Below are positions 1 through 64,000 of a stretch of 64,000 nt of DNA, in pieces (position 1 is the first letter of the stretch; every line of letters begins with the position of its first letter). Source of the DNA: Anadara kagoshimensis (lineage: Eukaryota; Mollusca; Bivalvia; Arcoida; Arcidae); assembly GCA_021292105.1 (NCBI GenBank), contig CM037874.1, forward strand, positions 41,291,309 to 41,355,308, given 5' to 3'. A program made the position numbers and the translations under genes. The notes under the pieces were generated by a model. It did no database searches. It was not told the DNA's origin and saw only the letters and a program-made list of their open reading frames with translations.

Positions 1-79
1 CATTTGATTTTATATACATGTACGTATGATGGATTCTAAGAAACCTTGTTGAAAAATTTAGCGGAGAAGATAGATAAAA

Positions 80-86
80 ATAAGAA

Positions 87-133
<47 letters not shown>

Positions 134-135
134 AT
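80..135. repeat. (AAAT)n microsatellite
   Basis: About 12 tandem AAAT units; it produces the FIYLFIYL-type antisense frame, which is not a gene. Confidence 0.95.
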
Positions 136-199
136 CATTATTTTTGGGCACCTTATTACATGCATGGTAATGCACGCAAAATTAAAATATTGTAAAATG

Positions 200-435
200 C
201 AAAACAATAGCAGGGTGTTGCTAATGTCATTTACATGTAGCAATGAAAGTCACGGGTTCCTTCGGAAAAGACCTGATAAACCAATGCATCACATGATAAC
301 AATGTATCACAGAAAGTATGGCTCGTTGGAGACCCTCCCTGTACACTGTACGCACCTCAAAGGTAAAAACTTCAAATATTTCATCTATAGCTGGTGACGT
401 CTCGATATAAGTAAATATTCTTGACTAGATCTAAA
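200..435 (+). mobile_element. Partial tRNA-SINE 3' part (family 1)
   Basis: Contains AATGAAAGTCACGGGTTCC, ATCTATAGCTGGTGACGTCTC and ATATTCTTGACTAG, the body and tail of the SINE seen complete at 5066-5402. The head is missing. Confidence 0.6.
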
Positions 436-447
436 AAAACCATTTAA

Positions 448-449
448 CA

Positions 450-544
<95 letters not shown>

Positions 545-556
545 CATTCAATCAAG
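448..556. repeat. (CAAT)n microsatellite
   Basis: About 25 CAAT units directly after the SINE tail, suggesting the array grew from the SINE 3' end. Confidence 0.95.
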
Positions 557-599
557 TTGCATCCGTAAAATTCTTAGATTACAATTATTTAAACAATAG

Positions 600-850
600 T
601 TCTCGATTGGTACCTTTTATGCCTCCCCAAAAAAGAGTTAAAACTATAACGGTCTTTGGAGAGACAAATACCTCCCTTTCCCAACATCCAGACGGACGAA
701 CGGACGGACAATAAATTTGGTTCCATGTTTGATTAAAATCCATTCATAGACATGGAAGCTACATATGTAAAGCTGACACGATATTTTGACGGACCGACGG
801 ACGGACGGACGGACGGACAGGGTGATTCGTATAAATACCCCCTAAACATT
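600..850. repeat. Dispersed repeat fragment with GGAC runs
   Basis: Two GACGGACGGAC runs (about 690-710 and 790-820) followed by GTATAAATACCCCCT. The same layout (GACAGACAGAC then TATACCCCC) recurs at 45850-45910, so this is a dispersed element end. Confidence 0.5.
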
Positions 851-1925
851 TTTGCGGGGTATGGTACGGTTGGACAAAGCACACGATGTATGTGCCTGAA
901 TGTACGTTGCTATTGCTAGTTGGTCTAAATCGAAGTCGTAAAATTTTGAGACTTTTTTTTTGGTAATATCAAAAAGTCTCCTCGTCTTGAGCCCCAATCT
1001 GTGGACTTCATTAGGCGTCGAAATTGTCAACGCCTAATGAAGTCCGGACTTCATTGACATGGATTGGTATGTTTGTTTTGAATTTATTTTTTTGCCTGGT
1101 TCAAGCCTTTATAAAAGCAAACAATCTACTCTAACGCTATTTTCTAAAACGATACTTTGTGGTTGCTGCGAGACAATCTTCAAAGTGCATATTGTGATTT
1201 CCCAATGATGTTAACCAATGTCGTACCATGTATTATGGTACAAGGTCTTTATATTTTTCGATAGCGTTATGGAGTTTCAAAAATCAAAACAATAATTGCT
1301 AAATAATATCATTGTGCCAGTGAAAGCAGGAAGAGGTAACGGTGATAGTGATATACTGGACAAAAACGTAAGTCTAGCTTATGTAACATCATCAGGTAGT
1401 TTACGACCAATCAACAAACATCTGATGTAGCCACAGGTTGATGATGTCATCCAGAAATATCCAGAAAAAGGTATAAAGATTTGTACCATAATAGGGAGTA
1501 TGGCATTTGTTAACAGCCTTCGGAAAACGCCAATCCACAAACCTTTGACAACTTTGTAGATTTGCAGATGGAACAAAATGTCAGTTCAGAAATAGAGATA
1601 GAGTAGATGTTTTGTTTGATTGATATTTTGAGCATTCTATAAAATCTGACAAGAAAAAAATAAATCAAAAACACAACAATCCATCCACAAATCACAATCA
1701 TAGAGCATTAAAACCAGTAAGAACTGGTGAGAATAATTCGATATGGCAAGCAGTTAATGGTTCGGTTAGGGTTTTTTTATGCGAATATTACAGTCTCGAG
1801 TACTGGCCGGGGTAAATCAGGTCTTTGAGCAAATCATAAAGAGGCAGACATAAGAATTGTTACAAAACAAAGTGGTTCATTAAAAAATTCAATATTTATC
1901 ATTTGAAACGCACTCAAAATTTCTA
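851..1925. other. Intergenic, no recognised gene
   Basis: AT-rich. A short hairpin at about 1006-1046 has a 15-bp stem (GACTTCATTAGGCGT and its complement). GACATGGATTGGTATGTTTG at about 1057 is shared with 42178 and 63648. Nothing else is supported. Confidence 0.5.
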
Positions 1926-1929
1926 AATT

Positions 1930-2765
1930 TTGAAGAATTTCATGTCGTTTTCCCCCAAGATGACGTCATGTTCTCCACATGACGACGTCATGCAATTGTC
2001 TTTTGATTGTGACGTCACTAAAGGTCACGTGGTCATGTGAGATACGCGTATCTCACAGTCATGTGAGATACGCGTATCTCACATAGGGAAAACCCCTATC
2101 TTACATGAGCAGATAGGGAAGAATAACACTTCTCGATAATTCATAAATATGTTGTACTAGGTAATACGAAATTTTATCTAACATTAGACTAGTTTTTCTG
2201 TCTGTATTTGATGAAATACAAGTTTTATCGAACACGCGTGAGACAGAATCTTGTATCACCACACTATATTTACAATTGGAATTGACCTTCTTTAGATGAA
2301 CCTATTTGTTTTAACTGGCATTCAATTGCTCTTGAATACAGTGTGGGGTCATGACCTCTGATTACGTAACGTTTAACTATTCGATTACGTCACAGAATGA
2401 CATCTGTTACGTCACGCATTGTTTGATTGGTCAGCATCCAAGTCTTCTCGCGACGTAACTTTCCTTATTTGGAGCAAGGCTGTTCCATCAATCCCTTAGG
2501 TTTGTCGGAATCTTGAATGAAATAAATTATTGTAGCGATAATTTTACATTTCGGACATGCTATCAATGTTTTTTATGATTGTAAATATAAGAAATAACAT
2601 TCTATTTGAGTGTATTCATTCGGTATTATGAATGAGAGTCAGGAATAGCATATTTAACATGAACTGCTTCGCAGTTCATTGAATATGCTATTCCTGACTC
2701 TCATTCATAATACCGAATGAATACACTCAAATAGAATGTTATTTCTTAAGTGGTGATACAACATT
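1930..2765. mobile_element. Composite MITE-like element with CRE-like palindromes and a long hairpin
   Basis: Contains several TGACGTCA palindromes (1960-2010), two copies of GTGAGATACGCGTATCTCAC near 2036-2083, and a block at 2160-2270 that reappears inverted at 24090-24185. It ends in the hairpin at 2589-2748. The flank GTAAATATAAGAAAT before the hairpin also precedes the hairpin at 62 kb and follows, inverted, the one at 30 kb, so these are related families. Confidence 0.6.
2589..2748. repeat. 160-bp near-perfect palindrome (hairpin 1)
   Basis: The arm AAGAAATAACATTCTATTTG...GGAATAGCATATT is repeated inverted with almost no mismatch around a small inner hairpin GAACTGCTTCGCAGTTC. Arms are about 66 bp. 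Confidence 0.92.
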
Positions 2766-2971
2766 GGCGGTAAAGTACACGTGCACGTCTCATTGTGACG
2801 TCATTGGAGAATCTCCGATTTGTCAAATGTAAACAATGACGTCATTACTACAAAACATTCCATAACATAGTTCAGTGGTTTTCTGTGGTAAAATGTATTT
2901 TTTTCACATAAAGTATTGAGTTTTTTATTGTTTTAATGATCTTATAGGAAATGTTAGATAAAAATATCATA

Positions 2972-3121
2972 TACACAGTGTGTAGATACAACCCTTCGTA
3001 TCAGGTCTCGTCCTTTTTTCGTAGCTGTATCACTACTCGTCGCGCAAGCGCGACTCGTAGTGACACGGCTACGAAAAAAGGACTCGACCTGATACTGAGG
3101 GTTGTACCTACACACTGTGTA
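2972..3121. repeat. 150-bp near-perfect palindrome (hairpin 2)
   Basis: Arm ACACAGTGTGTAGATACAAC...CTTTTTTCGTAGC with its inverted partner, meeting at GTCGCGCAAGCGCGAC. Sequence differs from hairpin 1. About 220 bp separates the two. Confidence 0.92.
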
Positions 3122-3263
3122 TAATATGCATGTATTATTTTGGCAATGTTTCTCGTTTTTTTGTTACTGAAGGAAAACTTTCAAAATATAGAGAAATTGA
3201 CTTTATACTTTTTGTGTGTATATATTTGGCAGATGCCCTTTCTGACATCACAGCTCTTCCATC

Positions 3264-3540
3264 CTAGTTGTGTTCTTTCTTTCTCTGTTGTTCTGTGCCA
3301 TTTTGTTTTCGGCCCTTTTTCAACCTTTTTCCTTCAGGCTGTCGTGTTATTGCATTGGTACAAATCCTGCTGCTTTCTATTCTAAGAACATGGCAAATCC
3401 ACCTCCACTTCCTTATTTTTATTATGTCACTTGCTCTTGTTGTGAAGTTCATTTATTCTGTCTGGCCATCTTACCCACAGGAATCTTCTAAGGCATCTAT
3501 TCTGGAATGTATCTATCTTTTTTTGTCCCTATCTGTAGTT
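3264..3540 (-). pseudogene. Degenerate 3' end of a LINE reverse-transcriptase ORF
   Basis: Reading the - strand gives NRCLRRFLWVRWPDRI, then after a frameshift IRKWRWICHVLRIESSRI and RQPEGKRLKKGR. This is the typical C-terminal pattern of non-LTR retrotransposon ORF2 proteins (RW-GHVLRM ... PEGKR-RGRP). The copy is short, frameshifted and has a stop, so it is a dead fragment. Confidence 0.75.
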
Positions 3541-3680
3541 TTAAATATTAATATAATAAATATATAAACTATGAAAATAAAACAACTCGCGAGTACTCAG
3601 TACTTTCAGTCAAATGTAGAAGTTAAATTTAAAAAAAAAACAATATTTCAGTGTTTTCAAAAGTAAGATTTGTACCAGGC

Positions 3681-3966
3681 ACCAGTTTCACAATCATTTC
3701 TTAACTAAGATATTCCTTAACTTAAATGTAGCGAATTTTAAAATTGACAATTTTATTTTTTTATTTTTATTTTATTTTTTTTATTGGAACTACGACTAAA
3801 TATTTTTTGTCAAAACTAATTCAGTTGTCATAAGCTCGATGGAATCTTTAAAATGACACCTTAAATTTTCCAATATCTTAACAATCAACAAAATTATAAA
3901 GGTTTTTAATTTTCTACATTTGAATTAAGTAAAATCTTAAGTTAAGAAATGATTGTGAAACCCGGG
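3681..3966. mobile_element. MITE family B copy 1
   Basis: Ends are CAGTTTCACAATCATTTCTT and its near inverse (AAGAAATGATTGTGAAAC). Long terminal inverted repeats of 30-40 bp with an AT-rich middle and no ORF. Other copies: 3973, 29824, 50877, 53543. Confidence 0.85.
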
Positions 3967-3972
3967 CCTTGT

Positions 3973-4206
3973 TCCAGTTTCACAATCATTCCTTAACTAA
4001 GATTTTCTTTAACTTAAGTTTGACACAATTTCAAACCTTTATAATGCATTTGTATTAATTTTAAACATATTCAGGAATTTAAGGTGTCATTTTAAGACCA
4101 ATAAAAACATTTGCATTATATTCATCAGTTCCAAAAAGAGATTACCAGAATTTGCTAATTTTTTAAGTTAAGGAAAATTTTTGCTTAGGAATGATTGTAA
4201 AACCGG
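3973..4206. mobile_element. MITE family B copy 2
   Basis: CAGTTTCACAATCATTCCTT at the left and GGAATGATTGTAAAAC at the right, directly next to copy 1. A lone right end of the same family is at about 4796-4825. Confidence 0.8.
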
Positions 4207-5060
4207 CTTCTTAACTTCAATCTGATAAATTTGAAATCTGAATTATTTTGATAGTTTTCGAGATATTTACGAATTTAAGATGCCATTTTGGAGATCTCTG
4301 TTACAAGCTTATTACAGATATATCCTAATGATGTTTAAACTTTTAAACAGCCTTCAATTTTGTCTACTAAAATGGTGGTCAAATCAACCTTTAATTGTGT
4401 CCGACGACCTAAATTTGTAAATGCTGGCCAGTTTGTCAACACTTTTGTGACCAGAGAACAGATATTATTTCTGTGTTACACTAAATTTTCATGATACTGT
4501 TGCCATTTTTAGCAATATAATGGACACTTTACATCATCATTATTGTTATGAATAACACTGATTTATGTAAGTGATTGTAAGTCAATTTTTTAAAAAGTGC
4601 ATTTTTGTTTTCCATACCTAATATTCCTTAATTTTCCTTCATTTTGGGAGAAAACGTTGCCTGGCCACTTAAAGTTTTCATCGGCCACCTGAAAATTGAA
4701 ATTGGCGGACAGCTGGCCACTTAGTTTTGAAGTCCACTTTGAGGGCTGTTACTTGAATTGCAGTTTGATAAAATATTGCTAAAAGTTGGCAGATTTAAGT
4801 TAAGAAGTGATTGTGTTACTGGAGCCTGTTACCACATGGTGATAGAATCATATTGTAACATTTTGCATGGTAGACCAATAAAATTTATTAATTAATTGCA
4901 AATTTGTCTCTGTCAGGTTTTTTACACTGTCTAAATTTAACTCACTTTTTAACAGCATACGTTTCAATTATGCTTACAGCTGTGACATCAGACTTGAGAA
5001 AAAGAATTCATACAACATATATTACTGAAAATGTTCCGGCGTGATCCATAAATAAATAAG
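4207..5060. other. Intergenic, no recognised gene
   Basis: AT-rich sequence with a lone MITE B end near 4800. Nothing else is recognised. Confidence 0.5.
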
Positions 5061-5065
5061 TTGAT

Positions 5066-5402
5066 TAAATGGTATGGTTGGTAGAGTGATTGCGTCGTAA
5101 GTGAGAGGCCGTGGGTTCGAACCATTGCCGGGTCTGCCCAAGACTTGAAAGTGTGTAGTGACTGTTCTTTCACCAAGCTGACTGGGCATTACGAAATGAA
5201 AGTCACGGTTCTTTCGGATGGGATCTTAAAATGAAAACGAGACCTCTTGTCACGGTAGGCGTGGCATAATAAAGAAACCTGCTGTATAATATCATAAGCA
5301 CAACACACGGGCAAAATTTCTGCACCTTCGCCTATAGCTGGCGACGTATAGATACAAGTGAAATATTCTTGACTGGGACGTTAAACACTAGTACTCAACT
5401 CA
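5066..5402 (+). mobile_element. tRNA-derived SINE family 1, near full length
   Basis: tRNA-like head with GGTTGGTAGAGTGATTG (A box) and GTGGGTTCGAACC (B box), then ACTTGAAAGTGTGTAGTGAC, GAAAGTCACGGTTCTTTCGG, CCTATAGCTGGCGACGT, and tail CTTGACTGGGACGTTAAACA. Shared body and tail occur at 200, 12955, 14250, 15285, 23264, 29081, 33560, 38950, 42367 and 49727. Confidence 0.85.
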
Positions 5403-5956
5403 TATAATGGTATGGCTAATGGTGACTCAAAGATTAGAATTGGTATGTTCACTACACTGTGTGTGATTGAATGGCCTTATGCATCCCAGACAAGATTAGC
5501 TAGGCACTGATTTATTTCAAGACGGCCAGTTCCGTATGACAGAACGACGGAAAAACACGGTTGATAGTGATTACTACATGTAGCCAACAAGTACATTGGG
5601 AAAAGCCGCCTCTGTTCCGACAAAATAACTTAAAAACTTTACCGTTGCATCTTCAGTAAATTTTATTTATGACTAGATATACTTATATTAACATTAGTTC
5701 TCTAAATATTTTCCTAGGCTAGAGACAAAAGTCTAAAGTATTTTCTTTCTTAATGCTCTCCTCGCCAGAAAGCGCGCAACGCTAACATATTTCCATTTTT
5801 GACTATCCTTCGCTGAGCTGCTTTGGCTGTGTTTCATTATTGTCTTCACTTTGTTCATTATTCCTGTATTTTTCATTTTTGATTTTTTTTTACAATTCTG
5901 TGGAGGAGTTATATTGAACTTCAATGGTAATTAAACCGATATGCCAAACAATTTTT

Positions 5957-5988
<32 letters not shown>

Positions 5989-6600
5989 ATCCAGCATGAG
6001 ATTTCATTATTCCCTTTTCTTCTTAATTTGGTCGTAATGTTCATTGACTGTTCGGGAAATTCTGATACTCCATTTCTGCTTCTGGTACCCTATTAAATGC
6101 CTATTATTCCTTTTTCGGAAAATAAATAAATAAATAAATAAATAACGCGGAGTTAGAATTGCTGTATAGAAGAAATGTTATCTAGTTTCCAAATTTTATG
6201 GTCTTACTGGATCAACTCAATGGTGAGATCTTGACATCAAGGAGCCAAACTTGTACGGTGGTGGCTGGTCATGCTTACGTGTTTATTGAGAACTTTTGTA
6301 CATCTTTTTCTCGCCATGTAAAAAAGAAAGCATAACAATTTTATTATCAAAATGTGAAGTGATAAAAATATTTTAATATTTTAAGGAAATTTACCGAAAA
6401 CAACATCCGATGTGTAATAAATTTTAGAAAAAGCCGATCACGGATGGCATCAAATTGCTAATTCACTATGTAAATTAATGTAGAAAACTTTAACAGATAG
6501 TATTAAATCATCGCTATTAGTGCCGACTCATAGACAAACATGTCATTGTTTGATTAATTACAAGAATTTTGTCGGAAATTCTAACAATTAACTAAAATTT
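5403..6600. other. Intergenic with simple repeats
   Basis: Holds a poly-A run (about 5959-5987) and (AAAT)n at 6119-6144. No gene is supported. Confidence 0.5.
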
Positions 6601-6699
6601 TATGCAAAAGTCGAAATCACAAACACAGCAAGGAGCGACGAGCGATATGTCTCGCGCTTGCCTAGTTGCGTTGCTAGGTGTTTTCATTCACGTCCGTAC

Positions 6700-6944
6700 T
6701 GGCTCCTTATAAAGAGGGCTTGTCGATTTTCGAGCCATTCTCGTTTGGAGAATAAACGAGGGTACAACGTATTTGAACTGTAGGAAAAGCAAAAAATCTG
6801 TTTAAAATGGCTAAATCGTCATGTAAATTGTGGGCATTGGCCAATAATTTTGGACCTGAACATACTGCATACATGTATATTTATTTTCCAGCCTACTTGT
6901 TTGAAGTAGCTACAGCAGAAGCGGAGACGCACCATCCACTTGAG
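6700..6944 (+). promoter_or_regulatory. Candidate TATA promoter and 5' leader exon of the transporter gene
   Basis: CTCCTTATAAAGAGG at about 6702-6716 is a good TATA element in a region with less repeat content than its surroundings and some CpG. About 210 nt further, CTTGAG|GTTGGT could be a donor at 6944/6945 splicing to the acceptor at 9998. An ATG at 6807 opens a 46-codon frame up to that donor. No transcript evidence is available; the leader could equally lie elsewhere between 4 and 9.9 kb. Confidence 0.3.
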
Positions 6945-8040
6945 GTTGGTTAAAATTTATTGTCTCTTAAACCTCTTTAAAATCATGTAACGTAAACTGG
7001 TTTATAAATTATTTATAGGTTTCTATTTTATTCCGACTAATCAGCCCATAAATAAGTCAAAAATTAAAATCGGGGTTTAGTGGGCTTTAAAATACTTTCA
7101 GAATTTGATTTTGTAAATGCGATATGTGTCTAGGCCTATGTGACTTTTTTAACATAAAGGGTTTATAAGTAAGAAATGCTGATAAACACGGTTTTTTAAT
7201 TATTTTAGTAATTTCATGCTTTAAAAATAATACATGAAACAGAAAAAATGGAACTAACATGTGTTTTACCATTAAAATGAAAAAATATCGCATCATAATT
7301 TTATTGCATTATATTTTTTTCTAATACAGCATCGTAATGAAATATGTTGCACCATAGTTCAATTTTTTCTAGGCGTTTCACACACCTGTGTTAGTGTGAC
7401 ATTGCGGAATCAATTCTATCCGGTTATCACTTTGGATATTAGTGTATTACTTTTCAAGGTAACTAGAATGTTTTAAGACATTGTAAATAGGTTCCCTGTT
7501 TGTGCCTTTTGTGTTGGAAAAAACGGATTCATGCTTGCATTCAGATTGGGCACCAGTTACATTTGATCAACCTTGATTTATTTGTTTACAAACACGTGGA
7601 GTGCACGGACAACATAAGTATTAACGGAAAACAACACTGAGTCGCTACAAAGCTAAAGTTCATATCTTATAAAGTTAATAGTTATAGTCTAGTGTCATGT
7701 CCATAGGATAAATTACATGAAATTCTAGAGTCAACGGACTAAAACGGGTATGTGCATCTTGCTCCTACTTCCCGACTACCAGACTACTATCTAGACATAT
7801 GATATCGACAGTCTGTTTGTTAACGTTGATGCACCTTTGATGTCACATCATTTGACCGATCTAGATTTGTACTTCTTTTCCTTTGTTTGATTTTTTTTTT
7901 GTATTTTTTGCATACCAATGGATACAAGATATCAATATTTATATACATTTGTAACGTTTGAAATAAGGTTGTTATTCATCTGACATTTTGTATAACTTGA
8001 GAGAGTCTTATCATGAAATAGAACCAACTTCATTATACTT
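6945..8040. other. Probable first intron, no recognised repeat
   Basis: AT-rich. If the leader exon at 6.7-6.9 kb is right, this is the start of a 3-kb intron. No coding signal. Confidence 0.4.
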
Positions 8041-8044
8041 GCAG

Positions 8045-9485
8045 TGGTCTAAGTAGTTCAGTAAGTAGAGCACTGATGTAGTGCGAGGGGTCCTGGGATG
8101 GGTGCAAGTCATTTTGGCACCAGGTCAATTCGGCACCTGTAGAAAAAGTCATTTCGGCACCGAGTCGATTCGGCACCAGGTAGTTTCGGCACCTACAATA
8201 GGTCACTTCGGTATCCATGATCGGTCACTTTGGCACCTCCTTTTATTTTTTTTTAATCTTCATTTCAATAAAATTACTAGAGAATGTGTTTTAGTAGCAA
8301 TACTTAAAATTAATAAAATGTAAATAATAATAATAATAATTACCGGTGTATTGATAACGGTACTGTGATTATTACTTTTACAAATTCGTTAGGTGTTTAT
8401 TTAATAATAAAGAAATGGCGTGGACTGGTGGATTAGAGTGGAAAATGTTTTGAAATCCGGGCCGTGTGGATAGATTGGTGCTGCCGAAATATGTTTTTGC
8501 ATGTGTTTAATATGCTTCTTTTAGAATATTTGAATTGAGTAGTCAATCAAAGATATGTCACTATGCAAAATATTTTACTTTCGTAGCTAGTCAAGAATAT
8601 TTACCTAAAATAAAATACAATAACAAGACAAAAGTATTGCAACATTATACAATTTCTAATATTTTTCATTGAAAACACCAATTTCTGCAGAAATTTGTAA
8701 AAAAAAAATGTTTGTATTTTATTCACAAAATACAATGATACAATCATATACCCAGATCAATATCTTATACTCAGATTTTAATGATTTCTATATATCATAG
8801 AAAAATATTTAACTTCGTTTCAAAAAAAAAAAAAAAAAAAAAAAAATGAAAAGGAATTTGTGCCAATATTTTGTCATTTGATAACATTAAAATACTGAAA
8901 TTTTGAACTTTTAAACTTAATTAAACAGAATTATTTTAAATGTAATTTTTGGTGTTACTTATAAACATTGTAAAATTGGATAAAATTGATATGTGTACTG
9001 GGTTGTTTAGAGGAAAAATGTCAATATTGGTATTATTATAATTATGTCCTCAGAATTATGACAAAGTTATAGATAACCAATAATTTACAGTACTGAAGAT
9101 TAATCAGCTGTCAATAGTAATTAAGTATATTAGCAAGGTGCCGAGACTCGGGACTGGTGCCGAAATGACCTGGTGCCGAAATGACTTGCCAAGTGCCGAA
9201 ATGACCTGGTGCCGAAATGACTTGCCAAGTGCCGAAATGACCTTGTGCCGAAATGACTTGCCAAGTGCCGAAATGACCTGGTGCCAAAATGACCTGGTGC
9301 CGAAATGACTTGCTAAGTGCTGAAATGACTAGGATTCCCTGGGATTGATCACCAAACTGACTCTGCATTATCTCCTTCTTGTCATAGTAGTTTATTTACC
9401 AATGTCACCTTAGGAAGTGATGCCCAGCCTGTCAGTGTTGTGGCCCTTAGATCATCCAAGGGAATTTGGAATAACAAGAGGAATG
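8045..9485 (+). mobile_element. SINE family 3 copy, split by an insertion
   Basis: The tRNA-like head (AGTTCAGTAAGTAGAGCACTG) is at 8056-8090 and the body (ATTGATCACC, CTGCATTATCTCC, CCAAGGGAATTTGGAATAA) resumes at 9338. The uninterrupted relative lies just downstream at 9490-9668. Confidence 0.75.
8100..9337. mobile_element. Foldback-like element with repeat-built inverted arms
   Basis: The left arm (8105-8240) has repeats of GTCATTTCGGCACC type; the right arm (9139-9335) has the reverse-complement GGTGCCGAAATGAC about ten times. The AT-rich middle has a 25-A run and no ORF. CCTGGGAT occurs at 8092-8099 and again at 9338-9345, a probable 8-bp target duplication. Confidence 0.8.
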
Positions 9486-9489
9486 GAAC

Positions 9490-9668
9490 AGTCCTTGTAG
9501 CTCAGTTGGACAATCACTGTTTTATAGCTTGAGAGGTCTTAACTTCGAACTCGCCCTGCATTTTTCTCCCTCCTGTCATAGTTTATTGGCCAGTATCACC
9601 CCAGTAAGTGATGTCCAGACTGTCAATGTTGTGACCCTTATTCCATCCAAGGGAATTTGAAATAATTA
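9490..9668 (+). mobile_element. tRNA-derived SINE family 3, intact copy
   Basis: Head TTGTAGCTCAGTTGGACAAT with B-box-like AACTTCGAACTC, then the body shared with 9346-9480 and a CCAAGGGAATTTGAAATAAT end. Confidence 0.7.
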
Positions 9669-9998
9669 CACACTTTTTATCTTGTAATCACTATTTTTCT
9701 TCAGAAAAAAACCAAATCTTGGGTTCTGCCTCCAAATCTTGAAATCTACCTCCATTATTAAAGAACAGGTTTTGAGGGGTAGCATTTGGTCTATTTCCAT
9801 AGATACTTCACAACTTTTCGCAAAATTTTAATATTTGAAAATTAGTTGCGACTTAACTAGCCAACATTATAATATCAGATGTAAACTAAAAATTACATGC
9901 AGTTTGATCATTAAACATTGTGAAGTGTGAACCTTAAACAGATTTTGTTTTCTTCTTTATGCACTTTTTTCAACAAAATATGTGTTTTATTTTTTCAG

Positions 9999-10181
9999 TT
10001 GCCATGACGATAAACATTCCTGGGCTGGTTGTATTGTTTGTGTTCTATGCAGCAATATTTGTAGTTGGAGTTTTCATCTCATACAGGAAAAAACGGACCC
10101 AAACTGGAAAAAGTTCTTTAGAATCATCAGTTGTGGCAGGGAGAGATATATCTGGTGTGGTTGGCATCTTCACTATGACAG
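9999..10181 (+). CDS. Choline transporter-like, coding exon 1 (residues 1-59)
   Basis: Acceptor TTTTTCAG at 9991-9998, five leader bases, then ATG at 10004. It encodes the N-terminus, the first membrane helix (residues about 6-26), a basic RKKR loop, and [15 protein letters not shown], which matches the GGRDIG--VGGFTMTA start of CHT1. The donor is G|GTTAGT. The next codon is split 1/2. Confidence 0.9.
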
Positions 10182-13100
10182 GTTAGTTTAGTTTATAGTC
10201 TGTTCCAATCCCAAAGCATTCAATATCCACCACAAAACAACACATGCCATTTACCCAGTCAGTGATTTTGTTTGCCTAAAATTACATGTACTACCAAATA
10301 AAGGTATTTTTCCCCTGGGGGAACATTACTAAATTTTCCCAATTTGATCACTAAAATTCCCAAAACAACAGTGATATACTAGATATTGTCACAATATAAC
10401 ATCTTTGCAATGATGATCTTAAGCTATTGCAAGCATGACTGTCATTATGCCATTTACTGTGTTTCAGAACTTCACAATTTCCCAATTTAAAAGGCAGAAG
10501 GTAGTTTTTAAAAAATGTAACAAAATCACTGCCAGTCAGTTCAGGTTTCAGTGATGGTATAGAAACCAGAAGACCAGGGGAATTCATTACAGACAAACTT
10601 CTAAGTTCTCACACTAGAGTATCTTCTAAGTGGGATTTGAACATTTTCAGTAGGAGGCTGTAGTATCAAACTACATTACTTGCAAGGTATTAATCCCCTG
10701 CCTTTCAAAGAAAAGAGGATATTAAAGTTGAGTTTCTGTCCGTCAATCCTTTCTTCTGTCATCCAGTCTGTAAGTCCAAAATTCTTGTCTGAGCAAATTC
10801 TCCAAAACTATGAAGCACTATTTCATGAAACTAGTTGCAAAGCATCAACATTGATAGAAGATGTACATATCGGTAATGTGAATTGGTTTGTACATTTTCT
10901 TGTGAGTTATTGCCCTTTGAACATAAGTGCAAATCACAAAAAAGAACCTGCTGGCATGGGATCCTAATTCACTAAATTTACTTGTTCATAAAACACTACT
11001 TTTGAATATTTTTTATCAGAGACTGTTTGTCAGTTTATTCTTCATATTGTAGGTCATGTCAGCATAATATATTTCAGTCTTTTAATTGCTATTTCAGCCA
11101 CAACAGTGGGAGGAGGTTATATTAATGGAACAGCAGAATCCATAGCAACAGCAGGTCTTGTCTGGACACTGGCACCTTTTGGGATTTTTATTGGCCTAAT
11201 ACTAGGTATGTATTTCAGGATCAATTTATATGAAGCATCATAAATATTAATTAGTTTAGTTTTTGTTGTGATTTTTTACCTCAATGACTGAGTTCCAAGG
11301 GTGACAGACCTTGGCCAAGTTGTCCAAATGGAATATTAACTAATCACGAAGCCTTTCACTGCCTAGGTTTGAATCCCACTTGGGACAGATCCTAGTGTGA
11401 GAAAAGTTGTCAGTTTGATTGCCAAAGGTGAGTGGTTTTCTCTGGACATTCTGGGTTTCTCCACAATTCCTGTATTGACTGCCACAATATAAGAGAAAGA
11501 AATTTGATGAGGTCATAAGACTCCATTACACCACTCTACTTTCCTAGTCTGTTGTTACATGTCACAATTATACACATATTGGATACTAGTAATAGAAAAA
11601 GTATAGTTAAAGGATGTAAATAGAAAATGCACTGAGCATTTTGAAATGTTTATCCGTTAAGTCTTGTTTTAGCTACATAATTGGTAATTATACTCCCGCT
11701 TAAAAAGTGGGGGTATATAGTGATAGGAGTGTCCGTCGGTGTGTCTGTCCGTCCTTCCATTACACCTTAGGATACCTATCTCTTATCCGCAACTCCTCCT
11801 AAACCCTTCAATGGATTTTCATGAAACTTTCACATAATCTTTGTGATATAATGTAGATGTGCACCTCCTATTTAAAAATTTGATCCGATGGATTTTTGGG
11901 AGTGGGGGGTATTTTTTGTGAGCTTGTGGCTCACAGTTTTTCTAGTTGTATTTATTTTCAGGAGGGGGTAGGTGGGGGTTCATATAGAAATTAGCATCTT
12001 TGCTGACAGTTTTAGTTTATACAGGAGTCGTTGTGCCGTGTGGGTATTAGTCTCCTTTAGAGACAACTCTAGTCATTACAGTCAACTCTCTTCACAATGG
12101 CACCCTTTATAATGGCATATTCAGTTACCGTCAAAAAGTTGTTGGGAACAAATTGATCACAGTGTTATTAAAACACTTTATAACAGCATATTCGGCTACC
12201 GGCCCCTTGTGCATATTAGTTTCCTTTAGTAACAACTCTTGTTATTATATTTCAGGTGGTTTGATATTTGCGAGGAAGATGAGAGACCAGAGATATCTAA
12301 CAATGCTTGATCCGCTACAGCAAGTATATGGCAGTGTTGTCATGGTATTTATATATCTGGCTACACTTTGTGGGGATTTGTTTTGGACTGCATCAATCTT
12401 GTCCGCCTTGGGTAAGTTTAGAAAATTACAGAAAGCACAGCTTTTTTTGTGCTGCCATTAAAGGAAAAATTTCTATATACAGTAAGACCTTGCTTCCTCG
12501 GTAACATGATCAATGGCCATAGTATTTTGACGTTCCAAAATTCATTTGTTTTGTGGTTGTCATGTTTTTATTAATCAGTTTCCCTTGATTTATCAACAAA
12601 CCCGTTTATAATGCCAAAATTTGACTGAACAAATTGTGGCAATGAATTAAGGTTTTACTGTTCATGTAAATTATGTCTTAATATATGTTGTTTTAAAATT
12701 TGACTGCCATGAGAAAATATTACTGCCATGATATATATATAACAATCTGTAAAGTGGTGAGTTGACAAAGTTAGGTATAAATTTCAAATAAAATTTACTC
12801 CAGGCTTAGTTATAAAAATAACAATTTAAAATCTAGTCTCACTCAATGCAACTGTCAATACAATTTTCCATGCTTGAATCTCTATTTTTTTTACTTCCTT
12901 CAGAAGTGACCTTAAAAATCAATTTTCATTATCATTGTAGATGTGGCAGTTAAAGAACTGTCTCTGACCTGAGCACACTGCAAAGGTCAAGATTTCTGCC
13001 ACTCCACCAGTAACTGGTCAGGTTTCAATATAAGTGAAATATTCTTGACTGGGATATAAAACCCCATTCAATCAGTTCTATTTCGAGGTCAAATATTTTC

Positions 13101-16100
13101 TTGATTCAAATACATGTGTAAAAATCCTAAAAAAAGCACATTAAATTAATAATTTTAATTTTTAGGAACAAGCTTAAGAGTAATAGTAAATCTAGACCTC
13201 AAGGTTGCTATAGTAACATCATCAGCAGTAACTATATTCTACACAATGATTGGTCAGATGATTGCAGTGGCATACACTGACATACTACAGTTGGCTTTTA
13301 TGACAGGAGGCTTGGTATGTACAAAATATGTCTTAGTTGTGAACTTCATTCAAAAATGTCACTTGAATTAAAAATCAAATTATTTATTATATTTACATGA
13401 TTATAAGGACTGGAGTAATGTTGGTGTTTAATGCCACGGTCAAGATACTTTCACTCACATGGAGTCAGTCATTTTGAGGATAGTTGAGGAAACCAGAGTA
13501 CCCAGTGAAAACTACCAACCTTCTTTAAGCACATTTACAAACTTTTTCACAGTGAGAGTTTTATTTGCATCTAAGCAGTGAGAGTCACTTTGATTCGTAA
13601 GTACACACCTTAGGCCACTCGGACATGTATGATAATCAACATTCATCACAGGTCTGTTCTTTTGTTCATAAGTTTTAAATTCTGATTGTTTAACACATTT
13701 TTATGTAAAAGTAACATTGTTATTGGTTATTAGGGCGAAATAGTACTAGAAAGTTCTTGAATTTTAAAGTAAAGTACTTGAAACATTATTCTGGTAATTT
13801 CCAATGAAAATGCTTTCTAAAATGTTTCTAACAAATGTTAAAGGGTATTGATTACCCAATACACTGTTGAACATGATTTCTTCTATTTTTCTGCAGGTTT
13901 TGTGTGTGCCATTTGTGTTGACCAATGACAAGATAGCTAACATAGGAACTACAACAGATGTTTGGATTGGACAGTTTGATAAACAGGCACTCAGCCAATG
14001 GTTAGATCTCTTCATTGCCATGGTAATGATATAAGAGTCTGTTTCTTCTGCTAAACTAAAATAATGTCATAATAAAAGACAGGCAGACAATTATATTACT
14101 CTTGTTTTGTGAAGCATGCTGTCAGTGCTTATTAAAAATTTTATGTTGGTAAAACCATATTAGATTACAGGGCTTTACCTGAAAATGAGAAATCAAAGAT
14201 AACAAATAAAGAACCAACAAACTTCCTATCTCTCAAACTCAAATTGTCAAATTTGATTTTCAGAATCTTGCAACTTCGCCAATAGCTATGACTTGATATA
14301 AATGAGATATTCTTGACAGGGACATAAAAATCCATTCAATCAATTGAACCTGAAATCTTTTGGATCATTATCATTGTCATTAACATCTCAATCTTTGTTT
14401 TCCAGACATTTGGTACCATTCCATGGCAGTCATATTTTCAGAGAGTGTTGTCTGTTAGGAGTGGGCGGGAGGCACAATTACTGTCTGTAGTTGGAGGATG
14501 TAGTGCCCTGGTATTGGTTATACCATCTATACTTATAGGGGCTGCAGGTGTCAGTGCTGGTAAGTACTATTTAGAAATGCTGGTATACAGTCAAACCTGC
14601 CTTAATGGTCACCTCTATATAAGGGTCACCTGCTTATAAAGGCCAGTGGAATTGGACACCTCTATATAAGGCTCACCTGCTTATAAAGGCCAGTAGAATT
14701 GTATCCCGATCGTTCTTTATTCATATTATTTGAACCTGTATATAAAGGCCACCTGCCCATAAAGGTCACTCTTACTGGTTCCCTTGGGTGGCCTTTATAG
14801 ACAGGTTTGACTGTACTTGTATAGGTTATATCCCCTTATTTTAAAGGGTTTGGTACAGTCCAACATATACTGCATGTAATTACAGGCTACAAACATACAC
14901 ATTTTACATGGGAAAAGTATTTTAAAAATTGGACCTCAATTGGTCAAATTTTTATACCCCTGTAAACAAGGTATTTTATAGAAATCACCTTGTCCAGATG
15001 TCCATCCTAATATTGTTTCCACGCCATAACTTTACATCTAAAGATTGATTTTGATCAGATTTGGAACAATGTAAACCAACGTCTTATTCCAAATTTAGAT
15101 GTGTAGGTCAAAGGTCAAGGTCACATGTTAAAATCTTAGTTTGCAATATTTCATCAAGCAACCTATAAATAACCTATGTATACTAATAATATAGAAATAA
15201 TGTTCATGTACTTATTTTTAATCATAAAAATAAATAACGTCATAAAATAAATTATCCATATAACCAGACACCATCATGGGATGTGGTTGAGTTGAGTAAT
15301 GGTGTTTAACGTCCCAGTCAAGATTATTTAACTTATTTCGAAACATAACCATCTATAGACAAAGATGCAGAATTTTTCCTGTGCATTGCACTGATGGCAT
15401 TATTATACAGTAGGGTTCTTTATCGTGCCACATCTACCACGACTTTCATTTCAGAATGCTGAGTGCTTGGCAAAAGAACAGTCACTACCTACTTTCAAGT
15501 CTTAGGTCAGACCCGGTTCGGGATAGAGCAAAAGTGTTCTTTATAACCAAATGTTGATTTATTTATATTACAGATTGGAGTAACACAAGTATTGGAATGT
15601 CACCCGTAGATAAAAATGAAGGCAGTTCTATATTACCATATGTTTTACAAGAGTTTACACCACCTGTTGTCTCAGTCATTGGTAAGTTTTATATACAAAG
15701 AAACAATCTTCAGTGTCTATCAGGGGTCTTACTGTTAAATAATCCACACTGCAGTTGAAAGACTCTGTCTTATCATGTTATGCAGCCTTCAAACTATATA
15801 CAGTAAAACCTTGATTGATGACACCATTTGTAAAATTGTTTTGTGTTATAAAGAGGTTTAATGGTATATAAACAGAGGTTTATAATAGAAAACGGAGAAT
15901 CATTGAGTTTTTAGCCTTTAAAACAGTTGGTTATTCAATGATTGTAAAATTTTAACATAACTTAAAAATTGTCAATGGTGACAAGGAGAAACAAGTCATA
16001 AAGTTATAAATTTGTTGTTTTTGAGGTGTTCAGTAGCTGAGTGAGAAAAATAGTTCTAGTTCTGAAGTTGTAAAATAGTGTCTGGACCATATCTCATAAT

Positions 16101-18612
16101 TGCTTTGAACAACTGTAATAAAACTTCACATGAATAATCTTCATGGTCCAAAGGTGTGTCACCATGAACCAAGGTCAAATTGAAAAGTCAAGGTCATGGG
16201 AAAACATTAAACCCTTGTAGATGTTGGGGTGGGGATTATTTAGCTCTCAAGAGAGTTTTAGCTTTACATTAAAATAGAAGTTATTATTCTACTGTATTGA
16301 TATTGTTCTGTTTGGATAATTTCTACTGTATATATGTATATTACAGGTGTAGGAGCTATTTGTGCAGCAGTGATGTCATCCATGGATAGTTCTAATGTTT
16401 TATGTATATAAATTTACAGGTTTAGGAGCTATTTGTGCAGCAGTGATGTCATCCATGGATAGTTCTAATGTTTTATGTATATATGTATATTACAGGTTTA
16501 GGAGCTATTTGTGCAGCAGTGATGTCGTCCATGGATAGTTTTAATGTTTTATGTATATATTTATATTACAGGTTTAGGAGCTATTTGTGCAGCAGTGATG
16601 TCATCCATGGATAGTTCTAATGTTTTATGTATATATGTATATTACAGGTTTAGGAGCTATTTGTGCAGCAGTGATGTCATCCATGGATAGTTCTAATGTT
16701 TTATGTATATATGTATATTACAGGTTTAGGCGCTATTTGTGCAGCAGTGATGTCGTCCATGGATAGTTTTAATGTTTTATGTATATATTTATATTACAGG
16801 TTTAGGAGCTATTTGTGCAGCAGTGATGTCATCCATGGATAGTTCTAATGTTTTATGTATATATGTATATTACAGGTTTAGGAGCTATTTGTGCAGCAGT
16901 GATGTCATCCATGGATAGTTCTAATGTTTTATGTATATATGTATATTACAGGTTTAGGAGCTATTTGTGCAGCAGTGATGTCGTCCATGGATAGTTCTAT
17001 ACTGGGATCAAGTTCTATGTTCACAAACAATATATATAAACAGTTAATTAGACCTCAGGTAAGTCACAGTCTGCTAATTTATGTTGAGTTGTCACTTAAT
17101 TAGACCTCAGGTAAGTCACAGTCTGCTGATTTATGTTGAGTTGTCACTTAATTAGACCTCAGGTAAGTCACAGTCTGCTGATTTATGTTGAGTTGTCACT
17201 TAATTAGACCTCAGGTAAGTCACAGTCTGCTGATTTATGTTGAGTTGTCACTTAATTAGACCTCAGGTAAGTCACAGTCTGCTGATTTATGTTGAGTTGT
17301 CAGTTAATTAGACCTCAGGTGAGTCAGTCTGCTGATTTGTGTTGATTTGCCAACATAAGGATTATTTTGTTGTTGTAGTGGGCTTGACATGAAAAGTGGT
17401 TGATTAGTTCAATTAATTGAGCATCCTACTAGTATTGGGGAGGTCCCAGGTTCAAATTAAGTGTTTTTTCCTTCCTTGGGGCTGGGTAGCTGAATGGGTT
17501 AAAATTGGTTTGTACACTGCAAGAGACAGATCCTAGTGTCATAAAGTTTGTCAGTTTCACTTGCCAAAGGTCTCTTGTTTCTCTAGGCACTCAGATTTCC
17601 TCCATTATACCTGAACTGACACTCTCAATATGAATGACAGATTCTTCACTGGGTGAGCTGAGTGGCACTGTGATCAGTTAGCATATGCTTTATATGATTC
17701 AGCTGCCAAGGTACTTTATATTCAGTTCTGGGTGTACAACATTGAGTGAAGTTATTTAATGTTCATCACAAATAAGGACAAGAACGTAAGAAAACAAAGA
17801 TTTGAGAAAATTTTAACTGTTTGAAACATGTATTAAAAATATAAAGGTATCGTAATAATGTTACCTCAAATACAACTAGATTTAAATGATTATTTTATTG
17901 TTGGGTTTAAATCACTTTGAACTTAGAACAACAGCACATTTTATCTCATGTAATTTTTGAATTTATGTTTTCACAGGCTAGTGACCGGGAGTTGTTATGG
18001 ATACAAAGAGTTGCTGTTCTTTGTGTTGGCGTCATGGCGACTGTAATATCTATTTTTGTTCCGGTTATATACGGGATATTCATTCTGGCAGCAGATATAG
18101 TCTTTGTTATTGTACTTCCTCAGTTGTTTTGTTCCGTATTTCTAAAATGGACGAACTCGTATGGCGCAGCGTTAGGATATTTGGTAGGAGTTATTTTAAG
18201 GATCGGTGCTGGTGAACCATACCTCAATTTGGAACCATTAATACATTTTCCGTATTACGATGTTGACACAGGACAAAATTTTCCGTTTAGAACATTTGCG
18301 ATGTTGACTTCTGTTTGTTGTATTGTTGTGTTTTCAATATTTACAAATTGGATATTTTCATATCGTCTGTTTTTTAATACGTATAACTTGTCACAAGAGA
18401 TGAATGTTATGACTGACAATGAAAATAGTCCTCATATTAACTCGAGGATACGGACGATTTCTGATAATAGCATTGAGGAATCTTTTAATTATATTTTACC
18501 AGAAAATCGTCATGCAAAATTCAGGAACTGTTCTGAAAATGTGAACAACATTGATTTGTCCACCGATGATGTTTTAGTGTCACAATCTAAAGATTTTTTG
18601 TTACCAAGTTGA
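10004..18612 (+). CDS. SLC5A7-like: High-affinity choline transporter-like (SLC5 family), 9 coding exons
   Basis: Coding exons are 10004-10181, 11098-11205, 12256-12411, 13166-13314, 13897-14022, 14406-14559, 15574-15681, 16952-17058 and 17977-18612; all have AG/GT borders and compatible phases and give 573 residues plus TGA (human CHT1 is about 580). The protein follows CHT1 along its whole length: FTMT followed by [10 protein letters not shown] (residues 64-73), [49 protein letters not shown] (335-350), and [21 protein letters not shown] near the last membrane helices. Family members are 13-helix Na+-coupled symporters in the plasma membrane that import choline for acetylcholine synthesis. 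The start ATG lies 6 nt after an acceptor (TTTTTCAG), so a 5' leader exon must exist upstream. Because a residue or two differ from CHT1 at the first conserved loop, it may be a divergent paralogue with another substrate. Confidence 0.9.
10185..11097 (+). other. Transporter intron 1 with a dispersed repeat
   Basis: Holds 10690-10985: ATCCCCTGCCTTTCAAAGAA to AACCTGCTGGCATGGGATCC. The same element lies inverted at 29325-29585 and 40375-40676. Confidence 0.7.
11098..11205 (+). CDS. Choline transporter-like, coding exon 2 (residues 60-95)
   Basis: Flanked by GCTATTTCAG and GTATGT. It encodes [15 protein letters not shown], the SLC5 signature around the second helix, then a hydrophobic helix ending GLILG. 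CHT1 has ATWVGGG here; the W is T in this protein, and the following loop is about two residues shorter than in human CHT1 (comparison from memory). Confidence 0.9.
11206..12255 (+). other. Transporter intron 2 with SINE-like and other repeats
   Basis: 11285-11500 is a tRNA-SINE (family 4) body with CTAGGTTTGAATCCCACTTG and a GGGTTTCTCCACAATTCC end. 11693-11945 is a dispersed repeat that starts TATACTCCCGC and ends GTGAGCTTGTGGCTCACAG; a relative is at 51806-52095. Confidence 0.6.
12256..12411 (+). CDS. Choline transporter-like, coding exon 3 (residues 96-147)
   Basis: Flanked by TTATATTTCAG and GTAAGT. Encodes [25 protein letters not shown], then a membrane helix with [14 protein letters not shown], matching CHT1 GEMFWAAAIFSALG. 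Confidence 0.9.
12478..12661. mobile_element. MITE family F copy 1 (in transporter intron 3)
   Basis: TACAGTAAGACCTTGCTTCC at the left and AAGGTTTTACTGTTC at the right, with AATGCCAAAATTTGACTGAA inside, as in 33154-33340. Confidence 0.8.
12950..13080 (+). mobile_element. SINE family 1 tail fragment
   Basis: Contains AAGATTTCTGCCACTCCACC and GAAATATTCTTGACTGGGAT, the 3' part of SINE family 1. Confidence 0.6.
13166..13314 (+). CDS. Choline transporter-like, coding exon 4 (residues 148-197)
   Basis: Flanked by AATTTTTAG and GTATGT. Encodes the segment [20 protein letters not shown], then a helix leading into [16 protein letters not shown], the counterpart of SVAYTDVVQLFCIFVGL in CHT1. Confidence 0.9.
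13440..13630 (-). mobile_element. SINE family 4 copy in transporter intron 4
   Basis: Contains GAGGAAACCAGAGTACCCAG and a degenerate head; related copies at 33385-33560, 34505-34620 and 34690-34870 share this stretch. Confidence 0.5.
13897..14022 (+). CDS. Choline transporter-like, coding exon 5 (residues 198-239)
   Basis: Flanked by TTTCTGCAG and GTAATG. Encodes [17 protein letters not shown], then W-GQFD and QWLDLFIAM, parallel to the CHT1 stretch between helices 6 and 7 that ends in WLDSFLLLML. An unrelated open frame runs antisense through it and is not a gene. Confidence 0.85.
14406..14559 (+). CDS. Choline transporter-like, coding exon 6 (residues 240-290)
   Basis: Flanked by TGTTTTCCAG and GTAAGT. 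Encodes [19 protein letters not shown], matching CHT1 LGGIPWQAYFQRVLSSSS, then a helix [19 protein letters not shown]. Confidence 0.9.
14586..14815. mobile_element. MITE family A copy 1 (transporter intron 6)
   Basis: Ends TACAGTCAAACCTGCCTTAA and GACAGGTTTGACTGTA are inverted repeats. The inside repeats short TATAAAGGCCA / TATAAGG units. Other copies: 18851, 27141, 35377, 39581. Confidence 0.88.
14940..15180. repeat. Dispersed repeat fragment with AGGTCAAAGGTCAAGGTCA
   Basis: Begins TATACCCCTGTAAACAAGG and holds a run of AGGTCA-like hexamers near 15105-15122. Looks like an end of a common bivalve-type element. Confidence 0.45.
15285..15527 (-). mobile_element. SINE family 1, 5'-truncated
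   Basis: In reverse: TAATGGTGTTTAACGTCCCA tail, CTATAGACAAAGATGCAG body, CTTTCAAGTCTTAGGTCAGA near the head; the tRNA part is missing. Confidence 0.75.
15574..15681 (+). CDS. Choline transporter-like, coding exon 7 (residues 291-326)
   Basis: Flanked by TTATATTACAG and GTAAGT. Begins DWSNTS, as CHT1 has DWNQTA, with a possible N-glycosylation site NTS, and ends [17 protein letters not shown]. Confidence 0.85.
15682..16346 (+). other. Transporter intron 7
   Basis: AT-rich. A lone TACAGTAAAACCTTGATTG (MITE F end) is at about 15800. A degenerate GGTCAAATTG/AAGGTCATGG stretch is at 16168-16200. Confidence 0.5.
16347..16951 (+). repeat. Eight truncated tandem copies of acceptor plus 5' exon 8 (76-bp unit)
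   Basis: Copies begin at 16347, 16420, 16496, 16572, 16648, 16724, 16800 and 16876; the ninth, at 16952, continues into the real exon. Each unit is 48 nt of exon 8 (to ATGGATAGTTCTA) followed by about 28 nt of intron-like sequence ending TATATTACAG. Every unit therefore carries a plausible 3' splice site but none carries a donor. Copies 3, 6 and 9 share GTCGTCC while the others have GTCATCC, so the array looks like a repeated trimer. 76 is not a multiple of three: reading on from any upstream acceptor meets TAA in copy 1, or TAG in the next copy. Confidence 0.92.
16952..17058 (+). CDS. Choline transporter-like, coding exon 8 (residues 327-362), the only full-length copy
   Basis: Encodes [16 protein letters not shown] then [13 protein letters not shown], the conserved helix with the SS-DSS motif of the Na+-coupled SLC5 core, ending RPQ. 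It joins exon 7 (phase 1) and exon 9 (phase 0) in frame only with the acceptor at 16951/16952 and the donor at 17058/17059. Eight truncated copies of its 5' part lie upstream and five copies of its 3' end plus donor downstream; see separate entries. Confidence 0.9.
17044..17352 (+). repeat. Six tandem copies of exon 8 3' end plus donor (52-bp unit)
   Basis: Units start at 17044, 17096, 17148, 17200, 17252 and 17304. Each holds the last 15 nt of exon 8 (TTAATTAGACCTCAG) followed by GTAAGTCACAGTCTGCT; the sixth has GTGAGT. Thus six consensus donors sit in a row. Only the first keeps the reading frame; use of any later one reads into an in-frame TAG within the first added unit. Confidence 0.92.
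17353..17976 (+). other. Transporter intron 8, distal part with SINE-like sequence
   Basis: 17400-17720 carries GGTCCCAGGTTCAAATTAAG (B box), AGACAGATCCTAGTGTCATA and TTTGTCAGTTTCACTTGCC, a SINE family 4 relative of 11285-11500. Confidence 0.5.
17977..18612 (+). CDS. Choline transporter-like, last coding exon 9 (residues 363-573)
   Basis: Acceptor TTTTCACAG at 17968-17976; the frame is open further upstream to an ATG at 17917, but that part is intron. Encodes [15 protein letters not shown] (CHT1: ASDKEIVWVMRITVF), three or four membrane helices, [29 protein letters not shown], and [11 protein letters not shown], then a cytoplasmic tail of about 85 residues rich in N, S, D and E. The tail ends FLLPS; I see no strict acidic dileucine motif. 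Confidence 0.92.
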   Translation, partial: ASDRELLWIQRVAVLCVGVMATVISIFVPVIYGIFILAADIVFVIVLPQLFCSVFLKWTNSYGAALGYLVGVILRIGAGEPYLNLEPLIHFPYYDVDTGQNFPFRTFAMLTSVCCIVVFSIFTNWIFSYRLFFNTYNLSQEMNVMTDNENSPHINSRIRTISDNSIEESFNYILPENRHAKFRNCSENVNNIDLSTDDVLVSQSKDFLLPS

Positions 18613-19070
18613 TTCATTTGTTTTGATATATTGGCCTTTGGAAAAAAGGAAGTACATGTATATTACATGTGTGTTATTGTGCTATGTGCTGCTTTATGGT
18701 ACTGTAATCCAACTTTTATTTCAATATGATTAACTTTCACTTGTTCCAGGAAGACAAAATAATCACAAAAGTTAATGAATGAAACCATGTTTTAGAAAAT
18801 AGTTTTATTTATACTAAATATTCACCTATAGTCACGTTGCAAAATTTAAAACAGTCAAACCTGTCTATAAAGGCCATCCAAGGGAACCAGTAAAAGTGGC
18901 TTTTATGGGCAGGTGGCCTTTATGTAAAGGTTAAATAATATGAATAAAGAACAATTGAGATACAATTCTACTGGCCTTTATATAGAAGTGGCCTTTAAGG
19001 CAGGTTGGACTGTAATTGGGGATGGTTTTAGCAAGAGATTCACAAAAATAAATTTCTTGGAATAAAATTT
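18613..19070 (+). other. Probable 3' UTR region of the transporter gene with an embedded MITE
   Basis: After the stop the sequence is AT-rich. The first AATAAA is at about 18940, inside a MITE (18851-19013); more occur near 19048 and 19062. Where the transcript ends cannot be decided from sequence alone. Confidence 0.35.
18851..19013. mobile_element. MITE family A copy 2
   Basis: ACAGTCAAACCTGTCTATAA and AAGGCAGGTTGGACTGTA ends; lies in the likely 3' UTR of the transporter. Confidence 0.85.
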
Positions 19071-19128
19071 GGTTTACAGTATTTTTGTTTACATTTTGTT
19101 ATCAAATTAAGTCATTTATTTACATTTT

Positions 19129-21077
19129 TAGCTCACCTGGCCAAAGGCCATGTGAGCTTATGGCATGGCGAGGCGTGCGTCCGTGCGTGCGTCAGTAAAC
19201 TTTAATCTTCTCCTCTGAAACTACTGGGCCAACTGAAACCAAATTTGCCATGGAAGGTCCTTGACAGAGTCTAACTATAGTTTGTTCAAATCATGGCGAT
19301 TGAATATCCAAGATGGCCGCTGTTACTAAAAATAGACAAAACCTTAAAAAATCTTCTTCTCTTGAACCACTCATTGGAGGCAAAAACTAATGTGATATTT
19401 GGATTCTACATAGTCTTAACCTTTAAGTTTGTTCATTTCATGAAATTTGGTTTAAAAATAGGTTACGCGTTTTTGCGTTTAATTTTGCAAAAATCGTAAA
19501 ATGTTTTTAAATTGTTATAACTTGACTATATAACCAGATAATGACATGAGGTTTTCAGTTTTGACATATTCTTGTAATTACCTTCAAAATGGTGTCAAGG
19601 TCAGTCATGAAGGTCATGACCTAATTTTTTACCTTTCTAATAATACTTATTATCTCGAAAACTATAAACTTTTTATATAGGCATGTATATTACACTATTG
19701 TTGGTATTGATGTAACGATTATTTTGATATATAGATTAAGGTCATTGGTTCAAAGGTCAAGGTCACAGATACGAAAGAATACTGAAATGGTTTATTATCT
19801 TGAAAACTATGAACTTTTTGTATAGACATGTATATTAGAATGTTGTAGGTATTGATACAACAATCATTTTGATGTATAGAAAAAGGTCATGTGTCTAAAG
19901 GTCAAGGTCACAGAAGCAAAACAATACTAAGATCGTTAATTATCTTGAAAACTATAAACTTTTTGTATAGGCATGTATATTGGAATGTTGTTAGTATTGA
20001 TGTAACGATCATTTTGATATATAGATTAAGGTCATTGGTTCAAAGGTCAAGGTCACAGATGCGAAAGAATACTGAAATGGTTCATTATCTTGAAAACTAT
20101 TAACTTTTTGTATAAGCATGTATATTAGAATGTTGTAGGTATTGATACAACGATCATTTTGATGTATAGGAAAAGGTCATGGGTCCAAAGGTCAAGGTCA
20201 CAGTAGCAAAACAATACCAAGATCGTTAATTATCTTGAAAACTATAAACTTTTTGTATAGGCATGTATATTGGAATGTTGTTGGTTTTGATGTAACGATC
20301 ATTTTGATATATAACTTTAGGTCATTGGTTTAAAGGTCAAGGTCACAGATTGGAAAGAAAACTGATTTGGTTCATTATCTTGAAAACTATGAACTTTTTG
20401 CATAAGCATGTATATTAGAATGTTGTAGGTATTTATACAACGATTATTTTGATGTATAGGAAAAGGTCATTAGTCCAAAGGTCAAGGTCATGGTTGCAAA
20501 ACAATACCAAAATGGTTAATTATCTTGAAAACTAAAAACTTTTTGTATAGGCATGTTGTTGGTATTGGTGTAACGATCATTCTGATATATAGAATAAGGT
20601 CATTGGTTCAAAGGTCAAGGTCACAGATGCGAAAGAATACTGAAATAGTTCATTATCTTGAAAACTATAAACTTTTTGTATAGGCATGTATATTAGAATG
20701 TTGTAGGTATTGATACAACGATCATTTTGATGTATAGAAAAAGGTCATGGGTCCAAAGGTCAACATCACAGTAGCAAATCAATAGGTTAAGGTCACGGTT
20801 GCAAAACAATACCAAAAATGGTTCATTATCTCGAAAACTATGAACTTTTTGTATAGGCATGTATATTAGAATTTTGTTGGTATTGATACAATGATCATTT
20901 TAATATATAGATTATGGTCATTGGTTCAAAGGTCAAGGTCACAGATGCGAGTAGCAAGTTTCATAAATATCTTAATATCCACATCAGAGTTATTGCTCCT
21001 TAAATGTAGTATTTATTGTGTTTTTGTGCTGTTTACGGCCCAGGTGAGCGGTACAGGCCCTATTGGGCCTCTTGTTT
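19129..21077 (-). mobile_element. Large non-autonomous element with satellite core, copy 1
   Basis: In the - orientation it starts ACAAGAGGCCCAATAGGGCC and ends in a hairpin (TGGCCTTTGGCCA) followed by GGTGAGCTAA. The end next to that hairpin holds a GCACGCACG run and AAGATGGCCGC-type sequence. The core is a tandem array (see 19640-20950). The hairpin-CTAA end resembles a Helitron 3' end; there is no clear TC start, so the class is open. No protein is encoded. Confidence 0.8.
19640..20950. repeat. ~145-bp satellite array, dimeric, with AGGTCAAGGTCA motifs
   Basis: GGTCACAG recurs at 19761, 19906, 20051, 20196 and 20341, exactly 145 bp apart, then less regularly. Two monomer types alternate: one with GATTAAGGTCATTGGTTC and GCGAAAGAATACTG, the other with AAAAGGTCATGGGTCC and GCAAAACAATACC. 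About nine monomers. Confidence 0.9.
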
Positions 21078-21179
21078 TATTAAGTTGAAATATTTGCTTA
21101 TAATAATATAAGACCAATATTTATTTTAATTAAAATTTATATTGTTTTCATACTTTCATACAGTAAATGGACTCATTCT

Positions 21180-21945
21180 TTGCTGACTACCTTTTTCTAA
21201 CATTTATTTGGATCTTTGACAAACTTTGTCAAGCACTACTGATGAGGAATTGTATTCCAAACGGCCATCTAGTGCTGTAAAATTAACATTGGTATGATAT
21301 TTAATTTAAATCACTGAGCTGGTATCTCTGCTGGTGGATGTTTCCTGAAGCATATCACAGATTTCCTGCCATTCAAAATTTGATATTACTCAAAAACTAA
21401 GGTATACTCCCTCATGCAAAGTATTTCCTTAGCTAAATTTGGTTGAATATAGTTTGGTTCTAAGGGTATTTTTTCAACATCTTGGAAAAAAGTTTTGGTC
21501 TCACAATTTTAGTCTAAGCACTACTGACGAGGAATTCTATTCTAAAATGGATGTTTAGTGCTGTAAAACTTTAGTGCTTTAAAATTAACACTGGTATAAT
21601 ATGTAATTTAAACCACTGAGACGGTATCTGTGGGTTGATTTTTCCCCAAGAATATCACAATACTTTTTTAATTGTCAGAAATTTACTATTGTCTAAATTT
21701 GCTGCTAGTTAAAATATGAACATCCTCAAAAACTAAGGTGTACTCCCACAAGCAAAGTATTTCCTTAGCTAAATTTGATTAAATATATTTTGGTCCTTTG
21801 AAATTTGGATATTTTTTCAACATCTTGGAAAAAAAATTTAGTTTTAGTTTCGGTTCAACCACTACTGATGAGGAATTGAATTCTGAAACGGCCATCTAGT
21901 GCTGTAAAATTAACACTGGTATAATATGTAATTACTGGTAGTAAA
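21180..21945. repeat. Three degenerate direct repeats, ~300-bp spacing
   Basis: CACTACTGATGAGGAATT, then GGCCATCTAGTGCTGTAAAA and TTAACA-TGGTAT occur at about 21234, 21519 and 21860. Likely remnants of one dispersed element. Confidence 0.65.
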
Positions 21946-22224
21946 TTTTCTGCGACTTTGATCTGCTACTAGATTTTTGCTTCAAAACGAATGATTGTGA
22001 AAATGAGAAATTACTGCAATCGCATGATATATCTGACCAAGTGTTCCATGTTCCTTTCACTTTCAACTTTAAATATTTACATTTGTGGTGTGTTAATGTA
22101 TTAAACTTTGTTTAAGACGAGATGGCAGTTATAGGAGTATAAATGCCATTGCTACTGTTTATTTAGCCTATTTCGGAGAAAGCAAGATCGCAAAATACTC
22201 TATAAATTTCAATCAATGATTCTT

Positions 22225-22775
22225 TTACTTACATGTAACATGAGCCGAGTCGTAACTGAAAATTTCTGTTTCGGCTCCATCCTTGCTTAATATATCATTT
22301 TATGCGACAAAATATAACCTGGGTGGGTGTTTACAATGGTAATCTTTTTTACGAAATGGCGGGGTTCTTTATGTTACGTAGTCATGACGAAAGAGTCGAC
22401 TATTTACGTAGGTTAGTGCAGCTCAAGAACTGATTGATTTTTGCGTAACCGGGATGACCAAAATCGATTTAATAAAGTAATAAAGTGAACTACCTTTCTG
22501 CATTTTCAAACTTTTGAAAAAATTGGCGTAAATTCAAACTTTTAAACTCAACCCGACATTTGAACTACCCTTCATTGTACCCCTCGCGAACCTACGTAAA
22601 TAATAAATTCTTCCGTCATCATTACGTCACACGAAAGACTCCGCCATTTTGTCAAAATTTTTAACATTGTAAACACCCATCCAAAATACGTTTTGGTGTA
22701 TTAAAGGAGTTATAATGCACGGATTAGATCGAAATAAGGATTATTAGCAACGTCTCGGCTCATGTAGGTAAATGA
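22225..22775. mobile_element. Large imperfect inverted-repeat (foldback) element
   Basis: Left arm: CTTACATGTAACATGAGCCG, GGGTGGGTGTTTACAATG, GGCGGGGTTCTTTATGTTAC, TTTACGTAGGTTAG. The right arm has the inverse order: AACCTACGTAAATAATAAAT, GTCACACGAAAGACTCCGCC, ATTGTAAACACCCATCC, GGCTCATGTAGGTAAA. Arms are about 220 bp. Confidence 0.75.
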
Positions 22776-23020
22776 TTATTTGATTTTTAACCGTGCCATT
22801 CAAATCTTTTGAGATATTAGCTTTATTTCATTCTCTCCAGCCGAGTAAACGGACAGTAATGTGACGTCACTCATCTCTTCCTTGCGGTTATACGCGTGAC
22901 GTCATTGATTGGCTGTTCCAGCGATTGGAAATACATGTGGTATACTACAGTGTTTTAAAGTATTTTTAGGATTAAAATACCAAAATAAGATTTTCAAAAA
23001 ATAGGAAACGTAAATATAAC

Positions 23021-23174
23021 CATTGAACTGTCTAGAAATGGCATTTATAGTGCTATAACTGCCATTGTTTTGCAAAGCAAACTAATCATAATGCGCTAAC
23101 GCTCATTATTCAGTTTGCTTTGCACTGCAATGGCAGTTATAGCACTATAAACGCCATTTCTAGACAGTTCAATG
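23021..23174. repeat. 154-bp near-perfect palindrome (hairpin 3)
   Basis: CATTGAACTGTCTAGAAATG ... inverted partner ends TTTCTAGACAGTTCAATG; the loop is around AATGCGCTAACGCTCATTAT. TGGCAGTTATAG inside it also occurs at 22125 near the 22.2-kb foldback element. Confidence 0.9.
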
Positions 23175-23263
23175 ATTAGTTACACAGATTGCATGTGTAG
23201 CTAGCTAGCTTCATAATGATTCAAACAAATTCCATTGTCTCCAAAACAATCAAGTGAAACAAA

Positions 23264-23565
23264 GTTTTTAAGGTCTCATCCCTAGGACTGATAGTTTTCA
23301 TTTCTTAATGTCGGGTGCTTGGCTAAGGCACAATCACTAGCTATTTTCAAGTTTTGGTCAGACCTGCCTATTTTTTGAACCCCAACCTTCCATATATGAA
23401 ATGAGCACTTTACCTACTGAGCTACCATTATAGTGGAAACATGAAAAAGATAATTCACTGCCATTATCATAGGCTCATTGTGAAGACATGAATTTCACTT
23501 AAAGCTGGTGATGTCTCAATATAATTAAAAATAATCTTAACTGAAATTTTAAAATACTCACTTTT
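23264..23565 (-). mobile_element. Degenerate SINE family 1
   Basis: Reverse head ACCTACTGAGCTACCA at about 23412, GTCAGACCTG, TTTCATTTCTTAATGTCGGG; a separate tail-like piece AAGCTGGTGATGTCTC at 23501. Confidence 0.55.
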
Positions 23566-25399
23566 ACAGAATTAATAATAAACAAGTAGATATTTTTTTA
23601 AAATAAGATTTTTATTATAAAATAAAGTTAAAAGATATATGTATATACTAATAGATCGGAGACTAACAATTATAAAATCAACAAACAAAATTTTTACCAT
23701 CATCGGGAAAATCAATCACTGATATCATAATGATATAATCATATAAATACAAATGAAAATGAGAATGGTGGTGATTCAATGAGTTTTCCAGCTTTCCGTG
23801 TAATATATCGTAATATAATGTTAGGTTATGCCAATGCTGTCCAACAAGGTACATAACTAATATTTATGTGGAACATTACTAAATCACATTATTTGAAGTT
23901 TTCCTCATCAAATTGTTTTTAATCCATAAATATGCAATGTAAACTTTACATATCTGCAGGAAAAACATTTTCTTCATCCAAAGATTGTTTCTGTGAAGTT
24001 TTATAAAGATTTGTTTTTGAGAAAAGTGGTAGACAAAATGGTGGCGGAAGAAATGGAGTAAATACTATATGTCCTCCACTTTTTTGGGGACCACAGTGTG
24101 GTGATACAAGATTCTGTATCATGCGTGTTCGATAAAACTTGTATTTCGTCAAATCAGATAGAAAAACTAGTCTACTGTTAGATAAATAAAAATGAATTAC
24201 AATTTTATCACAAGTCATTAAAACAACATAATGAAATGACATATTGAGACTAAATGTATATATAAAAATAAAATCTGCATATATGTATGTATATGGTCAA
24301 TGATACATGAATAATACAAATATGACATATTGAGACTAATAATAGCTAAATTTTTTAGTATCACTTAATCAAAATTTCTTTCACAAGGACTTTATTTTTG
24401 GGGGATTTCAGCGTAAATGAAATGCAGACATAAACTTTAAATTGGTAAACAGTAGGTCATTTCATTAAGGAAATAACTTGTGTAGAAATTATTTTTCAAA
24501 AAAGCTTGAAATTATTCTGGAAGAATCTTCCAAGGCGATTTTGTGCTTCACATTAGCTAAGAAGTACCATGTCACCAACAAAACTGCCTTGGATGGGGAA
24601 GGCCACGGTAGTAATGCTAATTCACTTACAATGGCTCAGAGGTTTCTCGTCACCAGCAAAACTTATGTAAAGGTCATGAAAATCAAGCAGCACAAATGGT
24701 TAATACAGACTTGGTTTTAACTTCCCGCACGGGAGAAGCAGTGATAGCGGGAGATTCCAAAATTTTTGTCTTCATAGCAGGAGACTCCCGCTCATATCGG
24801 GAGGGTTGGCAAGTAAGTACTGTAAATGTTTCAAGACAACAACAACAACAAATGAATAATTGGAAATAAAAGTTTTATAAAAATGATAAATGGCATCTCA
24901 ATGTGTTATATATAGACTGTATATCACAAAATTGAAAAAACTTCACGAGACATCTGAAAAATATGAATTTCACTGATTTACAAAAAATGACAAATTAGTG
25001 CACATGATAAAATGTTAAAATATAAAATTTATCCGACTATATATATAGATAGATATATTTAAGTGAATATGGCACATATAAAATTCTCAGCAGATTACTT
25101 GTGTAGTTTGTTCTTTATGTTACACTCACATGCCAAAAGTTTGTCAACTTTTTATAATGGCCGATTCTATGAATCTCGTTTCAGAAAAAATAAAGAACCG
25201 AGGGTTGTTTGCAATGCGGCATAGCATTCTAGTATTTGACCCGCGGCTACATCATAATGTTATTTTTGTAGTTTGACAACCCAATCAAAAATATTTCATT
25301 TAACAATGCATCACTGTATCACCTATTGGTGAAGATAGAAACTCTTCATACTTCCTTAAATTTGGGATACCAGTACATATTGACTTAATTTTGGCTTAA
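23566..25399. other. Intergenic between the two genes, no gene
   Basis: AT-rich. 24085-24190 is an inverted copy of 2160-2270. 24018-24075 (AGAAATGGAGTAAATACTAT) recurs at 27075. 24730-24800 repeats GCGGGAGA-like motifs. I see no exon. Confidence 0.5.
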
Positions 25400-25400
25400 G

Positions 25401-25840
25401 TCAAAATGGCACAAACTTGAACAAGATTTCGACAGCATTCAAAATGGCACAAACTTGAACAAGATTTCGACAGCATTCAAAATGGCACAAACTTGAACAA
25501 GATTTCGACAGCAGTCAAAATGGCACAAACTTGAAAAAGATTTCGACAGCAGTCAAAATGGCATAAACTTGAAAAAGATTTTGACAGCAGTCAAAATGGC
25601 ACAAACTTGAAAAAGATTTTGACAGCAGTCAAGATGACACAATCTAAAACAAGATTTCAAATGCACTTAAAATTGCATAAACTTGAAAAAGATTTTGGCA
25701 TCAATCAAAAAAGGCATTAACTTCAATGCCTGTAAAAATGGCACAAACTTGAACAAGATTTAGACTCCTGTCAAAATGGCACAAACTTGAAGATTTTTAC
25801 TTCAGTCAAAATAGCACAAACTTGAACAAGATTTTGACTT
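25401..25840. repeat. 38-bp minisatellite next to the CPM-like 3' end
   Basis: TCAAAATGGCACAAACTTGA plus AAGATTT-GACAGCA repeated about 11 times, regular at 38 bp at the left and decaying to the right. Confidence 0.88.
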
Positions 25841-25844
25841 TATT
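25839..25844 (-). terminator. Candidate polyadenylation signal of the CPM-like gene
   Basis: AATAAA on the - strand, about 290 nt after the stop codon, at the edge of a 38-bp minisatellite. Position is reasonable; there is no other evidence. Confidence 0.25.
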
Positions 25845-26130
25845 CGAAAAATTGGGAGAAAGGAAAAACTTTAAAGACCAGTTTTTTTTCTCAATATGAA
25901 GAAAATGTTATGAAAACCTCAAAGATCAATGCACCTGAAGTTATCACAGTCCTTCTGTCAAGGATCTTTGTTTGCAAAAGCTTCAATATAAAACAGATTT
26001 TTGCCTACAAGATTAAAATATTGTAGTCTAAATTTTGTACTAAAACTGGTTATATGTATATGCCCTTTTGATCAACAATTTATGATAAGTTGAAATAGAA
26101 ATTTAAAAAAAAAACAGAACCATAATTTTA

Positions 26131-26307
26131 TCACAAAATTAGGTACATCAGCGCATTCAATACAAAAATAATCCCTCCACACACAGTGATCATTGATGCA
26201 CCACTGCTATTGTTCTGAATATTCACTGTAACCTCTATGTCCAGTCTGGTCACTTCACCCGCTCGGACCACAATGTTCCTACTGGTCTTATACCCTGCGT
26301 GTGATGT
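26131..26307 (-). CDS. CPM-like last coding exon 8: end of domain and GPI-like tail (residues 372-429)
   Basis: Encodes [20 protein letters not shown], a last beta strand, NNSSGAS (possible N-glycan and GPI-attachment zone), and about 20 hydrophobic residues ending LIL-stop. Acceptor TTACTTTCAG. No cytoplasmic tail follows, which fits a GPI signal better than a transmembrane anchor. Confidence 0.9.
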   Translation of the reverse strand, partial: TSHAGYKTSRNIVVRAGEVTRLDIEVTVNIQNNSSGASMITVCGGIIFVLNALMYLIL

Positions 26308-29300
26308 CTGAAAGTAAACGGTGATAGAAACAAGTTATATTAGAAATGGGATGCCATTTCAAAAATGTCACAGAAACAAAACAACATGATTTGGAAATGA
26401 CATATTGCTGGCCACGCCCACAATGTTCCAACAAAGGTCCGACTTGCTTGAATTAGATGCAAAAAGAATGAAAACTCTGCCTGAATTGTGCTGTTGTTTT
26501 ATGACGTCACTGACACTAGTATGTCATTAGTTGCCTTGTTGCTGCTTTGGTGGCGGCCAGTGTCGAAACATTGTGGGCATGGCTGGCGATAGGTCAATTA
26601 TCAGAAATGTCTTCCAATGAAGAAGTATATGCACCAGCAATGGAACAGCGTGTACCATTTGAATCATACAGAACCAGGATTAATCAAACCAACACTAACC
26701 ACAAGTACAACAACACTAAACAATTTATATAATTTTAACCCACACACAGAACAATGGAAGTCACATGACGTCAACCGATATTTTGTACTTTAACTCTAAC
26801 AATTTTATTGTAACTATTCTGATGACGCTGGAACTTCACTGGCGAAACTAGTCAATCCAAATAAAACCTGCACTTGCAGTCCCTTGAGTGTTGGGTTCTT
26901 TCATATTATTTATAATACCCAACTGAGAAATCCATGTTTTCCCAACCATGTGCATGATCAAAATACAAATTAATTACCTATAGCACATCTAATCTACACA
27001 AAGATGGTCTGGTGAAGTTTCGTAACGACCTGTAAAAAATTTTTTGAGAAAAGTTGCAGAAAACGTTGACGGAAGAAATGGAGTAAACACTATATGCCCC
27101 CCCCCCCCTCCTACTACCACTTCGTTTGGGGATTAGGAGTTACAGTCCAACCTGCCTTAAAGGCCACCTGCTTATAAAGGCCAGTAGAATTGTATCCCAA
27201 TTGATCTTTTATCATATTATTTGAACCTGTATATAAGGGCCACCTGCCCATTAGGGCCACTTTTGCTGGTTCCCTTGGATGGCCCTTATAGACAGGTTTG
27301 ACTGTACTTGTTATATATCTCCCCACCTGTAGTTACCACCCTGACAAAACTGCAAGAGAACTTGGATGAATGTTAAAGTCAAAGGGCATCCTATTTCACT
27401 ATTTTTCCATATAACTTACTATGATTTCATAATTTCCAGGTAATAAGAGTCTCCAATATTCTCCATGGCTGGTCGATTTAAAATTAACTTCCTCCCGTCC
27501 TTTAATTTGCAGAACAGCTCCGGAGATGGGAGAGCCATTAAGTGTCGCTATGCCTTTAACTCCTGTAAAAAAAATCAACAAAATAAATAATATACATCAA
27601 TCACCCTTCAAAGAAATTTCTACCATAGCGATTGGTTAACTTGCCTGGATACATGAAACTATACTGTATAACAAGAAATATTTCCTATGAATTAATATTC
27701 ACAATTTTCACAATCAAGTCTCAACCAGGAAAATAAGTACCCAAATGTTTTTACATGTTACAAAATCCAAATGGGCTTGACTGCCAACTCGTCAAGAAGA
27801 AAGTACCGGGTAAGTACATGCAAACATGTTTCTGAATGTTAAACCGCGGAAGTTTCTTCGCATGAATATTTCTTGTTATATAACAAAATGCTATATACAG
27901 TAAAGGGGGAAACTTTCGAGTGGGTAAAATTTTCGCTTATTTCGGGCTAAAGAAATTACCACGAAATTTTTACCCACACGGAAATGATAACTATACAGGT
28001 TTATATATCATAATATATAGAATAAACACCCACTTATATAGGTAACGCAGAAATTACACCCACGCGAAACGTGTAACTTCAGAAATCGGGAAATTTTCAC
28101 CCCACGAAAAAATTCACTTTTACAGTATTTAGGTACCCAGGCAGATTTATGAAACTGTATATATAGTATTTGTAAAAGTCTGACATGCGAACCTGACTTA
28201 CGTAAAAAATGTATGCGACACACACACAATGCATGTGACTCGACAGTCATGCATGCCACAAATAATTCTTTACATATAAAACTTACCCATGTGGACCTGA
28301 AACAGCAGATTTACAAGTGCGTCTTTGTTTTCTGTCCAGAATTGTGGAAGCTCTGCACGAGGTGGATATTTACAGCAGTGGAGTTCCAGGGTTAACTCAA
28401 AACAGCCATGTTTTATGTAGTTTAAATCCTGCATACCTCCTGTTTATCAAAATTAGACTAAATTTATCAGTAGAATAAAACAAATTGACATATCGTTGAC
28501 CACGCCCACAATGTTCTGACAAAGCCTGGCATGCTTGAATTACACGCAAAAAGAATGAAAACTCAGCCTGAATTGTGCCAGTTAATGAAGTCACTGACAC
28601 TAGTACGTCATTAGTTGCCATGACACTGCTTTGGTACCTTGATAGCGGCTTTGTCGGAACATTGTGGGCGTGGCCGGCGATCCGTCAATAGTAGTACCCT
28701 GTAATATCCAAACCTAGGCAGTGAGAGACTTTGTGATCTGTGAGCACATGCTGTGAAATCAAAATAAACTAGAGCTGTCTCTAAAGGGGAATAACTCTGA
28801 AATCAAACCCAACTAATGTTTATCTTCACACAATAAAGCTACAAGTTAAATATAATTAAAATTGGTCAAATATTTCTAAAGTTATTGTCTGGAAAACAAT
28901 CTGTCTACAGACGAACAAACAAACTGATTTCTATATAACCCCCACACCAACCCCTGTTTGCAGGGGGTATAAAAAGTGGCATTGATTTTCCTAAAAATAG
29001 AAGGACACATGTCCCATCAGACATACCACCATAGCACACATTCAGTAAAAAGTATTATGTCATTTTGACAGAATTAGTCTATCGAGACGTCGCCAGCTAT
29101 AGACGAAAGTGCAGAAATTTTGACTGTGCATTGCGCTGATGGAATCATACAGCAGGGTTCTTTAGCCTGCCAAATTAATCCAAAATTGAATCCAAAATTT
29201 ATATTTAATTAGAATGTTCAATTTCTTGTGGGCCAAAGACGTCCCTTAACATGTAAACATCTTGTAGAAATGGAAGGATTGTTTTCATTATTATTGTAGG

Positions 29301-32300
29301 GTAAAATGGCCTATAAAATTTAACAAGCAAATTCATTGAATTAGGATCCCCTGCCAACAGGTTCTTTTTTTTGTGATTTGAACTTATGTTCAAAGGGCAA
29401 TAACTCTGAGAAAAATCAGCAAAACAACTTGAGTTAACGATATGTGGATCTCCTATTAATGTTACAGCTTTGCACCAACTTTTGTGAAATAGTGATTCAT
29501 AGTTTTGGAGAATTAGTGCAGACAAGAATTTCAGATGGAAGAATGGACAGAAACTAAAATTTGATATCCCTCTCTTTCTTCGAAAGGCGAGGGATAAAAA
29601 AAATAACATACATACCTGTGACAGGATACCATTCTGCTCCGTTAGTAATACCGTCTGGGAATGTATCTCCACAGTGTGAGCCGGAATGCATGGTGGGATG
29701 TGTAAAAGAATATACTTTGGCTAAGTGTTGGAAAACGTCGTCATCCGGACATTTGATATATCTAGCTTCCTGTATAATGGAAGCTATAAAAGAAACATGA
29801 TATAACATTTATAACCACCAGGCACCGGTTTCACAATCATTTCTTAAGATTTTTCTTACCTTAAATCTGGCAAATTAAAAACCTTTATAATTTTGTCAAT
29901 TGTTAAGATTTTAGGGAATTAAAGGTGTCATTTTAAAGATTATATCAAGCTTATGACATCTGCATTTAGTTTTGACAAAAATATTTATTCGTAGTTCCAA
30001 AAAAAGCTTGCCAAAATTTGCTAAATTTAAGTTAAGGAAAATCTTAGTTAAGGAATGATTGTGAAACTGGGTCCAGGGTGCACTAACTGAGTTGCAATTT
30101 CCTATTCTTAATGATGTACCATTCAAATACGAAATGTTAATTCAGTATCTTTTATAAATCCTTTTATACTATAAACATATTTATTTTTCGCAGGGTACTA
30201 ATTTTCGCTTATTTCGCGGTCATTAGTTTTAATACCAAGTAAAAATTATATTATGCTTATTGTGTTGTAGTGCATATTTCAAAAAGGCGAAAATTTAACT
30301 ACGGGGATATGTCTAAATTTCCTTTACAGTGAAAATAAATACACACAAAATTAAATATGTTTACAGTATTTTATAAAAAGGGTCGGGCAGGTGTGTCCCT
30401 AAGTCAAAGGCTCATAAGTTTATTTCAGTGAATTAAGAAATGACATTCTGATCATAGTATTTCAAGGGGTAATGAAAGATAGTGTGGCGTGTGCCAAATT
30501 CGATGAAGGGCAAAGCCCTTCATTTTGAATTTGGTATGCGCCACACTATCTTTCATTACCCCTTGAAAAACCATGAGCAGAAATGTCATTTCTTATATTT
30601 ACAATTCTTTCTTTTAATAAATATTTTGTACCTTGGCGCTATTTTTCCGTATCTGCTAGTGTGATATAGGGTTTTTAGCCATGCAAGATCGGGACATGAC
30701 GTAATATTGCGGGAAAGTTGATACACATCAAGGGTCATGACCCCTATTGTCTTTCAACGGGAATTGAAATACAATTGCTTCTCTATGTTTCATCGAAGAG
30801 AGATACAGTCATATTGTAAATATACTGGAATGAAACTCAAAACTTGATATGTAACTCATGGTGGTAGACTCGCATACCAAATATGAGTTCAATATCTAAA
30901 GGCATTTGAAAAAAAAAATCAAGAAAACTGATTCCAGCCTGCATGCATGCTCACTTCCTGCACAACAAAATTAAATTGCCGACTTCAACTCTGTTACTAC
31001 TCAGCTAAAAATAACTTTTGTCTAGACAATCTTGACTTTGATACAGCATCAGCCACTTGGTGTTGGTGTTTAAACCAAGGCATCTCGCCACTGCAGGTTT
31101 TCCCACGATATATTTGTTCCAGGACAAGTCTTGCCAAATCAATTGAGATTTTATCTGGCACTATAGGCAAACAACATTGACCTGTCTGCTTGACCTTTAA
31201 TTGAAATATTTATTGTGGGTGAGTGCATTTTTATATAGGGGACACACATGTTTATTTCATCTACAGAAGGAGATACACTAAAACAAACTCTGTTCATGTA
31301 GGAACTGCAAATTATAAGACTATCCATGTATTGGATGGATTCTAATATAAGAATATTCTTAACAAAAGGTCAAATGGACAGGTCAAAATTGTTTGCCTAT
31401 GCACATAGTAACTAATTTTGTTGCACCAGAAATTACATATATTGAACAAATTACAAGAATGTTTTAATGTTTTATAGTGCAAATGCTTGTACTCATACAA
31501 AATAAGACAATTTTTGCATTGTGAACAATTTACTTCATAATAAAAATCTTTTTATGAAGTCATGTCATAAAGCACCAAAGCAGCTCTGATTTAACATGTA
31601 GCCCATTTGGTATTGGAAGTGTTTCAGGTCTTTTGCCTTCTTAGTTAATGTTATCACCATGATAGAAATAACAGACATTGTCTGTACAGTTTGGCATGAT
31701 TTTTTTTTTTTTTTTTGAACATACATAGTATATCATACAAGAATGACGGAATGGACAATGTTCTGGACTTCACAAACAGGGAGATCCAGACAAGGAGATT
31801 CTCTTATTGGAGGGCTGAGTAAAGTATTTTATTGTGACCATTCTTTGTGAAACTGGACAGCATTTTCTCAAGCATGTGAGTTTTGAGATATTATAGAGAA
31901 GCTTTTTTTCATGCATTCCTTGAGACAAAATTCCCATTTTATGACATCAAATATGGACTGACATGGCCAAGCAGTACTGTAACTGGCTTTCGAAGTCAAG
32001 GGCAGTGGGTTCAAACCTCACTCAGGACTTGGAAATTTTCTGAGGTGATTTTCATCTCCTGTCCATACTAGAGCAGTAAAAACCTCATTACCAAAATAGT
32101 CTTTTGGGTGAGACTAAAAAACGAGGTCCACTATCTCAGTGTCCGCTTAATACACCTCTGTAGAGTTCGAAAAAGATTAGGTCACCTGTGGCCGCTACAG
32201 AGGATGTTTACAAAAAGTGGATGAAACAGACCAAACAGGAAGATAAGACAAGAAGAAATAATTACCGTTTACGTAGTTATCATATGGATAATTGGCCACT

Positions 32301-35300
32301 AGTGCTCCTCCGTGCATGTTAGCAGAAAGTACAAAGGGGATTTTATCCAGCCAATCCAATATGGCCTGGGTCTCCATTTGGATAGGGGCTGTGTTGTTTT
32401 CGAAAAAGTCTGGGAAATTACGATTTAAATCATACCCATTGCTATTTGGTCTGGAAATGAAAGAAAGTAAAATACATTTAAAAATATGAATTGAGAAAAG
32501 TCATTTCTGTTTTATTAAGAGTTATCTCCATTTCAATTTAAACCAGGGGCCAGTTGTTTGATGCTTGATTAGTTTAATCTATTAACGTATCATCAGCCAC
32601 GCCCACTATGTTCCGACAAAGGGTGGACATGCTTGAATTACATGCAAAAAGAATGAAAACTCGGCCTGAATTGTGTGGTTTAATGACGTCACTGACACTA
32701 GAACGTCATTAGTTGCCATAACGCTGCTATGGTACCATGATGGCCGCCAGTGTTGAAACATTGTGGGTGTGGCCGGCAGTACGTCAATTGATTACGGTAG
32801 TCAATTTAAATTTTCGAAAATTTCAAATATATTGTGAATATAATGATGATCGAAATTATCAAAAGTAAATAAAATACCATCAAAATAACACACATTGTTA
32901 CAAAACTATTACCGGTAATTTAATAATAATATGTTGATTTTTATTGATGTATTTAATTTATGTTAATCACTGATGTAACTAATCAAGCTTTGAAAAACTG
33001 GGTCCAGGTATCACTGAGTGTGTTAATTATTAAATTAAATTAAATTATGAAACATTAAATTAAAATTGACTAAATGATCATTATCAAATGTCAAGTCAAG
33101 TACTAAATCGATCATTCAAACCAGAAGGATTCATTATATGTAGTTGATTGAAATACAGCAAAACCTCGCTATAATGCCCCTCGATAACTTTGCCACTTGC
33201 TTATTGCCACACTATTTTGAAGTCCCAAAATCCATTTATTTGTTTTTCTTTATCCACCTCCCCCAATTTATTGCCAAACCTCTTTATAACGCCAAAATTT
33301 GACTGAACAAATTGTGGCGATAAATCAAGGTTTTACTGTAATGGAGTGACAGTGTTATGCCTCAATCATGATTGTTCCACTTAAATTAAGGTGGTCAGTT
33401 CATGGATGGTTGAGGAAACCAGCATGCCCATGAGAAAACACTGAACTTCAGCATGTGAACTGACGAACTTACTTTCACACTGTGATATGTCCTAAATTTG
33501 AACCTAGGCGGTGAGAGGCGCAATTATCTGTAAGCACAGGTTTTAGACCACTAAGCCACAGAAGAGTTGATTTGAGTAATGGTGTTTAATGTCCCAGTCA
33601 AGAATATTTCACTTACAGTATATCAAGACATCGCCAGCTTTGGGCAAAGGTGCAGAAATTTTTCTCTCTCAAAGTAACACAAATTCAAAACATGTGCAAA
33701 AATCTACACAGGAAGTTGGCCTCATCACCAACATGACCTATGATTTAACCCTACACTGCCCTACTTATACCTACACCAACTGTACCCAATTTTGGTCAAA
33801 TCCAAAGACAAAATACTATAATTCAATAAATTCATCACTGTAGTGTAAGCAAATACCTTTTATGTATCAAAATAGGGTCAATTTTCAAAGAAAACATGTA
33901 TTCTCTAGTGTACTCTTTGGGTCCCTATCCCGGAAGTAGACAGAAACCCTGGTGTGAGACCATTGCGCTGATGGCATTATACAGCAGGGCTCTTTATTGT
34001 CCAGACTACTGTGACATTGTTATTTTTAGTTCCAATCCAAAAGAACTGTGACTTTCAATTTGTAATGCCGAGTGCTTGGCAAAAGAACAGTCACATACCA
34101 CTTTCAAGTCTTGGGTCAGACCCAGTGGAGATTCGAATCCATGACCTCCCACTTATGGAGCCAGTACTCGACCAACTGAGCTACCACAGTGGTCAGCCAC
34201 CAAAGATCTTATTGTTCAATACTGGATATATTTATAAACATACTCACCTGCCAGTTACGCCAGTACAATTAGTCTCAAAGGAAGCCTCAAAACCGTCAGG
34301 ATTCATTGTCGGCATGATGTGTACTAATGTGGAGTTTAGGTATGACGTAATTGTCTGATTTGTACCATAACTTGTCACAAACAACTCTATAAGATGTAGT
34401 AAAAGTTCACGTCCAACGACCTGTTATATAAAAACTAAATTTTGCAAAGATTGACCTGTCCAATTTTAACAAAAATCAAAATGTAAATATAAATCTTTTA
34501 CTTTTATCAAGGTGGTCAGTTCTTGGATGGTGGAGAAAACCAGAGTACCCAGAGAAAACCACTGAGCTTTAGCAAGTGAGCGTCAACATGAAGGAGATAT
34601 GAAGGGAGGGTTATGGTTTCCAAGTTCATATGATATGAACTGAATTTTAGGAGTAGTGAATTGGAGTTATGCACTTTCCTTTAAAATGAGGCAGTCAGTT
34701 ATGAAACAGTGGGGAAACCAGAGTACCCAGAGAAAACCACCGAACTTTGACAAGTGAACTGACTAACTTTATCACACTAGGATTTGTCCAGAGTGGGATT
34801 CTAACATCTATAGGCTGTGAGAGGTGTTGTGATCTGTAAGGGATTGCTTTAAATAACTCAACCACCAAGACTCTTATCTTATCATGATACACATCATATC
34901 ATATCAAACAATTAATACTGAGAGAGGCCCTGGTGGCCTAATGGATAAGTTGTCAGTCTTCAAATCTAAGGTCTCTCACCACTATGAGTTTGAGTTTGCT
35001 CAGACTCGCACTTCACATGCATACACAAAATTATTCATAGATTAATTGATAGAGATTAATAAAAATAGTTCTCGTCGTGAATAGCTGAAAAATTGCTGAT
35101 GCGACGTTAAGCAACATTAAACCAACCAACCAACAATTAATATTGAGAAAGTGGGTTCATTTGTACTTTACTTTTAAGCCTTACCTCACTGTGACTTAGA
35201 GTGGGAGGTCTTTTGTTGAAGCCCCAGTAATGCTTCCACGTCTGACGCTTGGTAATTAGGGAGTCAGATTATCACAAGATGACTGGTTCATATAATGTAA

Positions 35301-38300
35301 CTAGGCAAGCTGTATGCTTGTCTGTGACATATTGATTCTGTGAGCTGGTATTAAAATCACCATGAGTGTGTGTTAGTACAGTCCAACCTGTCTTAAAGGA
35401 CACCTCTATATAAGGTCAACTTGCTTATAAAGGCCAGTAGTATTATATCCCAATTGTTCTTTATTTATATTATTTGAACCTGTATATAAAGGCCACTTGC
35501 CCATAAAGGCCACTTTTACTGGTTACCTTGGGTGGCCTTTATAGACAGGTTTGACCGTACCATACATGGCAGACCATAAATCACAATGTGTGGAATAGCT
35601 GAAAGATTGCTGATGCAACATAAATCAACATAACCAGCAACCAAAAATTGTAACATACCTCATTTCCATGCATATTGCCGACATATTTCACTTGTGGTCG
35701 TAAGGTCACATGATCTCGTGGCGACTTACCAATGGCTAATACCCACAATTTACGACCTGAAGTAGAAGAGACATCTTGTATCAAAGCAGTTAGGGGAATT
35801 TATTCAGTTAAAGAAAAGTTCTGAAGTTCAGTTGTTTTAAATCTTTCACAATTGTACATGGATAGTCGCTGAAACAAGAGGCCCAATAGGGCCTGTACCG
35901 CTCACCTGGGCCGTTAACAGCACAAAAACACAATAAATACTACATTTAAGGAGCAATAACTCTGATGTGGATATTTAGATATTTATGAAACTTGCTACTC
36001 ACATCTGTGACCTTGACCTTCGAACCAATGACCATAATCTATATATCAAAATGATGATTGCATCAATACCAACAATATTCTAATATACATGCCTATACAA
36101 AAAATTCATAGTTTTCGAGATAATGAATCTTTTTGGTATTGTTTTGCAACCGTGACCTTGACCTTTGGACCCATGACCTTTTTCTATACATCAAAATGAT
36201 CGTTGTATTAATACCTACAATATTTTAATGTAAATGCCTATATAAAAAGTTTATAGTTTTCGAGATAATTAACGATTTTGGTATTGTTTTGCTAATGTGA
36301 CCTTGACCTTTGGACCCATGACCTTTTTCTATACATCAAAATGATCGTTGTATCAATACCTACAACATTCTAATATACATGCCTATACAAAAAGTTAATA
36401 GTTTTCAAGATAATGAACCATTTCAGTATTCTTTTGCATCTGTGACCTTGACCTTTAAACCAATGACCTAAATCTATATATCAAAACGATTGTTACATCA
36501 AAACCAAGAACTTTCCAATATACATATTTATACAAAAAGTTTATAGTTTTCAAGATAATTAACAATTTTGGTATTGTTTTGCTACTGTGACCTTGACCTT
36601 TGGACCCATGACCTTTTCCTATACATCAAAATGATTGTTGTATCAATATCTACAATATTCTAATATACATGCCTATACAAAAAGTTAATAGTTTTCAAGA
36701 TAATGAACCATTTCAGTATTCTTTTGCATCTGTGACCTTGACCTTTGAAATAATGACCTTAATCTATATATCAAAATGATCGTTACATCAATACAACAAA
36801 ATCTCCAATACATGCCTATACAAAAAGTTTATAGTTTTCAAGATAATTAACCTTTTTGGTATTGATTTGCTACTGTGACCTTGACTTTGGACCCATGACC
36901 TTTTCCTATACATCAAAATGATCGTTGTATCAATACCTACAACATTCTAATATATATGCCTATACAAAAAGCTTATAGTTTTCAAGATAATGAACCATTT
37001 CAGTATTCTTTCGCATCTGTGACCTTGACCTTTAAACCAATGACATAAATCTATATATCAAAATGATCGTTACATCAATACCAACAAAATTCCAATATAC
37101 ATGCCTATACAAAAAGTTTATAGTTTTCAAGATAATTAATGATTTTGGTATTGTTTTGCTACTGTGACCTTGACCTTTGGACCCATGACCTTTTTCTATA
37201 CATCAAAATGATCGTTGTATCAATATCTTCAAAATTCTAATATACATGCTTATACAAAAAGTTCATAGTTTACAAGATAATGAACCATTTCAGTATTCTT
37301 ACGCATCTTTGACCTTGACCTTTGAACCAATGACCTTAATCTATATATTAAAATGATCGTTTCATCAAAACCAACAAAATTCCAATATACATGCCTACAC
37401 AAAAAGTTTATAGTTTTCAAGATAATTAACGATTTTGGTATTGTTTTGCTACTGTGACCTTGACCTTTGGACCCATGACCTTTTTCTATACATCAAAATG
37501 ATCGTTGTATCTATACCTACAACATTCTAATATACATGCCTATACAAAAAGTTAATAGTTTTCAAGATAATGAACCATGTCAGTATTCTTTTGCATCTGT
37601 GACCTTGACCTTTGAAATAATGACCTTAATCTATATATCAAAATGATCGTTACATCAATACCAACAAAATTCCAATATACATGCCTATACAAAAAGTTTA
37701 TAGTTTTCAAGATAATTAACCTTTTTGGTATTGATTTGCTACTGTGACCTTGACCTTTGGACCCATGACCTTTTCCTATACATCAAAATGATCGTTGTGT
37801 CAATACCTACAACATTCTAATATATATGCCTATACAAAAAGTTAATAGTTTTCAAGATAATGAACCATTTCAGTTTTCTTTCGCATCTGTGACCTTGACC
37901 TTTGCACCAATGACCTTAATCTATATATCAAAATAATCATTACATCAATACCAACAATATTCTAATATACATGCCTATATAAAAAGTTTATAGTTTTCGA
38001 GATAATAAATAATATTAGAAAGGTAAAAAATTAGGTCATGACCTTCATAATTGACCTTGACACCATTTTGAAGGTAATTACAAGAATATGTCAAAACTGA
38101 AAACCCCATGTCATTATCTGGTCATATAGTCAAGTTATAACAATTTAAAAATATTTTACGATTTTTGCAAATTTGAACGCAAAAACGCGTAACCTATTTT
38201 TAAACCAAATTTCATGAAATGAACAAACTTAAAGGTTAAGACTATGTAGAATCCAAATATCACATCAGTTTTTGCCTCCAATGAGTGGTTCAAGAGAAGA

Positions 38301-40903
38301 AGATTTTTTTAGGTTTTGTCTATTTTTAGTAACAGCGGCCATCTTGGATATTCGATCGTCATGATTTGAACAAACTATAGTTAGACTCTGTCAAGGACCT
38401 TCTATGGCAAATTTGGTTTCATTTGGCCCAGTAGTTTCCGAGGAGAAGATTAAAGTTTACTGAAGCACGCACGGACGCACGCACGCACGCACGCACGCAC
38501 GCCTCGCCATGCCATAAGCTCACATGGCCTTTGGCCAGGTGAGCTAAAAAACTCGACAGGAAATGGTCATACATTCCCCAAATTGAATGTAGCGTAGCCT
38601 TGACTTAGTTTTATGCTGCAAATATTGCTTAAAAAAACAAAAACCGATATCTGCATAAAAAAATTTCAAATTGTCAAACTTAAACAAATACAACATAAAA
38701 ACATTTTTGTTTTTAAAATTTTAATGTTATCCTTGACTTTATTTTGAGGATGTTTTGAGAAAATACACGTACTGAATTTAAACCTAGTGTCATTATCTTA
38801 CATGTAAATTAGAATTTAATGCCAAACTGGATAACCTTTTGTAAAATCACAAATATTCATGGTATATTAAATTTCACGTTTTTTGCGTGTTAGTAAATAC
38901 TGTACAATGGAGTTTAATGTCAAGGGAAATTACTACTTGTTTAGTCTGAAATCTGAAGTCTGACCCAAAACTTAAAAATCGGTAGCGACTGTTCTTACGC
39001 CAAGCACTTGACAATATGAAATGAAAATCACAGTTTTTTTCGAAAGGGAAATTAAAATAAACAAGGTCCCTTGTCATGGTAGGTGTAGCGCGATAAAGAA
39101 CCCTGCTGTATAATGCCATCAGCGCAACGCACAGGCAAAATTTCTGCACCTTCGCTTATAGTTGGTGACATCTCAATATATTGAAATGTTCTTGACTGGG
39201 ACTTTAAACACCATTATTCATCTAAGCTGAAACGTACTGAATAAAATTTAAAACAAAATTCCGTGAAATTTTCTACATATAAATTTTTTTTATTTTACAA
39301 ATTAACCAGGAAATTTTAATCCCACAAATACTAATGAAGAGCAGGATATGTCTACTGCACTACGAGACATGTCCAAAGTGTTAGACAGGGTGTATTTACT
39401 GCACTTTAACTCTTTTATTTTTCTTACAACCATCATGATGAATATATTTGAATTTGATCGATCAAAGCCACAGTGTTTTAAACAAATTTTATGTTATTTT
39501 GTTTTGCTTTAATTTTCAATTTTTTTTTTACTTTTTTGTATTTTTTATGGATGGGTTAATTTTCTTTGGGTATACCATACATAGTCAAACCATACCTTAA
39601 ATGTCACCTCTATATTGGGACCACCAGCTTTTAAAGGCCAGTAAAATTTTATACCAATTTCTCTTTATTTGGGTTATTTGGACCTGTATATAAGGGTCAC
39701 CTGCCCATAAAGGCCACTTTTACTGGTTCCCTTGGGTGGCCTTTATAGACAGGTCTGACTGTACTATGCAGGGTAGGGTGACCCTGACCTATATTCAAGG
39801 TAAATGTCAACAATTTGCAAACTTCATGTTCTGATACTATATATGAAGTTTCAAACTCTGGACAAAATAGTTTCTATGGACATATGGACATCCAAAGTGA
39901 TTCCAGTATGTAACACAAAAGGGAAAAATGTAGTGGCCAAACCAGGACTCAAACCTGGGACCTTCCCAATACTATTAGGATGCTCTACCCACTGAGCTAT
40001 CCATCCAACTATAGACCCCATTCCTTTTTTCTATTCAACACCCTTGAATCAAAACCACCAGGTTCCAATCTGGGACCAACCTATTGGTCAGCAACTTCCC
40101 CCAAATGTAACATGAAAGGGAAAAATGTAGCAGCCAAACTGGGACTTGAGCCCAGGACCTTCCCAATACTAGCTGGTTGCTCTATCCAACGAGCTACCAG
40201 CTACTTATCGAGCCTAGTTCGCCACAAGTATACCCCTACAATATTTCACTGCCAGGGGTAGGTTGATATGAAAAATAGTAACAGATGACAGATGTGACCT
40301 ACTGATAATGGATTGAAAAAAATAGCATCAATATAACTGCCTTTTAGTTTACCCAGGTGAGCTGAAGATCACAAGCAAATTCAGTGAATTAGGATCCTCC
40401 GCCAGCAGGGATTTTTTTTTTTTTGGTGATTTGCACATATGTTCAAAGGGCAATAACTCCTTGTTAAATTAACAAATTAGCAAACCAACTCAGGTTAATG
40501 ATATGCGTACTCCTACCAATATTAATGCTTTACATCAAGTTTTGTGAAAAAGTGCTTCATAGTTTTGGAGAATTAGCACAGACAAGAATTTCGGACAGAC
40601 AGAAGAACAGGAGGAAGGACAAACAGAGGTAAACTCAATTTTAATATCCCCTCTTTCTTCAAAAGGTGGGGGATAAAATGATATCTATCCATATTTCTAT
40701 ATAAACCTACCCTCAACAGACTGACCAATGGAATACAGGTGGGTTATATCAGGATATGATTGGTTCACAGAAGTTAGGTAAGCTTCCATAGCAACCTGGT
40801 TGTGATAGACAAAATCCAATGTTGATACTTGGGTCCATAATAGAGTACTGAAGCAGAACAAGATTGTCAGCAGTGATCCAGAGTTGTCTCCCCTTGTCTT
40901 CAT
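26131..40903 (-). CDS. CPM-like: Carboxypeptidase M-like metallocarboxypeptidase, 8 coding exons
   Basis: In transcript order the coding exons are 40903-40711, 35756-35659, 34420-34248, 32450-32266, 29783-29616, 28439-28287, 27562-27420 and 26307-26131; all borders are AG/GT and phases fit, giving 429 residues plus TGA (human CPM is 443). Features: signal peptide (hydrophobic residues about 11-23); zinc ligands H94 and E97 in NMHGNE and H201 in NMHGGAL; substrate-binding N164-R165 in LNRNFPD; MNPDGFE (136-142); catalytic Y269 in WYP and E291 in FELTLEL, 22 residues apart as in CPM; then a transthyretin-like domain (about 324-400) and a hydrophobic C-terminus (410-429) like a GPI signal. The family removes C-terminal Arg/Lys from peptides at the cell surface. 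It could also be called a CPD- or CPN-type single-domain enzyme, but the tail favours CPM. Confidence 0.92.
26398..26597. mobile_element. MITE family C copy 1 (CPM-like intron 7)
   Basis: TGACATATTGCTGGCCACGC...CACAATGTTCCAAC against GAAACATTGTGGGC-TGGC at the other end: inverted repeats of about 35 bp. Middle has GCAAAAAGAATGAAAACTC and ATGACGTCACTGACACTAG. Confidence 0.88.
27141..27306. mobile_element. MITE family A copy 3 (CPM-like intron 7)
   Basis: TACAGTCCAACCTGCCTTAA and GACAGGTTTGACTGTA ends. A C13 run lies just before it at 27101-27113. Confidence 0.88.
27420..27562 (-). CDS. CPM-like coding exon 7: start of transthyretin-like domain (residues 324-371)
   Basis: Encodes [20 protein letters not shown] and [18 protein letters not shown], the beta-sandwich domain that follows the catalytic domain in the N/E subfamily. 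Flanked by TTTTTACAG and GTAAGT. Confidence 0.92.
27897..28127. mobile_element. MITE family D copy 1 (CPM-like intron 6)
   Basis: TACAGTAAAGGGGGAAACTT at the left and TTCACTTTTACAGTA at the right; the inside has CACGAAATTTTTACCCACAC. Matches 41628-41858; decayed copies at 30186-30335 and 41395-41510. Confidence 0.85.
28287..28439 (-). CDS. CPM-like coding exon 6: catalytic glutamate (residues 273-323)
   Basis: This exon has no long ORF of its own and was found by reading the - strand. Encodes [20 protein letters not shown] (E291 is the general base), then [19 protein letters not shown] and a helix ending FQVHM. Flanked by ATAAACAG and GTAAGT. Human CPM has GGMQDYNY and SCCKYP at the same places. 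Confidence 0.93.
28486..28687. mobile_element. MITE family C copy 2 (CPM-like intron 5)
   Basis: TGACATATCGTTGACCACGC and GGAACATTGTGGGCGTGGCC ends, the same inner AATGAAGTCACTGACACTAG as copy 1. Confidence 0.88.
29081..29172 (-). mobile_element. SINE family 1 fragment (CPM-like intron 5)
   Basis: GAGACGTCGCCAGCTATAGA through CAGCAGGGTTCTTTA, the reverse of the middle of SINE family 1. Confidence 0.7.
29320..29590 (-). repeat. Dispersed repeat, copy 2 of the 10.7-kb element
   Basis: AGGATCCCCTGCCAACAGG at the left, CTCTTTCTTCGAAAGGCGAG at the right; inverted relative to 10690-10985. Confidence 0.75.
29616..29783 (-). CDS. CPM-like coding exon 5 (residues 217-272)
   Basis: Encodes [22 protein letters not shown], and [16 protein letters not shown]269 is the catalytic-site tyrosine. 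Flanked by CTTTTATAG and GTATGT. Confidence 0.92.
29824..30072. mobile_element. MITE family B copy 3 (CPM-like intron 4)
   Basis: GGTTTCACAATCATTTCTTA and AAGGAATGATTGTGAAACTG ends. Confidence 0.88.
30434..30830 (-). mobile_element. Hairpin-bearing element, copy 1
   Basis: A 160-bp near-perfect palindrome (30434-30595; arm has TTTCAAGGGGTAATGAAAGA, centre GAAGGGCAAAGCCCTTC) followed by a 235-bp body with AATAAATATTTTGTACCTTG and AGGGTCATGACCCCTATTGT. The same palindrome and body lie in opposite order and orientation at 61970-62395. Confidence 0.85.
31163..31400. mobile_element. MITE family E copy 1 (CPM-like intron 4)
   Basis: ATAGGCAAACAACATTGACC...GACCTTTAATTGAAATATTT against the inverse AACAAAAGGTCAAATGGACA...TTGTTTGCCTAT: terminal inverted repeats of about 45 bp. 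Confidence 0.88.
31401..32265 (-). other. CPM-like intron 4, distal part
   Basis: No exon. Around 31960-32070 there is a tRNA-SINE-like head (GGCCAAGCAGTACTGTAAC, GTGGGTTCAAACCTCACTC). A T16 run is near 31700. Confidence 0.45.
32266..32450 (-). CDS. CPM-like coding exon 4: substrate arginine and third zinc ligand (residues 155-216)
   Basis: Encodes [16 protein letters not shown] (R165 binds the substrate carboxylate) and [19 protein letters not shown] (H201 is the third zinc ligand). Flanked by CATTTCCAG and GTAATT. Confidence 0.92.
32583..32786. mobile_element. MITE family C copy 3 (CPM-like intron 3)
   Basis: ATCAGCCACGCCCACTATGT and GAAACATTGTGGGTGTGGCC ends; the same inner AATGACGTCACTGACACTAG. 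Confidence 0.88.
33154..33340. mobile_element. MITE family F copy 2 (CPM-like intron 3)
   Basis: TACAGCAAAACCTCGCTATA and ATCAAGGTTTTACTGTA ends. Its first 66 bp (AATGCCCCTCGATAACTTTG, CCACTTGCTTATTGCCACAC) are the source sequence of the 66-bp minisatellite at 43831. Confidence 0.88.
33385..33560 (-). mobile_element. SINE family 4 copy (CPM-like intron 3)
   Basis: In reverse: head GTGGTCTAAAACCTGTGC, GAGGCGCAATTATCTGTAAG, B box CTAGGTTCAAATTTAGG, body GTTTCCTCAACCATCCATGA. Confidence 0.6.
33564..34196 (-). mobile_element. SINE family 1, full length but interrupted
   Basis: Tail TAATGGTGTTTAATGTCCCA at 33580 and head TCGACCAACTGAGCTACCA at 34170 in reverse. The body is interrupted at about 33663-33955 by roughly 290 bp of unrelated AT-rich sequence. 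Confidence 0.75.
34248..34420 (-). CDS. CPM-like coding exon 3 (residues 98-154)
   Basis: Encodes [15 protein letters not shown], an NST glycosylation site, [14 protein letters not shown], and NCTG. Flanked by TATATAACAG and GTGAGT. Confidence 0.92.
34505..34870 (-). mobile_element. SINE family 4, two partial copies (CPM-like intron 2)
   Basis: AACCAGAGTACCCAGAGAAA occurs at about 34540 and 34716; the second copy also has CACACTAGGATTTGTCCAGA and a head-like GGCTGTGAGAGGTGTTG. Confidence 0.55.
34921..35137 (+). mobile_element. tRNA-derived SINE family 2 with (AACC)n tail
   Basis: Head GCCCTGGTGGCCTAATGGAT, B-box-like TGAGTTTGAGTTTGC, body CAAAATTATTCATAGATTAA and AAAAATAGTTCTCGTCGTGA, tail AAACCAACCAACCAAC. 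A reverse copy is at 58890-59300. Confidence 0.82.
35377..35559. mobile_element. MITE family A copy 4 (CPM-like intron 2)
   Basis: TACAGTCCAACCTGTCTTAA and GACAGGTTTGACCGTA ends. Confidence 0.88.
35659..35756 (-). CDS. CPM-like coding exon 2: first zinc motif (residues 65-97)
   Basis: Encodes [16 protein letters not shown] and [12 protein letters not shown]94 and E97 are the first two zinc ligands. Flanked by CTACTTCAG and GTATGT. CPM of vertebrates has the same KYVANMHGDE layout. Confidence 0.92.
35872..38549 (+). mobile_element. Large non-autonomous element with satellite core, copy 2 (CPM-like intron 1)
   Basis: Starts AAACAAGAGGCCCAATAGGG and ends TGGCCTTTGGCCA-GGTGAGCTAA, opposite in orientation to the 19.1-kb copy. 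Non-tandem segment 38000-38470 has AGCGGCCATCTTGGATATTC and a CGCACGCACGCACG run. Core array at 35995-38000. Confidence 0.85.
35995..38005. repeat. ~145-bp satellite array, about 14 monomers
   Basis: TGTGACCTTGACCTTTG recurs about every 145 bp from 36007 onward. Monomers alternate between one followed by GACCCATGACCTTTTTC and one followed by AAACCAATGACCT-AATC, the same dimer structure as at 19.6-20.9 kb. Confidence 0.9.
38955..39228 (+). mobile_element. SINE family 1, 5'-truncated (CPM-like intron 1)
   Basis: GTCTGACCCAAAACTTAAAA, GCGACTGTTCTTACGCCAAG, AATGCCATCAGCGCAACGCA, tail CTTGACTGGGACTTTAAACA. Confidence 0.78.
39581..39763. mobile_element. MITE family A copy 5 (CPM-like intron 1)
   Basis: ATAGTCAAACCATACCTTAA and GACAGGTCTGACTGTA ends. 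Confidence 0.82.
39890..40260 (-). repeat. Two tandem tRNA-like units
   Basis: GGGAAAAATGTAG-GGCCAAAC followed by GGACCTTCCCAATACTA and TGCTCTA-CCA-TGAGCTA occurs twice (about 39910-40010 and 40095-40200). On the - strand each reads like a TAGCTC-GTGG-TAGAGCA A box and a degenerate B box. SINE-derived, not functional tRNA. Confidence 0.6.
40375..40676 (-). repeat. Dispersed repeat, copy 3 of the 10.7-kb element
   Basis: AGGATCCTCCGCCAGCAGG through GGACAAACAGAGG to TCCCCTCTTTCTTCAAAAGG, just downstream of CPM-like exon 1. Confidence 0.72.
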
Positions 40904-40917
40904 GTTGGGTGTCAAAT
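40711..40917 (-). CDS. CPM-like coding exon 1: signal peptide and N-terminus (residues 1-64)
   Basis: Acceptor CTTTGCAG borders 40917; ATG is at 40903-40901, so at least one untranslated exon lies upstream. Encodes the signal peptide (core [13 protein letters not shown]), then [15 protein letters not shown] and YSIGQSVEG, typical of the start of N/E-type carboxypeptidases. Donor G|GTAGGT. Confidence 0.9.
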
Positions 40918-41099
40918 CTGCAAAGAGAAATTTTGAAATTTTAATTTTAAGTATCTTAAATGAATATAAATGTTTCTGATTACACACAGAAACTTTTTAG
41001 CTTTCTAAATATTTGTATACATCAATTCTGATGACAACCCTCTAGGCTAGATAATGATAATAATGATATTAATAATTTTTATTACTTATACTTAATTTA

Positions 41100-41350
41100 A
41101 ATGCCTCCATGGTTCAGTGGTGGAACATCCTCATTTATACTGGGCAGTTATAAGTTCAAACCCTGTCGACGCCATATATAATATTTTAAAATTTGTGATA
41201 CTGCTCCCTCCCCTGGTAGAGGACAGAGTACCGACTGGTTTACCTGGTGTCCATGTCATATGGCTGGGAGATTGGAATGCTTGTTTGCTACAAACTCACT
41301 TAGTGAACTAGCACCTTAAAATCACCCTGAGTGCATGCTAGCAAGCTAGT
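41100..41350 (+). mobile_element. tRNA-like SINE head, degenerate
   Basis: ATGCCTCCATGGTTCAGTGG and AGTTATAAGTTCAAACCCTG resemble A and B boxes; the rest is not related to the other families that I can tell. Confidence 0.45.
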
Positions 41351-41627
41351 ACAGACAGCTTATATATTTTCTCAGCAAAAATTTCTTATTCCTTTGGTAC
41401 AATCCCTCTACAGTTGGAACCGTGAAAATTTTACACCACAAAATAGTTTAAAAGATTAAACCGCAAAATATTTCTACCACTAATGAATCTTAATATACAG
41501 TACATATTATGTACAACATACTAAGCTTACCAAGAATATTTAACTTCATTGAGCTAAATTGAACTTTTTTATAAGTATCGGTCATTTATTCCTTTCAAAA
41601 GATACCAGTATGACATTTGGTAAACAA

Positions 41628-41858
41628 TACTGTAAAGGGAGAAATTTTCCCGTGGGTAAAATTTTCGGTTATTTCATGCTAAAGAAATTACCGCAAAATT
41701 TTTACCCACACAAAAATAACACTATACAGGTTTATATATCATAATATACAGAATATACATCCACTTATATTGGTAACACAAAAATTCCACCCACACGAAA
41801 TGTCAGATTTCAAAAATTGCGACATTTTCACAGCGCAAAAATAATTCCCTTTACAGTA
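41628..41858. mobile_element. MITE family D copy 2
   Basis: TACTGTAAAGGGAGAAATTT and AATTCCCTTTACAGTA ends; the inside has TATACAGGTTTATATATCAT as in 27897-28127. Confidence 0.85.
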
Positions 41859-42366
41859 TCCAACTTGTTTTAATGTCTGGAATTATGGAGAAAAAGGTCT
41901 CAGATTAAAGCAGTTGTCAAAGGAACCAAGTTCAGAATTTTCTCAATTTTTGAAAATTGACTCAAGTGGATTTTTTATTACAATAGCAACATAATAGTGG
42001 ATTTTTTCATTACCATAGCAACCATCAAATATATTACAACGGCAATATCATTATAAACTACATTATATGGATTTTCTGTTTATACCCTTAAATTTTGTTG
42101 TATGATAAAATTGCTAAGCTTTAAAACCCTCTTGTCAGTTCCAAAGTATTTTCTTTGCTTCTGGATTGTATTTTGGACATGGATAAGTATGTTTGCTTTT
42201 GATTAAATTCCACTGAAATTTCAATTTTAGCTCAGCAGAGTTGAATATTTGCCACTCTGAGCCAAAGACAAGATGTAGTGAATCTTACATGAGTGATTAC
42301 TAGTATGTAAAGATAGATTTATTACATAGGCTGAATAAAAATTTTATGCAACAAGCCTTGATAAGT

Positions 42367-42706
42367 TAGACCACTGCCACAGCTAAGCTGGTAGAATGAT
42401 CGCTCCGTAAGTGGGAGGTCTTGAGTTCGAACCCCAACCTAGTCTGACCCAAGACTTGAAAGTGGGTAGTGACTGTTCTTTTGCCAAGCATTCAGCATTA
42501 CAAAATGAAAGTCACATTTCTTTCAGATGGAAACTTAAAAGTAATGAGGTCCCGTGTCACTGTAGGTGTAGCAGATAAAGTTGCATAATGCCATCAGTAC
42601 AATGCACAGGCAAAATTTCTGCACCTTTGCTTATAGCTGGTGACATCTCAATCAAAGTGAAATATTCTTGACTGGGATTTTAAACACCATTACTCAACTC
42701 AACTTA
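42367..42706 (+). mobile_element. tRNA-derived SINE family 1, full length
   Basis: Head CACAGCTAAGCTGGTAGAAT, B box GAGTTCGAACCCCAACC, body GACTTGAAAGTGGGTAGTGA, tail CTTGACTGGGATTTTAAACA. Confidence 0.85.
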
Positions 42707-43830
42707 TTGTGGAAAATACAAAATGTTTTATTCAACAAGTTTAATAAATTCAGTAGTTAACATAAACACGAATGTAAGATTGAGTTTGTTGTATAATTTG
42801 AGAAAATTTGAATTTTTTTTGTATCTGTAAAGTGTTTTTTTGGCTAAAACATGACATCATAATATGTTACAACAATCGTATGATGCCATTAACCAAGGAA
42901 ATCACACGTGATATCACATGTGTGTAAATATCATTTCTATTGCATCACTGTTTGGATTTTGGGAGAAATTATATAATAAGTGTTATATATTATGCACGAG
43001 TAATGCACTTTACATTTTTGACCTTTTTTCAAAATCTGGGTACCAAACACTATGATATTTCTCATGAGACGTTACTATTCTTGAGTTTGAGCTGTAAAAC
43101 AAAAACCACACCACCCAGATTTCCAAAAGTGGTCTGCAATGTCATAAAATAGAAATAAAGTTTCAATTCAACTGTCTATCAAATGATATCTATATAGCAC
43201 GCTGACAAGCCCTGTAAATTATCCTAAGCCATAAATCTGAACATTTTACGACAAAATAATTTTACCAATGTATCATATATCATTAATGTAGGTATCAATA
43301 AATTTTTAAAATTTTTAAGTATTATCTAAATTTACATGGAGTACCAAAATTTGTCTAAAAATAGAGGGGTGTGTATATTTCAATCAAAGTTCATTGAAAA
43401 GGTAAGGCAAAAGAATTCAACCTTGGGGTACACCCTTGTTCCATGTGATAATACTCAACATTTTAGCATAAACTATCATTTCAATTGGATATGGAGTGAA
43501 GTGAATAAACAGTGTTTTACACAAGACAAGTTTCTTTCACTCATATCAAGATAGTCAATTTTAAGATGGTGGAGGAAACAGGAGTACCAAGAGAAAAATC
43601 ACCATCATTGGGCAAGAAAACTGAAAAATTCCTTGAACTAAAATCTACCAAAGTGGGGTTAGAATCTGCAAAGTTAGAGGTGCTCAAATATGTCTTTTGT
43701 TCTCAAAATATGAAAGATGTTCAAATGTTAAAAATAGCATCAGGGGTAAACATGCTCCAACCTCTTAATCAAAAGATAAAATCTAGATGTTAATGACTGA
43801 GAGAGACCAGGCTAATTAAAAATCAAAAAT
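42707..43830. other. Intergenic, no recognised gene
   Basis: AT-rich; a SINE 4-like piece (AGAAACAGGAGTACCAAGAG) is near 43570. Open frames here of 70-93 codons lack any recognisable motif. Confidence 0.45.
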
Positions 43831-45283
43831 ACAGTAAAACCTTATTACAATGTCCCTCAATAACTTTGCCACCTTGCATATTGCCACAAAATTTTTACAG
43901 TAAAACCTTATTACAATGTCCCTCAATAACTTTACCACCTTGCATATTGCCACACAATTTTTACAGTAAAACCTTACTACAATGTCCCTCAATAACTTTG
44001 CCACCTTGCATATTGCCACACAATTTTTACAGTAAAACCTTACTACAATGTCCCTCAATAACTTTGCCACCTTGCATATTGCCACACAATTTTTACAGTA
44101 AAACCTTACTACAATGTCCCTCAATAACTTTGCCACCTTGCATATTGCCACACAATTTTTACAGTAAAACCTTACTACAATGTCCCTCAATAACTTTGCC
44201 ACCTTGCATATTGCCACACAATTTTTACAGTAAAACCTTACTACAATGTCCCTCAATAACTTTGCCACCTTGCATATTGCCACACAATTTTTACAGTAAA
44301 ACCTTACTACAATGTCCCTCAATAACTTTGCCACCTTGCATATTGCCACAAAATTTTTACAGTAAAACCTTATTACAATGTCCCTCAATAACTTTGCCAC
44401 CTTGCATATTGCCACACAATTTTTACAGTAAAACCTTACTACAATGTCCCTCAATAACTTTGCCACCTTGCACATTGCCACAAAATTTTTACAGTAAAAC
44501 CTTACTACAATGTCCCTCAATAACTTTGCCACCTTGCATATTGCCACACAATGTTTACAGTAAAACCTTACTACAATGTCCCTCAATAACTTTGCCACCT
44601 TGCATATTGCCACCCAATGTTTACAGTAAAACCTTACTACAATGTCCCTCAATAACTTTGCCACCTTGCATATTGCCACACAATTTTTACAGTAAAACCT
44701 TACTACAATGTCCCTCAATAACTTTGCCACCTTGCACATTGCCACAAAATTTTTACAGTAAAACCTTACTACAATGTCCCTCAATAACTTTGCCACCTTG
44801 CATATTGCCACACAATGTTTACAGTAAAACCTTACTACAATGTCCCTCAATAACTTTGCCACCTTGCATATTGCCACACAATGTTTACAGTAAAACCTTA
44901 CTACAATGTCCCTCAATAACTTTGCCACCTTGCATATTGCCACACAATTTTTACAGTAAAACCTTACTACAATGTCCCTCAATAACTTTGCCACCTTGCA
45001 CATTGCCACAAAATTTTTACAGTAAAACCTTACTACAATGTCCCTCAATAACTTTGCCACCTTGCATATTGCCACACAATGTTTACAGTAAAACCTTACT
45101 ACAATGTCCCTCAATAACTTTGCCACCTTGCATATTGCCACACAATGTTTACAGTAAAACCTTACTACAATGTCCCTCAATAACTTTGCCACCTTGCATA
45201 TTGCCACACAATGTTTACAGTAAAACCTTACTACAATGTCCCTCAATAACTTTGCCACCTTGCATATTGCCACACAATTTTTA
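43831..45283. repeat. 66-bp minisatellite, 22 copies
   Basis: Unit starts ACAGTAAAACCTTACTACAA, continues TGTCCCTCAATAACTTTGCC and ends TTGCCACACAATTTTT. Period is exactly 66 over the whole array. Because 66 is a multiple of three, frames stay open on both strands (491 codons -, 472 codons +). The unit equals the first 66 bp of MITE family F, whose remaining part follows the array at 45284-45360. Confidence 0.95.
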
Positions 45284-45450
45284 AAGTCCAAAAATCCTTT
45301 TCTTTTAAGATTTTCAATATAAGCCTCCCTTAATTTATAACCAAACCCCTTTTGGGGTTGTAAAGAATTTAGTTTTTATTCTAAAATTAAAATTATTAAA
45401 ATAAGAATGTTTTGGGGTTGTTATTTGACTTCTTTAGGATTATTAGGCTT

Positions 45451-45592
45451 ACACAGCCAATTTTTTCTCATCTAAATTTGACATTAATTTCATGTGAATT
45501 TCTTGTGAAGTTCATGTGAATTTCATTTATATAAGCTTGAATTACATGAAAATTTTCATGTGAAATTCATGTGAACAAAATTTGGCTGTATA
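45451..45592. mobile_element. Small MITE with ACAGCCAAATTT ends
   Basis: ACACAGCCAATTTTTTCTC at the left and AACAAAATTTGGCTGTA at the right; inside, CATGTGAA-TTC repeats in both directions. Confidence 0.65.
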
Positions 45593-45719
45593 GGGAAATT
45601 AAAATATAGCGACCAGTTTGTTAAATGTAATAGTGAACAAATTCAATCAAAAGTGGGTAAATGACTTGTGCAAGTCTGAACTAGAACTGTCCCTTGAGAG
45701 TCAAATACTCCCAAACCCC

Positions 45720-45950
45720 AACATTTAATGTTTTCCAGTGACCTTGACCTTTAGATATGGTTCAAGGTCATGACACAATTTTAGATAATTCATGTGAAGT
45801 TTTATGACCATCGTCAAAAGCAGCTATGAGGTATGGCCCGGACACGATTTTACACAGACGGACAGACAAAAAGACAGACAGACATGGTTATTTCTATATA
45901 CCCCCTCAAACTAGGTTGCGGGGGGGGGGGGGGGGGGGTATAATAAGATG
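45720..45950. repeat. Dispersed repeat end with GACAGACAGAC and poly-G
   Basis: AGTGACCTTGACCTTTAG, then ATTTTACACAGACGGACAG, TTCTATATACCCCCTC and a G19 run at 45919-45937. Relative of 600-850. Confidence 0.55.
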
Positions 45951-46204
45951 GTGGCAGAGTTTGTTTTTTTTTTTTTTAAATTGTGAAAAATCCCACAAAA
46001 TTGTAATTGTGATGTGGGTCTAATATCAGCTGCAAAGATGGTCCAATGAGAGTGGAGTAATGGTATTTTACATCTCAGTCAAAATTCCTTCACTTATATA
46101 AAGGTGGTCAGTTCTGGGATGGTGGAGGAAAATGGAGTACCCAGAGAAAAACCACCAACCTTTGGCAAGCAAAGTAACAAACTTAAAAACTGGCAAAATT
46201 ACCA

Positions 46205-46210
46205 GTAAAA

Positions 46211-46250
<40 letters not shown>
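46205..46250. repeat. (AAAT)n microsatellite
   Basis: About 11 AAAT units. Confidence 0.95.
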
Positions 46251-46337
46251 GAATTAAGAACAAAGTGACATAAGGTAAAAACTAGATGGTCAAACATCTT
46301 ATGATATTTCCTTTAAAATAGAAATTTTCAAAGTTTA

Positions 46338-46529
46338 GAAACAAGAGGCCCATGGGCCTTAACGCTCACCTGAGGCTAAGTACATATCTCATACAGAGGT
46401 TCAATGGTCAATAACATTTATTTAAGAGAACTCCTAATTTTCAGCAGTAAGGCAGAATTAAATGCAAGGATTTTTGCAAATTAATCATACCTTGTCCCGA
46501 GATTGCTACATATAATATATGTATAATAT

Positions 46530-46583
<54 letters not shown>

Positions 46584-48029
46584 TAGCTACAATACATTAT
46601 TTATAAACAGCTAAAAAAGTAAAAACAAAAGTATGAAACTATGACCTTCATCTATATATCAACATGATTGTTAGGCCATTACCTTCAATATTCGAATATA
46701 CATGCCTATACAAAAAGTTAATAGTTTTTCGAGATAATTAACCATTTCAGTATCCTTTCCCATCTGTGACCTTGACCTTTGAATCCATGGCCTTAATCTA
46801 TATCAAAATGATCATTAAATCAATTCCTACAACATTGTATTATACATGTCTATATAAAGCTTATAGGTTTTAAGATAATTAACCATTTCAGTATTCTTTC
46901 TCATCTGTGACCTTGACCTTTGAACGCATGACATTAATCTATATATCAAAATGATTGTTAAATCAAAACCTACAATATTCTAATATACATGTTTATACAA
47001 AAAGTTTATAGTTTTCGAGATAATTAACCATTTTGGTACACTTTCGCATCTGTGACCTTGACCTTTGAACCCATGACCTTAACCTATATACAAAAATGAT
47101 CGTTAAATCAATTCCTACAATATTGTAATATACATGTCTATACAAAAAAAGCTTATAGTTTTTTAGATAATTAACCATTTCAGTATTATTTCGCATATGT
47201 GACCTTGACCTTTGAACCCATGACATTAATCTATATATCAAAATGATCGTTAAATCAAAACCTACAATATTCGAATATACATGTCTATACAAAAAGTTAA
47301 TAGTTTTGCAGATAATCAACTATAACGGAAATAGTTGTGCATCCTTGACCTTGACCTTTGAACTCATGACCTTGATCTATGTATCAAAATGATCGTCATG
47401 TCAATACCTACAATTAACTGAAAATCCCATGCCATTATCACCTGAAATGTTTAAAAAATAGCATTTTTTATCAAAGGTCAAAAACAGGGGCATGACCTTG
47501 ACCTTTGACCTTGACATCTTTTGGAAGAAAATAGCAAGACAAGATCAACAGTGAAAACTCCATACAATTATCTTCAGCCGTTATTGAGTTATAACAATAA
47601 GTGTCTCATTTTCAAAATTACGGTACATAATTTTACGCAAAAAACGCGTAACCTATTTTTCGTTCAATTTTCATAAAAAACACAATTTTAATGTTCCCCG
47701 GTATGCTAAATCTAAATATCTAATCAAAATTTGCCTGCACCTTTTGGTTTCAGAGAAGAAGATTTTTTTGTCTTTTTGCTATTTTTAGTAATGGCGGCCA
47801 TCTTGTTGGGCGTGGCCAAACCCCGAACACAATTTTTAAAGGCTGTTACCCAGGCATGATAATCGCCAAGTTTCATCAAATTTGCCCCAGTAGTTTTGGA
47901 GGAGAAGATTAAAATGTAAAGTTTACACACGACGGACGACGGACAACGGACGACGGATGACGCACGACGGACGACGGACGGTGATAAATTGCAATAGCTC
48001 ATCTGAGCCTTTGGCTCAGGTGAGCTAAA
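46338..48029 (+). mobile_element. Large non-autonomous element with satellite core, copy 3
   Basis: Starts AAACAAGAGGCCCATGGGCC and ends CTGAGCCTTTGGCTCAGGTGAGCTAA. Core 46640-47400 has about five ~145-bp monomers with GTGACCTTGACCTTTGAAC. A (TA)n tract at 46525-46585 lies inside. The distal segment (47640-47990) has AACGCGTAACCTATTTTTC, ATGGCGGCCATCTTG and ACGGACGACGGAC runs. Confidence 0.82.
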
Positions 48030-48539
48030 AACTTAAAACAGCAAAATAGAGTTGTAAATGTATACCTGACTAAAAATATACATAAAAATGACAGTATTTT
48101 GTTGAATAATTTCCCATTATGATATGCGGTGTCTGCTACCTAGATCAGCTAAACAAACACTAACTTATTAATTACAGGTAAATTTCACTTTAAATAAATG
48201 AAAAAGCAAAAAATTTTACATCAGTTTTATCATTTAATTTTTTTAATTGATTTAACAAATGAAAATGTATTTCAGATTTTCATATTAGACCCATTAAGAG
48301 CCATTCCCTGTAAGAACTTGATGATTTGGCTATATTTTGGAAATAACATGTCTCAGATTTTGATGATATGGCATTTTATTGTTAAGTATGTGTAAGAAAA
48401 CTAAATGAAAAGTCTTTTGCAAAAAAACAGTGTCTTTCACCTACTCCCACTTTTTAAACTTGATGTTAAACACTATTACTTAAACCCAACAGTTAATATT
48501 CAGTACATCATAAGCATAATAAGTGTGCTGTGAATGCAG

Positions 48540-48850
48540 CAGCATGCAAAGAAAATTTTCAAATAATAATTTTTATTACTTAAATAAATTAAATAATTAA
48601 TTAATTATTAATTAAGTTCTTAATTAAAATAACTTATTTCATAAGATATTAATTCAAATTTTTATCTATATCTTTAAATAATTAGGTTTTATTTAGTAAG
48701 TAAGAACTTAAAATAGTATTAAAATTAATATAGCATAATCTATTTATTATTATTATTTTAATTTTTTTTATTATTTATTTCTTTTATTTATTTACTTATT
48801 TATTAATTTATTTATTTTAATTATTATTTTTTATTAAATTTAACAGATAT
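48540..48850. repeat. Very AT-rich low-complexity tract
   Basis: TAATTAATTAA/TTATTTATTT-type sequence with almost no G or C. No gene. Confidence 0.8.
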
Positions 48851-49720
48851 GTTCAAGTTAATATGTTTAAGGTACCTTCACCTGTATGGCTAATGAATGT
48901 AAAAACAAGATTACCGTAGTTAAAATAACATCTATTGTATTCTTGAAGAGGGAGTAGGTGGAATATGAATTTTCAAAAAGTGGGAGTAGGTGGAATGAAC
49001 CATAAAACGCATAAACGATATTATACATTATAAACAGACATCGCTACAACACTTGATTTGTGTAATGTCACTATTGTATCCTAACATAACGTAAGCAACT
49101 TCGAGCTAGTTCCATACTTCGATTATTCGAGCCCCCCCGATTTTTCGAACCTGAAATTGAAGACCCATTCACTTCGAATGACTTAAGTTTGACTGTATTT
49201 AGGACAATTACATATAATTGAAAATTTTTATAGTATTAAATTGTAAATACATTAAAAAAATAAAAAAATAAATAAAAGAAAACAAAAAAGAGAAAAATGT
49301 AAAATTAAAATTCCAGTCTGTTACTCTTACCGTTTTTGAGACTATAATACCTAAGATGTCTTCCTCAGACTCCTGTTTCCAATTCAATGGAAGTCAAGCA
49401 AATCTTACAGCGGATTTTATCTCTTTACAGCCCTAACTTGTAATTAAAGATTGAATACTTATAGACCCATGTCTGACAGATTTTATTGCACTTTTTATAG
49501 TTACTGATTTATTTATATTTAAATGACTGAAATTCTTAAACAAAGTACATCTACAACACTGTTTACAACACTGTTTATAACACTGTTTGCATCACTGTCT
49601 GCAACATGTTTAAGAACAGAACACTGTCCACAACATATGATACTGCCTACATTACCATCTACAACAGTGTCCACAAGACTATACAAATGTCAAATTTAAT
49701 TACATAAAAATGTTGCTAAT
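48851..49720. other. Intergenic; possible leader exon for the CPM-like gene
   Basis: On the - strand, sequence ending GTCTCAAAAACG|GTAAGAGT (about 49430-49332) is not obviously repetitive and has a good donor, so it could be an untranslated CPM-like exon. 49545-49680 has short ACAACACTGT-type repeats. Weak. Confidence 0.2.
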
Positions 49721-49726
49721 AAAAAG

Positions 49727-50052
49727 TTTGAGATAACTCAGTTGGTAGAGTGCTCGCTCTGTTAGTGGGAGGTCGTGGGTTCAAGCCTGGACAGGGTGTG
49801 ACCCAAGACTTGAAAGTAGGTAGTGACTGTTCTTTCACCAAGCACTTGGCATTACAAATTGAAAGTCATGGTTATTTCAGATGGGAACTTAAAATAAACA
49901 AGATCCCCTGTCACAGTGGGCTTGGCATGATTAAGAACCCTGCTTAACGCACAGGCAAAATTTCTGCACCTTCACCTATAGCTGGCAACATCTGAATATA
50001 AGTGAAATATTCCTGACTGGGACATTAAACACCATTACTAAACTCAACTCCC
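49727..50052 (+). mobile_element. tRNA-derived SINE family 1, full length
   Basis: Head AACTCAGTTGGTAGAGTGCT, B box GTGGGTTCAAGCCTGG, body GACTTGAAAGTAGGTAGTGA, tail CCTGACTGGGACATTAAACA. The clearest copy in the window. Confidence 0.88.
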
Positions 50053-50084
50053 AGTGTCACCAAAAGAAGAAACTAATTTCCTTA

Positions 50085-50860
50085 ACTGTTATAAGGTAAT
50101 AATGCTGGACCAGACAGGAACTAGAACCTAACACACTATAGATGAGTGCTCTACCAACTGAGCTACTTAGCCTGCCATTTACCTTCTGTCTAATTCTTTT
50201 AATTAAAGAACTTTGAATTGAAACAACCTCCTTGACTAATTCATTGGTTGTCTATTTCCCAGGATTTGCAAGCTCGCAAAATTTAACAGAAAATTGCAAA
50301 CATGCAAGGCTGTAATGACTATAAATCGAAATAATTACTTCATGCATTACAGGCGAGTGTTTTTCCAACTGAGATACCTAGACCAATATATTCCTTCTAT
50401 TTCAATTAATTATTTTGATTAAACCACTTTGAATCCTCACAATTATCACCTGGTTCAGTCTCTGGACCATTGCATAGGTGAGCCACTTTCCATTATTTGC
50501 AACCTTGCAAAATTTTATAGGATAGTGCAAAAATGCAAGGTTGGACTAGGTATTGAACCCATTACCTCTTGCATTATTGGCAAGTAGGCAAGTGGTTTAC
50601 CAACTGAGCTACTGAGACTTACATTCATTCTCTTTCAATTTTTTTTTATTGAACCACTTTAAATCTAAACAAAGTTTAAACCCCTAGACTGATGCAAATG
50701 TCAGCCACGTCCAAGGATTTGCAAGCTCATGAAATTTTACAGGAAAGAGCAAAAATGAAAAATGCAAGGTTGGACTAGGGATTGAACCCATTAACTCTTG
50801 CACTATAGGCAAGTACTCTGGCAAGTGCTCTACCAACTGAGCTATTGAGATTGTTACATA
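50085..50860 (-). repeat. Four tandem tRNA-like units, ~240 bp each
   Basis: On the - strand CTCAGTTGGTAGAGC-like heads lie at about 50160, 50375, 50610 and 50845, each followed (reading -) by a GGGTTCAAT-like B box and CAACCTTGCAT, CTTGCAAATCC. A further copy is at 53265-53510, beyond the 33-bp minisatellite. Confidence 0.75.
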
Positions 50861-50876
50861 CCTATAAACTATGGGC

Positions 50877-51130
50877 CTCAGTTTCACAAGCATTCCTTAA
50901 TTAAGATTTACCTTAACTTAAATCTGGCAAATTTTGACAATATTTTATAGTACTAGAAATACAAAATTTCAATAAAATTAGAATATAAGTGTAAAAACTA
51001 TTTTGTGATCTTCAAAATGATCATGGGTTCATGAATATTTTGAAAACTAACAAAGTTATTCAGATTTCAAATTTGCACAATTTCAGATTCGGCAAATGAT
51101 CTTAGTTAAAATAATTGTGAAACTGGACCA
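50877..51130. mobile_element. MITE family B copy 4
   Basis: CAGTTTCACAAGCATTCCTT and AAAATAATTGTGAAACTGG ends. Confidence 0.82.
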
Positions 51131-51805
51131 AAAAATATGTACCATGTTGTCAACTAATTTCATCAGCTACTTACCTATTGAGAAAGTCAATCAACTAAAC
51201 TAAGCCACTAAAAGTTTGTAATTAAAACACTAAAAGTTGAAAATTAAATTAAAATTAAGACGCATTAAAAAGTCACTGGACTCAGACAATGGGTGTATCA
51301 CACAAATATGTTTGTTATGTAATGTTGAAATTTAAAACGGTTATATATAAGAACCACTTGACTTTGTTTATTTTGATTTGTCTAAAATTCACAAGGTTCT
51401 TTAAACAAAACCAGTTTCAGACCTATCAGTGTCATGCTTCTCGGTGCTATAAATACGCTAATGATTTATACACCTACAAGACAGGCTTTCAGTATACAAA
51501 GTTTTTAGATCAGACAGATTTTCAGTTTACTTGATGTTCAAATTCAGACCTACGCCAGTATGGTAAATACACTTATGATTCATACACATCCAGAATTCAA
51601 ACAATAGTGATATCACTACCAAATATAGGTAGTTTGTCCTTTTGAAAAATGACCAAAAAAATCCAAATCTGACCACTATAATTTCCAAAATGATATTAAT
51701 ACAAGAACCAAATGTTAACACAAATCAAATCTAGTTATCTATTACTGTTCTGGCCCACAAAAATTTCTGATATTTTCATAATATCTTTGTTGTGAGGGTT
51801 CGAAT

Positions 51806-52100
51806 TATTTTTATACCCCCACTTCGAAAAAGTTTAAAGTATGCTGGTTTACCTCTGTCCGAAACAAAAATTTTCATAACAGTTTTCTCAGCAACTACTA
51901 GTCAGAGCCACTTGAAATTTTGTATGCAAGTTCAGCGTGAGGTCCTATGCCACAAGTACCGATTTCAAGTCTGCCAGACATCTACTTCCTGTTTACCAAT
52001 TTATTTATTTTTCGCATTTGCAGTCGATGGTTGAAGTTAATAGCAGGGGTATACTACGTGAGCTACTCTAAGTGAGTAGTAGCTCACAGATTTCTTGTTT
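51806..52100. repeat. Dispersed repeat related to 11693-11945
   Basis: TTTATACCCCCACTTCGAAA at the left; GCAGGGGTATACTACGTGAG and TAGCTCACAGATTTCTTG at the right. Confidence 0.6.
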
Positions 52101-52132
52101 ATAATAATTGAATAAATAATGTATCTGTTTTT

Positions 52133-53190
52133 CACTGTTAAGTTTAGACTAGTTTTCAGTATACTCTGTGTAAAGCTTAGACTAGTTTTCAGATGACTCG
52201 GTGTAAAGCTTAGACTTGTTTTCAGTTTACTCGGTGTAAAGCTTAGACTAGTTTTCAGTTTACTTAGTGTAAAGCTTAGATTAGTTTTCAGTTTACTTAG
52301 TGTAAAGCTTAGACTAGTTTTCAGTTTACTTAGTGTAAAGCTTAGTCTAGTTTTCAGTTTACTCGGTATAAGGCTTAGACTAGTTTTCACTATATTCTGT
52401 GTTAAGCTTAGACAAGTTTTCAGTTTACTTAGTGTAAAGCTTAGACTAGTTTTCAGTTTACTCGGTGTAAGGCTTAGACTAGTTTTCAGTTTACTTAGTG
52501 TAAAGCTTAAACTAGTTTTCAGTTTACTTAGTGTAAAGCTTAGACTAGTGTTCAGTTTACTCGGTGTAAAGCTTAGACTAGTTTTCATTATGTTCTGTGT
52601 TAATCTTAGACTAGTTTTCAGTCTAATCGGTGTAAAGCTTAGACTAGTTTTCAGTTTACTTAGTGTAAAGCTTAGACTAGTTTTCAGTTTACTAAGTGTA
52701 AGGTTAGACTAGTTTTCACTATATTCTGTGTTAAGCTTAGACTAGTTTTCAGATGACTCAGTGTAAAGCTTAGACAGGTTTCAGTTTACGCATTGTTAAG
52801 CTTTTTCAGTTTACTCAGTGTAAAGCTTAGACTAGTTTTCAGTTTACTTAGTGTAAAGCTTAGACTAGTTTTCAGTTTACTCAGTGTAAAGCTTAGACTA
52901 GTTTTCAGTTTACTCAGTGTAAAGCTTAGACTAGTTTTCAGTTTACTCAGTGTAAAGCTTAGACTAGTTTTCAGTTTACTTAGTGTAAAGCTTAGACTAG
53001 TTTTCAGTTTACTCAGTGTAAAGCTTAGACTGGTTTTCAGTTTACTCAGTGTTGAGCAGGTTTTCAGTTTACGCAGTGTTAAGCTTTTTTCAGTTACCTC
53101 AGTCTTAAGCTTAGACTGGTTTTCAGTTTACTCAGTGTTAAGCTTAGACTGGTTTTCAGTTAACTCAGTGTTAGGCTTATTTTTAGTTGG
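52133..53190. repeat. 33-bp minisatellite, about 30 copies
   Basis: Unit AAGCTTAGACTAGTTTTCAG plus TTTACTTAGTGT(A). Period 33 in most units, with degenerate ones at both ends. 33 is a multiple of three, hence the 183-codon (-) and 134-codon (+) frames; neither is a gene. Confidence 0.93.
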
Positions 53191-53542
53191 CAAGTAAGCA
53201 AGTACTCTACCAACTAAGCTTAGAAAGGTTTTCAGTTTACTCAGTGTTAAGCTTTTTTTAAGTTGGCATGTAGGCAAGTGCTCTACCAACTGAGCTACCA
53301 AGACTGTTTTATACTGTCTGTTTCAATTTTTCAATTAAATCACTTGAATTTAAACCCCGTAGACCGATGTCAGCCACTTCTAAGCTTGTAAAATTTAACA
53401 GGAAAGAGCCAAAAAGAAAGGGTGGACTAGGGATTAAACCCATTACCACCAGTGCTAAAGGCAAGTGTGTGCTCTTCCAACTGAGCTACCTGGAGATCAT
53501 CCTAACTGAGCTACACGTAGAGAGCTACATACCTAAACAAGC

Positions 53543-53783
53543 GCCAGTTTCACAATCATTCCTTACTCTAGAATTTTCCTTAACTTAAATCTGGCAAATT
53601 TTGACAATATTTTATGGTGCTAAAATTAACAAAATTTTAACAAAATTACAATATAAATCTAAAACCTAATAGTGATCTTCAAATTGACACCTTAAATTCA
53701 TGAATATTTTGAAAACTAACAAAATAAGCAGATTTCAGATTAGATAAATGATCTTAGTACAGAAATGATTGTGACACTAGACC
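53543..53783. mobile_element. MITE family B copy 5
   Basis: CCAGTTTCACAATCATTCCT and AGAAATGATTGTGACACTAG ends. With the tRNA-like unit next to it, it forms the same pair as at 50.85-51.13 kb. Confidence 0.85.
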
Positions 53784-53981
53784 AAAAAATATGTACCATG
53801 TTGTCAACTGATTTCGCCAGCTACTTACCTATTGAGAAAGTCAATCAACTAAACTAAGCAACTTAATATTGATAATTAAAACACTAAAAGTTGATTAAAA
53901 TTAAGACATTAAAATCGCCACCGGACTACAGATAATGGGTGTATCACACCCATATGTTTGTCATGTTAGGATGATTACAGT

Positions 53982-54221
53982 ATAGGTAAACAGCATTGAC
54001 CTGTCCGTTTGACCTTTCATTACGAATATTCATATAGGAGGGTCCACCCAAAACATGGGTAGTGTTAAGATTCGCAGTCAATGCATATACACATTGCCCA
54101 TAATGAGTGTTCACATCATGTAGACGAAGTTTACACGTGTGATCCCTATTCTTAATTCAACTCGTCCATGATGACTATTTAAATCAAAGGTCAAGGGGAC
54201 AGGTCAATGTTGTTTACCTAT
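53982..54221. mobile_element. MITE family E copy 2
   Basis: TATAGGTAAACAGCATTGAC and GTCAATGTTGTTTACCTA ends. Confidence 0.87.
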
Positions 54222-54429
54222 ATATGATCATAATTCATTACACAGCTTCTGTTGACAAACTAAAATTCAGTAAATGATTGGGTAGATACAAAACTATGAG
54301 AGACAAGATACTGTCAGGTACTGCTTATAGTTAGGACCAGATACTGATGTCTACCAATACGATAGTCTTAACCTGACATCGCATTAATATACTGGATCAA
54401 CAACCACATAATTAAAACTCCTAGCACAT

Positions 54430-55090
54430 CTTATGTTTATTTTGTCTGTTTGTTTTTCATGGGTCAGTGGTTTTTAATCTCCACAATTCCAGAAGTGACA
54501 GCCTCGTCAGTGGTTTTTTTGTTTTTAACTTTTATTCTTAATTTTTTTTTTCTTTACACTGGAAACTTATTTTGAATATAAATGATTTTTTTCCATCTCC
54601 ACAATTTCAGAAGTGACAGCCTCTTCAGTTTGTTTGTTTTTGTATATCATTAGTGTTCTCTATAATTTCAGAACTGCCAATTCATTTTCAATACAAAAAC
54701 TACTGCACAAAGAAATGTAGGTCACAGCTACCCTAATTCCTTGCATAGTGGTTTTTTTTATCTCCACCATTCCAGAAGTGACAGCCTCGTCAGTTTATTT
54801 TTGTAGATCTGTGGTTTTCTCTATAATACCAGAACTGACAACTGGTTTTGAATATTAAATTCACTGAAAAGTAGGTCACAGCTACCCTAATCCCTGGCAT
54901 AATGTTTTTTTCAATTAACACAATTGCAGAAGTCTCATGAGTGGGTTTTTTTTATTTTTTTATTTTTTTTTTGATACATTAGTGGTTTATTTTATATTTC
55001 AGATCTAAAAACTGATTTTGAATATAAAATTCTAAAATCCACTGAACCAAGAAAAATAGGTCACAGCTACCCAATTCCTGGTATGGCTTT
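54430..55090. repeat. Degenerate tandem repeat (about 5 units)
   Basis: TCTCCAC-ATT-CAGAAGTGACAGCCTC recurs at about 54478, 54596 and 54762, with weaker copies near 54820 and 54915; GTAGGTCACAGCTACCCTAAT recurs at about 54717, 54872 and 55056. Confidence 0.7.
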
Positions 55091-55687
55091 AGTAAAGTTG
55101 TGCATGTATACAAATTTCATCATTGTATGGAAATAAGCCTTAGAATTACAGCAGAAAATCAATTAACCATCACATGAGTTATCTCCCTTGTCATTGCAAT
55201 TTAAGGGGTCTGATCTCCAAAAAGCACAATTTTGTTAGGATGACTTAATAACACCTAAAAATGAAATCCTTATTTTTTCCTAAGATATAGCATATTTTTA
55301 AATCACTAGTAACATGACAAGATGATAATTATTCCATGTTCCATTTCAGTATTAATTATAGTCAGAGATGATGGCCATGATGATGACAACCATGATGATG
55401 ACACCCAATGACTGCATAACCATGATGTCTCCATAAGATGAAAATCATCTGCGCCCATAAATGTTTATACACTTTCTAAACCAATGATTTTAATCAGATT
55501 AGACCAATTTTTGGCTTACTTTCATTTTTATAGAAAATTTGAACCATTTATTTTTTCAGCTTGCAACACATAAGTGATTTTCTCTGGAAGCTCTAGGTTT
55601 TCTCAACCATTCCAGTACAGACAACTTTGATACTTGATATATTGACTGGGATGTACAACCATTCCAACAAACATTCTATACTTAAAT

Positions 55688-55901
55688 GTGTGTGTGTGTG
55701 CATGCATGTGTGTGTGTGTGTGCAGTAAAGCCTTGATTTATTGCCACCATTTTTTCAGCCATATTTTGGCATTTTAAAGGTGTTTGGCAATATATTGAGA
55801 AGAAACTTAAAAAAGATAGAAACAAAGAAACTGAATTTATGTTGCAATAAGAGAGGTGGTAAAGTAATTGATGAGCATTTTAACATTATAATGAGGTTTT
55901 G

Positions 55902-55952
<51 letters not shown>

Positions 55953-55955
55953 GTT
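55688..55955. repeat. Two (TG)n microsatellites around a MITE F remnant
   Basis: (TG)n at 55688-55722 and 55902-55951; between them GCAGTAAAGCCTTGATTTAT to ATAATGAGGTTTTGATG, a decayed MITE family F. Confidence 0.8.
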
Positions 55956-56301
55956 TTCATTTGCAAAGAAGAACTTTATATTTATTGTGCTTGAAATCAA
56001 TTTTTGAAGTACATATATATAGACATATAGATGCAGTATATATTAAAATTCGATACTATCTTAATAAACTACCGGTAGTACTATAGTTCTATAAGTAGAT
56101 AAGTTTTGACTTACTTGAGGATAGATACTGATATATAAAACCACAAACATTCTTCTCAGGTGTTACTACAGACTAGTTTATAATCAGATTCCGCAGACTT
56201 CATGTTTCTACACGGTTCAGTTAACATGATCTGCTTCCGTCTGTCTATAAAAAAACAAGATTAACACACTCTTAAAACAACAGAAATCACATTATTACAG
56301 T

Positions 56302-56542
56302 ATGGGTCTACAACTTTGACCTGTCCGTTTGACCTTTAATTTAAATATTTATTATTGACCACTGCATCTATTTATAGGGATCATATGGGTTTATTTTTTC
56401 TACATTATGAGAACACTAATCACTTATCTTGTGTACACATTATCAACTGTGAATCCTACTACTACCTATGTATAGGGTGGACCCTTCTATATGAATATTC
56501 CTAATGAAAGGTCAAACGGACAGGTCAATGTTGCTTGCCTAT
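56302..56542. mobile_element. MITE family E copy 3
   Basis: AACTTTGACCTGTCCGTTTG and GAAAGGTCAAACGGACAGG...TTGCTTGCCTATA ends. Inverted arms of about 45 bp. Confidence 0.87.
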
Positions 56543-56589
56543 AACAAATATTCCATATTATCTGCATATATAAAATGGTTAGACAAGGC

Positions 56590-56930
56590 CTAGTTGCTAA
56601 GTAAAGCTAAGTCACTAGGTTATGAGTTCAAATCCTAGCACTGCTTTAAAATTTTCTGAGGAGATTTCTATCGGGTTTAAGCCACACCATCTCCCTTCCA
56701 CTGTGGGTTCAAATCCAGCACTGCTAAAAATGTTCTGAAATTATTTCTATCAAGTTTAAACCACACCATCTCCTACCAACTGTGGGTTCAAACCCAAGTG
56801 CTCCTTGAAAATTATCTGAGTTGATTTCCATCTGTTTCTGGGCTCAAACCCAGAACTGATGGTTATTTTCCATCTCAGGTTGTACTGTTGGTTCAAACCC
56901 CAACACTATCTTAAAATTTTTTTTAATGTG
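56590..56930. repeat. Degenerate repeats with B-box-like GGGTTCAAA
   Basis: GTGGGTTCAAATCCAGCACTG-type stretches occur about five times (56625, 56703, 56782, 56835, 56890) with TTTCTATC-AGTTTAA-CCACACCATCTCC between; a decayed SINE-derived tandem array. Confidence 0.55.
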
Positions 56931-57057
56931 TTTTTCATCTTTGCTTCAAAATTTCAAAATACCGGTATTCTTTGCAGTTAATACCATGGTATGTACCGCC
57001 AAAGAAAATAAAATGGTACACCAGTAATACTGCACTTAACTCATGATATTTACAACT

Positions 57058-57371
57058 GCAATATCTTTGCTTCAATAAAGTATTTGACATCGACTATACT
57101 TTGCAACTTCATAGAGACATTGCTCCACGAGCTGACATGATGACGTCAGGTTTCAAATGCTCTCGTTAACTGACAGGAGACAACCGATTTCAAATGCTAT
57201 CGTTAACTGACAGAAGATGACCGATTTTAAATACTCTCGTTAACTGACAGGAGACGACCCAATTTTATGAAAAGATGAACCAACAGCGCATTTCAAACAT
57301 GTTTTCAAATTATGTAATTTATGCAATTTGAGACAGCCCATTATACTTTGCAAGTTCAAAAAGAAATTGGA
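57058..57371 (+). repeat. Duplicated segment, copy 1, with internal triplication
   Basis: CAATAAAGTATTTGACATCG...CAACTTCATAGAGACATTG matches 59401-59630. Here TCAAATGCT-TCGTTAACTGACAG-AGA occurs three times (57152-57258); in copy 2 only once. Confidence 0.82.
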
Positions 57372-57689
57372 AAATTACCTCATTTCTTAAATTTGCACAA
57401 AAATACCCCGAAACTATACTTGAACCTAAGACTATATAATTATACAGGTATACATAAAAATCTACAAGTCTAAATTAATACATCACGATAGTATTTAAAT
57501 TCTACATACACTCTCTTAACTCCAGTGGGTAGTGGGGACTTATTGCTCACCTGAAGATTGGCTCATCCACAAAGATATCTCAAAATGATCCCCAAAATAT
57601 GAAGGTTTATGTACATAAAAAATAAAATATAATTATAAAGCAAGAAAAGTAGTTTCGTATTTCAATATGAAATTTGAACAATTATCTGC

Positions 57690-58630
57690 CGCTACCCCAT
57701 CTGGAACCCCTCAGTCAAGATTATAACACATCCTGAGGAAGTTACTGATTTAAGGTCCAATCTGGCACTTAATATTTCACATACAGTAAAACCTTGTTAT
57801 ATCAACCTCTACCCCATCTGGAACCCCTCAATCAAGATTATAATACATCCTGGGGAAGTTACTGATTTAAGGTCCAATTTGGTATTTAATATTTCACATA
57901 CAGTGAAACCTTGTTATATCACCCTCTACCCCATCTGGAACCCCTCAATCAAGATTATAACACATCCTGAGGAAGTTACTGATTTAAGGTCCAATTTGGC
58001 ATTAATATTTCACATACAGTAAAACCTTGTTATATCACCCTCTACCCCATCTGGAACGCCTCGATCAAGATTTGACACATCCTGAAGAAGTTACTGATTT
58101 AAGGTCCAATTTGGCACTTAATATTTCACATACAGTAAAACCTTGTTATATCCCCCTCTACCCCATCTGGAACCCCTCAATCAAGATTACAATACATCCT
58201 GAGAAAGTTACTGATTTAAGGTCCAATTTGGCACTTAATATTTCACATACAGTAAAACCTTGTTATATCACCCTCTACCCCATCTGGAACCCCTCAATCA
58301 AGATTACAATACATCCTGAGAAAGTTACTGATTTAAGGTCCAATCTGGTATTTAATATTTCACATACAGTAAAACCTTGTTATATCACTCTCTACCCCAT
58401 CTGGAACCCCTCAATCAAGATTATAACACATCCTGAAGAAGTTACTGATTTAAGGTCCAATTTGGCACTTAATATTTCACATACAGTAAAACCTTGTTAT
58501 ATCACCCTCTACCCCATCTGGAACCCCTCAATCAAGATTATAACACATCGTGAGGAAGTCACTGATTTAAGGTCCAATCTGGTATTTAATAATTCACATA
58601 CAGTTAAACCTTGTTATATCACCTCCTTGA
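57690..58630. repeat. 117-bp minisatellite, about 8 copies
   Basis: ACAGTAAAACCTTGTTATAT, then CTCTACCCCATCTGGAACCC, CTCAATCAAGATTATAACAC, GGTCCAATTTGGCACTTAAT. CAG starts at 57784, 57901, 58017, 58133, 58250, 58367, 58484 and 58601. Gives a 217-codon frame that is not a gene. Its start motif is that of MITE F. Confidence 0.92.
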
Positions 58631-58889
58631 TTACACAAGTTCCTGGTTTATCACCAAAAATTTTTAATTACAAAATGTAAATATTGGCAATGAAACAGCT
58701 TTTCTTTTCTTTTCTTTTTTTTTCTTCTTCTTATCCTAATTTTATGTCTGGACTTTATAGTTAGAGGCAGACTGAGTTATTTGCCAATTTTTGTTGTAAT
58801 TTTGATATTTTGGGCCTATAATTTTAGAAAAATCATAAATTGACATTGTTACCAAATTTTACTGGAACATTTACTATATAATGCTGTGA

Positions 58890-59300
58890 AAAGTTTTGGT
58901 TGGTTGGTTGGTTGGTTGGTTGGTTGGTTGGTTGGTTAAATGTTGTTTAATCTCCCATCAGCAATTTTTCAGCTATTCACGATGAGAACTATTTTATTAA
59001 TCTTTATGGATTAATCTATGAACAAATTTGTGTATGCATGTCAAGTGCGAGTGTGTTGTATGGTCTGCCCGCACTCAGGGTGACTTTAATGTGCTAGCTT
59101 ACAGAGTCAGTACGCCGCAAACAAGCGTACTACTCTCCCAGTTTATTATACTGATACCAGGTGAACCAGTAAAGGCCAACGGTAAGGAAAATTCACTTTC
59201 CCACATGTGGTCTGAGCAGGACTCAAACTCACAGCGGTGAGAGACCCTGGATTTGAAGACTGATGTCTTATCCATTAGGCCACTGCGGCCTAGTGAAATG
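58890..59300 (-). mobile_element. tRNA-derived SINE family 2 with (GGTT)n tail
   Basis: Reverse of 34921: (GGTT)10 at 58897-58936, CAGCAATTTTTCAGCTATTC, head ATCCATTAGGCCACTGCGGC at 59270. Longer than the 34.9-kb copy, having an extra middle (59050-59200). Confidence 0.8.
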
Positions 59301-59400
59301 TTTTGGGTTCAACTTAAGATTCTTCAAAAAACAGCAAACCAGACAATAAGTATAGAAATAGTCAAGCATCTAACAAAAGTTGTCAAAGAATATTTACAAT

Positions 59401-59630
59401 TGCAATATCTTTCCTTCAATAAAGTATTTGACATCGACTATACTTTGCAACTTCATAGAGACATTGCTCCATGCACTGATGTGATGGTGTCACACACTGA
59501 CGTGATGACGTCAGATGTCAAATGCTCTTGTTTACTGACAGGAGACTGGCCCATTTTTATGAGAAGGTGAATCAACATTGTATTTCAATATTGTTTTCAA
59601 ATTAACATACAAATGTGAGACGACAATAGA
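59401..59630 (+). repeat. Duplicated segment, copy 2
   Basis: Direct repeat of 57058-57371 with one copy of the inner unit; contains GTGATGACGTCAGATGTCAA. Ends where the left inverted repeat of the 2.8-kb element begins. Confidence 0.8.
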
Positions 59631-60042
59631 TTCATTTTATAAATATTGTAAATATAAGAAATAAAGTAAAGGACGACGTATGATAAGGGGGTCAAAATGG
59701 CCCACTTCATAGAATCTTTATTTTTAGCATATTATTACATCAAGGTCTACTTTAAATGAAAATGGTAATATTTTACCTTTCCAACTGACCTTGATCTCTA
59801 ACCTAGGGGTCAAATGTCAACATAATCCTAGTCTATATACCATTACAAAGCTTGAAAATACACGTTATTTGAAAGGTATGGTCTTATTATCATTTGTTTG
59901 GTTGTAAACCAAAGCAAGATTAATTGTTTTATTAGTCAATTGTGTTTTTTCTGCACATTTTGGCCTGTTTTGAGAAATTGTAGTATACTAATTTGCATAC
60001 AATGATTTTTGTTACACTTTTTCTTGATATAAAAGTCACTGA

Positions 60043-60180
60043 CAGTAACTAAACAGCAAAATATGATGTGATATCGCATCAAGAGGTACAGTCACTAAAC
60101 AGCAAAATATGATGTGATATCACATCAAGAGGTACAGTCACTAAAAAGCAAAATATGATGTGATATCACATCAAGAGGTA
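60043..60180. repeat. 46-bp direct repeat, three copies
   Basis: CAGTCACTAAACAGCAAAAT plus ATGATGTGATATCACATCAA and GAGGTA at 60043, 60089 and 60135. Each unit contains the palindrome GATGTGATATCACATC. Confidence 0.92.
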
Positions 60181-61969
60181 GCAAAATAAAGTCACAATTC
60201 AAAATGAAAACACACTGGAGACTTTTGACAAAATCTAGATGTCAAAATCTGGATTTGGGTATCAAACCAGGGGAGATAATTAATCAAGAATTTTGTTAGA
60301 TTTCATTAAATAGTCTTCCTGTGACATGTTATGTGCCCTTTTATTTAAAAATAAAGCCATAAAGTTTTCTCAGAATATTGCTTATATATGATTTCTATAA
60401 ATTATTGCAAAAATAAATATTCAGAACACATTTATATACATTTTGTTGATTATCAGCACTATAGACTTGAACTATAGCTCAAAATCTGGTTTTTAATCCA
60501 TATATTTTACCATTATTTAATTTAAAATAATTAATAAAAGGTAGTAAACTTGGTAAGAGAAACATTGTTATAACATTATTTGTTTTACGATACCTTTTTT
60601 GATTTGGATTGTGCATACCATTTGTGGAAAAACATCTAATTTTCTATATCTTTTAAAAGTTCACAGTGGTTAATGCATGAACCGGGGTCCAACTTTCCAA
60701 TTTAAAACAACCAACTTGTAAATTTCACAAAGGGAGATAATTCTGTCGGATGGTACATATTAGATAGATCACATACATACAGTAAAAGTTAATTTAATTA
60801 TTACTGTTATAGATATTATACATTATTTTACTTATTTTGTCTTTTTAAATTTGTGTACTGATAAATTAATTGTGCATTTTTAAGATTGAAATTGACAGCA
60901 TGTCAATTTCATTTTGACACTTCCTCTGCAGGTGTTCATATATTGATTTTTGTAGAATTGTGAAAATCAAGCAAAACAACATTCTTTTCCCCCCAAATCT
61001 TTATTGCATCCTGACTTACATTTCACTAACATTTAGAATAATTCAAAATATTACTATTTGTCCTCATTTTCAAAATGCCTACTAATGGGTATAGATGAGC
61101 ACTGTGTTTGTTGAAAAAGATGTCTAAAATCTAAAACAAGGAGATTTAGTATAGATAACTAGGCATTCTGCAGGTTCCTGCAGCAAAATATTGACAAACA
61201 ATTTACTTGGAATGACTTTATCTGTAACCGATGCAGAATTCAATTTTATTATGAAAAAAAAAGATAAAAAAGAATTCAATCAAGAAGCAGATGAGAATAA
61301 CGACAAAACATTGTTCCCTAAAGATAGCCCATATAGCATAAGGCTTCCCATATTCTGCAGATTTTGGAGTAATACAAAATGTATATTTTGCAATAGAAAA
61401 TCTAGAAAATTTGTGTCTGTTTCAAGTAAAATAAAAAAAAACAAAACAAAACAAAAAAATTTGGTAAAATGTGTTACAGAGGTAGTAACATGATTGGTGT
61501 TCTGTTTACACTGAGTGAGTTATCCCCCTTTCCCCAATTAGCATTAGTTGAACAGTCTTCTCATTAGATGATGCAAATTCCATTTCAAATAATTGATCTA
61601 CTTTATCAATTTCACATTTCTAGTTCAAATTCTAATATAGATGTGTCGTATTAACTAAACAACTAAAATATTATGTAGTCATGGAACATTTTTTTTAACT
61701 TTTCATTTTAAAAATCCAGAAAAAACCTTGAGATAAATTTTTCGGCAAGACATTTCTTATTTTTTAAACACCTGCACTTATTTTATTTGGAAAGTATTGT
61801 TACAAATCATAAATCTCCATAAAAATGAATACAAATGCATAAATACACAGGAAACAACTGAAAATAGTTGGTTGACCCTTATGACCTTTGACCCCAATTT
61901 TCAAGGTCATTATAGAGGTCAGACAAGTAAATGACCTCTATTTTCAAATATGTTATACATAATGTATAT

Positions 61970-62395
61970 TCATGTATTAATATATATTTACAATATGCCT
62001 GTACCTGTCTTCGATGAAACATAAAGAAGCAATTGTATTTCAATTCCCAATGAAAGACAATGGGGTCTTGACCCTTGATGTGTATCAATTTTCCCGCAAC
62101 ATTATGTCATGTCCTACACAGGGGGTCACATGGTCATGTGAGACAGGCCGATCTCGCATGGTTAAAAACTCTAATATCACACGTGCAGATAAGGAAGAAA
62201 TAGCGCCAAGGTACAAAATATTTATTGTAAATATAAGAAATGACATTTCTGATCATGGTATTTCAAGGGGTAATGAAAGATAGTGTGGCGCATGCCAAAT
62301 TCAAAATGAAGGGCTTTGCCCTTCATCGAATTTGACACGCTCCACACTATCTTTCATTACCCCTTGAAATACCATGATCAGAATGTCATTTCTTA
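61970..62395 (+). mobile_element. Hairpin-bearing element, copy 2
   Basis: Body with CTTCGATGAAACATAAAGAA, GGGGTCTTGACCCTTGATG and CCAAGGTACAAAATATTTAT, then a 160-bp palindrome (62234-62395) with GGGCTTTGCCC at its centre. Reverse of 30434-30830. Confidence 0.85.
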
Positions 62396-62459
62396 AACCA
62401 AAAATTGTATTTCTGCTACAAGGGCCATTTTGACCCCCTTATCATATGTAGTCCTTTCC

Positions 62460-62900
62460 AATGTCTTTATGAACTCACAAAGTATAATGGGCTGTCTTAA
62501 ATTGCATATTCATGATTTTTTTTAAACAAAATTGATTTAGCCTAGAAAACACTGGGAAAAATTATGTAATCTGAAAAACTAAAGTGCATGTATAGAGAAT
62601 GTGATACTTAAACAACTGATAATACAAAAGCCCTATTTAAAAGGCATATGAATAGCAACATCATGCTTCCGATAAATACTGATATACAGAAATTTAATAC
62701 AAGTGAAAAAATTTTTACAGGGACCTTAAACTCCATTACGCAATTCACCTCTTTATTTTATAGTAGAAGTTTAAATATATTTATAAAAGTTAATGTGTTG
62801 CACATGAGAGTTTCTGTATATAGGTTGGGTGTCCAGCATGTGGACCAGGAGTGATTGTCATGTGATCACTAAAGTTAAAATCTGGTACAATTTTACCTCA
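62460..62900. other. Intergenic
   Basis: 62472-62510 (CAAAGTATAATGGGCTGTCT) is the inverse of 57335-57365. The rest has no recognised content. Confidence 0.5.
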
Positions 62901-62954
62901 TTGCGGATTCACGGGTGCTTATACAGGCATTAGTATTCATGAGAAAACGTGCTA

Positions 62955-63000
62955 GTTTTGGTGTATATAAAGGGTCATGTATGATTATACAGATTCGAAG
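62955..63000 (+). promoter_or_regulatory. Possible TATA-type promoter
   Basis: GGTGTATATAAAGGGTCATG is a strong TATA match, about 30 nt before CAGATTCGAAGTTAGCC. It may start a gene reading out of the window, but no exon with coding sense follows before 64000. Confidence 0.2.
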
Positions 63001-63499
63001 TTAGCCACTCGTTGTAGCAGCATGCATACTCTTTTATAAACCCCACCCACCCATCCCCAATGTATTTGACTTGTATTACATGGTACTTTTTCTATTGTAG
63101 ATTTTTGATAGTTGCTATATCTTACATTTAGACTTATACCTGGATTATGACGCACACGAAAGGCTACATTTGAAACTTTATGACAAACGTGATGACCTCA
63201 ATTTTTCTATTTTTATGCAGCAATATACAGTCACCTGCTTCTCCTGCTTATGGTGTATTTGTTTTCCAATTAATACGCTATGGTAGAGCTTGTTCCCACT
63301 ACGGGGACTTTGTACAATGAAGTAGGTTGCTTGCAAATAAATTGTTGACTCAGGAATATTGCAAGCCTAGGCTTATCAAGGCCCTAAAAAAGTTTTATGG
63401 CCGTCATCACAGTATTGTTGACAAGTTTGATGTCTCTGTGTCCAGGATTGCCCTGGATATATTTGACGTCTCATAGTTCCATGTTCCTTTCACACAATT

Positions 63500-63690
63500 T
63501 TGATTAAACAAATGGCGGGTGTAGCTAGCTAAACAGGAGTGCTTACCCTTCCGGAGAACCCGGCCTTACTTCCCTGGTGGAAGTTCATGTGTCTAACCTA
63601 ACTTGTCAGTTCCAAAGTTTTAACTTTGCTTCTGGATTGTGATTCGGACATGGATTAGTATGTTTGTTTTTGGTTATGTATTAATTACAT
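63500..63690. repeat. Dispersed repeat end shared with 42130 and 1050
   Basis: CTTACCCTTCCGGAGAACCC, then GTCAGTTCCAAAGTTTTAAC and GGACATGGATTAGTATGTTT; the latter two recur at 42135-42205. Confidence 0.6.
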
Positions 63691-64000
63691 TATGTGCCAC
63701 CGTGAGTTTGCTGTAAAGATGAAGATAAACTGAATTTATATTAAAATAATGTATTAAAAAGCTGCTACCTGTGTAGGCACTTGTCCTATACTTTTATGTG
63801 TTGAGTTTTATTTTATAAATTATTTATATTAGTTTGAACTTGGCAAATTAGAATATAAAGTTACTTTCCCAAAATGTACATATTGTCCCCATCTGCAGTC
63901 GTGCTGATATTGGTATATCAATACCTACATATCAGTTAATATATATACATATATATTAGTAAACCACATAGGTTTTTGAATCACAGAGTGTATGCCATTA

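Follow-up and report, generated by a model that had tools for sequence, protein, structure and literature searches.

A minisatellite with multiple splice donors in the human IFI6 (6-16) gene was reportedly described by Turri, Cuin and Porter in 1995, and human introns derived from tandem arrays are likewise said to have been described by Zhuo et al. in 2007 (cited in PMC2812944). The IFI6 repeat unit is about 12 bp long. In IFI6, downstream repeat units serve as donors and three mRNA species are produced (PMC4526556; the minisatellite is also cited in PMC2915984). In UBC and VCX3A, AG|GT sites arranged in tandem are described as serving either as donors or as acceptors (Duan et al. 2024, PMC10809524). 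Under the Rogers model, introns are gained by tandem duplication of an AGGT sequence; cases are treated in Drosophila (PMC2891723) and in potato RdRp, the latter having copied an existing intron-exon structure (PMC4974935). The [D] stwintrons of Lipomyces are nested introns proposed to come from donor duplication, with removal shown by cDNA (PMC7138796). In human paralogues, minisatellites are described as modifiers that altered exon-intron structure and activated cryptic splice sites (PMC2812944).

The locus analysed here is exon 8 of a choline transporter gene within a 64,000-nucleotide stretch of DNA (the window) from Anadara kagoshimensis. This exon carries a different tandem array at each edge, a 76-bp unit over the 3' splice site and a 52-bp unit over the 5' splice site (Table 1). 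In both arrays the repeat unit holds a splice site joined to coding exon, as in a splice-site minisatellite of the IFI6 type, in which several of the repeated sites are also used in mRNA. The view of the initial annotation that no standard feature type covers this arrangement was too strong, since a splice-site minisatellite (IFI6) and tandem AG|GT arrays (UBC, VCX3A) are already known. The donor array resembles IFI6 in that a minisatellite at the 5' splice site of an exon gives several donors; however, IFI6 as described in the cited passages involves the donor side only, whereas at exon 8 the acceptor is amplified too, and the outer donors, whose use is reported for IFI6, are putative. Similar to UBC and VCX3A, exon 8 has tandem AG|GT-bounded units, and unit-length segments could be removed as introns. 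The UBC repeats are the coding sequence itself, whereas here the repeats cover the two ends of an exon that is not itself repetitive, and neither unit length (52 or 76) is a multiple of three. The Rogers model and exon 8 share a short tandem duplication with AG and GT that creates new splice-site pairs, but compared with those cases exon 8 has copy numbers of 6 and 9 and involves both edges of one exon, and a new intron is only hypothetical. As in the [D] stwintrons, duplicated donors at one junction permit one-step or stepwise removal; the stwintron duplications are small (4–7 nt), with no arrays described in the cited part of the paper, whereas exon 8 has arrays and stepwise removal there is hypothetical. 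The human-paralogue cases, as described in the cited passages, do not involve expansion across the two edges of a single exon (PMC2812944), and we found no published case with arrays at both edges in the open-licence literature, which does not prove their absence.

Table 1. Features of the choline transporter gene and of the two arrays at exon 8 (positions in the window)
Feature	Position	Strand	Basis or remark
CHT1/SLC5A7-like coding region, nine coding exons	10004..18612	+	gene model, homology
Coding exons 1–5	10004-10181, 11098-11205, 12256-12411, 13166-13314, 13897-14022	+	
Coding exons 6–9	14406-14559, 15574-15681, 16952-17058, 17977-18612	+	
TGGATAATTTCTA, intron 7	16313..16325	+	near-copy of TGGATAGTTCTA in exon 8
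76-bp array, exon-8 3' splice site in nine copies	16327..16999	+	TRF and unit listing
Exon-8 openings	16347, 16420, 16496, 16572, 16648, 16724, 16800, 16876, 16952	+	
Exon 8, 107 nt, sole version keeping the frame into exon 9	16952..17058	+	gene model, homologous proteins
52-bp array, six units, the last decaying at its 3' end	17044..17355	+	TRF and unit listing
Donor 1, CAG|GTAAGT, sole productive donor under single-step splicing	17058..17059	+	
Donor copies (last exon base)	17110, 17162, 17214, 17266 (GTAAGT); 17318 (GTGAGT)	+	

We favour, at a probability of about 0.6, the reading that two independent, recent and near-neutral minisatellites lie at the edges of exon 8 and that the innermost pair of splice sites mainly makes the mRNA. 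Each array would have begun as one short duplication that by chance spanned a splice site, and would have grown afterwards by unequal exchange or slippage. When an acceptor is spanned, the last copy would stay with the whole exon, and when a donor is spanned, the first copy; the last acceptor and the first donor would thus remain attached, leaving an intact exon between the innermost sites. The spliceosome would mainly pick this pair, as we infer from its defining the shortest exon (107 nt versus 159–972 nt for the other pairs), and the outer sites would be mostly decoys. Their occasional use may result in truncated, probably NMD-targeted mRNA, or may be corrected by excision of the extra GT...AG segments. 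The arrays, the gene, its frames and the splice-site sequences are observed directly, while the mode of expansion, the choice of sites, NMD and near-neutrality belong to the interpretation.

The gene encodes a predicted, uninterrupted protein of 573 aa related to the high-affinity choline transporter (CHT1/SLC5A7), and choline transport is its predicted function. The frame is unbroken across nine exons with GT-AG introns in the gene model, and a pseudogene arising through a broken frame was ruled out accordingly. The protein contains the Pfam SSF domain (E 4.2e-35), and over query positions 2–490 it matches PDB chain 8j74_A (E 9e-136), annotated as High affinity choline transporter 1, which we take to be the human protein; this similarity to a characterised CHT1 across the transporter core places the gene in the CHT1 class by sequence. 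Named bivalve homologues among the top 20 matches listed are 60–72% identical. CHT1 delivers choline for acetylcholine synthesis, and strong mis-splicing should therefore be costly. Alternatively, the gene could be a decaying paralogue in which the arrays are tolerated since it is not needed, and several bivalves do have more than one CHT1-like protein among the matches listed; the intact 573-aa frame, the nine exons with GT-AG introns and the strong similarity nevertheless make such decay hardly credible.

On the donor side, TRF reported a period of 52 with 5.9 copies and a 97% match (17044–17349), each unit consisting of 15 nt of exon 8, the 6-nt 5' splice site and 31 nt of further intron. 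Units 2–4 share one sequence, from which units 1 and 5 each depart by one base, with 0–2 pairwise base differences among units 1–5, whereas unit 6 is divergent and resembles the 52-bp unit up to about 17345. All six donors lie at the positions given in the initial annotation, although the sixth reads CAG|GTGAGT and not GTAAGT, and the array end proposed there, 17352, differs by a few bases from the one found here. A search of both strands revealed no further occurrence of CAGGTAAGT in the window.

The acceptor-side array contains nine AG|GT acceptors, the first spaced by 73 and the rest by 76, and its units 3–5 and 6–8 form a repeated triplet. All eight joins carry an identical ATGTTTTAT, preceded by TTCTA in six joins and by TTTTA in the other two, and a sequence shared by every join fits a single founding duplication. 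From their resemblance, TGGATAATTTCTA and TGGATAGTTCTA likely represent the microhomology at the junction of the initial 76-bp duplication. The middle 44 nt of exon 8 (17000–17043) lie outside both arrays. The near-identical 52-bp units, together with the 76-bp triplet repeat, fit a recent expansion. Several units are identical, beyond short-read resolution, and one or both arrays could have been inflated or collapsed during assembly; however, distinct marker variants and the decayed terminal unit fit real tandem DNA, and an error might more readily alter the number of copies than give rise to two arrays that span splice sites. We regard an assembly artefact as very unlikely.

The units at the two edges have no detectable mutual similarity, and neither recurs in full elsewhere in the window, in agreement with the independence proposed initially; a single family, or a dispersed repeat of the window, was rejected on the same observations. 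As repeats, both arrays are far beyond chance. Counted from the TRF output, 12 tandem arrays in the window, these two included, have a period of 30 or more and three or more copies, suggesting that tandem expansion is common here. When these 12 larger arrays were placed uniformly at random, 722 of 600000 trials (0.0012) put two different arrays over the two edges of a single exon of the gene, in a comparison framed after seeing the case and ignoring selection. The two-edge placement is locally unusual, yet meeting it somewhere in a genome rich in repeats would be no surprise.

Among the 54 acceptor/donor pairs, the full 573-aa protein is obtained from one (16952/17058), whereas the other 53 stop inside the extended exon; no second productive single-step pair exists among these combinations. 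A downstream donor does add an in-frame stop as initially noted, after 14 extra residues when combined with acceptor 9. The earlier count of one productive pair in 54 holds for single-step splicing, but GT...AG segments could be excised further, restoring the normal mRNA.

The repeated segments run GT...AG because both exon-8 edges read AG|GT, which is present in every unit (9/9 acceptor sites and 6/6 donor sites). Recursive or nested excision of whole segments could then lead by every route to the same mRNA and let copy number drift, an explanation that we consider unlikely. It draws on the five 52-bp segments (GTAAGT...CCTCAG, in which a YNYURAY branch motif lies some 34 nt before the segment ends) and the eight 73/76-bp segments (GT...TTACAG, in which one lies 25–28 nt before the end), and on exon 8 alone among the seven internal coding exons having AG|GT at its two edges. 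However, AG|GT at both edges has a chance of about 14%, given 3/8 at each side, and the branch-point-like motif, which we estimate to be common by chance, was set aside as strong evidence. Tandem-repeat AG|GT sites are used in this way in UBC and VCX3A, where sites with both roles tend to be weaker than those with a single role (PMC10809524); for fungal stwintrons, nested removal following the duplication of a donor has been described (PMC7138796). The second sites required at exon 8 are weak in a small matrix built on only seven sites of the gene itself. CCTCAG as an acceptor has 5.1 bits versus at least 11.5 for the other modelled acceptors, which built the matrix and are flattered by it, while CAG|GTTTAG and CAG|GTGTAG as donors have 1.65 and -1.2 versus at least 7.2 for the other modelled donors, which likewise built it. 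Moreover, an intron of 52 nt would be very short. The broader proposal that AG|GT junctions hide expansions at the mRNA level, so that splice sites multiply freely and AG|GT exons are predisposed genome-wide, appears just as doubtful. If it were true, the multiplied sites would form a natural series for testing spliceosome choice among identical competing donors and acceptors.

In the same seven-site matrix, acceptors 16572 and 16800 have 17.8 bits versus 12.4 for the productive acceptor 16952, seven of the eight outer acceptors score the same as or above the productive one, and four of the five outer donors score no lower than the inner donor. That the productive acceptor is not the strongest and that donors 2–5 are identical to donor 1 were counted against the near-neutral minisatellites we favour. 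With equal competition from the outer sites, non-productive transcripts would predominate, and the arrays would be harmful or regulatory instead of neutral. The strong outer sites, together with the stops in 53 of 54 pairs, would suit a regulatory rheostat, in which the number of decoys sets the productive fraction of CHT1 mRNA via premature stops and NMD, and array length tunes choline uptake. We find this distinctly improbable: near-identical units suggest youth rather than maintenance, and conservation is not supported, with junction indels of at least 4 residues in 3 of 177 homologues, all of them database proteins. The locus presents a natural competition in which a short exon with a known correct product is flanked by nine similar acceptors and six donors, five of them identical and the sixth nearly so. 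It could show whether proximity or exon definition selects the innermost pair, how much non-productive RNA the gene tolerates, and whether AG|GT units are excised stepwise, a point with a bearing on intron origin by tandem duplication.

The homologues compared (n = 177) comprised the best 120 of 2138 plus 57 others; all span the exon 7/8 junction and 175 span exon 8/9. The best homologue, P0001, is 89% identical and was probably read from a spliced transcript, since its 470 aa sit on a 1709-base contig. Its protein joins exons 7-8-9 as in our gene model, with 36/36 exon-8 residues identical and no insert at either junction, an agreement that does not extend to intron number. Indels of at least 4 residues were present in 2 of 177 database proteins at the exon 7/8 junction and in 1 of 175 at exon 8/9, and all three may stem from faulty annotation. 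In P0010 (Mytilus coruscus) the start of exon 8 has a 20-residue repeat, for which there was no second carrier among the proteins compared, and a search centred on it (116 proteins) dropped from 115 bits for P0010 to 78 for the next protein. Of the other two, P0022 (Mya arenaria) has lost 8 residues at the exon 8 start, and P0148 (Batillaria attramentaria) carries 26 inserted residues where exons 8 and 9 meet.

Exon 8, a 107-nt coding exon, belongs to a plus-strand gene (10004–18612) modelled with nine coding exons, GT...AG termini at all eight introns and an unbroken frame that encodes a 573-aa product. The product is a sodium:solute symporter according to its Pfam SSF match (E 4.2e-35), and its nearest solved structure is High affinity choline transporter 1 (8j74_A, E 9e-136), which we take to be the human protein. 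Among the top 20 matches of the product, the named bivalve proteins are CHT1-like, with 60–72% identity. The top match, P0001, has 89% identity over 470 residues and agrees with the gene model at both exon-8 junctions; since its 470 codons account for 1410 of the 1709 bases of the source contig, this contig would represent a spliced transcript. The window is animal DNA, and these matches make its source probably a bivalve that lacks annotated proteins in the searched database. A second intact CHT1 copy may be present elsewhere in the genome.

Tandem arrays at the two edges of exon 8 and the splice sites that they carry
Feature	Position	Strand	Basis
76-bp array with the exon-8 3' splice site, nine copies	16327–16999	+	tandem repeat call and unit listing
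Nine possible exon-8 starts (acceptors 1–9)	16347, 16420, 16496, 16572, 16648, 16724, 16800, 16876, 16952	+	
52-bp array, six units	17044–17355	+	tandem repeat call and unit listing
Six donors (1–6), last exon base	17058, 17110, 17162, 17214, 17266, 17318	+	translation of all pairs

Each 52-bp unit comprises the final 15 nt of exon 8, a 6-nt 5' splice site and 31 further intron nucleotides. Units 1–5 differ pairwise at 0–2 bases, units 2–4 are without differences, and unit 6 has GTGAGT, a 2-base deletion and decay at its end, a pattern that fits a recent expansion of this array. The sequence CAGGTAAGT occurs at the first five donors and is absent elsewhere in the window on either strand. On the opposite side, the whole exon is joined only to the last acceptor, and just 44 of its 107 nt lie outside both arrays. 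No similarity was detectable between the two units, and no further full copy of either was found elsewhere in the window. Within exon 8 (window 16952–16975), GCAGCAG might serve as an in-frame acceptor lying 24 nt further downstream; exactly eight residues are missing here from the Mya arenaria homologue P0022.

All 54 acceptor/donor pairs were translated together with exons 1–7 and 9. The 573-aa protein is produced by a single pair, 16952/17058, whereas the other 53 introduce a stop codon inside the lengthened exon. Use of acceptor 1 ends the protein after residue 347, use of acceptors 2–8 after residue 365, and use of acceptor 9 combined with a downstream donor after residue 376. The initial annotation, which allowed one productive combination among the 54, is thus correct for single-step splicing. 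Alternatively, repeat segments could be spliced out as extra introns, yielding normal mRNA from all 54 starting pairs. Among the seven internal coding exons of the gene, exon 8 alone has AG/GT at both edges, so that the segments between adjacent sites run GT...AG: five in the 52-bp array (GTAAGT...CCTCAG) and eight in the 76-bp array (GTTTAG, in one case GTGTAG, ...TTACAG), each containing a YNYURAY motif. Arrays of two-way AG/GT sites are described for UBC and VCX3A (PMC10809524), as is stepwise removal following donor duplication for fungal stwintrons (PMC7138796). However, the sites are weak in their opposite roles: CCTCAG as an acceptor scores 5.1 bits against at least 11.5 for the other modelled acceptors, and CAG/GTTTAG as a donor scores 1.65 against at least 7.2 for the other modelled donors, comparison sites that are flattered in both cases by having built the matrix. 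Because of this flattery, and because known dual-role sites are generally weaker than single-purpose ones (PMC10809524), these scores are not decisive.

With a small matrix derived from the other sites of this gene (seven donors and seven acceptors), donors 1–5 score 13.0 each and donor 6 scores 7.8. By the same small matrix, the acceptor scores are 12.4 at 16952 and five other sites, 17.8 at 16572 and 16800, and 4.4 at 16420; on the acceptor side, strength therefore favours sites other than the productive one. The equal donor scores and the higher scores of outer acceptors indicate that the productive pair is not picked by site strength alone. This innermost pair also delimits the shortest exon, 107 nt, whereas every other pair encloses 159–972 nt, and from this geometry we infer that exon definition would select 16952/17058, the outer donors and acceptors being mostly decoys. 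The importance of the extra splice sites to the gene is putative.

All eight joins between the 76-bp units are alike, with TTCTA (6/8) or TTTTA (2/8) followed by ATGTTTTAT, and the array is flanked by TTCTACTG in the intron to its left and TTCTATACTG in the exon to its right. The shared join and the flanks fit one founding duplication, which may have formed at a short stretch of microhomology, together with a few added bases, before the array expanded in register. A triplet of units is repeated (units 3–5 and 6–8). The join completes a branch-point-like TTCTAAT or TTTTAAT located 25–28 nt ahead of acceptors 2–9, in place of which acceptor 1 has TATTGAT 47 nt upstream. The copy number in the arrays may reflect an assembly error. 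The window is rich in repeats, with 12 arrays of period at least 30 and at least three copies, including these two. Two different arrays fell on both edges of one exon of the gene in 722 of 600000 trials (0.0012), a value that assumes uniform placement of the 12 arrays, ignores selection and comes from a test framed after seeing the case. Genome-wide, coincidence remains enough to account for arrays at both edges.

Among the 177 fetched homologues (the best 120 of 2138 and 57 more), indels of four or more residues located exactly at an exon-8 edge occur in three. The SLC5A7 protein of Mytilus coruscus (P0010) carries, within its residues 293–332, 20 extra residues that repeat the exon-8 start, which may reflect an independent duplication event at this acceptor in a further bivalve; no second protein with this repeat was found by a search centred on it or among the 177 homologues. 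P0022 lacks 8 residues at the exon-8 start. In the alignment of 60 of 120 homologues, the long insert at this position is confined to P0010 and the internal gap to P0022. The protein of the snail Batillaria attramentaria (P0148) carries an insert of 26 residues where exons 8 and 9 meet, which does not repeat the exon and could represent an extended exon, an extra exon or an annotation error. All three indels come from database proteins and may be annotation errors.

The 52-bp array resembles IFI6, where a minisatellite supplies several donors, as cited in PMC4526556 and PMC2915984. Intron gain by tandem duplication of AGGT-bearing sequence is an established model (PMC4974935, PMC2891723), and the reshaping of human gene structure by minisatellites is described in PMC2812944. 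Excerpts of the open-licence literature yielded no exon whose two edges each carry an independent array. Good precedents exist for each side singly, and the two-edged arrangement is unusual and testable.

Elsewhere in the window, two open stretches on the minus strand with Peptidase_M14 (zinc carboxypeptidase) matches (32198–32500, E 4.4e-11; 40700–40996, E 8.4e-06) lie in profile order along the strand and are probably exons of one gene; a 145-bp array (36005–38006) lies between them. By eye, its unit, with a higher-order period of ~290 bp, is common to the arrays at 46634–47414 and, in the opposite orientation, 19649–20784; the three are a dispersed satellite. As its length is divisible by three, a 66-bp unit present in 22 copies at 43830–45287 leaves open frames of 491 aa and 472 aa on the two strands. 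It looks like a repeat and not a gene. A stretch of this unit, TACAGTAAAACCTT, was found again in a 117-bp array (57692–58623). The sole Rfam match at gathering score within the window is a tRNA, and a tRNA-Thr (AGT) gene lies at 39933–40006 on the minus strand.
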